Position numbers and translations under genes: made by a program
The notes under the pieces: generated by a model
Databases searched by the model: none
What the model was told of the DNA's origin: nothing
What the model saw: the letters and a program-made list of their open reading frames with translations, nothing else
Source of the DNA: a virus
Virus record (IMG/VR): IMGVR_UViG_3300017917_001712
Span: 1-31,026 of that record
DNA length: 31,026 bases
Strand: one strand, 5' to 3'
Part shown: positions 1-31,026 of the stretch, piece after piece
Layout of the letters: each line of letters starts with the position of its first letter
Position numbering within the stretch: the first letter of the stretch is position 1

Positions 1-423
1 GCAAACGTAATTACTGCAACAGCAACCAGCGCACGTTATGCTGACTTAGCAGAAAACTATTTAGGTGATGCTGATTATCTACCAGGTACAGTTCTTGTAT
101 TTGGTGGGGATGAAGAAGTTACAGCCTGTATGAGTTATGAATCAACACGAGTAGCAGGTGTTGTTACTACTAACCCAGCACACGTTATGAATAGTGATTT
201 AACTGGAAATCACGTAACTTGTATTGCATTACGAGGCCGTGTACCAGTTAAGGTTAAGGGCGTAGTGCGTAAAGGTGACGTATTAGTTACAGCAGGTGAA
301 GGACATGTTGGGTATGCTGTAGCAGCACTATATCCACGTGATGTGCCAGCGGCAGCTATAGTTGGTAAAGCTATCACCGACAAGCTAGACAAAGATCCTG
401 GTGTTGTAGAAGCCTTAATTTAA
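1..423 (+). CDS. C-terminal part of a tail-fibre/structural protein (5' truncated by window edge)
   Basis: The frame is open from base 1 and ends in TAA at 421-423, giving 140 residues of a protein that starts outside the window. The fragment contains ARYADLAENY, then a G-rich beta segment, then RGRVPVKVKG and a run ending IVGKAI. The same order of motifs (KYADLAERY, TGRVPVKVTG, IIGKAI) forms the C-terminus of the fibre gene at 2832-5777, so the two are paralogous at their ends. Such domains close fibre or appendage proteins of T4-like marine phages and are thought to help trimer folding. The internal ATG at 130 is not the start, because similarity to the paralogue continues upstream of it. 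Structural role is confident; exact fibre identity is not known. Confidence 0.75.
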   Translation, partial: ANVITATATSARYADLAENYLGDADYLPGTVLVFGGDEEVTACMSYESTRVAGVVTTNPAHVMNSDLTGNHVTCIALRGRVPVKVKGVVRKGDVLVTAGEGHVGYAVAALYPRDVPAAAIVGKAITDKLDKDPGVVEALI

Positions 424-440
424 ACTTTTTCAAAGTTCCT

Positions 441-448
441 GATAAATA
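441..448 (+). promoter_or_regulatory. T4-type late promoter box (GATAAATA)
   Basis: GATAAATA lies 18 nt after the stop of the first gene and matches T4 late TATAAATA at 7 of 8 bases. The expected transcription start is near 454, giving a leader of about 65 nt for the gene at 519. Confidence 0.65.
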
Positions 449-463
449 GTTTTAACGGAAAAT

Positions 464-500
464 GACAGTGGCACATGCCATTGACAGTGATTTTTCACTG
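464..500 (+). other. Structured 5' leader: tandem inverted repeats and a direct repeat
   Basis: The leader between the late box and the gene at 519 holds TGGCACATGCCA (469-480, inverted repeat) and CAGTGA-TTTT-TCACTG (485-500, a 6-bp stem with a TTTT loop). The heptamer GACAGTG occurs at 464-470 and 483-489. The second stem ends 9 nt before the Shine-Dalgarno (GGGGA, 509-513). It could act in mRNA stability, translation control or as a weak terminator; the function is unproven. Confidence 0.4.
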
Positions 501-518
501 AACTGACCGGGGACATTG

Positions 519-1493
519 ATGGCTATTTTTGGTAACTTTAAGGGTACCACTCAACCTGATTTTAGGGTTGGAAAACAGGGCGCCCGAATTCACGGCAACG
601 TATCTGTACCTGCAGGCGCAGACACAGGTGATATCTGGATTGATAAATCCAATTCAACCTTACAGGTATATCATGCTAATGCTTGGACAAGCATTGGTTC
701 AACTCTCACAAATCTAAACGTAGACAGCGGTACACTGTTTGTTGACAGTGCTAACGATACAGTAAGTATTGGCTCTACAAGCTCTAACGAAAAATTATTT
801 GTCAACGGCAGCTTACGTTTAGGTACTAACCCATCCATCAAATACTCCGGCGCATATTTAGACCTAAAACATGCTAACGGTACAGGTACAGTAATTCGTG
901 TACGTGATAACGACAACAATACTGCACCTATTTTTAAAGTATACGGCGCTAACAACGAAAGCGAAGTTTTCAAAGTACATGGTACTAGTATTTCCGTTGC
1001 CAATGCTTATGTACTTCCGACAGCAGATGGTACTAATGGACAAGTTATTACCACAGATGGTGATGGCAATTTAAGTTTTACTACTGTTAGTGCAAATCCG
1101 GGTGGTAGCAATACACAAATTCAATTTAACGACGAAGGTAGCTTTGCTGGATCGGATGCATTTACTTTTGATAAAGAAACATCAACACTGCAAACAGGTG
1201 TTGTTAGGGGTGTACTTTTTGAACCCATAACTGACTACGGTACTATTGCAGAAGCAGCAAACATCACTATAGATTACGGCATGGTTGCTGATAGCAGTTC
1301 TTACACTGGTGACTTTGAATATATTTTAGAAACCAGAGGAGTCACACACGACTCGTTTAAGGTAGCAAGTTTACCAAATGCAGGTATACCTGGACAAATG
1401 ATTTATATCAGCGATGAATCAGGCGGAGCCACTATGGCGTTCAGCGACGGTTCAAACTGGAGACGTATTACAGACAGAGCAATTGTAAGTTAA
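519..1493 (+). CDS. Phage structural/fibre-type protein with N-terminal GDIW module
   Basis: This 324-residue protein begins at ATG 519, set by GGGGA at 509-513 with 5-nt spacing; a TTG directly upstream is less likely. Residues about 35-60 carry a GDIWIDKS...VYHANAW stretch, a short beta module that also occurs in the sheath (28094-30898) and neck genes of this window. The rest is rich in G, S, T, N and D, as in elongated beta-structured fibres, and includes SIGSTSSNEKLFVNGSLRLG, a fibre-shaft motif seen in many phage appendages. The C-terminal part resembles a small globular cap (SDGSNWRRITDRA). It lies between two other fibre-type genes and is probably a virion appendage or decoration subunit. 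I do not recognise a specific T4 homologue. Confidence 0.65.
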   Translation: MAIFGNFKGTTQPDFRVGKQGARIHGNVSVPAGADTGDIWIDKSNSTLQVYHANAWTSIGSTLTNLNVDSGTLFVDSANDTVSIGSTSSNEKLFVNGSLRLGTNPSIKYSGAYLDLKHANGTGTVIRVRDNDNNTAPIFKVYGANNESEVFKVHGTSISVANAYVLPTADGTNGQVITTDGDGNLSFTTVSANPGGSNTQIQFNDEGSFAGSDAFTFDKETSTLQTGVVRGVLFEPITDYGTIAEAANITIDYGMVADSSSYTGDFEYILETRGVTHDSFKVASLPNAGIPGQMIYISDESGGATMAFSDGSNWRRITDRAIVS

Positions 1494-1510
1494 AAGACAG
1501 GAACACACAC

Positions 1511-2785
1511 ATGGCGAGAGCTAAAAAACAAACAGTTGAGGAAGTAATTAAACCAGAAGTCGATGTTGCGGCATTAACTGAAGAAATTACTCAAGCAGTA
1601 ACAAAGAAATTGACAACGGAATTTGAAGGAAAGATGCAAGTAGCACTACAAAAGATTACCAGCGCATCCGAACAGCGTAGAGATCGTATCGTTCTCACGG
1701 GCTCAAAGCCTTATACCATTGACGCTGGCGATGATGGTTTGTTGTTTTCAAAAGAAAACGATGTAGTACTTCTTGTGGGTAAAAACGGACAGCTTGCTAC
1801 AGGTACAAAGAGTCCAAGAAGTTATGGTAAAGGTTCAGCACACTTTAGATCCGGCTATACCAGTGAAGCAGACATGCCAACCAGTGGTGATGGCAGTACA
1901 CGTGGTGTAATCGTTGAAGGTGATGGCGATGATGACAAGACATTTGTATTCCGTGCTGTAAGCAGAATGAATCGCCAAGGTACTAACGTATTCAGTGATG
2001 GTACTGTAGCACTAGGCAGTATGACCAAAGTCAACGATGCTACTTTTGGTATCTATCATAGATTTAATGACACGGATGCAGTTTCAATCGATATTCCAAC
2101 ATTAGAATACGACCATAATGCATTCAGTGTTACCGCAGCAACTCCGTTGAGTAATCGTTGGAATGCTATTAGCGTAATAGTAGACGAGCATACAGAAGCA
2201 TTCAGAGTTGATGGTGAAGGTAGTGTTTTTGCAAACGGCTCATACTACAGCAACGGTACTTGCTATGCAGAATTATTTGAGTGGGCAGACGGAAACAGTC
2301 GCGCTGAAGATAGAAACGGTTTTACAGTAACACTAGATGCTACTGGTAAACTACGAGTAGCCGACGAAGGCGATAAAATTGTTGGCGTAGTAGTTCCACA
2401 TGCGGCAGTTGTTGGCAATAGCGCATGGAACCACTGGTACAAAAAATACAGAAGTAAACAAATCAAATACAATGTTGTTGAATGGCTGGAAATGGAAACA
2501 ACAAAGTTAAAAAGTTTTTATAAACACAGTTTGTCAAAAGATTTTGCATTACCAGAGAATGCTGTTGAAATTCAAACAGATAGCAATGGCAATGAATTAA
2601 AGAAATCTGTGCTGGATCATACCTGGGATAGTTCACAAGAGTATGCGGGCAGAGAAAAAAGAAAAAGCTGGGCGGTAGTTTGCATATTAGGTTCTGCACC
2701 AGTTTATAAAGGTCAACTAGTTAATAGCGATTGGATCAAAGTCAAAGACTTGAGCGATGAGCTAGAACTAATGATTATAAAATAA
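1511..2785 (+). CDS. Appendage protein with C-terminal intramolecular-chaperone/autoprotease (Peptidase G2-like) domain
   Basis: The protein has 424 residues. The N-terminal 60 are charged and helical (KKQTVEEVIKPEV onward), like a short coiled-coil attachment. The middle is beta-rich. From about residue 235 the sequence FANGSYYSNGTCYAELFEWA, followed by DGNSRAEDRNGF, VTLDATGKLRVA, IVGVV and AVVGNSAW, matches the pattern of the Peptidase_G2/IMC chaperone domain of phage neck-appendage and tail-spike proteins. That domain folds the trimer and cuts itself off by a Ser-Asp mechanism. It is therefore likely that the C-terminal about 190 residues are removed during virion maturation; the cleavage site cannot be fixed here. 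An AGGAA Shine-Dalgarno precedes the ATG, and the gene follows its neighbour by 17 nt. Confidence 0.7.
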   Translation: MARAKKQTVEEVIKPEVDVAALTEEITQAVTKKLTTEFEGKMQVALQKITSASEQRRDRIVLTGSKPYTIDAGDDGLLFSKENDVVLLVGKNGQLATGTKSPRSYGKGSAHFRSGYTSEADMPTSGDGSTRGVIVEGDGDDDKTFVFRAVSRMNRQGTNVFSDGTVALGSMTKVNDATFGIYHRFNDTDAVSIDIPTLEYDHNAFSVTAATPLSNRWNAISVIVDEHTEAFRVDGEGSVFANGSYYSNGTCYAELFEWADGNSRAEDRNGFTVTLDATGKLRVADEGDKIVGVVVPHAAVVGNSAWNHWYKKYRSKQIKYNVVEWLEMETTKLKSFYKHSLSKDFALPENAVEIQTDSNGNELKKSVLDHTWDSSQEYAGREKRKSWAVVCILGSAPVYKGQLVNSDWIKVKDLSDELELMIIK

Positions 2786-2787
2786 AT

Positions 2788-2795
2788 GATAAATA
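2788..2795 (+). promoter_or_regulatory. T4-type late promoter box (GATAAATA)
   Basis: GATAAATA lies just after the stop of the preceding gene, with the expected start near 2801. An AGGGGAT Shine-Dalgarno follows at about 2820-2826, before the ATG at 2832, so this is a normal leadered late mRNA. Confidence 0.7.
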
Positions 2796-2831
2796 TGCAT
2801 AACAAACGAGTATAACTCTAGGGGATTTAGA

Positions 2832-5777
2832 ATGGCAACAGCAATTCAGAGACGTCGTGGTAATACCGCCCAACACGCCAGTTTCACTGGCCTAGCTGGC
2901 GAAATTACCATCGATACAGATAAAAATACGGTAGTAGTTCACGATGGTACAACAGCAGGCGGTTATCCACTAGCCAAAGCCTCTGATGTAGCGGCACTGG
3001 GCGGTGCTGACATTACAGCAGTTATTGCAGGTAGTGGTTTAACCGGTGGTGCATCAAGCGGTAACGCAACAATTAGTCTAAACTATGAAAACTTAGCAGG
3101 TAACTTAGTACCAAGTGCTAACAATACATATAGTTTAGGTACAGCATCTAAAGTTTGGAAAGACGTTTTCGTAGGTCCAGGCTCTCTTTATGTTAACGGA
3201 CAAAAGGTACTTGCTGATAACAGCGGTACTATTACAGTTAGTGCCGACGCTGGTCAAAACCTAGCACTTGTTACAAGTGCAGGCGGCGATTTAGAACTTA
3301 ACTCAGGCGCAACAGGTGATATCCAACTTAAGTCAAACGTGATCTTAAGTGCAGGTAAAACAATTACCGCTAGTGGCGGCCTAAAGCTATCCAGCAACCT
3401 AGACGTTAACAGTCAGTACATTAACAATGTAACAAATCCAGTTCAAGCACAGGATGCTGCAACTAAGAGTTATGTTGATGGTGCAACTTATCTAAGTGCA
3501 GGCGACGGTTTAAGCAAGTCAACTGGTACATTCAGTGTTGACAACACAGTTGTTCGTACAAGTGGTACACAAACAATTGCTGGCGCTAAGACATTTAGTG
3601 CTGATCTTGTTGTAAGTGGTAACTTAACAGTAAGCGGAACAACTACAACAGTTAACAGTGAAACAATTAGTTTAGCTGATAACATTATTGACCTAAACAG
3701 CAACTTTACAACCGGTAGTCCAACTGAAAACGCTGGTTTAAGAATTAAACGCGGTGACAGTGCCGACGTTCAAATACGTTGGAACGAAGCTGATGATAAG
3801 TGGCAGTTCACTAACGACGGTTCAGCGTATGCTGACATTTTAACTGGTTCACAAGTTAAAGCACTATTCAGTGCAACTGATGCCGGTGGCGATGGTAGCT
3901 TTAGCTACAGCGACGGTGTGTTTACATATACTGGTCCTAGCCAAGCAGAAGCAAATACACGTATTGATGCACGCCTAAGCGGCACCAACGGTGTTACTTA
4001 TAGTGCAGGCGTAATTAGCCTAGCAAACACAACAGCTGGCTCAGGTTTAACTTATAGCTCAGGTGTGCTAAACATTGGTTCGGGTACAGGTATTACTGTA
4101 AATGCTGATGACGTATCACTAAGTGCAAGTGGTGTAACTGCCGGTACATACGGTAGTGCAACACAAGTTGGATCAGTTGTAGTTGATACATATGGTCGTG
4201 TAACTGGTGCAAGCAATATTACAGTTACACCAGCAGTAGGTAGTATTACTGGACTAGCAACCGGAATGGCATCATTCTTAGCAGCAGGTAATGCAGAAAC
4301 ATTTGCAGGTGCAGTAAGCGGCACAAACGGTAGTGGTAATATTGTACTAACAACTAGCCCAGTTCTTATTACACCAAACTTAGGTACACCATCATCTGTT
4401 AACTTAACTAATGCAACAGGTCTTAAGATTGAAGGTATCGCTGCGGCTAACATTTTAACCAGTGCAGAAACTTTCGTAGACACTGACAATCAGTTAATGA
4501 CAGCGGCAGCAATTGACGACAGAATCCTTAGCTACGGTTACACAACCAACGTTGGTGACATTACTGGTGTAACAGCAGGCAACGGTTTAACCGGCGGCGG
4601 CGCAAGTGGCGATGTAACACTTAACGTTGTAGGCGGTTATGGTATCACAGTTAACGCAGATAACATTGCTGTATCTAACGCTGACGTTCGCGGCTTGTTT
4701 AGTGGTTCAACTGGTGTTAGTTACGATGGCAACACTGGCGCATTTACACTAGACACCAGCACCGGCGGCGCAGGTTTAACTTATACTTCTGGTGTACTAG
4801 CAGTAGGCGCAGGCGCAGGTATTACAGTTAATGCAGACAACGTAGCACTAAGTGCAAGCGGTGTAACATCTGGTACTTACGGAAATGCTAGCGCAGTTAG
4901 CCAAGTTGTAGTTGATACATATGGTCGCGTTACTAATGCAAGCAACGTTTCAATCAGTATTACATCAGCACAAGTAAGCGACTTTGAAGCATCAGTACGT
5001 GGTGACATTAGCGTAACTGACGCAGGTGGTGATGGTTCACTTAGCTACAACAGCACAACAGGTGTAATTACATATACTGGTCCAAGTTCAGCTGATGTAC
5101 GTGCTCACTTTACAGCAGGCACAGGTATTAGTATCAGCTCGGGTGTAATTACCAACAGTGGTGTTACAAGCATTACAGGTACAAGTAACCAAGTAACAGC
5201 CAGTGCGTCAACTGGTAACATAACACTAAGTCTACCACAAAACATCCACACTGGTGCAAGTCCAACATTTGCTGGTGCTACATTAAGCAGCATCACAAAA
5301 GGTGGTACAGATGGCACAGGTGATATTGGCCAAAGTGCTAACAAATTTGGTACAGTTTACGCTACAACATTTAGCGGTGTATCAACAACAGCAAAATACG
5401 CTGACTTAGCAGAACGTTATGAAGCAGACGACGTTCTAGAACCAGGCACAGTTGTATGCTTTGGTGGTGCTAAGGAAATCACAGCTTGTGATCATCCAAA
5501 CGATCATGCAGTAGCAGGTGTTGTTTCAACTGATCCAGCTTACATGATGAACAGTGAAGCCGGTACAGATGCTACTCACCCATATGTTGCGCTAACAGGT
5601 CGTGTACCAGTTAAAGTAACAGGCGAAGTAAACAAGGGCGACCTACTAGTAGCAAGTGGTGTTAAAGGTCATGCAATGGCTAATAACAACGCTAAAGCTG
5701 GTACAATTATTGGTAAAGCAATTGGCTCAAGCGCCAGCGGCGAAGCAGTAATTGAAGTACTAATTACTTTAATGTAA
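2832..5777 (+). CDS. Long modular tail-fibre protein
   Basis: This 981-residue protein is the largest fibre gene here. The N-terminus (AIQRRRGNTAQHASFTGLAG, then a TIDTDKNTVVVHDGT run) matches the baseplate-attachment domain at the start of many phage fibres and the Mtd-type N-domain. The shaft has repeated Gly/Ser/Thr/Asn-rich beta units, including two aligned 64-residue units ending VVVDTYGRVT (DNA at 4035-4226 and 4764-4955) and two units beginning TDAGGDGS. An STGVSYD-type short repeat also recurs. The C-terminus (KYADLAERYEADDVLEPGTV, then TGRVPVKVTG) is paralogous to the end of the gene at 1-423. Shine-Dalgarno and late promoter lie upstream and a perfect terminator downstream, so it closes the fibre block. 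It probably determines host receptor binding. Confidence 0.8.
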   Translation: MATAIQRRRGNTAQHASFTGLAGEITIDTDKNTVVVHDGTTAGGYPLAKASDVAALGGADITAVIAGSGLTGGASSGNATISLNYENLAGNLVPSANNTYSLGTASKVWKDVFVGPGSLYVNGQKVLADNSGTITVSADAGQNLALVTSAGGDLELNSGATGDIQLKSNVILSAGKTITASGGLKLSSNLDVNSQYINNVTNPVQAQDAATKSYVDGATYLSAGDGLSKSTGTFSVDNTVVRTSGTQTIAGAKTFSADLVVSGNLTVSGTTTTVNSETISLADNIIDLNSNFTTGSPTENAGLRIKRGDSADVQIRWNEADDKWQFTNDGSAYADILTGSQVKALFSATDAGGDGSFSYSDGVFTYTGPSQAEANTRIDARLSGTNGVTYSAGVISLANTTAGSGLTYSSGVLNIGSGTGITVNADDVSLSASGVTAGTYGSATQVGSVVVDTYGRVTGASNITVTPAVGSITGLATGMASFLAAGNAETFAGAVSGTNGSGNIVLTTSPVLITPNLGTPSSVNLTNATGLKIEGIAAANILTSAETFVDTDNQLMTAAAIDDRILSYGYTTNVGDITGVTAGNGLTGGGASGDVTLNVVGGYGITVNADNIAVSNADVRGLFSGSTGVSYDGNTGAFTLDTSTGGAGLTYTSGVLAVGAGAGITVNADNVALSASGVTSGTYGNASAVSQVVVDTYGRVTNASNVSISITSAQVSDFEASVRGDISVTDAGGDGSLSYNSTTGVITYTGPSSADVRAHFTAGTGISISSGVITNSGVTSITGTSNQVTASASTGNITLSLPQNIHTGASPTFAGATLSSITKGGTDGTGDIGQSANKFGTVYATTFSGVSTTAKYADLAERYEADDVLEPGTVVCFGGAKEITACDHPNDHAVAGVVSTDPAYMMNSEAGTDATHPYVALTGRVPVKVTGEVNKGDLLVASGVKGHAMANNNAKAGTIIGKAIGSSASGEAVIEVLITLM
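4035..4226 (+). repeat. Fibre-shaft repeat unit, copy 1
   Basis: This 192-bp coding repeat (64 codons) aligns without gaps to 4764-4955. Both contain GLTY-SGVL, GITVNAD, LSASGVT-GTYG and VVVDTYGRVT. The DNA is diverged at many third positions, so the duplication is old. Confidence 0.8.
4764..4955 (+). repeat. Fibre-shaft repeat unit, copy 2
   Basis: This is the second 192-bp copy, in the same frame as 4035-4226 and in the same fibre gene. It is followed, like a larger duplicated block, by a TDAGGDGS-YTGPS segment that also occurs before copy 1 (about 3876-3945). Confidence 0.8.
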
Positions 5778-5800
5778 ACTAGTATTATAAAACCTAAATG

Positions 5801-5826
5801 AGAAAGGGGCTCCGGCCCCTTTCTTT
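5801..5826 (+). terminator. Rho-independent terminator after the fibre block
   Basis: AGAAAGGGGC-TCCG-GCCCCTTTCT forms a perfect 10-bp stem with a 4-nt loop, followed by a T-rich tract (TTCTTT). It lies 23 nt after the fibre stop codon and 10 nt before the late box of the curli operon, so it insulates the two units. Confidence 0.9.
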
Positions 5827-5835
5827 ATGAAAAGT

Positions 5836-5843
5836 CATAAATA
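5836..5843 (+). promoter_or_regulatory. Late-type promoter box (CATAAATA) for the curli operon
   Basis: CATAAATA directly follows the terminator and is the only good late box before the ten-gene operon at 5947-13590. The expected start near 5849 leaves a leader of about 100 nt. I saw no strong sigma70 promoter in the leader. A strong Shine-Dalgarno (AGAGGTGA) lies just before the first GTG. Confidence 0.6.
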
Positions 5844-5946
5844 TATTGTAATTGAGAACACTGTGCAAAAAGCACGCATACACATCAAACACTTCTAATA
5901 TTATACACACACCTCAATAATAAAACACAACAGAAAGAGGTGATCT

Positions 5947-6243
5947 GTGGAAGAAGTTTTTAAACTTATCGCAGAAGTTGGCGCTCCTATCGCAGGATCG
6001 CTAGCAATGGGTTTTTTCATTTTCCTAGTAATCAAGCAGCTACTCGAAGGCGTAGTAGAACAAGTCAAAACTCTGACTATGTTTTGTAAGTCTTTAGAGA
6101 ATCGCGCTACTACTATGAGTAATGAAATGATGAAAATTGATCTGCTAGTAAGCAGTGCATTAGAACTGAAACCAGACATCGAACGCATCTCCAGAGCTAA
6201 CAACTTTGTAGAAGATGGTAAAGTAGACGCAAGGAGAGACTAA
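5947..6243 (+). CDS. Small membrane-anchored coiled-coil protein (holin-like?), paralogue of 6407-6763
   Basis: The 98-residue protein starts at GTG 5947, supported by the AGAGGTGA ribosome binding site. Residues about 8-33 form one hydrophobic segment (APIAGSLAMGFFIFLVIKQL), followed by an amphipathic helix to the end with no catalytic motif. The start MEEVFKLIAEVGAPIAGSLA resembles short phage and Bacillus proteins with one N-terminal helix (YvrJ/BhlA-like), some annotated as holins. The gene two positions downstream has the same architecture. Being first in the curli operon it could be an inner-membrane component, but holin or spanin-like use is equally possible. The function is not recognised. 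Confidence 0.6.
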   Translation: MEEVFKLIAEVGAPIAGSLAMGFFIFLVIKQLLEGVVEQVKTLTMFCKSLENRATTMSNEMMKIDLLVSSALELKPDIERISRANNFVEDGKVDARRD

Positions 6244-6407
6244 TGCTTTATGTAGATTATGTATTTGAAACCGCAGGCAACAATATTTTATTTGACAAAG
6301 AACTCAGCCCTGACTCACTGAAGGTGAAAACAGGTGATAAGTTTGTTGTCGAAGTTACTGAAGATAAAAGAATTATCTTAGTTAAAGTAGTTGAAGAGAG
6401 CAAATAA
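6243..6407 (+). CDS. Small unknown protein (54 aa)
   Basis: The ATG at 6243-6245 overlaps the preceding TAA by one base and has a strong AAGGAGAG Shine-Dalgarno at 6232-6239. The protein begins MLYVDYVFETAGNN, continues through DKELSPDSLKVKTGDKF and ends VKVVEESK. It is acidic, soluble and predicted beta-rich, with no signal peptide or membrane segment. Its stop overlaps the next ATG (TAATG). Tight coupling on both sides supports a real gene. I do not recognise the family. Confidence 0.65.
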   Translation: MLYVDYVFETAGNNILFDKELSPDSLKVKTGDKFVVEVTEDKRIILVKVVEESK

Positions 6408-6763
6408 TGGACGGCATCGCTGATTTAATCAGTCAATTTGGATTCCCAATTGTAGCCATGGTTGGCCTTGGATATTTCATCTATTTTATATGGACATTCA
6501 TTGGCGAGCATATAGATCCTGCATTGCATGATATGCACATTGCACTGATACGAGTAATTGACAAAACTCGTATGCTAGACCAAGATATGATTAGACTACA
6601 ACAGAAAGTTAATGTTGTATTAGAGTATCGAGCAGTTCAAAAGATTATTGAGCAAGCTCAAAAAGAAAAAGAGCTAGAAGCTCTTAAAAAACAAGTAAAC
6701 ACATCACATGTAGAGAAAGTAAAAGCAAAGCACGAGGAGACACATGATGCTAAGAAAATTTAA
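6407..6763 (+). CDS. Small membrane-anchored coiled-coil protein (holin-like?), paralogue of 5947-6243
   Basis: The 118-residue protein has one N-terminal membrane segment (about residues 11-35: FGFPIVAMVGLGYFIYFIWT) and a long charged helix rich in K, E, Q and A from about residue 75. The layout and the N-terminal phrase (ISQFGFPIVAMVGLGYF versus IAEVGAPIAGSLAMGFF) mark it as a divergent copy of the operon's first gene. It overlaps the CsgF start by about 20 nt, which suggests translational coupling. It may anchor or gate the export machinery, or act as a holin-like lysis protein; neither is shown by the sequence. Confidence 0.6.
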   Translation: MDGIADLISQFGFPIVAMVGLGYFIYFIWTFIGEHIDPALHDMHIALIRVIDKTRMLDQDMIRLQQKVNVVLEYRAVQKIIEQAQKEKELEALKKQVNTSHVEKVKAKHEETHDAKKI

Positions 6764-7217
6764 CATGTTTGTTTTTTCAGCTTTACTTGTTTCTGCATCG
6801 TCAGCTGGTGCTTCTGAGATTGTGCATCAATTTAATAGCCCATCCTTTAGTGGTATAGGCTTCACACAGCACGTTCTAAGCATTTACAATCAAGAACAAG
6901 CAGCTAAACAAAAAATCAAAGACGAAAAAGCACAAGCAGAAGCTAAGGCTGAATTAAAACTAATGCAAGATCCAATCTATCGTTTCAAGCAAGCTCTTGA
7001 AAGTAGAATGTATCAAGAACTTGCAAAACAAATTACAGATAACCTTTTTGGTGAAGCTGGTATTAGCGAAGGCGTACTAAACTTCCCAACAGGTGGTACA
7101 GTTGCTTATAAGAAAGATGGCACATTTATTACATTAACTATTACCGATATTAACGGCACAGTAACAGTAATCAAAGTTCCAGTAGCAACAATGATCAATG
7201 CAGCAGGTGGTGGCTAA
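6744..7217 (+). CDS. csgF: CsgF-like curli assembly/transport component
   Basis: The protein has 157 residues, with a signal peptide (hydrophobic FVFSALLVSASSAGA, cleavage expected after Ala23). The mature N-terminus SEIVHQFNSPSFSG matches the F-x-N-P-x-F-G signature with which CsgF binds and extends the CsgG pore. It is followed by the family's DPIYRFKQALESRMYQELAK helix and a C-terminal beta hairpin (TFITLTITDINGTVTVIKVP). A charged insert (KQKIKDEKAQAEAKAELKLM) makes it slightly longer than E. coli CsgF (138 aa). GAGGAG lies 4 nt before the first ATG and 7 nt before a second in-frame ATG at 6747, so either may be used. The csgG homologue follows immediately. Family assignment is strong. 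Confidence 0.88.
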   Translation: MMLRKFNMFVFSALLVSASSAGASEIVHQFNSPSFSGIGFTQHVLSIYNQEQAAKQKIKDEKAQAEAKAELKLMQDPIYRFKQALESRMYQELAKQITDNLFGEAGISEGVLNFPTGGTVAYKKDGTFITLTITDINGTVTVIKVPVATMINAAGGG

Positions 7218-7218
7218 T

Positions 7219-8208
7219 ATGAAAAAACTAACAGTAGCATTATTAGCTAGCGCAAGTCTTGCACTAAGCGGCTGTGCAAGTTATTCACAGATGGATAAGT
7301 TGTTAACTAAAACTCAATTCCAAGATGCAAAGATTGAAGGCACAACACTGGATCGCCCAGAATTTGTATTACCAAAGCCAGCTAACGGCCCAATGGTAGT
7401 TGCTGTATACAGCTTCTTAGATAGAACAGGTCAACGTAAGCCGAGCCCAATGGTTGCACAGTTAAGCAGTGCAGTTACACAAGGATCAGAAACTTATTTG
7501 ATTAAAGCACTTCAAGAAGTAGGTAACGGCGGATGGTTCAAAGTTGTTGAGCGTGTTGGACTAGACAACTTAATGAAAGAGCGTCAGATGATTCGTCAGA
7601 TGCGCGAAATTTACGAAGGTGCAAACGCAAAACCAATGCCCCCAATGTTGTTTGCAGGTGTATTGGTTGAAGGTGGTATCGTGGGTTATGACAGCAATGT
7701 TGTAACAGGCGGTAGCGGTATGCGTATTTTAGGTATTGGTCCGCAAACCCAATATCAAGCAGACATGATTACTGTAAGTCTGCGTGTAGTTAGTGTTACT
7801 ACCGGTGAGGTATTAGTAAGCATTACTACAACAAAAACAGTATATAGCTACATGGATAAGTTAGGTGTACTACGATTTGTAGAAGCTGGTACTAAATCTA
7901 TTGAAGCTGAAATTGGTATGGGTGTAAACGAAAGCGGAAATCGTGCAACTAACATGGCTATTCAAGCCGCAGTAGTTGAAATGATTCGCGAAGGACAGAG
8001 AAAAGGCTTTTGGGACTACGATCCAAAATCTGTAGAAGAAATTAGACTAGCTGAAGAAGCCAAAAAGAAAGCTAAAGAAGAAGCACAAATTCTTAATAAG
8101 CTAAAAAACACACTTAAAGGCAAAGAGAAGAACGACACTGTAGAATCAAAAACAAATATGATTGTTGATGGTTCCGGTGTAACAGTTAAAACAGGAGAGA
8201 GTCAATGA
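7219..8208 (+). CDS. csgG: CsgG-like outer-membrane curli secretion pore (lipoprotein)
   Basis: I start at ATG 7219 (329 aa), because MKKLTVALLASASLALSGC is a perfect lipoprotein signal with lipobox LSGC at Cys19. The upstream in-frame ATG at 7198 would overlap csgF and spoil the signal. The core matches CsgG: VAVYSFLDRTGQRKPSP, AVTQGSE, FKVVERVGLDNLMKERQMIR, VEGGIVGYDSNVVTGGSG, GIGPQTQYQADMITVSLRVV, STKT-type strand TTTKTVYSYM and KGFWDYDP. CsgG forms a nine-subunit outer-membrane channel that exports unfolded curlins with CsgF. By alignment the tyrosine and phenylalanine of the E. coli constriction appear as Ser and Leu. After about residue 270 there is an extra about 60-residue Lys/Glu-rich tail ending in VTVKTGESQ. 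Preceding csgF and following curlin genes are coupled. Confidence 0.93.
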   Translation: MKKLTVALLASASLALSGCASYSQMDKLLTKTQFQDAKIEGTTLDRPEFVLPKPANGPMVVAVYSFLDRTGQRKPSPMVAQLSSAVTQGSETYLIKALQEVGNGGWFKVVERVGLDNLMKERQMIRQMREIYEGANAKPMPPMLFAGVLVEGGIVGYDSNVVTGGSGMRILGIGPQTQYQADMITVSLRVVSVTTGEVLVSITTTKTVYSYMDKLGVLRFVEAGTKSIEAEIGMGVNESGNRATNMAIQAAVVEMIREGQRKGFWDYDPKSVEEIRLAEEAKKKAKEEAQILNKLKNTLKGKEKNDTVESKTNMIVDGSGVTVKTGESQ

Positions 8209-8897
8209 ATAAGACATACAAAGGCTTGTTGTTTGGTCTTGTAATGGCTTTAGGCTCTACCAGTGCTTTTGCTCAGGTAGCAAATACTACTAACAAAGTT
8301 TTCATCGACCAAGTTGGTAATAGTAATACAGTTACCCTAACACAATCAGGTAGTGGCAATAACATCGGCGTAAGCTCAAGTGATTATGCTACTATTACTG
8401 GCGACAGCAACACAGTAACAATGAGCCAGACTGGTGACGGTAATAAAGCAAATTATAAAATAACAGGTAATGGTAACACATATACAAGTGTTGTAACAGG
8501 TAATAACAATGATGTACTAGTAACTTGCGGTACAAACGCAGGTGCATGTACAGGTGTTATTATTGATCAGACAATTACAGGCAGTGGCAACAAACTAGTT
8601 GAAACAATCGCAGGTAGTGCTATCAATAGTAAGACAAAAATTGTTGGTAACTTAAACGACCTACAATACAATTTATTAAGCAGCAATGGTAAACTCGATG
8701 TTGACATTAGTGGTGATAGTAACATTCTACGCCACAATCAAAATGGCGCAGCAGGTGTTAACGGTCACGACCTTAAAGTAGCAATTGTTGGTTCATTGAA
8801 CCAAATCACAACTACACAGGGCGGTACAATTGACACAACTGTAAACATCAAAGTTAACGGCGGCAGTAACGTCATCAACGTAACTACGAGCAACTAA
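8205..8897 (+). CDS. Curlin-repeat amyloid subunit (CsgA/CsgB-like)
   Basis: The protein has 230 residues, with a Sec signal peptide (GLLFGLVMALGSTSAFA, cleavage after Ala23). The mature chain carries curlin repeats of the N-x-V-x-x-x-Q-x-G-x-x-N type: VFIDQVGNSNTVTLTQSGSG and GDSNTVTMSQTGDGN, then weaker GNGNT, GNNND, GSGNK, GDSNI and GSLNQ units at about 20-23-residue spacing. Each unit would form one strand-loop-strand rung of the amyloid cross-beta solenoid. An unusual CGTNAGAC stretch near residues 105-115 could form a disulphide-closed loop. The gene overlaps csgG by 4 nt (ATGA). Curlin identity is strong; whether it acts as major subunit (CsgA) or nucleator (CsgB) cannot be decided. 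Confidence 0.85.
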   Translation: MNKTYKGLLFGLVMALGSTSAFAQVANTTNKVFIDQVGNSNTVTLTQSGSGNNIGVSSSDYATITGDSNTVTMSQTGDGNKANYKITGNGNTYTSVVTGNNNDVLVTCGTNAGACTGVIIDQTITGSGNKLVETIAGSAINSKTKIVGNLNDLQYNLLSSNGKLDVDISGDSNILRHNQNGAAGVNGHDLKVAIVGSLNQITTTQGGTIDTTVNIKVNGGSNVINVTTSN

Positions 8898-9973
8898 TGC
8901 TACGCAAGATTGCTATTGCAATATGCTGTTTTCTAAGTGCAGTGCCAGCTTGGGCTGAGATTGGTAAAATCTCAACTCAGGTTGGCCCTGACTCTTCCAT
9001 TCAGCGTGGGAAACAAGTTATTGCAGGTAAACCTAACACAGGGATAGCATCCAATGATACAGTTAGTACTCGTAAAGGTACTACATTAAACATCAATTTC
9101 AAAGATAACACCAAAGTAAAAATTACAGAAAACAGTCGTCTAGTAATTGACGACTTTGTTTACGATCCTAAACAAAGTGATGCAGGTAGGCTAGCAATGA
9201 AAGTATCTATGGGCACGGTACGTTATGCTAGCGGACAAATTGCCAAAGTAAATCCTCAAAGAATTAACATCAAAACCCCTAGTGCTGCAATCGCAGTGCG
9301 AGGCACAGATTTCCACATGACGGTAGATGAGATGGGCAGAAGTTTAGTTATTCTGGTACCTAGCTGCCGCGACGAAAATGAAATTATTAAAACAGATGAA
9401 CAGCGTTTGTTAAATTGTCAAACAGGTAAGATTATAGTAGAGAATGCAGCAGGTGCAGTCACACTGGAAGAACCATTTAGTGCAACATATGTAGCAAACT
9501 TTGATTCATTACCAAATCCTCCAGTTACACTAAAGCTAACCAGTATTGATCCGAGAATTAGTTTTGATAGTCAGGTAACAAATGATTTGATTATTAGCCC
9601 ACCAGAAGCTGTCCAAGAACAGTTAGCTAAAGCATCAAAAGACGGCGAAAAAGAAGAAAAAGAAGAAGAAACTGTAACAAGAACAGCAAATGCTGATAAC
9701 AATAGAAATGCCGGTAAAGATGATGCAAGAATTACTGCATTAGCCGCCGGCAGCAACGCTAAAGGTCCTTGCTCAGAAAAGATTATTTGCGTTGAAACAA
9801 ATCCGTATGTGACTTTTTATAGAACCACAGACAGCGATCATTACGCAGAGGTACGAGCAAGACTTGGTGCAAACACAAATCTTACCATCATTCATAATGG
9901 CGATGAAGGCAAAGTGGGTTGGGGACCAGCGCCTAACTCGGGTAACATTATAACTATTAGGCAGTCAAAATGA
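8897..9973 (+). CDS. Secreted FecR-domain protein
   Basis: The 358-residue protein has a signal peptide (AIAICCFLSAVPAWA, cleavage after residue 20). Residues about 25-160 match the FecR domain: an early VSTRKGTTLNINFKDNTKVK segment, then SRLVIDDF, then SMGTVRYASGQ and the diagnostic IKTPSAAIAVRGTDF. A Glu/Lys-rich linker (EKEEKEEE, about residue 250) precedes a C-terminal beta-rich domain with two cysteines (CSEKIIC) and a final GWGPAPNSG segment. It lacks the transmembrane helix of classical FecR, so it should be periplasmic or exported. FecR-domain proteins often sit beside CHASE2 cyclases in bacterial genomes, as here two genes downstream, and may act as envelope sensors. It overlaps both neighbours by a few bases, which indicates coupling. 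Confidence 0.8.
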   Translation: MLRKIAIAICCFLSAVPAWAEIGKISTQVGPDSSIQRGKQVIAGKPNTGIASNDTVSTRKGTTLNINFKDNTKVKITENSRLVIDDFVYDPKQSDAGRLAMKVSMGTVRYASGQIAKVNPQRINIKTPSAAIAVRGTDFHMTVDEMGRSLVILVPSCRDENEIIKTDEQRLLNCQTGKIIVENAAGAVTLEEPFSATYVANFDSLPNPPVTLKLTSIDPRISFDSQVTNDLIISPPEAVQEQLAKASKDGEKEEKEEETVTRTANADNNRNAGKDDARITALAAGSNAKGPCSEKIICVETNPYVTFYRTTDSDHYAEVRARLGANTNLTIIHNGDEGKVGWGPAPNSGNIITIRQSK

Positions 9974-11367
9974 GAAAGATACTAGCAGCATTATTATTTT
10001 TCATCAGCATGCCAGCACTAGCACAGCAAGCTAACTTTGGTTTTGAGAGCGGTAACTACTCTAACTGGACTGTTAGTAATGGTAGTACAACTGTTAAGAC
10101 CGGCGGCTGGAGCGATAGTGGCTCGGGCGCACAAGTTACTACAGGTGTAAACAATTATTGTCCTGGTGGTGGTAAATGTTGGACTATTACACCGTATGGT
10201 ACTTATATGTTAAGCATACAAGCAGGTAGTGGCTCTCCTTCGTTTGACAGCTCAATGACAACTCTTGGCTTTACTAGTGCTGAAACTACTTCAATTAAAA
10301 ATACCATTTACCAAAATGGCAACATGTACCCAACTAACGCTTCTTACGCAAGACGTAGTGTAGTACTAGAAGCAGGTAAAACTTATACCTATGCATGGAA
10401 CTATCTTAGCACAGACTATACTCCATACAATGACGGTTCAATGGTTGTGGTAACAGGCCCAGCTGGACCAGTAACAGTTAACGGTCAACAAAAATATGCA
10501 CTGCTAGGTTTTACTAATCCTGGAACTGGTAACTATTCGACTGGCAGCTATGGCTCAACTGGTTGGCAGCAGATAGTTATTACTGTAACTGTTACAGGAA
10601 CTTATGACTTATCGTTTATATCTTTTAACTTAGGTGACACAGCACTAAGCCCAATTCTTTTTATTGATGAAATCATAGGTACTACTCAACTTAACGGTCA
10701 GGATTTTACATCGGTTGCGCCAAACGCAGGTAGTACTGCTCCTCCACCCCCAGCCCCCGGCCCAACAGGCCCAACATATTGCTGTGGTGGCACTGATACA
10801 TCATTTAATGCTAGCACAACAAATACAGCTAAAGTTAATATCTTTAGTTCTAGAACTGTCAAGGATTCCAAAGTAATCATTGAACAAATTGGTTCTGGTA
10901 ATAGTATTACTGTAACACAAAGTGGTACTAGGGAAAATTACTTTAAGTATTACAGTAACGGTAATAATAACACTACTACTGCTACACAAAGTGGCACAAG
11001 TAATGCAGTGACAAACTATATGGACATTACAGTCAATGGTAGCAGTAATAGCTTAACACTAAGCCAAACAGGCACTGGTGGAGCAAAAGGAATCTTTGCT
11101 ACAGTAGCAAATAATAACAATACGATAAATATCCAGCAAAAAGATAATGGTAGCCATTACCTAGATTTATCTTTGAGCGGTGGCAACAAGTCTGTTGCTA
11201 TCATCCAACAAGGCAGCGGAAATCATATGGCCGCAGTCAGCCTTAGCGGGAACCCAACAAGTTTCGAATTGACACAAAGTGGCAGTACACAAAACTTCTA
11301 TTCAATTGCACATTCGTGTGCAACAACTGGAGGATGCGGTACAATCACAGTAACACAAGGACAATAA
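9970..11367 (+). CDS. Fusion of an exported beta-rich adhesin-like domain to curlin repeats
   Basis: The protein has 465 residues, with a signal peptide (ILAALLFFISMPALA, cleavage after Ala18). Residues about 20-250 form an exported beta-sandwich-like domain: NFGFESGNYSNWTVSNG at the start, VLEAGKTYTYAWNYLSTDY in the middle, FIDEI near the end. This order is typical of carbohydrate-binding or extracellular jelly-roll modules. A proline-rich hinge (APPPPAPGPTGP, about 257-269) and a CC pair follow. From about 300 come at least five curlin units at about 23-26-residue spacing (VIIEQIGSGNSITVTQSGT, NNNTTTATQSG, SSNSLTLSQTG, NTINIQQKD, KSVAIIQQGSGN). The curlin half should dock into or nucleate the amyloid while the N-terminal domain is displayed. 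A CATTGGC loop near the end resembles the Cys loop of the other curlin. Domain identity of the N-terminus is inference. Confidence 0.78.
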   Translation: MRKILAALLFFISMPALAQQANFGFESGNYSNWTVSNGSTTVKTGGWSDSGSGAQVTTGVNNYCPGGGKCWTITPYGTYMLSIQAGSGSPSFDSSMTTLGFTSAETTSIKNTIYQNGNMYPTNASYARRSVVLEAGKTYTYAWNYLSTDYTPYNDGSMVVVTGPAGPVTVNGQQKYALLGFTNPGTGNYSTGSYGSTGWQQIVITVTVTGTYDLSFISFNLGDTALSPILFIDEIIGTTQLNGQDFTSVAPNAGSTAPPPPAPGPTGPTYCCGGTDTSFNASTTNTAKVNIFSSRTVKDSKVIIEQIGSGNSITVTQSGTRENYFKYYSNGNNNTTTATQSGTSNAVTNYMDITVNGSSNSLTLSQTGTGGAKGIFATVANNNNTINIQQKDNGSHYLDLSLSGGNKSVAIIQQGSGNHMAAVSLSGNPTSFELTQSGSTQNFYSIAHSCATTGGCGTITVTQGQ

Positions 11368-11368
11368 C

Positions 11369-13402
11369 ATGCTTAAGAAAATTTTACTAAGTCCATGGAC
11401 TGCATTACTCACACTAATTTTAATCGTAGGTATCAGAGCACTAGATCCTAGCTTCGTTGAAAGTGTACGCTTAAGATATTTTGATACACTTATTACCAGC
11501 AAGCCGCCTGTGCAAAATAATGTTTACACTGTGAACATTGATGAAGCAGCACTAGACAAATATGGACAATGGCCTTTTCCACGTGATCAGTATGCAAGCA
11601 TAGTAAAAGATTTATATAGCAGAGGCGCAGGCCTTGTTGTATTCAATGTGTTAATGGCAGAGCCAGATCGCTTCAAAGGCGACAAGGCTATGGAAACTGC
11701 GATGGCACAGTATCCAGTTATACTACCAAATGTGCCATCAGACAAGTCAAAAAATAATCCTCGCGAAACTGGCGCCGCAATCCTAGGCCCAGAGTACTTA
11801 GATACAGTAATTCAATATCCTGGTATCATTGCTAACTTGCCTAACTATGAAGGACTAGCAATCGGTACAGGTACAGTTAATACATTACCAGAGATTGACG
11901 GTGTTAATCGTCGCGTACCATTAGTAGCCAGTGTAGACGGAACATTATATCCAGCACTAAGTTTAGAAGTACTGCGAGTAGTAGCAGGCGATCCTAGCTT
12001 TCAAATTAAGCTAAACGAACTTGGTGTTGAAAAGATGCGTATACCTCAGTTTGGTCCAGTTACTACAGACAGCTTAGGTCGTGTGTGGATTGACTGGAGC
12101 CAAAAGTCACACAGCATCAGTTTAGCAGACTTGCCTAAAGACTTTAGAGGTGCTGTTGTTATTGTAAGCCCAACCGCAGCAGGCATCAGTAACCCAGTGC
12201 CAACAGCACTAGGGCCAATTCATCCACATGAACTACAAGCCGCAGTAGTTGGTACTATGTTTAACGGTGTAAACATTCAACGCCCAGACTATGCAGACTT
12301 TGCAGAAATTGCTGCATTACTTGCATTGGGCTTAATTATAATTTTCTTATCAAGGTGGACATATGTCGGTCTTTCTACAACTGTTGTTGGGATCGCTGCC
12401 AGTGTTGGTGGCTCTTACTGGTTGTTTATTAACCACAACGTGCTCGCAGACGCGACAGCAACTACTATTGGCCTTATTCTTGTTGCCCTGCACGTTTATG
12501 GCGTTAAGTTTGTAAGTGAGTTCTTGCAGAAGCAACAAATTAAAAAGCAGTTTGGCACTTACTTAAGTCCAGACCTAGTAGCACAGCTACAGCGTCAACC
12601 AGAACTGCTAAAACTAGGTGGTACAGAACAAGAGCTGTCAATTATGTTTACTGATGTTCGTGGCTTTACTACAATCTCTGAACACTATGGCAAAGACGTT
12701 CAAGGCTTAACAAGTATTATGAACCGTTATATGACTGCTATGACTAAAGCTATCCTTGAGAACAAGGGTACGCTAGACAAGTATATTGGTGACGCACAGA
12801 TGGCATTCTGGAACGCACCTGTTAATAATCCACAACACGCAAAAGATGCAGTACGTACTGCATTCCAAATGTTAAAAGCACTAAAGGAATTCAATGAAGA
12901 AATTAAGGCAGAAGGTGTACCAGCTTTTGGTATGGGTCTCGGTATCAATACTGACACTGTGGTTGTTGGCAATATGGGCAGCGATCAGCGTTTTGACTAT
13001 ACCTGTCTTGGCGACGGCGTTAATCTTGCTAGTCGCCTCGAAGGTCAATCCAAGCCCTACGGAGTCAAAATCATTATCGGACCAAAAACGGCTGAGTATG
13101 TGCGAGAAGCATACCAAGTCGTTGAGCTCGATTTACTCGCAGTAAAAGGCAAAACAGAACCGGCACAAATTTTCACAGTTTTAGAAGAATTTGATGCTGC
13201 CGATGAAAGAGTACACAAACAATTTTTAACAGCTTATCGCAAAGGTGATTGGGATATCGCATACAGAATAGCTACAGACATGAGACACAGTTGGAAGGGT
13301 GAACTAACTCAATATTACGAAGCAATGCGAGCTCGTATACATGAGTTTAAAGCAAGTCCTCCCAAAAACTGGGATGGCATTTACAGAGCCACATCAAAAT
13401 GA
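11369..13402 (+). CDS. CHASE2-domain membrane adenylate cyclase (class III, Lys/Thr type)
   Basis: The protein has 677 residues: an N-terminal membrane helix (about 12-25), an extracytoplasmic CHASE2 sensor domain (about 30-300, with YTVNIDEAALDKYGQWPFPR), three membrane helices (about 310-385), then a cytoplasmic class III cyclase domain (about 420-610). Catalytic residues are present: metal aspartates Asp429 (MFTDVRGFT) and Asp475 (YIGDAQMAFW), purine-selecting Lys471 and Thr545 (DYTCLGDGVN), and transition-state residues Asn552 and Arg556. The Lys/Thr pair points to ATP and the class IIIb subgroup, some of which respond to bicarbonate. The enzyme should make cAMP in response to an envelope signal. 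AAGGA precedes the ATG. It is the last large gene of the curli operon, paired with the FecR protein. A complete, apparently active CHASE2 cyclase in a phage is unusual. Confidence 0.9.
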   Translation: MLKKILLSPWTALLTLILIVGIRALDPSFVESVRLRYFDTLITSKPPVQNNVYTVNIDEAALDKYGQWPFPRDQYASIVKDLYSRGAGLVVFNVLMAEPDRFKGDKAMETAMAQYPVILPNVPSDKSKNNPRETGAAILGPEYLDTVIQYPGIIANLPNYEGLAIGTGTVNTLPEIDGVNRRVPLVASVDGTLYPALSLEVLRVVAGDPSFQIKLNELGVEKMRIPQFGPVTTDSLGRVWIDWSQKSHSISLADLPKDFRGAVVIVSPTAAGISNPVPTALGPIHPHELQAAVVGTMFNGVNIQRPDYADFAEIAALLALGLIIIFLSRWTYVGLSTTVVGIAASVGGSYWLFINHNVLADATATTIGLILVALHVYGVKFVSEFLQKQQIKKQFGTYLSPDLVAQLQRQPELLKLGGTEQELSIMFTDVRGFTTISEHYGKDVQGLTSIMNRYMTAMTKAILENKGTLDKYIGDAQMAFWNAPVNNPQHAKDAVRTAFQMLKALKEFNEEIKAEGVPAFGMGLGINTDTVVVGNMGSDQRFDYTCLGDGVNLASRLEGQSKPYGVKIIIGPKTAEYVREAYQVVELDLLAVKGKTEPAQIFTVLEEFDAADERVHKQFLTAYRKGDWDIAYRIATDMRHSWKGELTQYYEAMRARIHEFKASPPKNWDGIYRATSK

Positions 13403-13590
13403 TTAAACTAGAAAGTAACAGAGATAGTACACGATTTACTGTATTAGATGATGATAAGGTTATTGTGTTTACTAGCAGTTATACACATGCAATGGAAGTC
13501 TATGAGCGTGCAAAGGCAAATGACTTAGATTTTATAGAAAAAATGTTTGTACCTTTTACGCCTCAGGATCCCACAGCTTCACAGTTATAA
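13399..13590 (+). CDS. Small unknown protein at the end of the curli operon (63 aa)
   Basis: The ATG overlaps the cyclase stop (ATGA). The protein begins MIKLESNRDSTRFTVLDDDK, then has VIVFTSSYTHAMEVYERAKAND and ends DPTASQL. It is predicted to be a small soluble alpha/beta protein. Its 3' end overlaps the convergent minus-strand gene (13556-14182) by 35 nt. Coupling with the cyclase favours a real gene. It could be a regulator of the cyclase, but no family is recognised. Confidence 0.55.
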   Translation: MIKLESNRDSTRFTVLDDDKVIVFTSSYTHAMEVYERAKANDLDFIEKMFVPFTPQDPTASQL

Positions 13591-14182
13591 ATGTATTTCT
13601 GTAGTGTCTAAAATCTTTTATTAGCTGTCTAGCATGAAACAACTCTAGTGGTATACTGTCTGTGTATTTCGTCATGGGCAGGTAATACCTACTTACTATT
13701 CGTTCTAGACGTTTGATATCTATACTGAGAGCATCAACAATTTTATTGTTGTATTCGTGGTCAGATAATAATCCTATTAACCATGCATGGTATTCGTTAT
13801 CGGGATTATAGCTACGAGTAATTTCTCTTACTTCATAAAATAATGCACGTATAGGATTAATATTTGCACGATATTTTACCAGCACCGACGGAAACTTAAA
13901 ATCCGCAGATTCTGTTTCTAATTGACTTATAGTACTGGTATAATCTTTGCGCAACGCACGTTTTAAACTATCTAAGTTTTCTTTTATTTTTTTCTCGTAG
14001 GCACTTACCAGTAAGTCAGCAATCTTTTTATGCTTATCAGATAATTTTTCGTAATAGCCGGTTTTTATGTCGTCAATGGAATATGCCCCTTCGAGTAAAT
14101 CAAAAGGTATGGTTTTTGTTCTTTGATATTTTTCTAATTCGTGCTGGATGCGTAGCAGTACGAAATCTACGACGTCGTTCAT
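13556..14182 (-). CDS. Unknown helical phage protein, probably leaderless
   Basis: I choose ATG 14182 (208 aa) over an upstream in-frame ATG at 14287, because 14182 lies just after the Nudix stop and exactly 5 nt after a late-type box (14188-14195) with no Shine-Dalgarno. The protein is almost all helical and charged (LRIQHELEKYQRTKTIPFDL, KIADLLVSAYEKKIKENLDS) with a tyrosine-rich C-terminal half (RYYLPMTKYTDSIPLELFHA). No signal peptide, membrane helix or known catalytic motif is seen. It follows gp14, gp15 and Nudix on the minus strand, so a virion-assembly role is plausible but unproven. Confidence 0.65.
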   Translation of the reverse strand: MNDVVDFVLLRIQHELEKYQRTKTIPFDLLEGAYSIDDIKTGYYEKLSDKHKKIADLLVSAYEKKIKENLDSLKRALRKDYTSTISQLETESADFKFPSVLVKYRANINPIRALFYEVREITRSYNPDNEYHAWLIGLLSDHEYNNKIVDALSIDIKRLERIVSRYYLPMTKYTDSIPLELFHARQLIKDFRHYRNTFITVKLWDPEA

Positions 14183-14187
14183 TGCAC

Positions 14188-14195
14188 TATTTATT
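14188..14195 (-). promoter_or_regulatory. Late-type promoter box (AATAAATA), leaderless arrangement
   Basis: On the minus strand AATAAATA is followed by GTGCA and then the ATG at 14182. The box overlaps the end of the Nudix gene. Spacing to ATG (5 nt) is identical to that at three other genes in the window. Confidence 0.5.
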
Positions 14196-14616
14196 CTTTG
14201 TGTATTCCAAGAATAGTGTGTAGTTTTTCTGTTCCGCCGTTTTTGTTTAGTGTTAGTCTTGCGCCATTGTGTAAAGGTTGCGGCCAAACACCTATGTTAA
14301 CCCACGCATAACCTGCACTCTCGCCATTTAGCACAGGACTGAATTCTTTTTCTACTACATAAACAAAACTGTAATAATAAAATTTTTGATCTTTGCTTTG
14401 GTAAACATCTATGGGGTTTAGTTTTGCAAGCTCGGGAACAAAACCAATTTCTTCAGTAAGTTCACGTTGAATACACTCATAGACTGTCTCGCCTTTTTCT
14501 ATAAGGCCTCCCCAGAATCCCCAAGTGTTTTTAAATCTCTTATCAGAGTTGCGTAATTGTAGTAAGCAACGACCTGTGTCTTTTGCTAAAAATACTACGC
14601 CGGCGGCTGTTGTCAT
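14191..14616 (-). CDS. Nudix hydrolase
   Basis: The protein has 141 residues. The complete Nudix box G-x5-E-x7-R-E-L-x-E-E-x-G-F lies at residues 37-59 (GGLIEKGETVYECIQRELTE, then EIGF), with the usual upstream strand GVVFLAK and downstream FYYYSFVYVVEKEF. Nudix enzymes hydrolyse nucleoside diphosphates linked to another group (NTPs, ADP-ribose, NAD or mRNA caps); the substrate here cannot be read. The start overlaps the gp15 stop by one base (TAATG), so it is translationally coupled to a tail gene. Phages of the T4 group often carry Nudix enzymes. Confidence 0.88.
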   Translation of the reverse strand: MTTAAGVVFLAKDTGRCLLQLRNSDKRFKNTWGFWGGLIEKGETVYECIQRELTEEIGFVPELAKLNPIDVYQSKDQKFYYYSFVYVVEKEFSPVLNGESAGYAWVNIGVWPQPLHNGARLTLNKNGGTEKLHTILGIHKE

Positions 14617-15965
14617 TAAAGTACAAGTCTCCAGTATCCAGGATTGTATTCACCTTCGTAACTACTTATCCATGAACTACCGGTCCACTTGTATTGTTTT
14701 GATGTGTAACTATTAGTTACATACTGAACTGCCGTAATTGCATCTGAATTAAATGCGACTTGCCAGATACTACCATTATATTGTATAATATCGTTCTCTT
14801 TAGCATCAACGCCCCAGGCAGGATAGCCTGATGCACTAATAGCTTCAGTTATTAGATAACGTTGTCCTAATGCAGCAGGCGCAAGACCACTGCCTGGGCT
14901 ACTTGTTCTTGGATCAATAATTTTATCAATTGATGGCAATGTGTCTGCTGGAAGAGTGTCTTCGTCTATGTTAAAAATTAACACAGATGGATCTAATGGG
15001 CTAGCTGTAACCGAGCCTACAATTAATACTTCATCTTCGGGTGCAATGCTATTAGCAGTGTTTAGCTTTAGTAAACTAGTTGCTGTAAGCTCGCCCTTCA
15101 TCTCAATTAAGTCTGCCCAATTACTAGTGGTGCCATCTATGCTGACTAGTTTAGCAGTAGCACCTGTAATCTGCACACGATAATCATTTGGTGTAATAAC
15201 AATTTCAGCATCTACAGGCATAGAGCCAAAGAAGTCATAATACTCTTGACTATAACCTAAATCATTAATGCTGGTTACTTTATGCACATCTGCAACGATC
15301 TGTTGAATAATTGTTTGACGCTTAACTTTTGCTGGTGGGCTGATCCAGATTGGAACCATAAAGTTTAGAGTAGAAATATCTAAGTTCTCATCTACGCCTG
15401 CAGGAATACTTCTACTGCTCCAGTTAATATCTGTAAGTTCTACTTCAAACACACTTGTCCAATCCAGTGGATTGTCATTGCTTTGTAACTGTATACTTGG
15501 ATTAAAGATAACAAACAATTGTTCTAATATCTGTAGCTTGGTGTCTGTGTTAGTAGTCCAAATATCAACCTGGATGGTTAAATTATATGGCACAGGCATG
15601 TAACGCTGTGTTGTATATAAGTTACCTTGCTCGCTGGTATATGTATTGTTATTTCTATCAAACTCACGCTCAGCAACTTGACGAGTATCTACTAAAAATG
15701 GCTCAGCAGTTCTATCTCTGGCTGGCTGAATACTTTGAATACTTACTGTAATCATTGGCGCACTGTTTAAACTATTCTCGCTGTTATTGCGTAGAATACT
15801 AGCAACCATACGACTCATGTCGCCATAGCGGCAAGGAACACGATTATATGATACACCGTTTTTAGTGTATTCGCGTACTTTAAAGTTTGAAAACACACGG
15901 ACAAGCTGAATCAGATAACGCTTTATCTGTTCGTCATACCAGTAATCTAAGTTCTTGCCTGCCAT
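14616..15965 (-). CDS. gp15: gp15-like tail completion / sheath-stabiliser protein, C-terminally extended
   Basis: The protein has 449 residues against 272 in T4 gp15. The first about 250 carry the family pattern: YWYDEQIKRYLIQLVRVFSN, VPCRYGDMSRMVASILRNN, the PAPI-like segment MPVPYNLTIQVDIWTTN, LQILEQLFVIFNPSIQLQ and a final strand ISTLNFMVPIWISPP. gp15 caps the tail tube and joins it to the neck. The additional about 190 residues contain repeated W/Y-rich hairpin motifs (DIIQYNGSIWQVAF, QYKWTGSSWISSYEG), like modules in gp14, gp18 and the gene at 519. It follows gp14 by 2 nt. Assignment to gp15 is good by pattern and by position next to gp14. Confidence 0.8.
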   Translation of the reverse strand: MAGKNLDYWYDEQIKRYLIQLVRVFSNFKVREYTKNGVSYNRVPCRYGDMSRMVASILRNNSENSLNSAPMITVSIQSIQPARDRTAEPFLVDTRQVAEREFDRNNNTYTSEQGNLYTTQRYMPVPYNLTIQVDIWTTNTDTKLQILEQLFVIFNPSIQLQSNDNPLDWTSVFEVELTDINWSSRSIPAGVDENLDISTLNFMVPIWISPPAKVKRQTIIQQIVADVHKVTSINDLGYSQEYYDFFGSMPVDAEIVITPNDYRVQITGATAKLVSIDGTTSNWADLIEMKGELTATSLLKLNTANSIAPEDEVLIVGSVTASPLDPSVLIFNIDEDTLPADTLPSIDKIIDPRTSSPGSGLAPAALGQRYLITEAISASGYPAWGVDAKENDIIQYNGSIWQVAFNSDAITAVQYVTNSYTSKQYKWTGSSWISSYEGEYNPGYWRLVL

Positions 15966-15967
15966 TG

Positions 15968-17035
15968 TTAATTGTCCGTCTTGGGTTTAACAACCTTGCT
16001 TAGGTTTGTTTTTTCTTCTGTAACTTCACCATCGCTGTTTATAGTAAAGGTGTCGTTGTTGATGAATGTTGTTAGTACTCTATTGGCCGCGGCCCATGTA
16101 CTACGAGTATCATCGCTTTCACGTATCCATCTGCTACCACTCTTTTTAAACAATCTATGTGGAGAAAAGTCTGTGCGTAAGAAATAATCGCCTTCATTTA
16201 CGCCTGTGGTTGGGAAGCTACTACCGCTGCCCACAATGCTAAGACCATTAACAGGCGTACCTGTTTCTCCAGCAAAGTCAAACCCAACTGTTGGCTTATC
16301 TGGTACTTCTGGATCAAAGTATAAATGTGCCGAGTTTCTAAACTGCGGATCGTAAGGTACATCTTTTTCAGCCTGTGCTAGGATAGCATCATTAATATTA
16401 ATCTCGGTCTGATACTTGCTGATAAGATTGCGTAGATCGCCTTCTTCTTCGCCGGTACCGAGAATATCGCGATACTCCTGACTGTCGCTGATTGGGCCAC
16501 ACTTGACACGCCACAGATGCGGCCACCAGCGAGGATCAAACCCTTCAGCTGGTCTAGCACCATCTTGTACTACATAAAATCTATTAATAGCTTCATCGCT
16601 ACCTAACAATAAATCATCACGCAAGTGCGGTAGCTCAATAACGTCACCGGGCATTAGTTTACGACCCAATGCTTCTACCATACTTTCGATGTGGAAAGTT
16701 AAGAAAATAGTGTCATTGCTTAAAAACGCACCAAACTGTGTAAGATCATATTGATCGTTGTCTAGTATATTATATTGTCCGCGAAGTTCGTAGATATTTG
16801 TATCGTATTTTCTATCGCGGTTCTCTAAGAACAACAAGTCCTGAATAAACACTTCGGAATTATTACTAGCACTACTAGGTCTTGTAGAATCGTTTTCGTT
16901 TGGGGTTTCGTTAACACCCAAGTATTTGTGTACATGTACACCGGTGCCGCCAGCATAAAGATGCTCGCCGACTATACGATCTATAAAGTTATAGTCGTTT
17001 GTTTTAATTGGATTCCAAAGGCTGATTCTTGGCAT
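15968..17035 (-). CDS. gp14: gp14-like neck (head completion) protein, extended
   Basis: The protein has 355 residues against 256 in T4 gp14. The N-terminal MPRISLWNP, then DYNFIDRIVGEHLYAGGTGV and HVHKYLG, is the typical start of gp14 in T4-like marine phages. VEALGRKLMPGDVIELPHLR and a WKV-type strand (WWPHLWRVKCGPI) follow. gp14 joins gp13 in the neck ring that closes the filled head. The C-terminal about 100 residues contain an added hairpin module (EGDYFLRTDFSPHRLFKKSG, then SRW). The ATG lies exactly 5 nt after a GATAAATA late box and lacks a Shine-Dalgarno, so the mRNA is predicted leaderless. gp13 is about 9.5 kb away on the other strand, unlike T4. Confidence 0.83.
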   Translation of the reverse strand: MPRISLWNPIKTNDYNFIDRIVGEHLYAGGTGVHVHKYLGVNETPNENDSTRPSSASNNSEVFIQDLLFLENRDRKYDTNIYELRGQYNILDNDQYDLTQFGAFLSNDTIFLTFHIESMVEALGRKLMPGDVIELPHLRDDLLLGSDEAINRFYVVQDGARPAEGFDPRWWPHLWRVKCGPISDSQEYRDILGTGEEEGDLRNLISKYQTEININDAILAQAEKDVPYDPQFRNSAHLYFDPEVPDKPTVGFDFAGETGTPVNGLSIVGSGSSFPTTGVNEGDYFLRTDFSPHRLFKKSGSRWIRESDDTRSTWAAANRVLTTFINNDTFTINSDGEVTEEKTNLSKVVKPKTDN

Positions 17036-17039
17036 AACA

Positions 17040-18116
17040 CTATTTATCTAAAATCTTGCCACAGTGATGTACGCAAGTTGAACAGTGTTTTCTATTATCT
17101 CCTAGCTGCAATTTGCCATCAAACGCATCAGTTAGTGTTTTAATGTAAAAGCTATGCTGTAGTACCTTGTGTATTGACTTATTCTGTGTTACTTTGAGCT
17201 CATCTTTAATAGGATCAATTATCCTACTGAGCTGTGGTTCTCGCATCATATACTTTGACGCAATATAACAGCATGGATACACAGCACCGTCAGAATCAAT
17301 ATAAACTTCGTACTTGTCTTTATTGGGCCCGTAACCGGAGACCTGACAGTTGAACTCTACTTCCATACTAGACCAGTCAATGCCATCAAATTGTTTAAAC
17401 TCGTGGTTTTCAACTTTAACAAAGCTATCGTGCTGATCGTGCAACTCTGTTTCGTAGTGCGGCTTTAAAGTATATTCTAAGTTACCATCTCTGTTATAAA
17501 CTGGTACAGTTCTTGTTTTGCCATCCTGTAATTCAAAAAATCCATATGGTTCTTTGATATCAAAGTATACATTATACTTTTTGCAAATAGCATCAATCAC
17601 AGGAATATCATCTTTGTTGTGTGCAAATTTTAAGAATTCCCATCGTGCAGGACCACCACCTTCAAAGTAGGCTAACATGTTAGCCCAAACTTTACTCCAC
17701 TTAACATTTTTTCTATAGATATGATTAGTGTGTTCTAAACCGTCTACACTCCACACTACAAAACTGTTAGTACCTTTAAACAGTTGGCTAATTTTGGCCC
17801 AGTAATCCGGCTGCTTTGCGCCTCCGTTTGTTCGCACTTCGATCTGTGTATTTGGGTTACATTTAAGCAGAAACTCTAATATAACCAACAAGTCTTTGGC
17901 TGCACTAGGATCGCCCTTTGTGCCGCAAAAATTCCAGCGTCTAATCCCTTTACAAAAATCTTCACCTAGCATCAAAAAGTAATCTAAGCCAAGTTCTTGA
18001 TTTTTGATATAGGGCATAACTGGCCCACCATTTAATGATCTAGGACAAACTGGACATTCAGCGTTGCAGCGATCGGTTAGCTCAACGTGTACTTCGTTTA
18101 TAGGATTTGAATACAT
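17040..18116 (-). CDS. Radical SAM / SPASM-type protein
   Basis: The protein has 358 residues. The radical-SAM cluster motif C-x3-C-x2-C is at Cys17, Cys21 and Cys24 (DRCNAECPVC), followed by the usual FCGTKGDP strand and EVRTNGG. The C-terminus has a SPASM-like set of cysteines (CQVSG, YPCCYIA, CSTCVHHCG) that could hold an extra Fe-S cluster. Such enzymes modify peptides or small molecules by radical chemistry. It is divergent from the gene at 18184 and precedes gp14 on the minus strand. The start follows a GATAAGTA box at the 5-nt leaderless spacing and no Shine-Dalgarno is visible. Substrate unknown. Confidence 0.85.
   Translation of the reverse strand: MYSNPINEVHVELTDRCNAECPVCPRSLNGGPVMPYIKNQELGLDYFLMLGEDFCKGIRRWNFCGTKGDPSAAKDLLVILEFLLKCNPNTQIEVRTNGGAKQPDYWAKISQLFKGTNSFVVWSVDGLEHTNHIYRKNVKWSKVWANMLAYFEGGGPARWEFLKFAHNKDDIPVIDAICKKYNVYFDIKEPYGFFELQDGKTRTVPVYNRDGNLEYTLKPHYETELHDQHDSFVKVENHEFKQFDGIDWSSMEVEFNCQVSGYGPNKDKYEVYIDSDGAVYPCCYIASKYMMREPQLSRIIDPIKDELKVTQNKSIHKVLQHSFYIKTLTDAFDGKLQLGDNRKHCSTCVHHCGKILDK
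17041..17048 (-). promoter_or_regulatory. T4-type late promoter box (GATAAATA), leaderless arrangement for gp14
   Basis: The minus strand reads GATAAATA-GTGTT-ATG. The box overlaps the last codons and stop of the upstream radical SAM gene. The predicted start falls on the ATG itself. Confidence 0.7.
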
Positions 18117-18121
18117 ACCAA

Positions 18122-18129
18122 TACTTATC
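18122..18129 (-). promoter_or_regulatory. Late-type promoter box (GATAAGTA), leaderless arrangement
   Basis: The minus strand reads GATAAGTA-TTGGT-ATG (18116). It has one more mismatch than the other boxes but identical spacing to the start codon. Confidence 0.5.
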
Positions 18130-18158
18130 TAAAACAAAAGTAGGCTGCAAAAATTCTA

Positions 18159-18166
18159 GATAAATA
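18159..18166 (+). promoter_or_regulatory. T4-type late promoter box (GATAAATA) for the metabolic island
   Basis: GATAAATA lies in the 67-nt divergent gap. The expected start near 18172 is followed by GAGGA (about 18174) and the ATG at 18184, a short leader with a Shine-Dalgarno. With 18122-18129 it forms a back-to-back promoter pair. Confidence 0.7.
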
Positions 18167-18183
18167 TCGCAGCGAGGAACACT

Positions 18184-19557
18184 ATGACACAGACAATTAA
18201 CATCTTCTATTTGCACGAAGGTGCACAATTTGATGCAGAAACTGTTAAAGATTTTCGTAACAGATCGTGGTTTCACAGAGAGTTGTGGCCACTGGAACGC
18301 ACAGCAGGAATTTATAATCCGCGATGGTACGACAACAATAAGTTTTCATTCAATATTGTTAACAACGGTAATGTGGCTGCATTAGATAAGTCAGCACCAA
18401 CAATTATCCCTTGTGATTTTCAAAGCTCAGGGCTTGCATGGAATGATTCTACAGGTAAAACTACAGTAACAGAATTTGGTTCTAGGTATCAAGAAGTAAT
18501 TGAGCGCATGGCGCAAGATCCAGATATTCCAAATAAAATCTTCTTGGTCTATTCCTGTGCTGAACCACACTATCATAATGACTCGGCGTTTATTAAATCG
18601 TTAGCACTAAAGTATCCAGACTCAAAATTTGTAACAAGCGCATCTGGTACAGTAGACCCTGTGTTTGCGTGGGAAAAGCGCATAACAGTTGGGTTACCAA
18701 ATTTTAAGTGGATCTCTAGACAATGGTATTTTGAACAAGTTCATGAAAGAACTTTCGTAGATTATAAAATGCGTCGAGCTCATGCTGACTTAGAAGCAAC
18801 TGAGCCGCCCAAACATTTAAAAGACTTTGCTAATAGAAAACCACGTTTTGTAATGACTATGAAAAATCTTAGATTGCATAGGTCCATTGCAAGCTACCTA
18901 GTTGAAAACGACAGGTCGATACTTGATACTTGTACATATACACGTAACTTCACCATTGAACCTAGAATGTTTAGAGAACTTGAACGCAATAATCAGCCTT
19001 CGGAGTATATGACGGCGGCCCGGTTTGCATTAAAAGGCGTTAGAGAAGTCCTAGCAGAAAAAGATATCAGTGATGCTGACAAAGTAGGTATTATAAATCA
19101 GATGTTTTCTTCGCCGCATAAGATTGATTTACAAAATTGTCAAGACGATACTTCTCCCCCAGCCTGGTTGTACAATGGTGCAGGTATTGCACTAGTTGCA
19201 TCTGGTGAAGAAAACGGATGGGGATTCATTGACGAAAAGCCTGTGATTGCTATGCTATTTAAAAAGCCATTCCTCTATTTTGGTGGCCGGGGTCTATATG
19301 AAGAACTTGAAAAAATGAAGTTTAAAACTTTCCGTGACTACTTTGATTTAGGTTTTGCAGTTGGCGAAACTTGTTTCCAGCGTGTCAAAGGGTTCTACGA
19401 TGTTGTTAAAAAAGAAGCCGAGAAGGGCGAGTTTGAGTTCTGGAACGGTCTAGAGTCGCTGCAAGAAGATGTTGAATACAACTACAACTGGTTTAAGTCT
19501 GGTGACTTCAAGTACGAAAACAATAATAAATTCTTTGAGGAAATACTAAGTGTCTAA
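18184..19557 (+). CDS. Putative glycosyltransferase-like protein
   Basis: The protein has 457 residues and is soluble. The most informative part is near residues 345-395: GWGFIDEKPVIAMLFKKPFL, YFGGRGLYEELEKMKFKTFR, then DYFDLGF. This resembles the E-K-x-x-x-A-x-x-x-x-K-P-F...L-x-x-x-x-F-x-T-F signature found near the C-terminus of several phage glycosyltransferase-like and exostosin-like proteins. The N-terminal half (FYLHEGAQF, FLVYSCAEPHYHND) is Rossmann-like but without a readable donor-binding motif. It opens the island, is preceded by a late promoter and Shine-Dalgarno, and its end overlaps the next gene by 8 nt. The specific reaction is unknown and the family assignment is tentative. 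Confidence 0.5.
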   Translation: MTQTINIFYLHEGAQFDAETVKDFRNRSWFHRELWPLERTAGIYNPRWYDNNKFSFNIVNNGNVAALDKSAPTIIPCDFQSSGLAWNDSTGKTTVTEFGSRYQEVIERMAQDPDIPNKIFLVYSCAEPHYHNDSAFIKSLALKYPDSKFVTSASGTVDPVFAWEKRITVGLPNFKWISRQWYFEQVHERTFVDYKMRRAHADLEATEPPKHLKDFANRKPRFVMTMKNLRLHRSIASYLVENDRSILDTCTYTRNFTIEPRMFRELERNNQPSEYMTAARFALKGVREVLAEKDISDADKVGIINQMFSSPHKIDLQNCQDDTSPPAWLYNGAGIALVASGEENGWGFIDEKPVIAMLFKKPFLYFGGRGLYEELEKMKFKTFRDYFDLGFAVGETCFQRVKGFYDVVKKEAEKGEFEFWNGLESLQEDVEYNYNWFKSGDFKYENNNKFFEEILSV

Positions 19558-20434
19558 GGCAGTACGTGGCGCAAGGCCTATTGTTGATGCAACTGTCAAA
19601 GATCACTATGACAACTTTGTATTCAAGCCTGTTAGTCTAGGGTCGTATACTAATGTTTGGAGAAACTGGTTAACTTTTACTACTAACAAAAGTATACACG
19701 GTCTCGACAATTTTAAATTTGCTGATTACACACAAGGAACAAGTCAAACGTTTGATCAGTTTGTATTACGGCACAGCCAACAACGTGAAATTGTAACACT
19801 TAAAGGTGAGTTCCAGTATCACGGATGCATAAGCAAAGCAGTTCGATATCGCAATGTCGATCACGACAACTATTACTTTTTTGCAGAGCGTGGATTACAG
19901 GCACTATTAATAAGTGCTCCATTCAGTGACTTTGGTTGTATCCATCCAAAGTTTGACGAGATTATGCAGGTATGTGATCAACTGGATATTCCTGTTTGTT
20001 TGGATTTAGCATATTGGGGCATAAGCAAAAATGTACACCTTGATCTGGACAAATATCCTGCGATTAAAGAAGTAACATGCAGTTTAAGCAAACCATTCTA
20101 CACACTTGAAAATCATCGAGTGGGCGTTAGATTCACTCGAGAATATGTAGATGACGGTATTAGTATGCTCAACGAAGTGTCTATGCAAAATAACTACAGC
20201 ATGAGTTTGGGTGTGCATTACATGCGAGAATTCAGCCCAGACTGGAATTGGGAAACTTATCAAAGTCGCTACGAAGAAGTATGCAAAGAATTTGGATTCA
20301 TTTACACTGACACTGTAATATTTGGGTTAGGTGACGAAGCACGTCACGGACACTATAACAGAGGCGTGCCTGGAAATTATAGGGTATGCATATCCGAATA
20401 CTTAAATAACAGATCAACCACGGAGCAATTATGA
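19550..20434 (+). CDS. PLP-dependent aminotransferase-fold protein (short)
   Basis: The protein has 294 residues from GTG 19550, supported by GAGGAAA just upstream; the start overlaps the preceding stop. The aspartate-aminotransferase fold is suggested by VCLDLAYWG (Asp152, Tyr155, expected PLP ring contacts) followed by TCSLSKPF, where Lys181 fits the Schiff-base lysine. GVRFTREY after it matches the usual G-x-R segment. It is shorter than common fold-type I enzymes (about 400 aa), lacking most of the N-terminal and some C-terminal parts, so it may need a partner or a different substrate. It overlaps the amidinotransferase by 4 nt, and the two may act on one amino-compound. Confidence 0.6.
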   Translation: MSKAVRGARPIVDATVKDHYDNFVFKPVSLGSYTNVWRNWLTFTTNKSIHGLDNFKFADYTQGTSQTFDQFVLRHSQQREIVTLKGEFQYHGCISKAVRYRNVDHDNYYFFAERGLQALLISAPFSDFGCIHPKFDEIMQVCDQLDIPVCLDLAYWGISKNVHLDLDKYPAIKEVTCSLSKPFYTLENHRVGVRFTREYVDDGISMLNEVSMQNNYSMSLGVHYMREFSPDWNWETYQSRYEEVCKEFGFIYTDTVIFGLGDEARHGHYNRGVPGNYRVCISEYLNNRSTTEQL

Positions 20435-21489
20435 TCGTAAATTCACACAACGACTGGGATCCTTTAGAGGAAATTATTGTAGGCCATGCACATCACAGCC
20501 GCATTGCCACAGATATCAGCGCACACAGCTTTAGCTATGCAAACCATCCAGCTGAAAAGATTAAGCATTTAGAAGGCACTTACCCACAATGGGTTATCGA
20601 CGAAGCAAACGAAGATGCAGATGGGCTAGCAGATACACTTACTAAGATGGGTGTTAAAGTACATCGTCCTAAGATTATTGATTGGGACAAAGTTAACTAC
20701 GACATTGGTCAAGGCTGGAATACCAAAGGCTGGTATAGCTGGTGCCCACGCGATCTAATTCTCCCGCTAGCAGATATGCTTATTGAAACACCTACTCCTG
20801 TACGTGCTAGATATTTTGAAACAAGATTGTACGAAGATATTTTATACGAAGCATTTGAAGATGGCGCACTATGGCTACAAGCCCCTAAGCCAAAGCTACA
20901 TGACAACATGTATCAGTTTGAAGACCTAAGTAAGGCAACACTAATGGACCATGAGATTTGTTTTGATGCTCCTAACATTGTTCGGGTAGGCCGCGACTTG
21001 CTGTATCAAGTTAGCAATAGTGGTAACATGAAAGGCTTCAAGTGGCTCAAACGTTTCTTAGAACCAATGGGCTATAAGCTACATTACAGTGAGCTTTATA
21101 GCTTTGCACACTTTGACAGCACCATTGTTCCGCTACGTCCGGGTCTTGTACTGCTAAACAGCACACGAGTAACACCAGACAACTGTCCTGAAATCTTTAA
21201 GAAGTGGGACAAGATTTGGTTTGAAGATTGTGTTGTACAAGGCAGCAAACTTGCTGACCAGGGATATATTGCCCCATGCAGTCCATATATTGGTATGAAC
21301 ATTCTCAGCGTCAACGAAAACACAATTATTTGTGATAGCGCACAGGAACCTCTAATGCGCGAACTAGATAAGTGGGGCATTGACAGCGTGCCAGTTCGTT
21401 TCCGTCATAGCATGACACTGAGCGGTGGTATTCACTGTGCCACACTTGACTTGCGTCGCAGAGGCACACTGGAGAGCTATTGTGATTAA
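20431..21489 (+). CDS. Glycine/inosamine amidinotransferase-like enzyme
   Basis: The protein has 352 residues. It begins VNSHNDWDPLEEIIVGHAHH, the usual start of the arginine:glycine amidinotransferase family. The catalytic triad is visible: Asp179 (CFDAPNIVRVGRD), His227 (AHFDSTIV) and Cys336 in SGGIHCATLDLRRRGTLESY, which closely resembles the active-site end of animal AGAT. Spacings between the triad residues also match AGAT. The enzyme should move an amidino group from arginine to an amine (glycine, an amino-sugar or inosamine). Next to an aminotransferase-fold gene this suggests amine formation followed by amidination. Coupled by overlapping ATGA. Confidence 0.88.
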   Translation: MIVNSHNDWDPLEEIIVGHAHHSRIATDISAHSFSYANHPAEKIKHLEGTYPQWVIDEANEDADGLADTLTKMGVKVHRPKIIDWDKVNYDIGQGWNTKGWYSWCPRDLILPLADMLIETPTPVRARYFETRLYEDILYEAFEDGALWLQAPKPKLHDNMYQFEDLSKATLMDHEICFDAPNIVRVGRDLLYQVSNSGNMKGFKWLKRFLEPMGYKLHYSELYSFAHFDSTIVPLRPGLVLLNSTRVTPDNCPEIFKKWDKIWFEDCVVQGSKLADQGYIAPCSPYIGMNILSVNENTIICDSAQEPLMRELDKWGIDSVPVRFRHSMTLSGGIHCATLDLRRRGTLESYCD

Positions 21490-21976
21490 CTATGGGCGTA
21501 TTAGCATTGATATAACGTCGGAACAACTTACAGCGTTAAAGTTCAACGACTATTTTCAATGCTATCAACAAACGCCCGAAGTTGCCAAATACTACACACA
21601 ACACAACAGTAGTATTTGGCAAATGTTCAACGAAGATTGCCCGCAGTGGGTTTGGGATCTAGCTAATAAAATTCCACAAGACTTTGATCGTTTTGTTGTT
21701 AGTGTTATTAGACTAGACCCAGGACAGACTATCCCTTATCATGTTGACAAGCACTTTAAGCTACGCGAAGCGTATGGCGAAGGCGATACCAGTAGATATT
21801 TAATCTTCTTAGAGGATTGGATGCGTGGGCATTATTATGATATTCATGATCAGCCATATCTAAAATGGAGAGCTGGTGATTGGGTAAAGTTTGGACCACA
21901 CGATTGGCACACAGCAGGCAATATGGGCACTCAGCCTTTCTATTCAGCACAGGTAACTGTACTTAAGTATGTATAA
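21482..21976 (+). CDS. 2OG-Fe(II) oxygenase / Asp-beta-hydroxylase-like protein, copy 1
   Basis: I start at GTG 21482 (164 aa), 5 nt after GGAGAG and overlapping the amidinotransferase stop; the upstream ATG at 21425 would lie deep in that gene. A double-stranded beta-helix metal site is readable: His87-x-Asp89 (PYHVDKHFKL) and distal His143 (HDWHTAGNMG). At the place where the paralogue downstream has Arg163 (QPRYTMQIS), this copy has Phe153 (QPFYSAQVT), so the co-substrate anchor may be altered. Related proteins hydroxylate Asp/Asn residues or small molecules. Substrate unknown. Confidence 0.65.
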   Translation: MINYGRISIDITSEQLTALKFNDYFQCYQQTPEVAKYYTQHNSSIWQMFNEDCPQWVWDLANKIPQDFDRFVVSVIRLDPGQTIPYHVDKHFKLREAYGEGDTSRYLIFLEDWMRGHYYDIHDQPYLKWRAGDWVKFGPHDWHTAGNMGTQPFYSAQVTVLKYV

Positions 21977-22505
21977 AGGAAACGTCAATATTGATTTTGT
22001 TAGCAATGAAATGTTAGCAAAGATTAAATTCATAGAACACAATCATGTTCTATGGTGTGCTGGTATGTGGGAACAAATAGGCGTTCCGGTACCCGACTTT
22101 CCTTACGATGCTCCGTGGATATACCAAAGTTTTGAGAACGACTGTCCACTATGGGCACATGACATTAAACGCATGTTTGCTGATACATTATTGTATCCAA
22201 CTGTAACAATTAATTTAGTAAAGCCCGGTCGTTACATACCTCCGCATAAGGATATGTTCTATCGTTTGCTAAAAGATTCTCCAACAAACATTGGCGAACG
22301 CGAACCAGTAAGGATAAACATTTTCCTACAAGATTGTCAGCTGGGACATATTTTTGAAATGGCCGGCGAGACATGGTTAGATTATAAAAAGGGTGACTAC
22401 ACCGTTATTCACCGAGGTGTAGTTCACAGCGTTGTCAATATTGGTTACCAGCCTAGATATACAATGCAAATTTCAGGCTTTGCAGAAAAAGGGTACTTTC
22501 AATGA
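21969..22505 (+). CDS. 2OG-Fe(II) oxygenase / Asp-beta-hydroxylase-like protein, copy 2
   Basis: The protein has 178 residues. The iron ligands His93-x-Asp95 (PPHKDMFYRL) and His153 (HRGVVHSVVNIG) and the likely 2-oxoglutarate anchor Arg163 (QPRYTMQIS) are all present. It shares with copy 1 the phrases F-x-x-DCP-x-W, INIFL/LIFLEDW and the G-x-QP segment, so the two arose by duplication. It overlaps the previous gene by 8 nt and the next by 4 nt. It probably hydroxylates a product of the island's pathway or a protein side chain. Confidence 0.7.
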   Translation: MYKGNVNIDFVSNEMLAKIKFIEHNHVLWCAGMWEQIGVPVPDFPYDAPWIYQSFENDCPLWAHDIKRMFADTLLYPTVTINLVKPGRYIPPHKDMFYRLLKDSPTNIGEREPVRINIFLQDCQLGHIFEMAGETWLDYKKGDYTVIHRGVVHSVVNIGYQPRYTMQISGFAEKGYFQ

Positions 22506-23458
22506 AAATTTTTATTACTGGACATGACGGATTTATAGGTCAACATTTAGTTGAACGGCTAAAGGGCAAACACGAGTTAGGATTTCTTACTCATGATCTT
22601 CGAGATCATGATAAAGTTGGCTTTCAAATACGTCAGTTTGATCCAGAGATCATTGTACACCTTGCTGCTCGCACCGAAGTTGAACAGAGCTTTTACGAAC
22701 AAATTACTTTCAGTGACATTAACTACACAGGCACAGTTAACTTAATTGAAGTCGCTAAAGATTTGCCCAATCTTAAAAACTTTGTGTTTGCTAGCACAAT
22801 GGAAGTTTATGGATGGCAACCCATCAGCGATTTAATCAAGGAAGGTCGTGAAAAAAATATTTTTGCTTTTGATGAAAGCACACCACCTAACCCTAATGCT
22901 CCCTATGCAGTAGCTAAGTATGCCTGCGAGAAGTATCTAGAGTATGCACATCGCAGTTATGGTTTGCCATTTACTGCTATCCGTCAAACAAATGCATACG
23001 GCCGCAAGGACAATAACTTCTTTGTTACTGAGCAGATCATTTACCAGATGCTAACTAATCCTAAGGAAATTAACTTAGGCTATGGCGAGCCATATCGTAA
23101 CTTTATCTACATTGACGATTTGCTAGATGCATGGGAGACTGTAATTAATAATCCAGATAAGTGTGCAGGCGAAGTTTTCTGCATTGGTCCTAGTAACGCA
23201 ATTAAGATCAAGGATTATGTTAAGATTATTGCAGATAAGATTGGCTGGAACGGGCATGTAAATTGGAATACTAAGCCAAAACGTCCTGGCGAAATTTATC
23301 TTCTTAACAGCACTAATAACAAAATTACTGCTCGATTGGGGTGGTATCCTAAAGTAGACTTAAATAAGGGTCTAGACATTACCATAGCAATATGGAAAAA
23401 TATCATTGATAATAAATTAGAGTTCAATGTTAAAAAGAAGTTTAGTGTTGGAAAATAA
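22502..23458 (+). CDS. NAD(P)-dependent sugar epimerase/dehydratase (extended SDR)
   Basis: The protein has 318 residues. The dinucleotide motif TGHDGFIG is at residues 6-13, catalytic Tyr135-x3-Lys139 (PYAVAKYACEKY) and the upstream ASTMEVYG Ser/Thr are present, and the C-terminal substrate domain holds YRNFIYIDDLLDA. This is the classic extended short-chain dehydrogenase pattern acting on nucleotide sugars (UDP-glucose epimerase, GDP-mannose or dTDP-glucose dehydratases). Together with the glycosyltransferase-like gene it suggests sugar or surface-glycan synthesis. The start overlaps the preceding stop (ATGA). Confidence 0.88.
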   Translation: MKIFITGHDGFIGQHLVERLKGKHELGFLTHDLRDHDKVGFQIRQFDPEIIVHLAARTEVEQSFYEQITFSDINYTGTVNLIEVAKDLPNLKNFVFASTMEVYGWQPISDLIKEGREKNIFAFDESTPPNPNAPYAVAKYACEKYLEYAHRSYGLPFTAIRQTNAYGRKDNNFFVTEQIIYQMLTNPKEINLGYGEPYRNFIYIDDLLDAWETVINNPDKCAGEVFCIGPSNAIKIKDYVKIIADKIGWNGHVNWNTKPKRPGEIYLLNSTNNKITARLGWYPKVDLNKGLDITIAIWKNIIDNKLEFNVKKKFSVGK

Positions 23459-25345
23459 ATGCATACTATTGGGTTCTTGCAACCAAACTTTCAAAGTGGT
23501 CCTAAACACTTAAATGCGTTTTATTTGCCGTACACAGTCGGCATCTTATGGTCCTATGCAAAACAGAATACAACCGTAGCAGAAAATTATTCTGTTAAGC
23601 GTTGGGTATTTCGTCGCGATCCACTAGACGATGTTGTGCGTGACTTGTCAGAGTGTGCAGTTGTTTTCTTTAGCTTATATGTGTGGAATCGCAGATACTG
23701 TTTTGAAGTAGCGCGACGTCTTAAGGAAATCAATCCTAATGTGCTAACTGTATTTGGCGGACCAGAGCTCCCCCATCGCGACCCAGAAATTTTTAAAAAG
23801 TATCCTTACATTGACACTATCGTTGTAGGCGAAGGTGAACAAGTTGTACAGGAAATACTATTAAAACATCACAATAACGAGCCTATAGACCGTGTTCTAC
23901 ATGCTGCTCGTATACGTGATCTAGATATTCCTAGTCCATACTTAACAGGACTGTTTGATGACCTAATGGCTCAGCATCCAGAAATAGAATGGATGCCAAC
24001 ACTGGAAACTGACCGCGGCTGTCCTTACAAATGCACATTCTGTGATTGGGGCGGCTTAACAGCCAGTAAGGTTGTTAAGTTTGGCCTAGAGCGTGTGTTT
24101 GCAGAGCTCGAGTGGTTTGCAGAAAAGAAACTACCATTCCTTACAATGACCAATGCTAACTTTGGTATATTCCGTGAGCGGGATATGTTGATAGCTGAAA
24201 AGATTGTTAAGCTATCTAAGACCAAAGGATATCCAACAGGTATCAGCGTAAGCTATGCAAAGAATAGTAATGCAGACATATTTGAAATCGTAAGAAAGTT
24301 TCAAAGTGCAAATATTCAAACCGGTTTTATTTTAAGTTTGCAAACTACCACAACATCTGTGTTAGAAAATATTAAACGAACTAATATGAATATTAATGAC
24401 ATTAGTTCTATTGCAGATTATGGTCGCAAATTACAAATGCCTATTTTCACGGAAGTGATTATGGGATTGCCCGGCGAAACATTAGAAACTTGGAAACAAA
24501 ATTTAGAAAACATTCTGAACGCTAATCTACATAATGGTATTGATACATTCTTTCTCAATATGATTGAAAATGCACCAATGATGGGCGATATTGAAAAGTA
24601 TGATATTAAAACATTCTCTGCCAATGATATGTTTTACGAAACTAGCGATGAAATGTCATATGAATCGTCATCTCTGGAAAGAGTTGAAGTAATTAAAAGC
24701 AATAATACTTTATCAGAAGAACAGATGTTAGAAGTATTACTATATACTTGGCAGTTAATTGGTTTTCACATTTACGGTATTAGTGATATCATCTCAATAT
24801 ACCTTAAAAAATCGCAGGGCGTTAGTTACAGAGAGTTTTATGATAAACTAAATCAATACTTAATGGCTGATGAAAATATAACCAATTGGAAAAACGCAAT
24901 CGTTAATGGTTATAAACAGTGGCCCAATACTGGTATGTTTATTGTTAAAACAGATAACCTAACATTATTAAGCTGGCAAATGAGTAACAGCCTTAGTTTA
25001 TTAATGCATAATAATGATTTAGTAGAACATTATATTAAACAAGTAAAATCATTTGTGGTTGACAATTTTGATGTAGATGCTATAATATTAGAAGATTATG
25101 AGATTCTAGCTAAAAATAGAATCAAGCAATGGGGCAAATATCTGCACGATCCTGCTACTATATCAGTAAGTACTAACTTATTTGATTACGTTCAAAATCA
25201 AGCAGATAGCGTTGTTGTTAAAAAACAACAGTATTTGGTGCAAGATCGATTCAAGCACTACCCTGTGGCTTTATCGCAACACATTGATAACATCATATAT
25301 GGGCGCAGAAGAACCTGGGTTTTGAACAAGGTTGACAAGATCTAA
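23459..25345 (+). CDS. B12-binding-type radical SAM enzyme
   Basis: The protein has 628 residues. The N-terminal about 150 have the cobalamin-binding Rossmann pattern (VVFFSLYVWN, LTVFGGPELPHRDPEIF, IDTIVVGEGE) but lack the DxHxxG histidine, as in many family members. The radical-SAM motif is at Cys188, Cys192 and Cys195 (DRGCPYKCTFCDWGG), followed by LSLQTTTTSVLENIKRTNM and MGLPGETLETW. Cobalamin radical SAM enzymes typically methylate or rearrange unactivated carbons. The second half is clearly more A/T-rich in codon choice than the first, hinting at a mosaic gene. It directly follows the epimerase (TAAATG). Substrate unknown. Confidence 0.85.
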   Translation: MHTIGFLQPNFQSGPKHLNAFYLPYTVGILWSYAKQNTTVAENYSVKRWVFRRDPLDDVVRDLSECAVVFFSLYVWNRRYCFEVARRLKEINPNVLTVFGGPELPHRDPEIFKKYPYIDTIVVGEGEQVVQEILLKHHNNEPIDRVLHAARIRDLDIPSPYLTGLFDDLMAQHPEIEWMPTLETDRGCPYKCTFCDWGGLTASKVVKFGLERVFAELEWFAEKKLPFLTMTNANFGIFRERDMLIAEKIVKLSKTKGYPTGISVSYAKNSNADIFEIVRKFQSANIQTGFILSLQTTTTSVLENIKRTNMNINDISSIADYGRKLQMPIFTEVIMGLPGETLETWKQNLENILNANLHNGIDTFFLNMIENAPMMGDIEKYDIKTFSANDMFYETSDEMSYESSSLERVEVIKSNNTLSEEQMLEVLLYTWQLIGFHIYGISDIISIYLKKSQGVSYREFYDKLNQYLMADENITNWKNAIVNGYKQWPNTGMFIVKTDNLTLLSWQMSNSLSLLMHNNDLVEHYIKQVKSFVVDNFDVDAIILEDYEILAKNRIKQWGKYLHDPATISVSTNLFDYVQNQADSVVVKKQQYLVQDRFKHYPVALSQHIDNIIYGRRRTWVLNKVDKI

Positions 25346-25359
25346 TTTTATGCTATACT
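25332..25359 (+). promoter_or_regulatory. Sigma70-type promoter with extended -10
   Basis: TTGACA (25332-25337), a 16-nt spacer and TATACT (25354-25359) preceded by TGC (extended -10) lie at the end of the radical SAM gene. The expected start near 25366 leads to TAGGAG and the GTG at 25390. This is the best host-type promoter I found, in contrast to the late boxes elsewhere. Confidence 0.75.
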
Positions 25360-25389
25360 GTATACGTGTTCAGAAATTAGGAGTGATCC

Positions 25390-26550
25390 GTGGCAGCACA
25401 ACGTAAAGTACTTTCAGTGAACGGAACAACAGAACCGGATTGGAAAATTATCCAGCCCGGTATGAAGCCAGTACGTATTAATGGTATCGAGCGCGACTAT
25501 AAGCAACTGCTTTGGGGTGCCGATACGTTTGTACACTACGACGTAGATGATAAGAAGCGTATGGCAAGTTTCTTCAAGTACTGCGAAAAGAATTTTGATA
25601 AGCGTAAGGCAGCATTGCTCAAAAAGTTGCCTGACTATACATTTACTACTGTTTCTAAATACGTTTATTTGATTGAACGTGGTGTGGGTCTCGAGGAAGA
25701 CCGCCTCAATTACATTAAGAAAAAAATTGAAGAGTTCATAGCACAAGCAGAAGTTTACGTCAAAGAAGAAGCAAAGGCTAAGGCAGTTGAGACCAAAAAA
25801 GGTCCAGCTGTAGTAATCAGCATCCAACAGCGAATGCGTGAACAAGTAAGTGATCTTTGCGCACACTGGGACTTCCTCATTGACGAGTTTTGCCAAAAGA
25901 AACTGGATGTTGCTACATTTGATCCTTACAGTCAGATGCAGAGCTACAGGGATAATATGATCAAAGCGGCACATGCTAAGATCATTAAAGAAATGTATGC
26001 GGCTCAGTTTGAAGAAGCCAAAGAAGTAGTTGCATGGAAGGATGAGCAGATCAAGGAAGGCTATGCCTACATGACTGCTAAGATGCGCAAAGAGTTTTTG
26101 GCATTGTACGAAAAGATTAACATTGCCTGCGACACCTTCATTAACACTGGTAAGGCAGTACGCAAGACCCGCAAGAAGAAGGCTGTAAGCAAGGATAAGG
26201 TTGTTAGCAAGCTCAAATTCAAGCAAAGTGAGCCTAGTTTGGGACTTGCAAGTATCAATCCTATGAACATTTTGGATGCACAGGTACTGTGGGTATACAA
26301 TACTAAAAACCGTAAACTGGGCGTATATGTTGCGCAAGAGCACCATAACTTGATGGTTAAGGGTACTACTATTCTGGGGTACGATGAGAAGCTCAGTATA
26401 CAAAAGACTGTGCGTAAACCCGAGTTGCTTAAGGGTGCAGACAAACTAGCCCGTACTAAGTTTCAGAAGCTATTTGAAAGTTTCAACGCTACAGAAACAG
26501 CTCTTAATGGGCGCCTAAACGAGCATACTGTACTGGTTAAGGTGTTCTAA
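25390..26550 (+). CDS. Unknown phage protein under a host-type promoter
   Basis: The 386-residue protein starts at GTG 25390, fixed by TAGGAG (25378-25383). It is mostly helical and Lys/Glu-rich. A coiled-coil-like stretch (about 95-145) ends KEEAKAKAVETKKGP, a second helical block covers about 150-255, a basic linker KTRKKKAVSKDKVV (about 258-273) follows, and a conserved-looking beta-rich C-terminus contains LDAQVLWVYNTKNRKLGVYV, GTTILGYDE and KTVRKPELL. No catalytic or membrane signature is seen. Codons favour AAG over AAA more than in the neighbours, as in well-expressed genes. Its host-type promoter suggests expression before the late genes; a nucleic-acid or scaffold role is possible. 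Unrecognised. Confidence 0.75.
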   Translation: MAAQRKVLSVNGTTEPDWKIIQPGMKPVRINGIERDYKQLLWGADTFVHYDVDDKKRMASFFKYCEKNFDKRKAALLKKLPDYTFTTVSKYVYLIERGVGLEEDRLNYIKKKIEEFIAQAEVYVKEEAKAKAVETKKGPAVVISIQQRMREQVSDLCAHWDFLIDEFCQKKLDVATFDPYSQMQSYRDNMIKAAHAKIIKEMYAAQFEEAKEVVAWKDEQIKEGYAYMTAKMRKEFLALYEKINIACDTFINTGKAVRKTRKKKAVSKDKVVSKLKFKQSEPSLGLASINPMNILDAQVLWVYNTKNRKLGVYVAQEHHNLMVKGTTILGYDEKLSIQKTVRKPELLKGADKLARTKFQKLFESFNATETALNGRLNEHTVLVKVF

Positions 26551-26551
26551 A

Positions 26552-26559
26552 GATAAATA
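26552..26559 (+). promoter_or_regulatory. T4-type late promoter box (GATAAATA), leaderless arrangement for gp13
   Basis: GATAAATA-GTACT-ATG: the box is 2 nt after the stop of the upstream gene and 5 nt before the gp13 start, with no Shine-Dalgarno. Confidence 0.7.
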
Positions 26560-26564
26560 GTACT

Positions 26565-27326
26565 ATGCCAGTAAATACTATAGGATACAGTAGCAGAGAA
26601 GATCTTATTCGCGATCTCAAACTTCGTCTCGGCGACGGTATGGTTGATGTTGAATTAGATAGAGAACACTACGATGTTGCGATTGATAACTCAATCGCAA
26701 AGTACCGTCAGCTAAGTAGTGGTTCCGTTGAGGAAAGTGTTGTGTTTATTCAAACACAGCCCGGTGTAACAGAGTACACACTTCCCAATGAAGTAATCGA
26801 AGTTCGCAGACTGTATCGTAGGGGCATTGGTACTAACAGCGGTGGCGGCACAAACTTTGATCCGTTTGACGTAGCATTCAATAACATGTACATGCTACAA
26901 GCAGGCCAGATTGGTGGACTTGCTGTATTTGATGCGTTTGCACAGTACAAAGAAACAATCGGGCGTGTGTTTGGTAGCGAATACAACTTCCTTTGGAATC
27001 GTAATACTAAGAAGCTAAAGATACTTCGTAACGTTAATCATGATGAGGAAGTAGCTATTGGCGTTTATAACTTTATCCCGGAAAGCGTTTTACTTGGCGA
27101 CGTTTATGCTAGTCCATGGTTGGCTAGCTATGCACTAGCATTATGCAAGCACTATTTAGGCGAAGCTCGTAGCAAATATAAGAGTGGCCTACCTGGTGCA
27201 GGCGGAAACGTTCAGCTTAATGGTGAAGACTTAAAACAAGAATCACAGCAAATGCAAGAGCAACTAAAGCAAGAACTCCATAATATGGAAGAAGGCAATA
27301 GTCCTCTTGGCTTTATCATAGGTTAA
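26565..27326 (+). CDS. gp13: gp13-like neck protein
   Basis: The protein has 253 residues (T4 gp13 has 309). The start NTIGYSSREDLIRDLKLRLG, DREHYDVAIDNSIAKYRQLS, TEYTLPNEVIEVRRLYRRGI, FDAFAQYKETIGRVFGSEYN, LLGDVYASPWLASYALALCK and KYKSGLPGAGGNVQLNGEDL follow the pattern of gp13 in marine T4-like phages. With gp14 it closes the head vertex after DNA packaging. Its partner gp14 is about 9.5 kb upstream on the opposite strand. No Shine-Dalgarno is present and the late box sits at leaderless spacing. It is followed after 2 nt by the dNMP kinase gene. Confidence 0.8.
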   Translation: MPVNTIGYSSREDLIRDLKLRLGDGMVDVELDREHYDVAIDNSIAKYRQLSSGSVEESVVFIQTQPGVTEYTLPNEVIEVRRLYRRGIGTNSGGGTNFDPFDVAFNNMYMLQAGQIGGLAVFDAFAQYKETIGRVFGSEYNFLWNRNTKKLKILRNVNHDEEVAIGVYNFIPESVLLGDVYASPWLASYALALCKHYLGEARSKYKSGLPGAGGNVQLNGEDLKQESQQMQEQLKQELHNMEEGNSPLGFIIG

Positions 27327-27328
27327 AA

Positions 27329-27982
27329 ATGATTATTGGATTAGTTGGTTTTATTGGCAGTGGTAAAGACACTGTGGCTCAGCATTTTATTAAAAGCGGA
27401 TGTATTAGAGATAGCTTTGCAACACCGCTTAAAGATGCATGCAGTGCAATCTTTGGTTGGCCGCGAGAACTGCTTGAAGGTGATACTGTAGAAAGCAGAG
27501 ACTTTCGTGAAACACCTGACATGTTCTGGACTCGTAAAACTGGAATCGACAACTTTACTCCGCGCCTAGCATTACAGCTAATTGGTACAGATGTAATGCG
27601 TAATCATTTCAACTCAGATATTTGGCTTAATAGTCTAGAGTATAGAATTAGGCGTGCAAGTGCAACTGAATGCGTAGTTATCAGCGATGCACGATTCCGC
27701 AACGAACTTGATCTCATTCATAATATGAATGGTAAAATTATTTGGGTACGTCGCGGCGAGCTACCACAGTGGTATAGTATTGCAACAAGTGCTAATTCAG
27801 GTAATGCTGTTAGCCGAAAAATTATGCAGACACGATACAAAGACGTACACGAAAGTGAATGGAACTGGGCCGGATATCCAGTTGACTTTGTTATCGACAA
27901 TAATGGTACACTAGAAGATTTGTCTGCCCAAGTTGAAGACATTCAACGTAAAATTTTTAAAACACAACTTAAATTAGTCTGA
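27329..27982 (+). CDS. gp1: Deoxynucleoside monophosphate kinase (T4 gp1-like)
   Basis: The protein has 217 residues. The P-loop GFIGSGKD is at residues 7-14 with the Asp typical of this family, followed by DSFATPLKDACSAIFGWPRE, LLEGDTVESRDFRETPDMFW, ALQLIGTDVMRNHF, VISDARFRNELDLI and WVRRGELPQWY. This is the order of T4 gp1, which phosphorylates dTMP, dGMP and 5-hydroxymethyl-dCMP for DNA synthesis; which of these this enzyme uses is not readable. It is an early function in T4, yet here it is fused in order between the late genes gp13 and gp18. Confidence 0.88.
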   Translation: MIIGLVGFIGSGKDTVAQHFIKSGCIRDSFATPLKDACSAIFGWPRELLEGDTVESRDFRETPDMFWTRKTGIDNFTPRLALQLIGTDVMRNHFNSDIWLNSLEYRIRRASATECVVISDARFRNELDLIHNMNGKIIWVRRGELPQWYSIATSANSGNAVSRKIMQTRYKDVHESEWNWAGYPVDFVIDNNGTLEDLSAQVEDIQRKIFKTQLKLV

Positions 27983-28053
27983 GGCTTATTTACCTTTTGA
28001 CGGGTTTATTGTTGTACCCACATTTCAAATAATACCGTTTTTCTCCCTTTTTG

Positions 28054-28061
28054 TATAAATA
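28054..28061 (+). promoter_or_regulatory. Perfect T4 late promoter box (TATAAATA) for the sheath gene
   Basis: This is the only box identical to the T4 consensus. The expected start near 28067 gives a short leader with AGGGAGA (about 28081-28087) before ATG 28094. Confidence 0.8.
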
Positions 28062-28093
28062 ATTGCAACGTTCAACATAAAGGGAGAACATAA

Positions 28094-30898
28094 ATGGCAA
28101 CATTAGTTTCACCTGGTGTTAGTATTAGCGTAACAGATGAGAGCTTCTATGCTCCAGCTGGTACAGGTACCGTTCCTCTTATCATCATTGCAACAGCACA
28201 AGATAAGAGCACACCAGACGGTAGCGGTACAGCGGAATTTACTACATCAGCAAATGCAAATCTAGTTAAATTAATCACAAGTCAGCGTGACTTGTTAACA
28301 AACTACGGTAATCCTAGTTTCCAAACCACATCAAGTGGCACACCAATTCATGGTCATGAGTTAAATGAATACGGTCTATTAGCCGCATACAGCTTCTTAG
28401 GCGCAGCAAACAGAGCATATGTTCTTCGTGCAAACGTTGACCTTGCCGCCTTGCTACCAAGCGCAGCCGAACCAACAGTTTCACCTGATAATGGTTCATA
28501 CTGGCTTGACACTAGCGAAACAGTATGGGGTCTAAAGCGTTGGAATGGTAGTGCATGGGTTCGTCAGAGTGTTAAGGTTCCTGCAAGCACAGACCTAACA
28601 ACTGCTAAAGCACCAAAGGCTGCTTATGGTAAGGACGGCGAATTTGCTGTTGTATACTTCACTGACTCGGGTACAACTGATACACGTATTAAGTTCTATC
28701 AAAAGGTTAGTGGCGCATGGTATGCTATTAATTCTTCAGCATGGAACAGTGCTACAGGCGCAGCCGATTTCCAAGTAGCTACTCACTTAGCAATTCCAAC
28801 AACTAAGAGCGGTGGTGGCTCACTAGCCATTGGCGATTTGTTCCTACAAACTACAGCACCAAATAACGGTACAACACTAAGAGTTAAGCTATATGATAGC
28901 ACAACTGGCTTGTTTACCGATGAAGCAATTTCTCTGTATGAATTATCAAGTGAAATCTATGCAGACTTAGGCAGCGCGGTTGAAGGCGATCTATGGGCTA
29001 AAGTAGTTGAGAGCGACACTATCCCAGGTCTATCAATTTACCTAAAGCGTCACAATGGTGGCACAAGTGTAACTGCTACATCAACCGCAGCACTAGGTGA
29101 CACTGATGTTAGCTTAACAGGTCATAGCGGCAAGTATGCAATTGATATTACTATCAACGATGGTACTCCTGTAAAGGTATTCTTTACCAGCGATACTGAC
29201 AGTGACGGTAATGCTAGCGTAGACGATATGGTTGCTGACATTAACAGCGCACTATCAACTGCTAACGCAACATTGAGCTTCACAACAAACGCAATTGCTT
29301 CAAACGTAAGTGGTAAGATTCGTATTGTTAATACTGATGGTTACGACATTCTTCTAAATAGAGGTAACGTTTCAGGCTTCACACCAGCAGATCTAAATCT
29401 CACAGAAGATGTTGCTTATACAAACTTTGAAGCACTAAGCTACGAAGCAAGTGCAACTCAAATCACTGGTAGCTTACCTGCTAACACATTGTGGGCAGAC
29501 TTCACAATCACACCAGAACGTGTTGACTTACTAGAACACGACGGTTCAGATTGGGTAAGCCTAAGCGGCGACCTACAAGTTACTGCTACAGAACCAACAA
29601 CACAAAGCGATGGCTCAACTGCACTAGCAGCAGGCGACATTTGGGTTGACAGTGGTGATTTAGAAAACTTCCCAGTAATTTACAAGCACGATGGCGATGC
29701 ATGGGTTCTAGTTGATAACACAGACCAGGTCACTGGTGACGGTATTGTTTTTGCTGACTTCAGAGAAACTGCAACTAGCTCTCTAGACGCCGATGCACCA
29801 GCAGCAACAGCATATCCAGCCGGTATCCTAGGTTGGAACAAACGTGCAAGTGCTGGTAACGTAAAGCGTTGGAGACCAAATCATTCTCACGAAGGTGTTG
29901 CAATTGGTCCACGTTGGGTTGACTACTCAGGCAATAAGATTGACGGTTCGCCATACATGCTACGTAAAGCACAACGCAACGTAGTAGTACGTGCAATGCA
30001 GTCAGCAATTGCTAGCAACGAAGAACTAAGAAACGAAACAAACCGTTTCAACTTAATCGCTGCACCGGGTTATACTGAATTGTTTGACGAAATGATCACA
30101 CTAAATGTTGATCGTAAGGAAACAGCATTTATTCTTGTTGATCCTCCGTTCCGTCTAACAGCAGATGCTACAAGCACACAGGCTTGGGCAACTAACAGCA
30201 ACAATGCAACCGAAAACGGTGAAGATGGCTTAGTAAGTAGCACACCATATGCCGGTGTTTACTATCCACATGGTTTAACAACCAACCTAGACGGTTCAAG
30301 TGTAATGGTACCAGCAAGTCATATTGCTCTACGTACACTAGCATTTAACGACCAGGTTGCTTTCCCATGGTTCGCACCAGCTGGCTTCCAACGCGGTCTT
30401 GTAAACAATGCTACAAGCGTAGGTTACCTAGATCCAGTAAGCTCAGAGTATACACCAGTATCTCTAAGCGAAGGTCAGCGTGATAGCTTGTACATCAACA
30501 AGATTAACCCAATTGGCAACTTCCCAGGCCGCGGCCTAGCAGTGTTTGGTCAGAAAACTCTAAACCCTGTAGCAAGTGCATTGGATCGTGTTAACGTTGC
30601 ACGTCTAGTTGTTTACCTACGTGAACGTCTAGATGACATCGTTAAGCCATTCTTGTTTGAACCAAACGACGAAGTTACACGTCAGAACGCTAAAGTAACA
30701 GTTGACCGTTTCTTAGGTCAGCTAGTAACACAGCGCGGCTTGTTTGACTTCCTAGTTGTTTGCGATACAACAAACAATACACCAGCAAGAATTGATCGTA
30801 ACGAACTACACATTGACATCGCTATTCAGCCAGTCAAAGCAGTTGAGTTCATCTACATTCCAATTCGTATCCAGAACACACTGGGTTCAACTGGTTAA
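28094..30898 (+). CDS. gp18: Tail sheath protein gp18, enlarged by inserted modules
   Basis: The protein has 934 residues against 659 in T4. The N-terminus (VSPGVSISVTDESFYAPAGT, then LIIIATAQDK and YGLLAAYSFLGAANRAYVLR) and C-terminus (FPWFAPAGFQRGLV, INPIGNFPGRGLAVFGQKTL, RLVVYLRERLDDIVKPFLFE, DIAIQPVKAVEFIYIPIRIQ) are typical of contractile sheaths of T4-like phages. Between about residues 130 and 560 lies extra sequence with repeated GD-x-W ... W hairpins (GSYWLDTSETVWGLKRWNGS, then AWV; GDIWVDSGDLENFPVIYKHD, then GDAWV). These probably sit on the outside of the sheath as decoration. Good Shine-Dalgarno, perfect late box and downstream terminator indicate a highly expressed monocistronic transcript. 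Confidence 0.92.
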   Translation: MATLVSPGVSISVTDESFYAPAGTGTVPLIIIATAQDKSTPDGSGTAEFTTSANANLVKLITSQRDLLTNYGNPSFQTTSSGTPIHGHELNEYGLLAAYSFLGAANRAYVLRANVDLAALLPSAAEPTVSPDNGSYWLDTSETVWGLKRWNGSAWVRQSVKVPASTDLTTAKAPKAAYGKDGEFAVVYFTDSGTTDTRIKFYQKVSGAWYAINSSAWNSATGAADFQVATHLAIPTTKSGGGSLAIGDLFLQTTAPNNGTTLRVKLYDSTTGLFTDEAISLYELSSEIYADLGSAVEGDLWAKVVESDTIPGLSIYLKRHNGGTSVTATSTAALGDTDVSLTGHSGKYAIDITINDGTPVKVFFTSDTDSDGNASVDDMVADINSALSTANATLSFTTNAIASNVSGKIRIVNTDGYDILLNRGNVSGFTPADLNLTEDVAYTNFEALSYEASATQITGSLPANTLWADFTITPERVDLLEHDGSDWVSLSGDLQVTATEPTTQSDGSTALAAGDIWVDSGDLENFPVIYKHDGDAWVLVDNTDQVTGDGIVFADFRETATSSLDADAPAATAYPAGILGWNKRASAGNVKRWRPNHSHEGVAIGPRWVDYSGNKIDGSPYMLRKAQRNVVVRAMQSAIASNEELRNETNRFNLIAAPGYTELFDEMITLNVDRKETAFILVDPPFRLTADATSTQAWATNSNNATENGEDGLVSSTPYAGVYYPHGLTTNLDGSSVMVPASHIALRTLAFNDQVAFPWFAPAGFQRGLVNNATSVGYLDPVSSEYTPVSLSEGQRDSLYINKINPIGNFPGRGLAVFGQKTLNPVASALDRVNVARLVVYLRERLDDIVKPFLFEPNDEVTRQNAKVTVDRFLGQLVTQRGLFDFLVVCDTTNNTPARIDRNELHIDIAIQPVKAVEFIYIPIRIQNTLGSTG

Positions 30899-30921
30899 TA
30901 GGTTACAAAAACTGGTAACAG

Positions 30922-30950
30922 GAAAAGGGGCAGAAATGCCCCTTTTCTTT
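30922..30950 (+). terminator. Rho-independent terminator after the sheath gene
   Basis: GAAAAGGGGCA-GAAA-TGCCCCTTTTC is a perfect 11-bp stem with a stable GAAA tetraloop, ending in a T-rich tract. It lies 23 nt after the sheath stop. Confidence 0.92.
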
Positions 30951-30989
30951 TGATATTAAAGCAAGAGTTAATGATTTTGAAAAGAATAT

Positions 30990-30997
30990 GATAAATA
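30990..30997 (+). promoter_or_regulatory. T4-type late promoter box and ribosome binding site of the next gene
   Basis: GATAAATA is followed by a Shine-Dalgarno-like TAGGAGA at about 31017-31023, with the window ending before the start codon. By T4 order the next gene is expected to be gp19, the tail tube. Confidence 0.7.
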
Positions 30998-31026
30998 TTT
31001 GCATATAAACAGTTCGTAGGAGAACA

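Follow-up and report, generated by a model that had tools for sequence, protein, structure and literature searches.

For pelagiphages as well as methylophages, curli gene cassettes have already been reported (PMC7029224, PMC9004378, PMC9599517), so an earlier note on this DNA, made from the letters alone, was right to doubt that the whole cassette is novel. The type VIII secretion (T8SS) module of HTVC023P-type pelagiphages and of pelagimyophages consists of CsgF, CsgG, CsgA/B, FecR, CsgA/B and adenylate cyclase, and one or two 'histidine kinases' have been reported upstream of it (Wittmers et al. 2022, PMC9599517).

The DNA analysed here, hereafter the window, is the stretch of 31,026 nt that makes up positions 1 to 31,026 of the IMG/VR virus record IMGVR_UViG_3300017917_001712. 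Ten plus-strand ORFs, abutting or overlapping, occupy positions 5947-13590 in the order tmA, AbrB-like, tmB, csgF, csgG, curlin-1, fecR, curlin-2, CHASE2-cyclase and a 63-aa ORF (Table 1); from csgF to the cyclase this is the module order of Wittmers et al. The earlier note had read the region as a curli secretion and signalling operon inside a T4-like phage. This reading was upheld by the Pfam scan, in which every core family (CsgF, CsgG, curlin repeat, FecR and CHASE2 among them) scored above its gathering cut-off, and by the T4 structural neighbours. The cassette sits between tail-fibre genes and gp15/gp14; the adjacent gp15 matched PF16724 (E=2.1e-29), and a gp14-like virion protein, a gp13-like Ad2 protein and a gp18-like tail sheath are also encoded nearby, which identifies the carrier as a T4-like myovirus. 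PHROGs already holds phage families for tmA/tmB, CsgF, CsgG, FecR and the cyclase. A chimeric assembly join was rejected, because the same cassette recurs in 11 IMG/VR contigs and the sufficiently long ones share the fibre and x243/nudix/gp15/gp14 flanks. The presence of a curli cassette in a T4-like phage is thus confirmed. Megablast against GenBank phages gave no match; hence no close relative has been deposited there.

Table 1. Features of the curli cassette and its upstream region (window coordinates)
Feature	Position	Strand	Evidence
Stem-loop followed by TTTCTTT	5801..5824	+	10-bp stem, 6 GC pairs (listed on - strand, symmetric); T-rich tail on + strand
Late-promoter-like box CATAAATA	5836..5843	+	differs from the T4 late box TATAAATA at one position; weak alone
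tmA, 98 aa	5947..6243	+	phrog_18771 E=4.6e-23; single TM helix near N-terminus, conserved helical C-terminal part (alignment)
AbrB/MazE-like, 54 aa, variable accessory	6243..6407	+	PF04014 E=0.0011, under cut-off; missing from relative L005
tmB, 118 aa, paralogue of tmA	6407..6763	+	phrog_18771 E=2.6e-23
CsgF	6744..7217	+	PF10614 E=9.7e-18, 65 bits (cut-off 25.8), profile 7-132/132
CsgG, outer-membrane lipoprotein pore	7219..8208	+	PF03783 E=2.3e-47, 161 bits; lipobox LSGC
Curlin-1, curlin-repeat protein, predicted secreted	8205..8897	+	PF07012 E=1.2e-5, 25.5 bits, cut-off 20.7
FecR-domain periplasmic protein	8897..9973	+	PF04773 E=5.9e-12
Curlin-2	9970..11367	+	PF07012 E=6.7e-8, 32.8 bits
CHASE2 sensor + class III nucleotide cyclase	11369..13402	+	PF05226 E=2.1e-37; PF00211 (Guanylate_cyc) E=8.8e-21
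63-aa ORF, variable accessory	13399..13590	+	41-86% identity in relatives; no family match

CsgG inserts in the outer membrane, and in the CsgG-CsgF structures of E. coli the N-terminal motif of CsgF sits inside the CsgG barrel. The window encodes a full-length CsgF of the type VIII secretion kind, in which a signal peptide is followed by a conserved mature N-terminus, HxFxSPxFSGxG (motif alignment). By a strict pattern this motif was found in 178 of 196 distinct CsgFs, and the seven exceptions shown are close variants; a search of the PDB with the CsgF profile found no CsgF chain. For csgG, a start at 7198 was replaced by 7219, most likely the correct one, which gives the lipoprotein signal MKKLTVALLASASLALSGC of a curli-type pore. 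The product aligned over most of its length with the E. coli CsgG structures in the PDB (E=1.7e-67). The Tyr/Asn/Phe constriction of E. coli CsgG (TGQFKPYPASNF) is not kept in phage CsgG, but ordinary alphaproteobacterial CsgGs likewise differ from E. coli at these residues. CsgE is a periplasmic factor of Gammaproteobacteria and is not universal in curli systems. The earlier note had listed CsgE as absent from the window, which alone is too short to decide this; the absence was borne out in 17 records, namely 16 phage records (contigs up to 372 kb) and the Caulobacterales genome G001, where PF10627 was not found and the E. coli control was positive. CsgC and CsgD, also listed as missing in that note, were covered through the scan of genes in the window against Pfam.

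Two proteins with signal peptides scored over the PF07012 cut-off and are the curlin-repeat substrates of the cassette. Curlin-2 consists of a signal peptide, a CBM-like beta-sandwich (about residues 20-245), a linker and a curlin-repeat stalk (about 299-464), and its AF2 model has a pLDDT of 72.9; against the CsgB-like NCBIfam model it reached 23 of 165 bits, far under the cut-off. By Foldseek the head resembles the CBM61 structure 2xom (prob 1.00, TMt 0.63); its similarity to a porphyran-binding CBM reached Z 8.9 (rmsd 3.1, 125 aligned), a Z near 8 being a level that may reflect merely a common beta-sandwich. In a set of 81 proteins, made up of curlin-2 and surface proteins next to it, the domains F5/8C (24), NF038132 (12), PA14 (9) and GLEYA (4) were found, and curlin-2 of Pelagibacter phage HTVC008M itself bears PA14. 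Judged by its domain make-up, curlin-2 is a modular protein, a curlin stalk with a carbohydrate-binding-type head that is swapped among phages.

The predicted FecR model is otherwise unremarkable; its best Foldseek match was the cell-surface-signalling domain of PupR (E 5.3e-4). The downstream protein combines CHASE2 with the catalytic Asp/Asp/Lys/Arg of a class III adenylate cyclase, and D429, K471, D475 and R556 were invariant in 143/143 aligned sequences. Lys471 and Thr545 suggest ATP as the substrate; among relatives, position 545 is T, D or S and position 552 N or S. FecR also adjoins CHASE2 cyclases at loci without curli (L177, L178, L180 and L274) and was found beside only 3 of 19 ordinary alphaproteobacterial CHASE2 cyclases, so the pairing, though real, is no general rule.

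The genes at the position of the reported histidine kinases encode 98- and 118-aa single-TM paralogues, which matched each other by hhalign (98.2%, E 5e-14) and in which Pfam detected no histidine-kinase domain at E up to 1. Apparently, the genes called histidine kinases in the literature are small membrane proteins of the tmA/tmB type. That the cassette's small proteins include this conserved membrane pair of paralogues, and that curlin-2 bears a head of adhesin type, had escaped the earlier note. At 55 of 59 evaluable distinct csgG loci tmA was present; at the four misses the cyclase lies far downstream or was not reached, so that the retrieved DNA may have ended short of the pair. This csgG-anchored figure is independent of the tmA-anchored counts (csgF 72/72, csgG 61/61, cyclase 40/40), which are biased, being drawn from the best 80 of 585 tmA relatives. 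The pair accompanies the cassette even when inverted or relocated. No tmA was matched in plasmids or in 398 Caulobacterales genomes, the latter a weak search run without a positive control. The tmA/tmB proteins are specific markers, and likely working parts, of the cassette. The 63-aa ORF was not detected in the relatives L004 and L005.

The stem-loop upstream of the cassette is a probable terminator of the preceding fibre gene. The earlier note had placed the cassette behind a phage late box. The box at 5836 is unremarkable alone (shuffle p 0.40), so that only recurrence counts: NATAAATA lies within 200 nt upstream of tmA in 11/11 relatives examined. Sigma-70 promoters in the cassette were fewer than in shuffles. 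The cassette is probably transcribed late.

Judging by the at least 592 CsgG relatives found in IMG/VR, phage-encoded curli is widespread, and T4-like contigs of 250-372 kb carry the cassette. The csgF-csgG-curlin-fecR-cyclase core is near-invariant over 163 distinct phage csgG loci, with csgF at 163/163, fecR at 130/130 evaluable and the cyclase at 78/79. By strict motif, a curlin adjoins csgG at 125 of 149 loci; of the 24 others 20 were inspected, and all 20 have a divergent curlin-like ORF there. Compared with relatives, dN/dS was about 0.01-0.21 for all core genes and 0.05-0.12 for both curlins (curlin-1, 0.09-0.12), showing that the core genes are under purifying selection. In the open-access literature we found no paper joining jumbo phages with curli, or CHASE2 with phage curlin.

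We consider it fairly probable that the phage equips its infected cell, at a late stage, with curli-type fibres that bear an adhesin. In such a type VIII (curli) cassette, CsgG and CsgF would form the outer-membrane secretion pore, and the two Sec-exported curlin-repeat proteins would exit through it and assemble as fibres, to which the exchangeable curlin-2 head would give adhesive specificity. FecR in the periplasm and the CHASE2-cyclase in the inner membrane may constitute an envelope sensor making cAMP, and the tmA/tmB pair a dedicated inner-membrane component. The benefit would likely be that neighbouring host cells, virions or debris are held close at lysis or, as a likely alternative, that the infected cell is shielded from competing phages. 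Against fibre building, Melnitz-infected OM43 cells showed no clumping in cytograms or TEM (Buchholz et al., PMC9004378), and the lack of CsgE in the 17 records leaves gating and substrate delivery unaccounted for. Lysis would also soon follow late expression, leaving little time to grow fibres. A narrower form with the same anatomy, in which the main purpose of coating the infected cell with fibres and curlin-2 heads is superinfection exclusion or receptor masking, seems unlikely: in some relatives this slot holds a surface protein of YadA/autotransporter-like type, in one case with a similar head, but late expression would give only late protection.

From AlphaFold models and gene neighbourhood, Buchholz et al. 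(2022, PMC9004378) argued for a role in lysis: CsgG, either alone or together with CsgF, would serve as a gated secretin or as a pinholin-like pore and set the time of lysis. A holin-like role is conceivable for the small TM proteins, and tmB alone matched a PHROG holin family weakly (phrog_4898, E 0.0022, first 20 residues); the probably late expression would also fit. However, the premise that curlin genes are missing does not hold for Melnitz, whose deposited record has two proteins annotated with curlin repeats, each exceeding the Pfam cut-off; the pore never occurs without csgF (163/163), with curlin, fecR and cyclase almost as constant; HTVC008M has two annotated endolysins elsewhere in its genome; and outer-membrane insertion of CsgG does not account for inner-membrane depolarisation. 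We regard this role as quite improbable. The earlier note had suggested, among other roles, that the CsgG pore is re-used for lysis; as a function of the pore by itself this is disfavoured, because the curlin substrates are present and selected. Even less credible is an uptake or envelope-modifying role, in which the pore admits nutrients such as iron and cobalamin, FecR/cyclase reports on it and curlins are minor; both Zaragoza-Solas et al. and Wittmers et al. (PMC9599517) have proposed uptake. Historically, FecR proteins have been linked with ferric-citrate signalling, but given its occurrence beside CHASE2 cyclases without curli, FecR here need not mean iron, and two selected curlin proteins and adhesin-type heads are left unaccounted for. 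The purpose of phage curli is thereby narrowed, the substrates being nearly constant and selected and one of them a modular adhesin, and loose guesses become testable in the cultured phages HTVC008M and Melnitz. If curli-type fibres do tether cells or virions, they would be a viral route to extracellular amyloid in dilute water.

Compared with the csgBAC/csgDEFG system of E. coli, the phage cassette has the CsgG pore, CsgF and curlin repeats in common but adds FecR, the CHASE2-cyclase, tmA/tmB and a headed curlin, and CsgE is lacking in the records searched. The csg cluster of HTVC008M (NC_020484.1, 6900-13807), also a T4-like phage, has the order tmA-tmB-csgF-csgG-curlin-fecR-curlin-cyclase at about 28-47% protein identity to the window; it lies between ssDNA-binding-protein/oxygenase and tape-measure/baseplate genes instead of fibres and gp15, and its curlin-2 head is PA14 instead of CBM-like. 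Methylophilales phage Melnitz (MZ577097.1) matches the window in components and order (about 27-50% protein identity) at a different genomic position, and its curlin-2, unlike that of the window, is without a separate head domain. The same core also forms csgF-csgG-curlin(s)-fecR-CHASE2 cyclase operons in two Caulobacterales chromosomes (L172/G001 and L265/G395), where the curlins precede fecR and no tmA/tmB was found alongside; in trees the Caulobacterales operon is nested among phages, with the cyclases falling within the phage clade. We tentatively propose, as a possibility short of an even chance, that phage curli is a distinct type VIII lineage in which tmA/tmB and FecR/CHASE2-cyclase drive export of curlin fibres that end in exchangeable sugar-binding heads, and that some Caulobacterales took the core operon from phages; each phage would then set what its infected cell adheres to. 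The cassette is not new in kind, as HTVC008M, Melnitz and the phages of Wittmers et al. share its order; new here are the near-invariant core, the travelling tmA/tmB pair, the modular curlin-2, the 250-372 kb carriers and the Caulobacterales operons.

The cassette lies in the window between a fibre gene and other T4-like structural genes, and all of its ten ORFs are on the plus strand (see the table). CsgF, CsgG, both curlin-repeat proteins, FecR, CHASE2 and the cyclase exceeded the curated Pfam cut-offs. The late box proposed in the earlier note corresponds to CATAAATA, which resembles the T4 late box and is not significant taken alone; NATAAATA was found within 200 nt upstream of tmA in 11 of the 11 relatives examined, and the window carries TATAAATA ahead of its tail-sheath gene. 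Beyond the cassette, a NUDIX hydrolase shows unusually high conservation (89-96% identity to relatives, dN/dS 0.02-0.08), the adjacent gp15 being about 76% identical, and a radical SAM protein with a weak SPASM match adjoins gp14.

Features of the window and of the compared loci
Feature	Location	Strand	Size or remark
Terminator of preceding fibre gene (probable)	window 5801-5824		
Late-box-like CATAAATA	window 5836		
Cassette, ten ORFs	window 5947-13590	+	
tmA		+	98 aa
AbrB/MazE-like ORF		+	54 aa
tmB		+	118 aa
CsgF, CsgG, curlin-1, FecR, curlin-2, CHASE2-cyclase		+	in this order after tmB
csgG start (should be)	window 7219	+	
Last ORF of cassette		+	63 aa
NUDIX hydrolase	window 14191-14616		
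Radical SAM protein	window 17040-18116		
TATAAATA	window 28054		40 nt before tail-sheath gene start
Large secreted autotransporter/YadA-like protein	L165 11142-15479		
Same type	L160 11141-14512		
Same type	L025 14495-17374		
Same type	L076 14180-16543		
Caulobacterales operon	L172		32-kb contig, two curlins
Caulobacterales operon	L265 (G395:C5:640000-658000)		705-kb contig, one curlin
Curli contigs of 250-372 kb	L102, L118, L151, L170, L070, L145, L120, L090, L233		
Two annotated endolysins	HTVC008M NC_020484.1 141029-143998		

IMG/VR scans with CsgG, FecR and tmA profiles gave 170 distinct phage loci. The results showed that csgF is present along with csgG in 163 of 163 loci, and that, among csgG loci with enough DNA, fecR is present in 130/130 and the cyclase in 78/79. 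About 2 kb is inserted between csgF and csgG in L161 and L163 (also L162 and L169), thus their adjacency is not obligatory. A strict curlin motif was detected next to csgG in 125 of 149 loci; of the 24 misses, 20 were read by eye and have an ORF for a secreted protein whose repeats are curlin-like but divergent. Between the window and eight relatives, the curlins had dN/dS values of 0.05-0.12, and csgF, csgG, fecR and the cyclase stayed below about 0.15. Synonymous distances to the relative L003 are uneven (dS 0.23 for csgF and cyclase, 1.16 for fecR, 1.66 for gp15), suggesting that phages have exchanged parts of the cassette by recombination. The cassette also occurs on T4-like, gp23-bearing (PF07068) contigs of jumbo-phage size, for which no report was found in the open-access literature searched.

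According to hhalign (98.2%), the two small proteins, tmA and tmB, are paralogous. Each has a single hydrophobic segment near the N-terminus, and in 91/160 the segment of tmB fell under the hydrophobicity threshold used; their basic residues favour a cytoplasmic C-terminus. Both were present in 55 of the 59 csgG loci with enough flank; of the loci in which tmA was found, 77 have it upstream and co-directional and 49 have it downstream and inverted. Among 50,697 GenBank phages, tmA and the full-length cyclase were carried by the cultured isolates HTVC008M and Melnitz strains only, and CsgG by these plus one 1.5-kb Salmonella-phage record. Wittmers et al. (PMC9599517) place one or two histidine kinases where these two genes lie, from which we infer that tmA/tmB are the genes so named; a Pfam search found no kinase domain in them. 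Phage-type cassette genes were also seen on five contigs (L171, L173, L174, L175, L176) binned as Rhodobacteraceae, Flavobacteriaceae and Pirellulales MAGs, with tmA/tmB in four; these are probably misbinned phage DNA.

In the AlphaFold2 model of the window's curlin-2 (mean pLDDT 72.9), a beta-sandwich (about 20-245) precedes a beta-solenoid (299-464). The predicted head is similar to CBM61, other carbohydrate-binding modules and MAM domains, suggesting a carbohydrate-binding-type fold; Z near 8 suggests the fold and does not indicate sugar binding. In a set of 81 proteins, made up of curlin-2 and surface proteins encoded nearby, the head types included F5/8 type C (24), NF038132 (12), PA14 (9) and GLEYA (4), and HTVC008M has PA14 attached to the curlin stalk. 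In some relatives the interval between fecR and cyclase holds, as read by eye, large proteins with autotransporter/YadA-like C-termini, and the head of the L165 protein resembles that of the window's curlin-2 in sequence; there was one Pfam Autotransporter match. Judged from sequences and models, curlin-2 is a modular, putative adhesin whose heads are exchanged between phages, and no earlier description of it as such was found in the open-access literature searched.

The window CsgG can be aligned with E. coli CsgG structures. Its constriction loop is unlike that of E. coli, but those of ordinary alphaproteobacterial CsgGs are too, and we therefore rejected the loop as a sign of new phage function. 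The metal aspartates, substrate lysine and arginine of the cyclase are kept in 143/143 sequences. Some bacterial loci that lack curli (L177, L178, L180, L274) have FecR proteins beside CHASE2 cyclases, and this pairing supports a putative sensor unit made of the two.

According to Wittmers et al., FecR and cyclase are not inside bacterial T8SS operons. Contrary to this, csgF-csgG-curlin-fecR-cyclase operons flanked by ordinary chromosomal genes are present in two Caulobacterales genomes. With other CHASE2 cyclases from Alphaproteobacteria as the root of the cyclase tree, the phages and these two Caulobacterales form a single clade (0.999), the latter nested among phages beside phage locus L153 (1.0); they are nested in the CsgG tree too (0.976), where the deepest node is weak (0.441). 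Because these are FastTree local supports from limited sampling, the direction of transfer may be taken as a lead only; the published view is from Alphaproteobacteria to phages.

We consider it somewhat probable that the infected cell exports adhesin-bearing curli-type fibres late, which would benefit the phage by tethering or exclusion; their amyloid nature is predicted from the genes. CsgE is missing from the records searched and no clumping was seen in Melnitz cultures (PMC9004378), both of which argue against fibre export. A model in which the CsgG pore acts in lysis, curlins being absent, fits less well, because CsgF, curlins and adhesin-type heads are constantly present; its premise is absent curlins, yet the deposited Melnitz record annotates two. 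Bearing on lysis, the annotated endolysins of HTVC008M are far from its curli cluster.

Genes csgF/csgG were reported in pelagimyophages by Zaragoza-Solas et al. 2020 (PMC7029224) and in Melnitz by Buchholz et al. 2022 (PMC9004378). Wittmers et al. 2022 described all of the genes, CsgA/B, FecR and adenylate cyclase included, from pelagiphages of both podo and myo type. HTVC008M (a Pelagibacter phage) and Melnitz (a Methylophilales phage) share the gene content and order of the window's cassette, with core proteins about 27-50% identical, but the cassette lies elsewhere in them, whereas in the window it is placed between tail fibres and gp15. The kind of cassette is therefore already known, and the window adds one more example.

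Follow-up and report, generated by a model that had tools for sequence, protein, structure and literature searches.

Why does the second curlin of a phage curli operon carry a large domain in front of its repeats? The window analysed, i.e., the whole 31,026-base IMG/VR virus record IMGVR_UViG_3300017917_001712, comes from a contractile-tailed phage (tail sheath gene phrog_10581, PHROGs) and contains a curli operon of the order CsgF-CsgG-curlin1-FecR-curlin2-CHASE2-cyclase (Pfam). The reason for curli operons in phages of curli-less plankton remains an open question (PMC7029224, PMC9599517, PMC9004378). The pelagiphage type VIII secretion (curli) module has the same order, CsgF-CsgG-curlin-FecR-(second curlin)-adenylate cyclase (PMC7029224, PMC9599517), and a 2022 report already included its second curli repeat gene. 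In the relevant sections of those two papers, however, the second gene is only a curli repeat fibre, without head, fusion or exchange, and neither PA14 nor lectin occurs in either of them.

The operon genes (6744–13402, all on the + strand) are arranged head to tail, overlapping or with small gaps. CsgF (6744–7217; PF10614, 9.7e-18) is followed by the outer-membrane curli pore CsgG, which has a charged C-terminal extension (7198–8208; PF03783, 2.3e-47), and by curlin1, a headless curlin-repeat protein of 230 aa (8205–8897; PF07012, 1.2e-5) that is likely the main fibre subunit. Downstream lie a FecR-domain protein with a signal-peptide-like N-terminus (8897–9973; PF04773, 5.9e-12), the headed curlin2 of 465 aa (9970–11367; ORF, Pfam, AlphaFold2), whose ATG start overlaps the fecR stop (ATGA at 9970), and a CHASE2-adenylate/guanylate cyclase (11369–13402; PF05226, 2.1e-37; PF00211, 8.8e-21). 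The Pfam search returned no CsgE family for the operon, and promoter-like sites occurred no more often than in shuffled sequence. A pair of small phrog_18771 proteins sits 5′ of CsgF on the same strand, one of 98 aa with a single N-terminal hydrophobic stretch (5947–6243; PHROGs, 4.6e-23) and one of 118 aa (6407–6763; PHROGs, 2.6e-23). Neither gave a Pfam family above cut-off, and no kinase domain was found there (Pfam, PHROGs); podoviruses have been reported to carry a histidine kinase at the position before CsgF (PMC9599517). A gene cluster at 17040–25345, situated between the operon and the sheath gene, holds radical-SAM-like, epimerase-like and amidinotransferase-like genes as judged by eye.

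Curlin2 consists of a putative signal peptide (residues 1–19, 9970–10026, + strand, as are the following parts), assigned by eye and modelled as a helix at residues 2–17; a head domain with a CBM/MAM-like β-sandwich (residues 21–238, 10030–10683; AlphaFold2, Foldseek, VIA-align); a disordered Pro-rich linker with a CCGG motif (residues 239–282, 10684–10815); and a curlin half (residues 283–465, 10816–11364) with a 14-strand solenoid at residues 300–464 (AlphaFold2, Curlin_rpt). In the AlphaFold2 model, built from a 34-sequence alignment, pLDDT is mostly 70–91 over residues 22–237, with a drop below 50 at residues 183–193, below 50 in the linker (residues about 238–282), and mostly 71–94 in the 14 confidently predicted strands of residues 300–465. 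Curlin_rpt (PF07012) matches three stretches (10876–10926, 10960–11073 and 11191–11283) at 6.7e-8 and 32.8 bits against a cut-off of 20.7. The match begins near residue 285–300, i.e., the protein is not just a short leader followed by repeats. Against the NCBIfam equivalogs, curlin2 is far below cut-off for both CsgB (23 bits vs 165) and CsgA (15.7 vs 160); its curlin half scores slightly nearer CsgB than CsgA (5.2e-5 vs 0.011, both below cut-off). The first-pass annotation had read this ORF as a β-rich N-terminal domain of about 230 residues fused to a proline hinge and five curlin units. The curlin identity and the fusion in one 465-aa ORF held (PF07012), as did the domain, which comprises about 215–220 residues and is folded in the model, so that the refuting outcome of no folded N-terminal domain was not met. 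The hinge held as the Pro-rich linker, and only the number of units failed: 14 strands make seven strand-turn-strand units.

A Foldseek search of the head against the PDB placed CBM61 first (PDB 2xom, E 1.2e-4, TM 0.65 by target), with CBM16, CBM27 and CBM4 modules and gingipain adhesin domains further down amid lower-probability glucanase rows. VIA-align gave Z values of 10.6 to a porphyran-binding CBM (PDB 8xmz), 9.3 to CBM61 and 9.0 to CBM16, and MAM-containing meprins reached up to 9.1, almost level with the CBMs. The best PDB matches are carbohydrate-binding modules, the group against which the first-pass annotation had suggested a fold search. By sequence, the head alone matched no Pfam family at E ≤ 1, gave only chance-like matches in the PDB, and was weakly similar to NF038132 (NCBIfam; 24.6 bits, far under the 90-bit cut-off). 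At the level of model prediction, the fold class, a CBM4/16/61-type β-sandwich, is clear. A sugar ligand is possible but a guess, as the β-sandwich class is broad and no binding data are available.

A fusion of this kind might arise from faulty assembly or mark a pseudogene in decay, and homologues with the two halves in separate genes had been named beforehand as the case that would refute it. Relatives of curlin2 were found in 18 IMG/VR loci, full length in 13 (86–95% identity) and truncated by contig ends in the other five; since 13 other loci encode the full-length protein, the fusion is not an assembly artefact. A search with the CBM-like head, termed A, yielded 348 IMG/VR loci, the best 80 of which were retained. 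Head A and the curlin half lie within a single ORF in all 78 listed viral loci (L117–L194; L numbers denote comparison loci), and the halves were not found as separate genes among these 78. The dN/dS values of seven pairs are 0.04–0.06 for the head and 0.005–0.12 for the curlin half. Both halves are under purifying selection, with no sign of diversifying selection in the head (dN/dS, seven relatives). The artefact or pseudogene reading was rejected on the basis of the full-length relatives, the number of head loci and dN/dS, and is all but excluded; the separate-gene case likewise failed. The two halves are not of the same age (dS 0.99 for the head but 0.50 for the curlin half vs L010; 0.37 and 1.60, respectively, vs L009), which points to recombination close to their junction, even between closely related loci.

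An initial search of phages at the protein level returned HTVC008M alone, matching only the curlin half, and it was thus that a different head came to light. In this cultured Pelagibacter phage, the curlin2 slot holds a 441-aa protein annotated as hypothetical, with curlin repeats and a PA14 head (Pfam, 27.7 bits vs a gathering score of 24). The comparison set came from cyclase-anchored scans (best 80 of 503 and best 80 of 565) and head-anchored scans (best 80 of 348 for head A, plus 34); a close-relative CsgG scan returned mostly the same contigs. Classes were counted in 205 distinct complete curlin ORFs, curlin1 included, from loci predating the 34-locus head scan. An N-terminal region of at least 150 residues is present in 82 of them and absent from 123. 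By module profile, the 82 headed ORFs comprise 52 CBM-like A, ten GIFT-like G, seven PA14, three X+A, two A+F5/8C, two C and one E, with one each of C+F5/8C, F+PA14, X+F5/8C, F+F5/8C and C+PA14. Module profiles were chosen because BLAST clustering of whole N-terminal regions merged classes via multi-domain proteins. The set is skewed to A owing to the A-head search, and X and C probably represent a single family, as X scores on L098, part of the C training set.

PA14 exceeds the Pfam cut-off in HTVC008M, L041, L062, L253 and L274, and F5/8 type C in L076, L098, L099, L181 and L193. The PA14 assignments of L095 and L107 rest on the custom profile only, without a Pfam report, and that of L281 is just below the Pfam cut-off (23.4 vs 24). 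The L062 head additionally shows a weak GLEYA match (23.8 bits vs a cut-off of 26.2). A marine G head, folded alone (AlphaFold2; pLDDT 82.2, pTM 0.84), has an α/β fold like that of the IFT52 N-terminal domain (Foldseek, PDB 5fms, E 8.7e-7, TM 0.68), followed by ThuA-like and GATase folds. Head G is joined to curlin in 25 of 33 ORFs, the other eight ending at a contig edge. In the annotated and mapped loci inspected in which curlin2 is headed, each operon contains one headed and one headless curlin. The flanking genes of ten comparison ORFs from nine loci were compared with PHROGs; six matched, including a phage exonuclease (L206), NrdA (L269) and an endolysin (L091), and four had no match. In many marine operons, the curlin2 slot is occupied by a mini curlin-like ORF of about 117–127 aa (e.g., L237:5616–5999, L208:5629–5982), too short for the curlin profile used.

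Phage curlin2 is modular: it bears one of several unrelated heads, or none, and the heads are exchanged, a feature that the first-pass annotation did not see. The curlin halves of HTVC008M (PA14) and L258 (G) are 88.3% identical over 213 residues, and their heads 27.0%. The corresponding values are 87.0% over 231 residues and 31.2% for L253 (PA14) and L220 (G), and 79.0% over 167 residues and 31.1% for L182 (A) and L098 (C/X+F5/8C), against a shuffled-head baseline with a mean of 25.8% and a maximum of 34.0%. The reverse case also occurs, in which heads of 68–70% identity sit atop curlin halves of 25–28%; window-type and L131-type A heads, for example, share 68.4% and their curlin halves 26.8%.

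Head type was also mapped on a cyclase tree of 84 rows, drawn from 109 of known state after same-state copies of ≥95% were dropped; it is a quick tree with SH-aLRT support only. The state without curlin2 was merged with the headless state because the marine branch includes the mini curlin-like ORFs there. With all headless states merged, head type changes 25 times (32.7 in shuffles), and among the 34 headed rows 15 times (19.9 in shuffles). Changes are fewer than in shuffles, so the heads are partly inherited too. Sister cyclases with differing heads are nonetheless present (L249/L253, HTVC008M/L207, L041/L057 and L099/L107), and 50 of the 84 rows have no headed curlin2.

In bacteria, curlin repeats were found in 45 of 398 Pseudomonadota genomes, 30 loci of which were sampled; the sample leaves out the remaining 15 genomes as well as the giant adhesins of Shewanella. 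The 30 loci contain 59 curlin ORFs with at least three repeats, 51 of them having their own start. None of these 51 is headed, and the first repeat is never beyond residue 99, so that the earlier claim that ordinary CsgA and CsgB lack such a domain held within this sample. A scan with head A of genome contigs from 84,980 species gave seven loci, and none of the six ORFs recovered (L201 yielded no row) contains curlin. By Pfam, one is an ESPR+PATR autotransporter passenger, one carries IPTL-CTERM and one PEP-CTERM; the remaining three are Gram-positive-type repeat proteins, with LPXTG below cut-off in two. Searching plasmids with FecR returned a single weak match, to Ruegeria. The search for the same fusion elsewhere was therefore positive in phages and negative in the bacterial curli loci examined: head and curlin go together in phages, though not in the bacteria covered here.

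On balance, though by no wide margin, we favour curlin2 as a phage-encoded display subunit, an exchangeable adhesin on amyloid. The fusion, its operon, the predicted folds, the head exchange and the purifying selection follow from the data, whereas export, assembly into amyloid, binding of glycans, adhesion of cells and the ligand are all inferred. In this model, the phage CsgG/CsgF pore would export curlin1 and curlin2 from the infected cell, and the curlin half of curlin2 would join an amyloid made mainly of headless curlin1. The N-terminal head, held away from the fibre on its flexible linker, would be a glycan- or surface-binding module. Heads are swapped between phages at the linker, so that the fibre would serve as a constant scaffold for interchangeable adhesins. 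The likely gain would be an infected cell that sticks to neighbouring cells or particles, with the specificity set by the head. Published ideas on phage curli include 'sibling capture', superinfection exclusion and uptake (PMC7029224, PMC9599517), as well as lysis timing (PMC9004378).

The display model is supported by the tightly packed or overlapping operon, by the predicted folded CBM-like head, disordered linker and solenoid, and by the constancy of the fusion (78/78 loci for head A; 25/33 for head G, the rest contig-cut). PA14 and F5/8 type C are known surface or adhesion domains, the bacterial head A homologues occur on autotransporter, IPTL-CTERM and PEP-CTERM proteins, and a binding role is suggested both by the exchange of heads and by their types. 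At one locus (L054:2856–4898), an autotransporter β-domain protein replaces curlin2 in the FecR-cyclase slot (PF03797, 46.4 bits), suggesting a slot meant for a surface-displayed protein. Several points count against it. Data on export, amyloid and binding are lacking, and the fold match denotes a broad β-sandwich class rather than sugar binding. CsgG passes unfolded chains, so the 220-residue, Cys-containing head would have to stay unfolded in the periplasm, and CsgE is not among the operon's families. Heads are optional, being missing from 50 of the 84 tree rows, and are under strong purifying selection, unlike an arms-race receptor binder. Melnitz-infected cells showed no clumping (PMC9004378); this is no test of the heads, however, because the Melnitz curlin2 is headless. 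The fibre displaying a binding module, as proposed at first pass, is supported, without binding data.

The alternative offered with it, a nucleator linking the fibre to a surface, is undecided against display. Curlin2 could possibly be a CsgB-like nucleator or tip, its head tethering the fibre base to the cell's own envelope or capping an end. The single headed curlin per operon and the slightly closer score to CsgB, though far below cut-off, fit this reading, and host LPS or capsule are conceivable targets of the heads. Against it, stacking would not be hindered by the head, given the length and disorder of the linker, and head type shifts between close phages, whereas a tether to the host's own envelope might be expected to stay stable within a host range. 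A role of the head in superinfection exclusion, in which it would shield or modify the surface of the infected cell and block competing phages, with adhesion incidental, is unlikely. Exchangeable binding modules would fit the masking of different receptors, and curli have been suggested to guard against superinfection (PMC9599517), but direct evidence is lacking and the low head dN/dS shows no receptor tracking. Less credible still is a curlin2 that is not displayed at all, its head stalling in the periplasm and, with FecR and the CHASE2 cyclase, sensing curli export or a ligand. CHASE2 is a sensory domain, fecR, curlin2 and cyclase adjoin one another, and a curlin-like strand ends most FecR proteins (see below); yet this reading leaves unexplained the exchange among surface-binding modules and the bacterial homologues on surface-anchored proteins.

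With display as the preferred reading, curlin2 resembles CsgA and CsgB in its curlin repeats, β-solenoid and CsgG/CsgF partners and differs in its large N-terminal non-curlin domain. The very large Shewanella adhesins, four non-curli matches to the repeat model (PMC3521004), similarly contain curlin-like repeats inside an adhesin. Engineered CsgA-VHH curli (PMC9477280) display a binding domain via CsgG, as proposed here, but are man-made with a single curlin, whereas curlin2 is a natural viral protein, a second curlin that bears its head at the N-terminus. Yeast flocculins are cell-surface adhesins with PA14/GLEYA lectin domains; the PA14 domain is shared with phage curlin2, and no homology between stalk and curlin is claimed. 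NF038132/PEP-CTERM-type surface proteins are related only through the weak head match and the PEP-CTERM or IPTL-CTERM of the bacterial homologues. In BFVD, such proteins from uncultured phages are already named 'Curlin associated' or 'PA14 domain-containing protein', but no analysis of them, nor any description of headed curlins, was found in the open-access literature searched. Phage curli operons, second curlin included, were known already; the head and its exchange are apparently unreported in that literature.

A bolder reading, for which the case is as strong as the case against, is that aquatic phages evolved natural amyloid display, with a conserved scaffold and an N-terminal cassette position on the second curlin. 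By analogy, CBM-like, PA14, F5/8C, GIFT-like and tandem modules would be swapped like the receptor-binding tips of tail fibres. If true, infected cells of curli-less hosts would become specifically sticky, a viral, Gram-negative analogue of flocculins; engineered curli display would have a natural precedent; and domain exchange would affect a viral protein acting at the infected cell surface, not on the virion. An exchanged binding head makes the question of why phages carry curli testable, as heads predict specific ligands, and HTVC008M (PA14 head) and Melnitz (headless) offer a ready contrast in culture.

Some further observations concern curli genes elsewhere. At L043:2979–4973, an autotransporter β-domain protein likewise occupies the slot, as judged by eye without a Pfam match. 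The Melnitz record annotates two curlin-repeat proteins (L032:2516–3235, 4285–5310), contrary to the statement that csgA and csgB are absent from this phage (PMC9004378). OR851715.1, a 1,499-base record labelled Salmonella phage, has a CsgG match of 42.6% and is possibly a bacterial fragment.

Finally, the FecR protein of the window ends in a curlin-like strand (NSGNIITIRQSK; 9935–9970, + strand) with an hxhxQ motif. This motif occurs within the last 25 aa of 91 of 97 distinct viral FecR C-termini, compared with 13.6% of internal 25-mers and 24% of shuffled C-termini. It is possible that the FecR protein templates, caps or senses curlin and does not regulate iron. Among the C-termini of neighbouring proteins, the motif was found in 3 of 98 cyclases, 5 of 92 CsgG and 11 of 64 CsgF sequences.

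What the first reader, a model, noticed from the sequence alone, without database searches (positions are those of the whole stretch)
14182..26567. Predicted leaderless late mRNAs: late box exactly 5 nt before ATG at four genes
At gp13 (plus), gp14, the minus-strand radical SAM gene and the minus-strand unknown, a late box is followed by exactly 5 nt and then ATG, and no Shine-Dalgarno exists. Three share ATAAATAGT-NNN-ATG. In T4 late promoters the start lies about 6 nt past the box, which would be the A of ATG. Genes with longer leaders (2832, 18184, 28094) all have Shine-Dalgarno sequences, so the pattern is coherent. Leaderless translation of late structural genes would be notable for a T4-like phage.
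Basis: partly seen in the sequence, partly recalled or inferred. Interest (0 to 1): 0.78.

Follow-up and report, generated by a model that had tools for sequence, protein, structure and literature searches.

The report
Leaderless late genes in T4-like phages
In a widespread, mostly uncultured group of aquatic T4-like phages, many late (virion) genes have their promoter set so close to the start codon that the messenger RNA should begin at the start codon itself, with no ribosome-binding leader, whereas T4 and the other cultured relatives checked give these genes a normal leader.

Summary
Three window genes (starts at 26565 +, 17035 -, 14182 -) carry NATAAATA-N5-ATG exactly. The fourth (18116 -) has a variant box, GATAAGTA, with the same 5-nt spacing. 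In 248 related IMG/VR sequences (3.15 Mb, 903 distinct boxes) ATG lies 5 nt past the box 317 times (42 protein families), against 1 at 4 nt, 22 at 6 nt, 13 in all at 8-16 nt, then about 10 per position from 17 nt on. Shine-Dalgarno motifs precede 1 of 317 of the 5-nt genes and about 85% of the 17-45-nt genes. In leadered promoters the 6th base past the box is 82-85% purine: the inferred +1, matching the published T4 start site, and it falls on the A of ATG at 5-nt spacing. Orthologous genes switch between leaderless and leadered plus SD behind the same box. Cultured pelagimyophages HTVC008M and Mosig show the pattern; T4 and Syn9 have none and PA5oct 2 of 103 boxes. Best explanation: T4-type gp55 late promoters producing leaderless mRNAs for many late genes. 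No transcript 5' ends were available, so +1 is inferred. I found no published description in the library I could search.

The parts
26552..26559 (+). T4-type late promoter box GATAAATA of gp13-like neck/head-tail adaptor gene
   Evidence: 79 of 80 relatives' upstream sequences keep GATAAATA-N5-ATG
26560..26564 (+). 5-nt spacer GTACT (-5 to -1 if +1 is the A of ATG)
26565..27326 (+). gp13-like gene (phrog_211 head-tail adaptor Ad2); predicted leaderless start
   Evidence: start conserved in relatives
17041..17048 (-). late promoter box GATAAATA
17036..17040 (-). 5-nt spacer GTGTT
   Evidence: 33 of 44 distinct upstreams at 5 nt; M1 invariant in the alignment
14188..14195 (-). late promoter box AATAAATA
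14183..14187 (-). 5-nt spacer GTGCA
13556..14182 (-). unknown protein, predicted leaderless
   Evidence: 8 of 8 distinct relatives' upstreams at 5 nt
18122..18129 (-). variant late box GATAAGTA
   Evidence: kept in L180, L258
18117..18121 (-). 5-nt spacer TTGGT
17040..18116 (-). radical SAM-like protein (phrog_21308), predicted leaderless
28054..28061 (+). leadered late box TATAAATA of tail sheath gene (contrast; ATG 32 nt further, SD GGGAG)
   Evidence: 30 of 30 distinct relatives' sheath genes have an SD-like leader
18159..18166 (+). leadered late box GATAAATA of gene 18184 (17 nt, SD GAGGA)
2788..2795 (+). leadered late box GATAAATA of gene 2832 (36 nt, SD-like AGGGGA)

Best explanation
The boxes are T4-type late promoters (-10-like NATAAATA, read by the phage gp55-family sigma). 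In this phage lineage they come in two forms. In one, transcription starts 6 nt past the box and the RNA has a leader of at least about 12 nt with a Shine-Dalgarno sequence. In the other, the initiating A at +1 is itself the A of the AUG, so the mRNA is leaderless and must be translated by 5'-terminal AUG recognition without SD pairing. Shown here: the spacing peak, the nearly empty zone, the SD dichotomy, the shared purine at +6, orthologue switching, and gp55 homologues in two long relatives. Inferred: the exact +1, late timing, and leaderless translation itself.
For: (1) Spacing: 317 distinct ATG at 5 nt against 1 at 4 nt, 22 at 6 nt and 13 over 8-16 nt, second mode from 17 nt; 42 protein families; anagram controls about 0.5% per position. 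(2) SD motif in 1 of 317 of the 5-nt genes against about 85% at 17-45 nt, random 6% (Fisher 8e-123). (3) In leadered promoters base +6 past the box is A 75%/G 10%/C 0% raw and A 66%/G 16%/C 1% after family weighting, with pyrimidine 73% at +5: an initiator exactly where ATG begins in the other class. (4) T4 TATAAATA spans -13 to -6 (PMC1524935), putting +1 six nt past the box. (5) Same gene, both forms: for the 17035 gene 33 of 44 upstreams are at 5 nt, and those at 23-34 nt have an SD-like leader, several keeping GATAAATAGTGTTAT and then an inserted leader; PA5oct orthologues of both gp13 and the 17035 gene have the box plus a leader with SD. (6) AUG preferred: GTG 3 of 320 at 5 nt against 28 of 322 leadered. 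(7) Start calls are forced: 72 of 94 such ORFs have no other start codon upstream in frame, and 1 of 94 has one with SD. (8) gp55-family sigma in G001 and G002. (9) Independently annotated starts in HTVC008M (tape measure, gp2-like, gp54-like, baseplate wedge, csgF) lie at 5 nt.
Against: No transcript end was measured; +1 is borrowed from T4 and from base composition. Cases at 6 and 7 nt (22 and 9) mean either a shifted +1 or 1-2 nt leaders. Hosts of the window lineage are unknown (one search gave no useful host), so the ribosome's ability to use leaderless RNA is untested. gp33 and gp45 were not searched for. Orthologues inflate raw counts (hence the family counts).
Confidence: 0.87

Rival explanations
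1. Nearly leaderless: the real +1 is at another base of the spacer (for example the common A at +3), giving a 1-3 nt leader.
For: +3 is A in 53% of 5-nt genes by family; 6- and 7-nt cases exist.
Against: In leadered promoters the purine peak is at +6, not +3 (A+G 82% against 43% by family); T4 +1 is 6 nt past the box.
Confidence: 0.08
2. The box is an A/U-rich RNA element for translation (e.g. S1 binding) within longer transcripts, not a promoter at these genes.
For: A/U-rich sequence just upstream of SD-less starts can enhance initiation (general knowledge).
Against: Identical box occurs 17-45 nt upstream of SD genes with a conserved purine at +6; an RNA enhancer would not demand exactly 5 nt (4 nt: 1 case).
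Confidence: 0.03
3. Chance or a by-product of tight gene packing: the box contains stop codons (TAA, TAG) and gene junctions are short.
For: At 14191 and 17040 the upstream gene's stop overlaps the box or spacer; ATAAATA total is at chance level in the window.
Against: Anagram boxes, also rich in TAA, give 0.5% per spacing against 317 of 903; gp13 relatives keep the motif while sequence around it varies; T4 and Syn9 show none.
Confidence: 0.01

Closest known systems
T4 gp55/gp45 late promoters (TATAAATA, -13 to -6)
   Same: Same 7-base core; +1 about 6 nt past the box; precede virion genes; gp55-family sigma present in long relatives.
   Different: T4 boxes stand 13 or more nt before ATG, typically with SD leaders; none of 65 NATAAATA boxes in T4 has a coding ATG at 5 nt. 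First base here is mostly G or A.
ATAAATA late motif of jumbo phages CBB and GAP32, and NATAAATA of cyanophages
   Same: Same motif upstream of structural genes (PMC5259590; PMC2984593).
   Different: Pattern counts in CBB and P-SSM2, and spacing in Syn9 and PA5oct, show no clear 5-nt peak; the papers report no leaderless arrangement in the passages read.
Leaderless mRNAs (lambda cI from PRM; many actinobacterial and archaeal genes)
   Same: Predicted 5' AUG, no SD, strong ATG preference.
   Different: Here the leaderless state is built into a phage late-sigma promoter and used for tens of genes, virion genes among them; not experimentally shown.

Membership tests
T4-type late promoter | NATAAATA box upstream of virion genes | tested here: met
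T4-type late promoter | +1 about 6 nt past the box (box at -13 to -6) | tested here: inconclusive
   Composition signal at +6 fits and the T4 value is published; no 5' ends measured
T4-type late promoter | phage-encoded gp55-family sigma | tested here: met
   phrog_234 in G001 (1.1e-23) and G002 (3.8e-26), long relatives; the 31-kb window fragment does not include one
T4-type late promoter | gp33 co-activator and gp45 clamp | not tested
   not searched
T4-type late promoter | expression late, coupled to replication | not testable with these tools
   needs infection time course
Leaderless mRNA | transcript 5' end at or within a few nt of the AUG | tested here: inconclusive
   inferred from spacing and initiator base only
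Leaderless mRNA | no Shine-Dalgarno sequence | tested here: met
   1 of 317
Leaderless mRNA | AUG strongly preferred over GUG/UUG | tested here: met
   GTG 3 of 320 against 28 of 322 leadered, P 3e-6
Leaderless mRNA | translated from the 5'-terminal AUG | not testable with these tools
   needs reporter or ribosome profiling

The most novel reading that the evidence does not exclude
The leaderless arrangement is a timing lock on translation: these genes lack any SD, so they are silent on early or middle read-through RNAs and are translated only when the gp55 late promoter puts the AUG at the 5' end of its own transcript. It would have been gained, or kept, in aquatic phage lineages (the window's relatives and pelagimyophages) and lost or absent in T4, cyanophages and enterobacterial jumbo phages.
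Probability: 0.3. Interest if true: 0.85.

Novelty: new variant of a known kind. Interest (0 to 1): 0.74.

Why it matters
T4 late transcription is a textbook system in which late mRNAs carry SD leaders. If tens of genes per genome in abundant aquatic phages (including SAR11 phages that can be cultured) are leaderless, then a large share of phage production in water depends on a non-SD initiation route. Gene callers and promoter finders that expect a leader may miss these starts and promoters; one study reports failing to predict late promoters in pelagimyophages (PMC7029224). Cultured HTVC008M and Mosig make it directly testable.

Tried and rejected
Phage-encoded translation factors as an explanation: bS21 is present in HTVC008M but also in PA5oct and Atu_ph07, and absent from the seven lineage contigs searched; the IF3 N-terminal domain occurs only in Atu_ph07. 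Neither tracks the feature. Host identification by a scan of genome contigs with the sheath protein gave one distant hit only. A general leaderless habit from sigma70-type promoters: TATAAT-N6-ATG is mildly raised in the lineage (11 at 6 nt against about 3 per position), not enough to decide. Literature searches for leaderless late mRNAs in T4-like phages returned nothing on point; the Syn9 transcriptome paper was not held. A 262-kb IMG/VR record (L350) matched the pattern, but its motif opens only a 4-codon frame, and its counts (7 against 3 control) are weak.

Full report
WHAT WAS CLAIMED AND WHAT IS THERE. The window is a whole 31,026-base virus record from IMG/VR, a fragment of a T4-like phage. 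Its sheath, gp13 and head protein are closest among named phages to the jumbo phage PA5oct (45-51% identity). Three genes carry NATAAATA, exactly 5 nt, then ATG: 26565 (+), 17035 (-) and 14182 (-). The fourth, 18116 (-), has GATAAGTA with the same spacing, and both relatives whose upstream could be read keep it. The number of ATAAATA words in the window is not unusual (10 against 9.3); their placement is (P about 1.5e-5 for 3 of 10). The three genes named as leadered have boxes 36, 17 and 32 nt upstream and SD-like sequences.

SPACING ACROSS RELATIVES. I fetched relatives of four window proteins and of the sheath and seven long relatives. In the window plus the seven long records GATAAATA stands 5 nt before a coding ATG in 32 of 144 cases and AATAAATA in 21 of 47; anagrams of the box give 0.4-0.6% at any spacing. 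In 248 sequences (3.15 Mb) with 903 distinct boxes the counts are: 4 nt, 1; 5 nt, 317; 6 nt, 22; 7 nt, 9; 8-16 nt, 13 in all; then about 10 per position from 17 nt. The 317 fall in 42 protein families, so they are not one gene counted many times. Per genome, 3-25 genes have the 5-nt spacing where 0-0.5 are expected.

SHINE-DALGARNO. GGAG, GAGG or AGGA occurs 4-18 nt before the start in 1 of 317 of the 5-nt genes, 3 of 9 at 12-16 nt, and 81-87% at 17-45 nt; random positions give 6%. So these phages do use SD, but not at the 5-nt genes. The nearly empty zone at 8-16 nt is what one expects if RNA starts about 6 nt past the box: there is no room for an SD, and the AUG is no longer at the 5' end.

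WHERE THE RNA STARTS. In leadered promoters, where no ATG constrains the base, the 6th base past the box is A 75%, G 10%, C 0%; weighted by protein family A 66%, G 16%, C 1%, preceded by a pyrimidine in 73%. T4's TATAAATA lies at -13 to -6 (PMC1524935), which puts +1 at the same base. In the 5-nt class this base is the A of ATG. This is an inference from composition and from T4, not a measurement.

SWITCHING IN ORTHOLOGUES. At gp13, 79 of 80 relatives keep GATAAATA-N5-ATG; the exception, L065, keeps GATAAATAGTAGTAT, has lost that ATG and starts further downstream behind an SD-like GGAG. For the 17035 gene, 33 of 44 distinct upstreams are at 5 nt, four at 7 nt, and the seven at 23-34 nt have SD-like purine-rich leaders; several keep GATAAATAGTGTTAT followed by an inserted leader. 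M1 of this protein is invariant in nine orthologues, including ones at 5 and at 7 nt. PA5oct, the cultured relative, has the box upstream of both genes with a leader and SD. The sheath gene is leadered with an SD-like sequence in 30 of 30 distinct upstreams. Of 94 five-nt ORFs in long genomes, 72 have no other in-frame start upstream and only one has an alternative with SD.

WHICH PHAGES. HTVC008M (Pelagibacter) has 9 of 45 boxes at 5 nt, all opening ORFs of 85 aa or more; those that fall in the annotated region I read coincide with starts annotated by others, including tape measure, DNA end protector, tube cap, baseplate wedge and csgF. Mosig has 6 of 56 (0.5 expected). T4 and Syn9 have 0 of 65 and 0 of 38; PA5oct has 2 of 103. 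Pattern counts in P-SSM2, RaK2, KVP40, BF and phiM12 show no clear excess over the reversed control. gp55-family sigma is present in G001 and G002.

MECHANISM. Most likely the same late sigma reads one promoter type with two outcomes: leadered with SD, or leaderless with +1 = A of AUG. Genes of the second kind include gp13, the 17035 head protein, terminase large subunit and another virion protein. A consequence, untested, is that such genes cannot be translated well from read-through RNA, which would tie their translation to late initiation.

NOVELTY. Both components are known; I found no report of their combination in the PMC library searched. Subscription papers, including the Syn9 transcriptome, were not available, so prior mention cannot be excluded. 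The CBB paper notes ATAAATA at 35 places before structural genes without a leaderless remark in the passages read, and the pelagimyophage paper reports that late-promoter prediction failed.

LIMITS. No 5' ends, no proteomics, host of the window lineage unknown. ORF-based start calls use a 60-aa threshold. Counts of distinct sequences still include close relatives; family counts are the safer figure.

Noticed in passing
window 6744-8897 (+): Curli-type genes CsgF, CsgG and a curlin-repeat protein, followed by a FecR-like protein; HTVC008M also has csgF/csgG, and there csgF itself has the 5-nt late box.
   Followed up: partly
window 1511-2785 and 2832-5777 (+): Peptidase_G2 (autocleavage) domain protein, then a 981-aa protein with Mtd_N and BppL_N domains: likely receptor-binding/tail fibre proteins.
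   Followed up: no
window 18116-18184: Divergent late promoters about 30 bp apart: leaderless GATAAGTA on the minus strand (18122-18129) and leadered GATAAATA on the plus strand (18159-18166).
   Followed up: no
window + G001-G007: Sigma70-type TATAAT followed by N6-ATG is mildly raised (11 at 6 nt against about 3 per position), hinting that leaderless starts may not be limited to late promoters.
   Followed up: partly
5-nt class, 248 sequences: Second residue after Met is most often Pro (98), Ala, Thr, Ser in leaderless genes, but mostly Ala (147) in leadered ones; AATAAATA boxes lean to the leaderless class.
   Followed up: no
MF403008 (Atu_ph07) 532-726 (-): Phage-encoded translation initiation factor IF3.
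   Followed up: no
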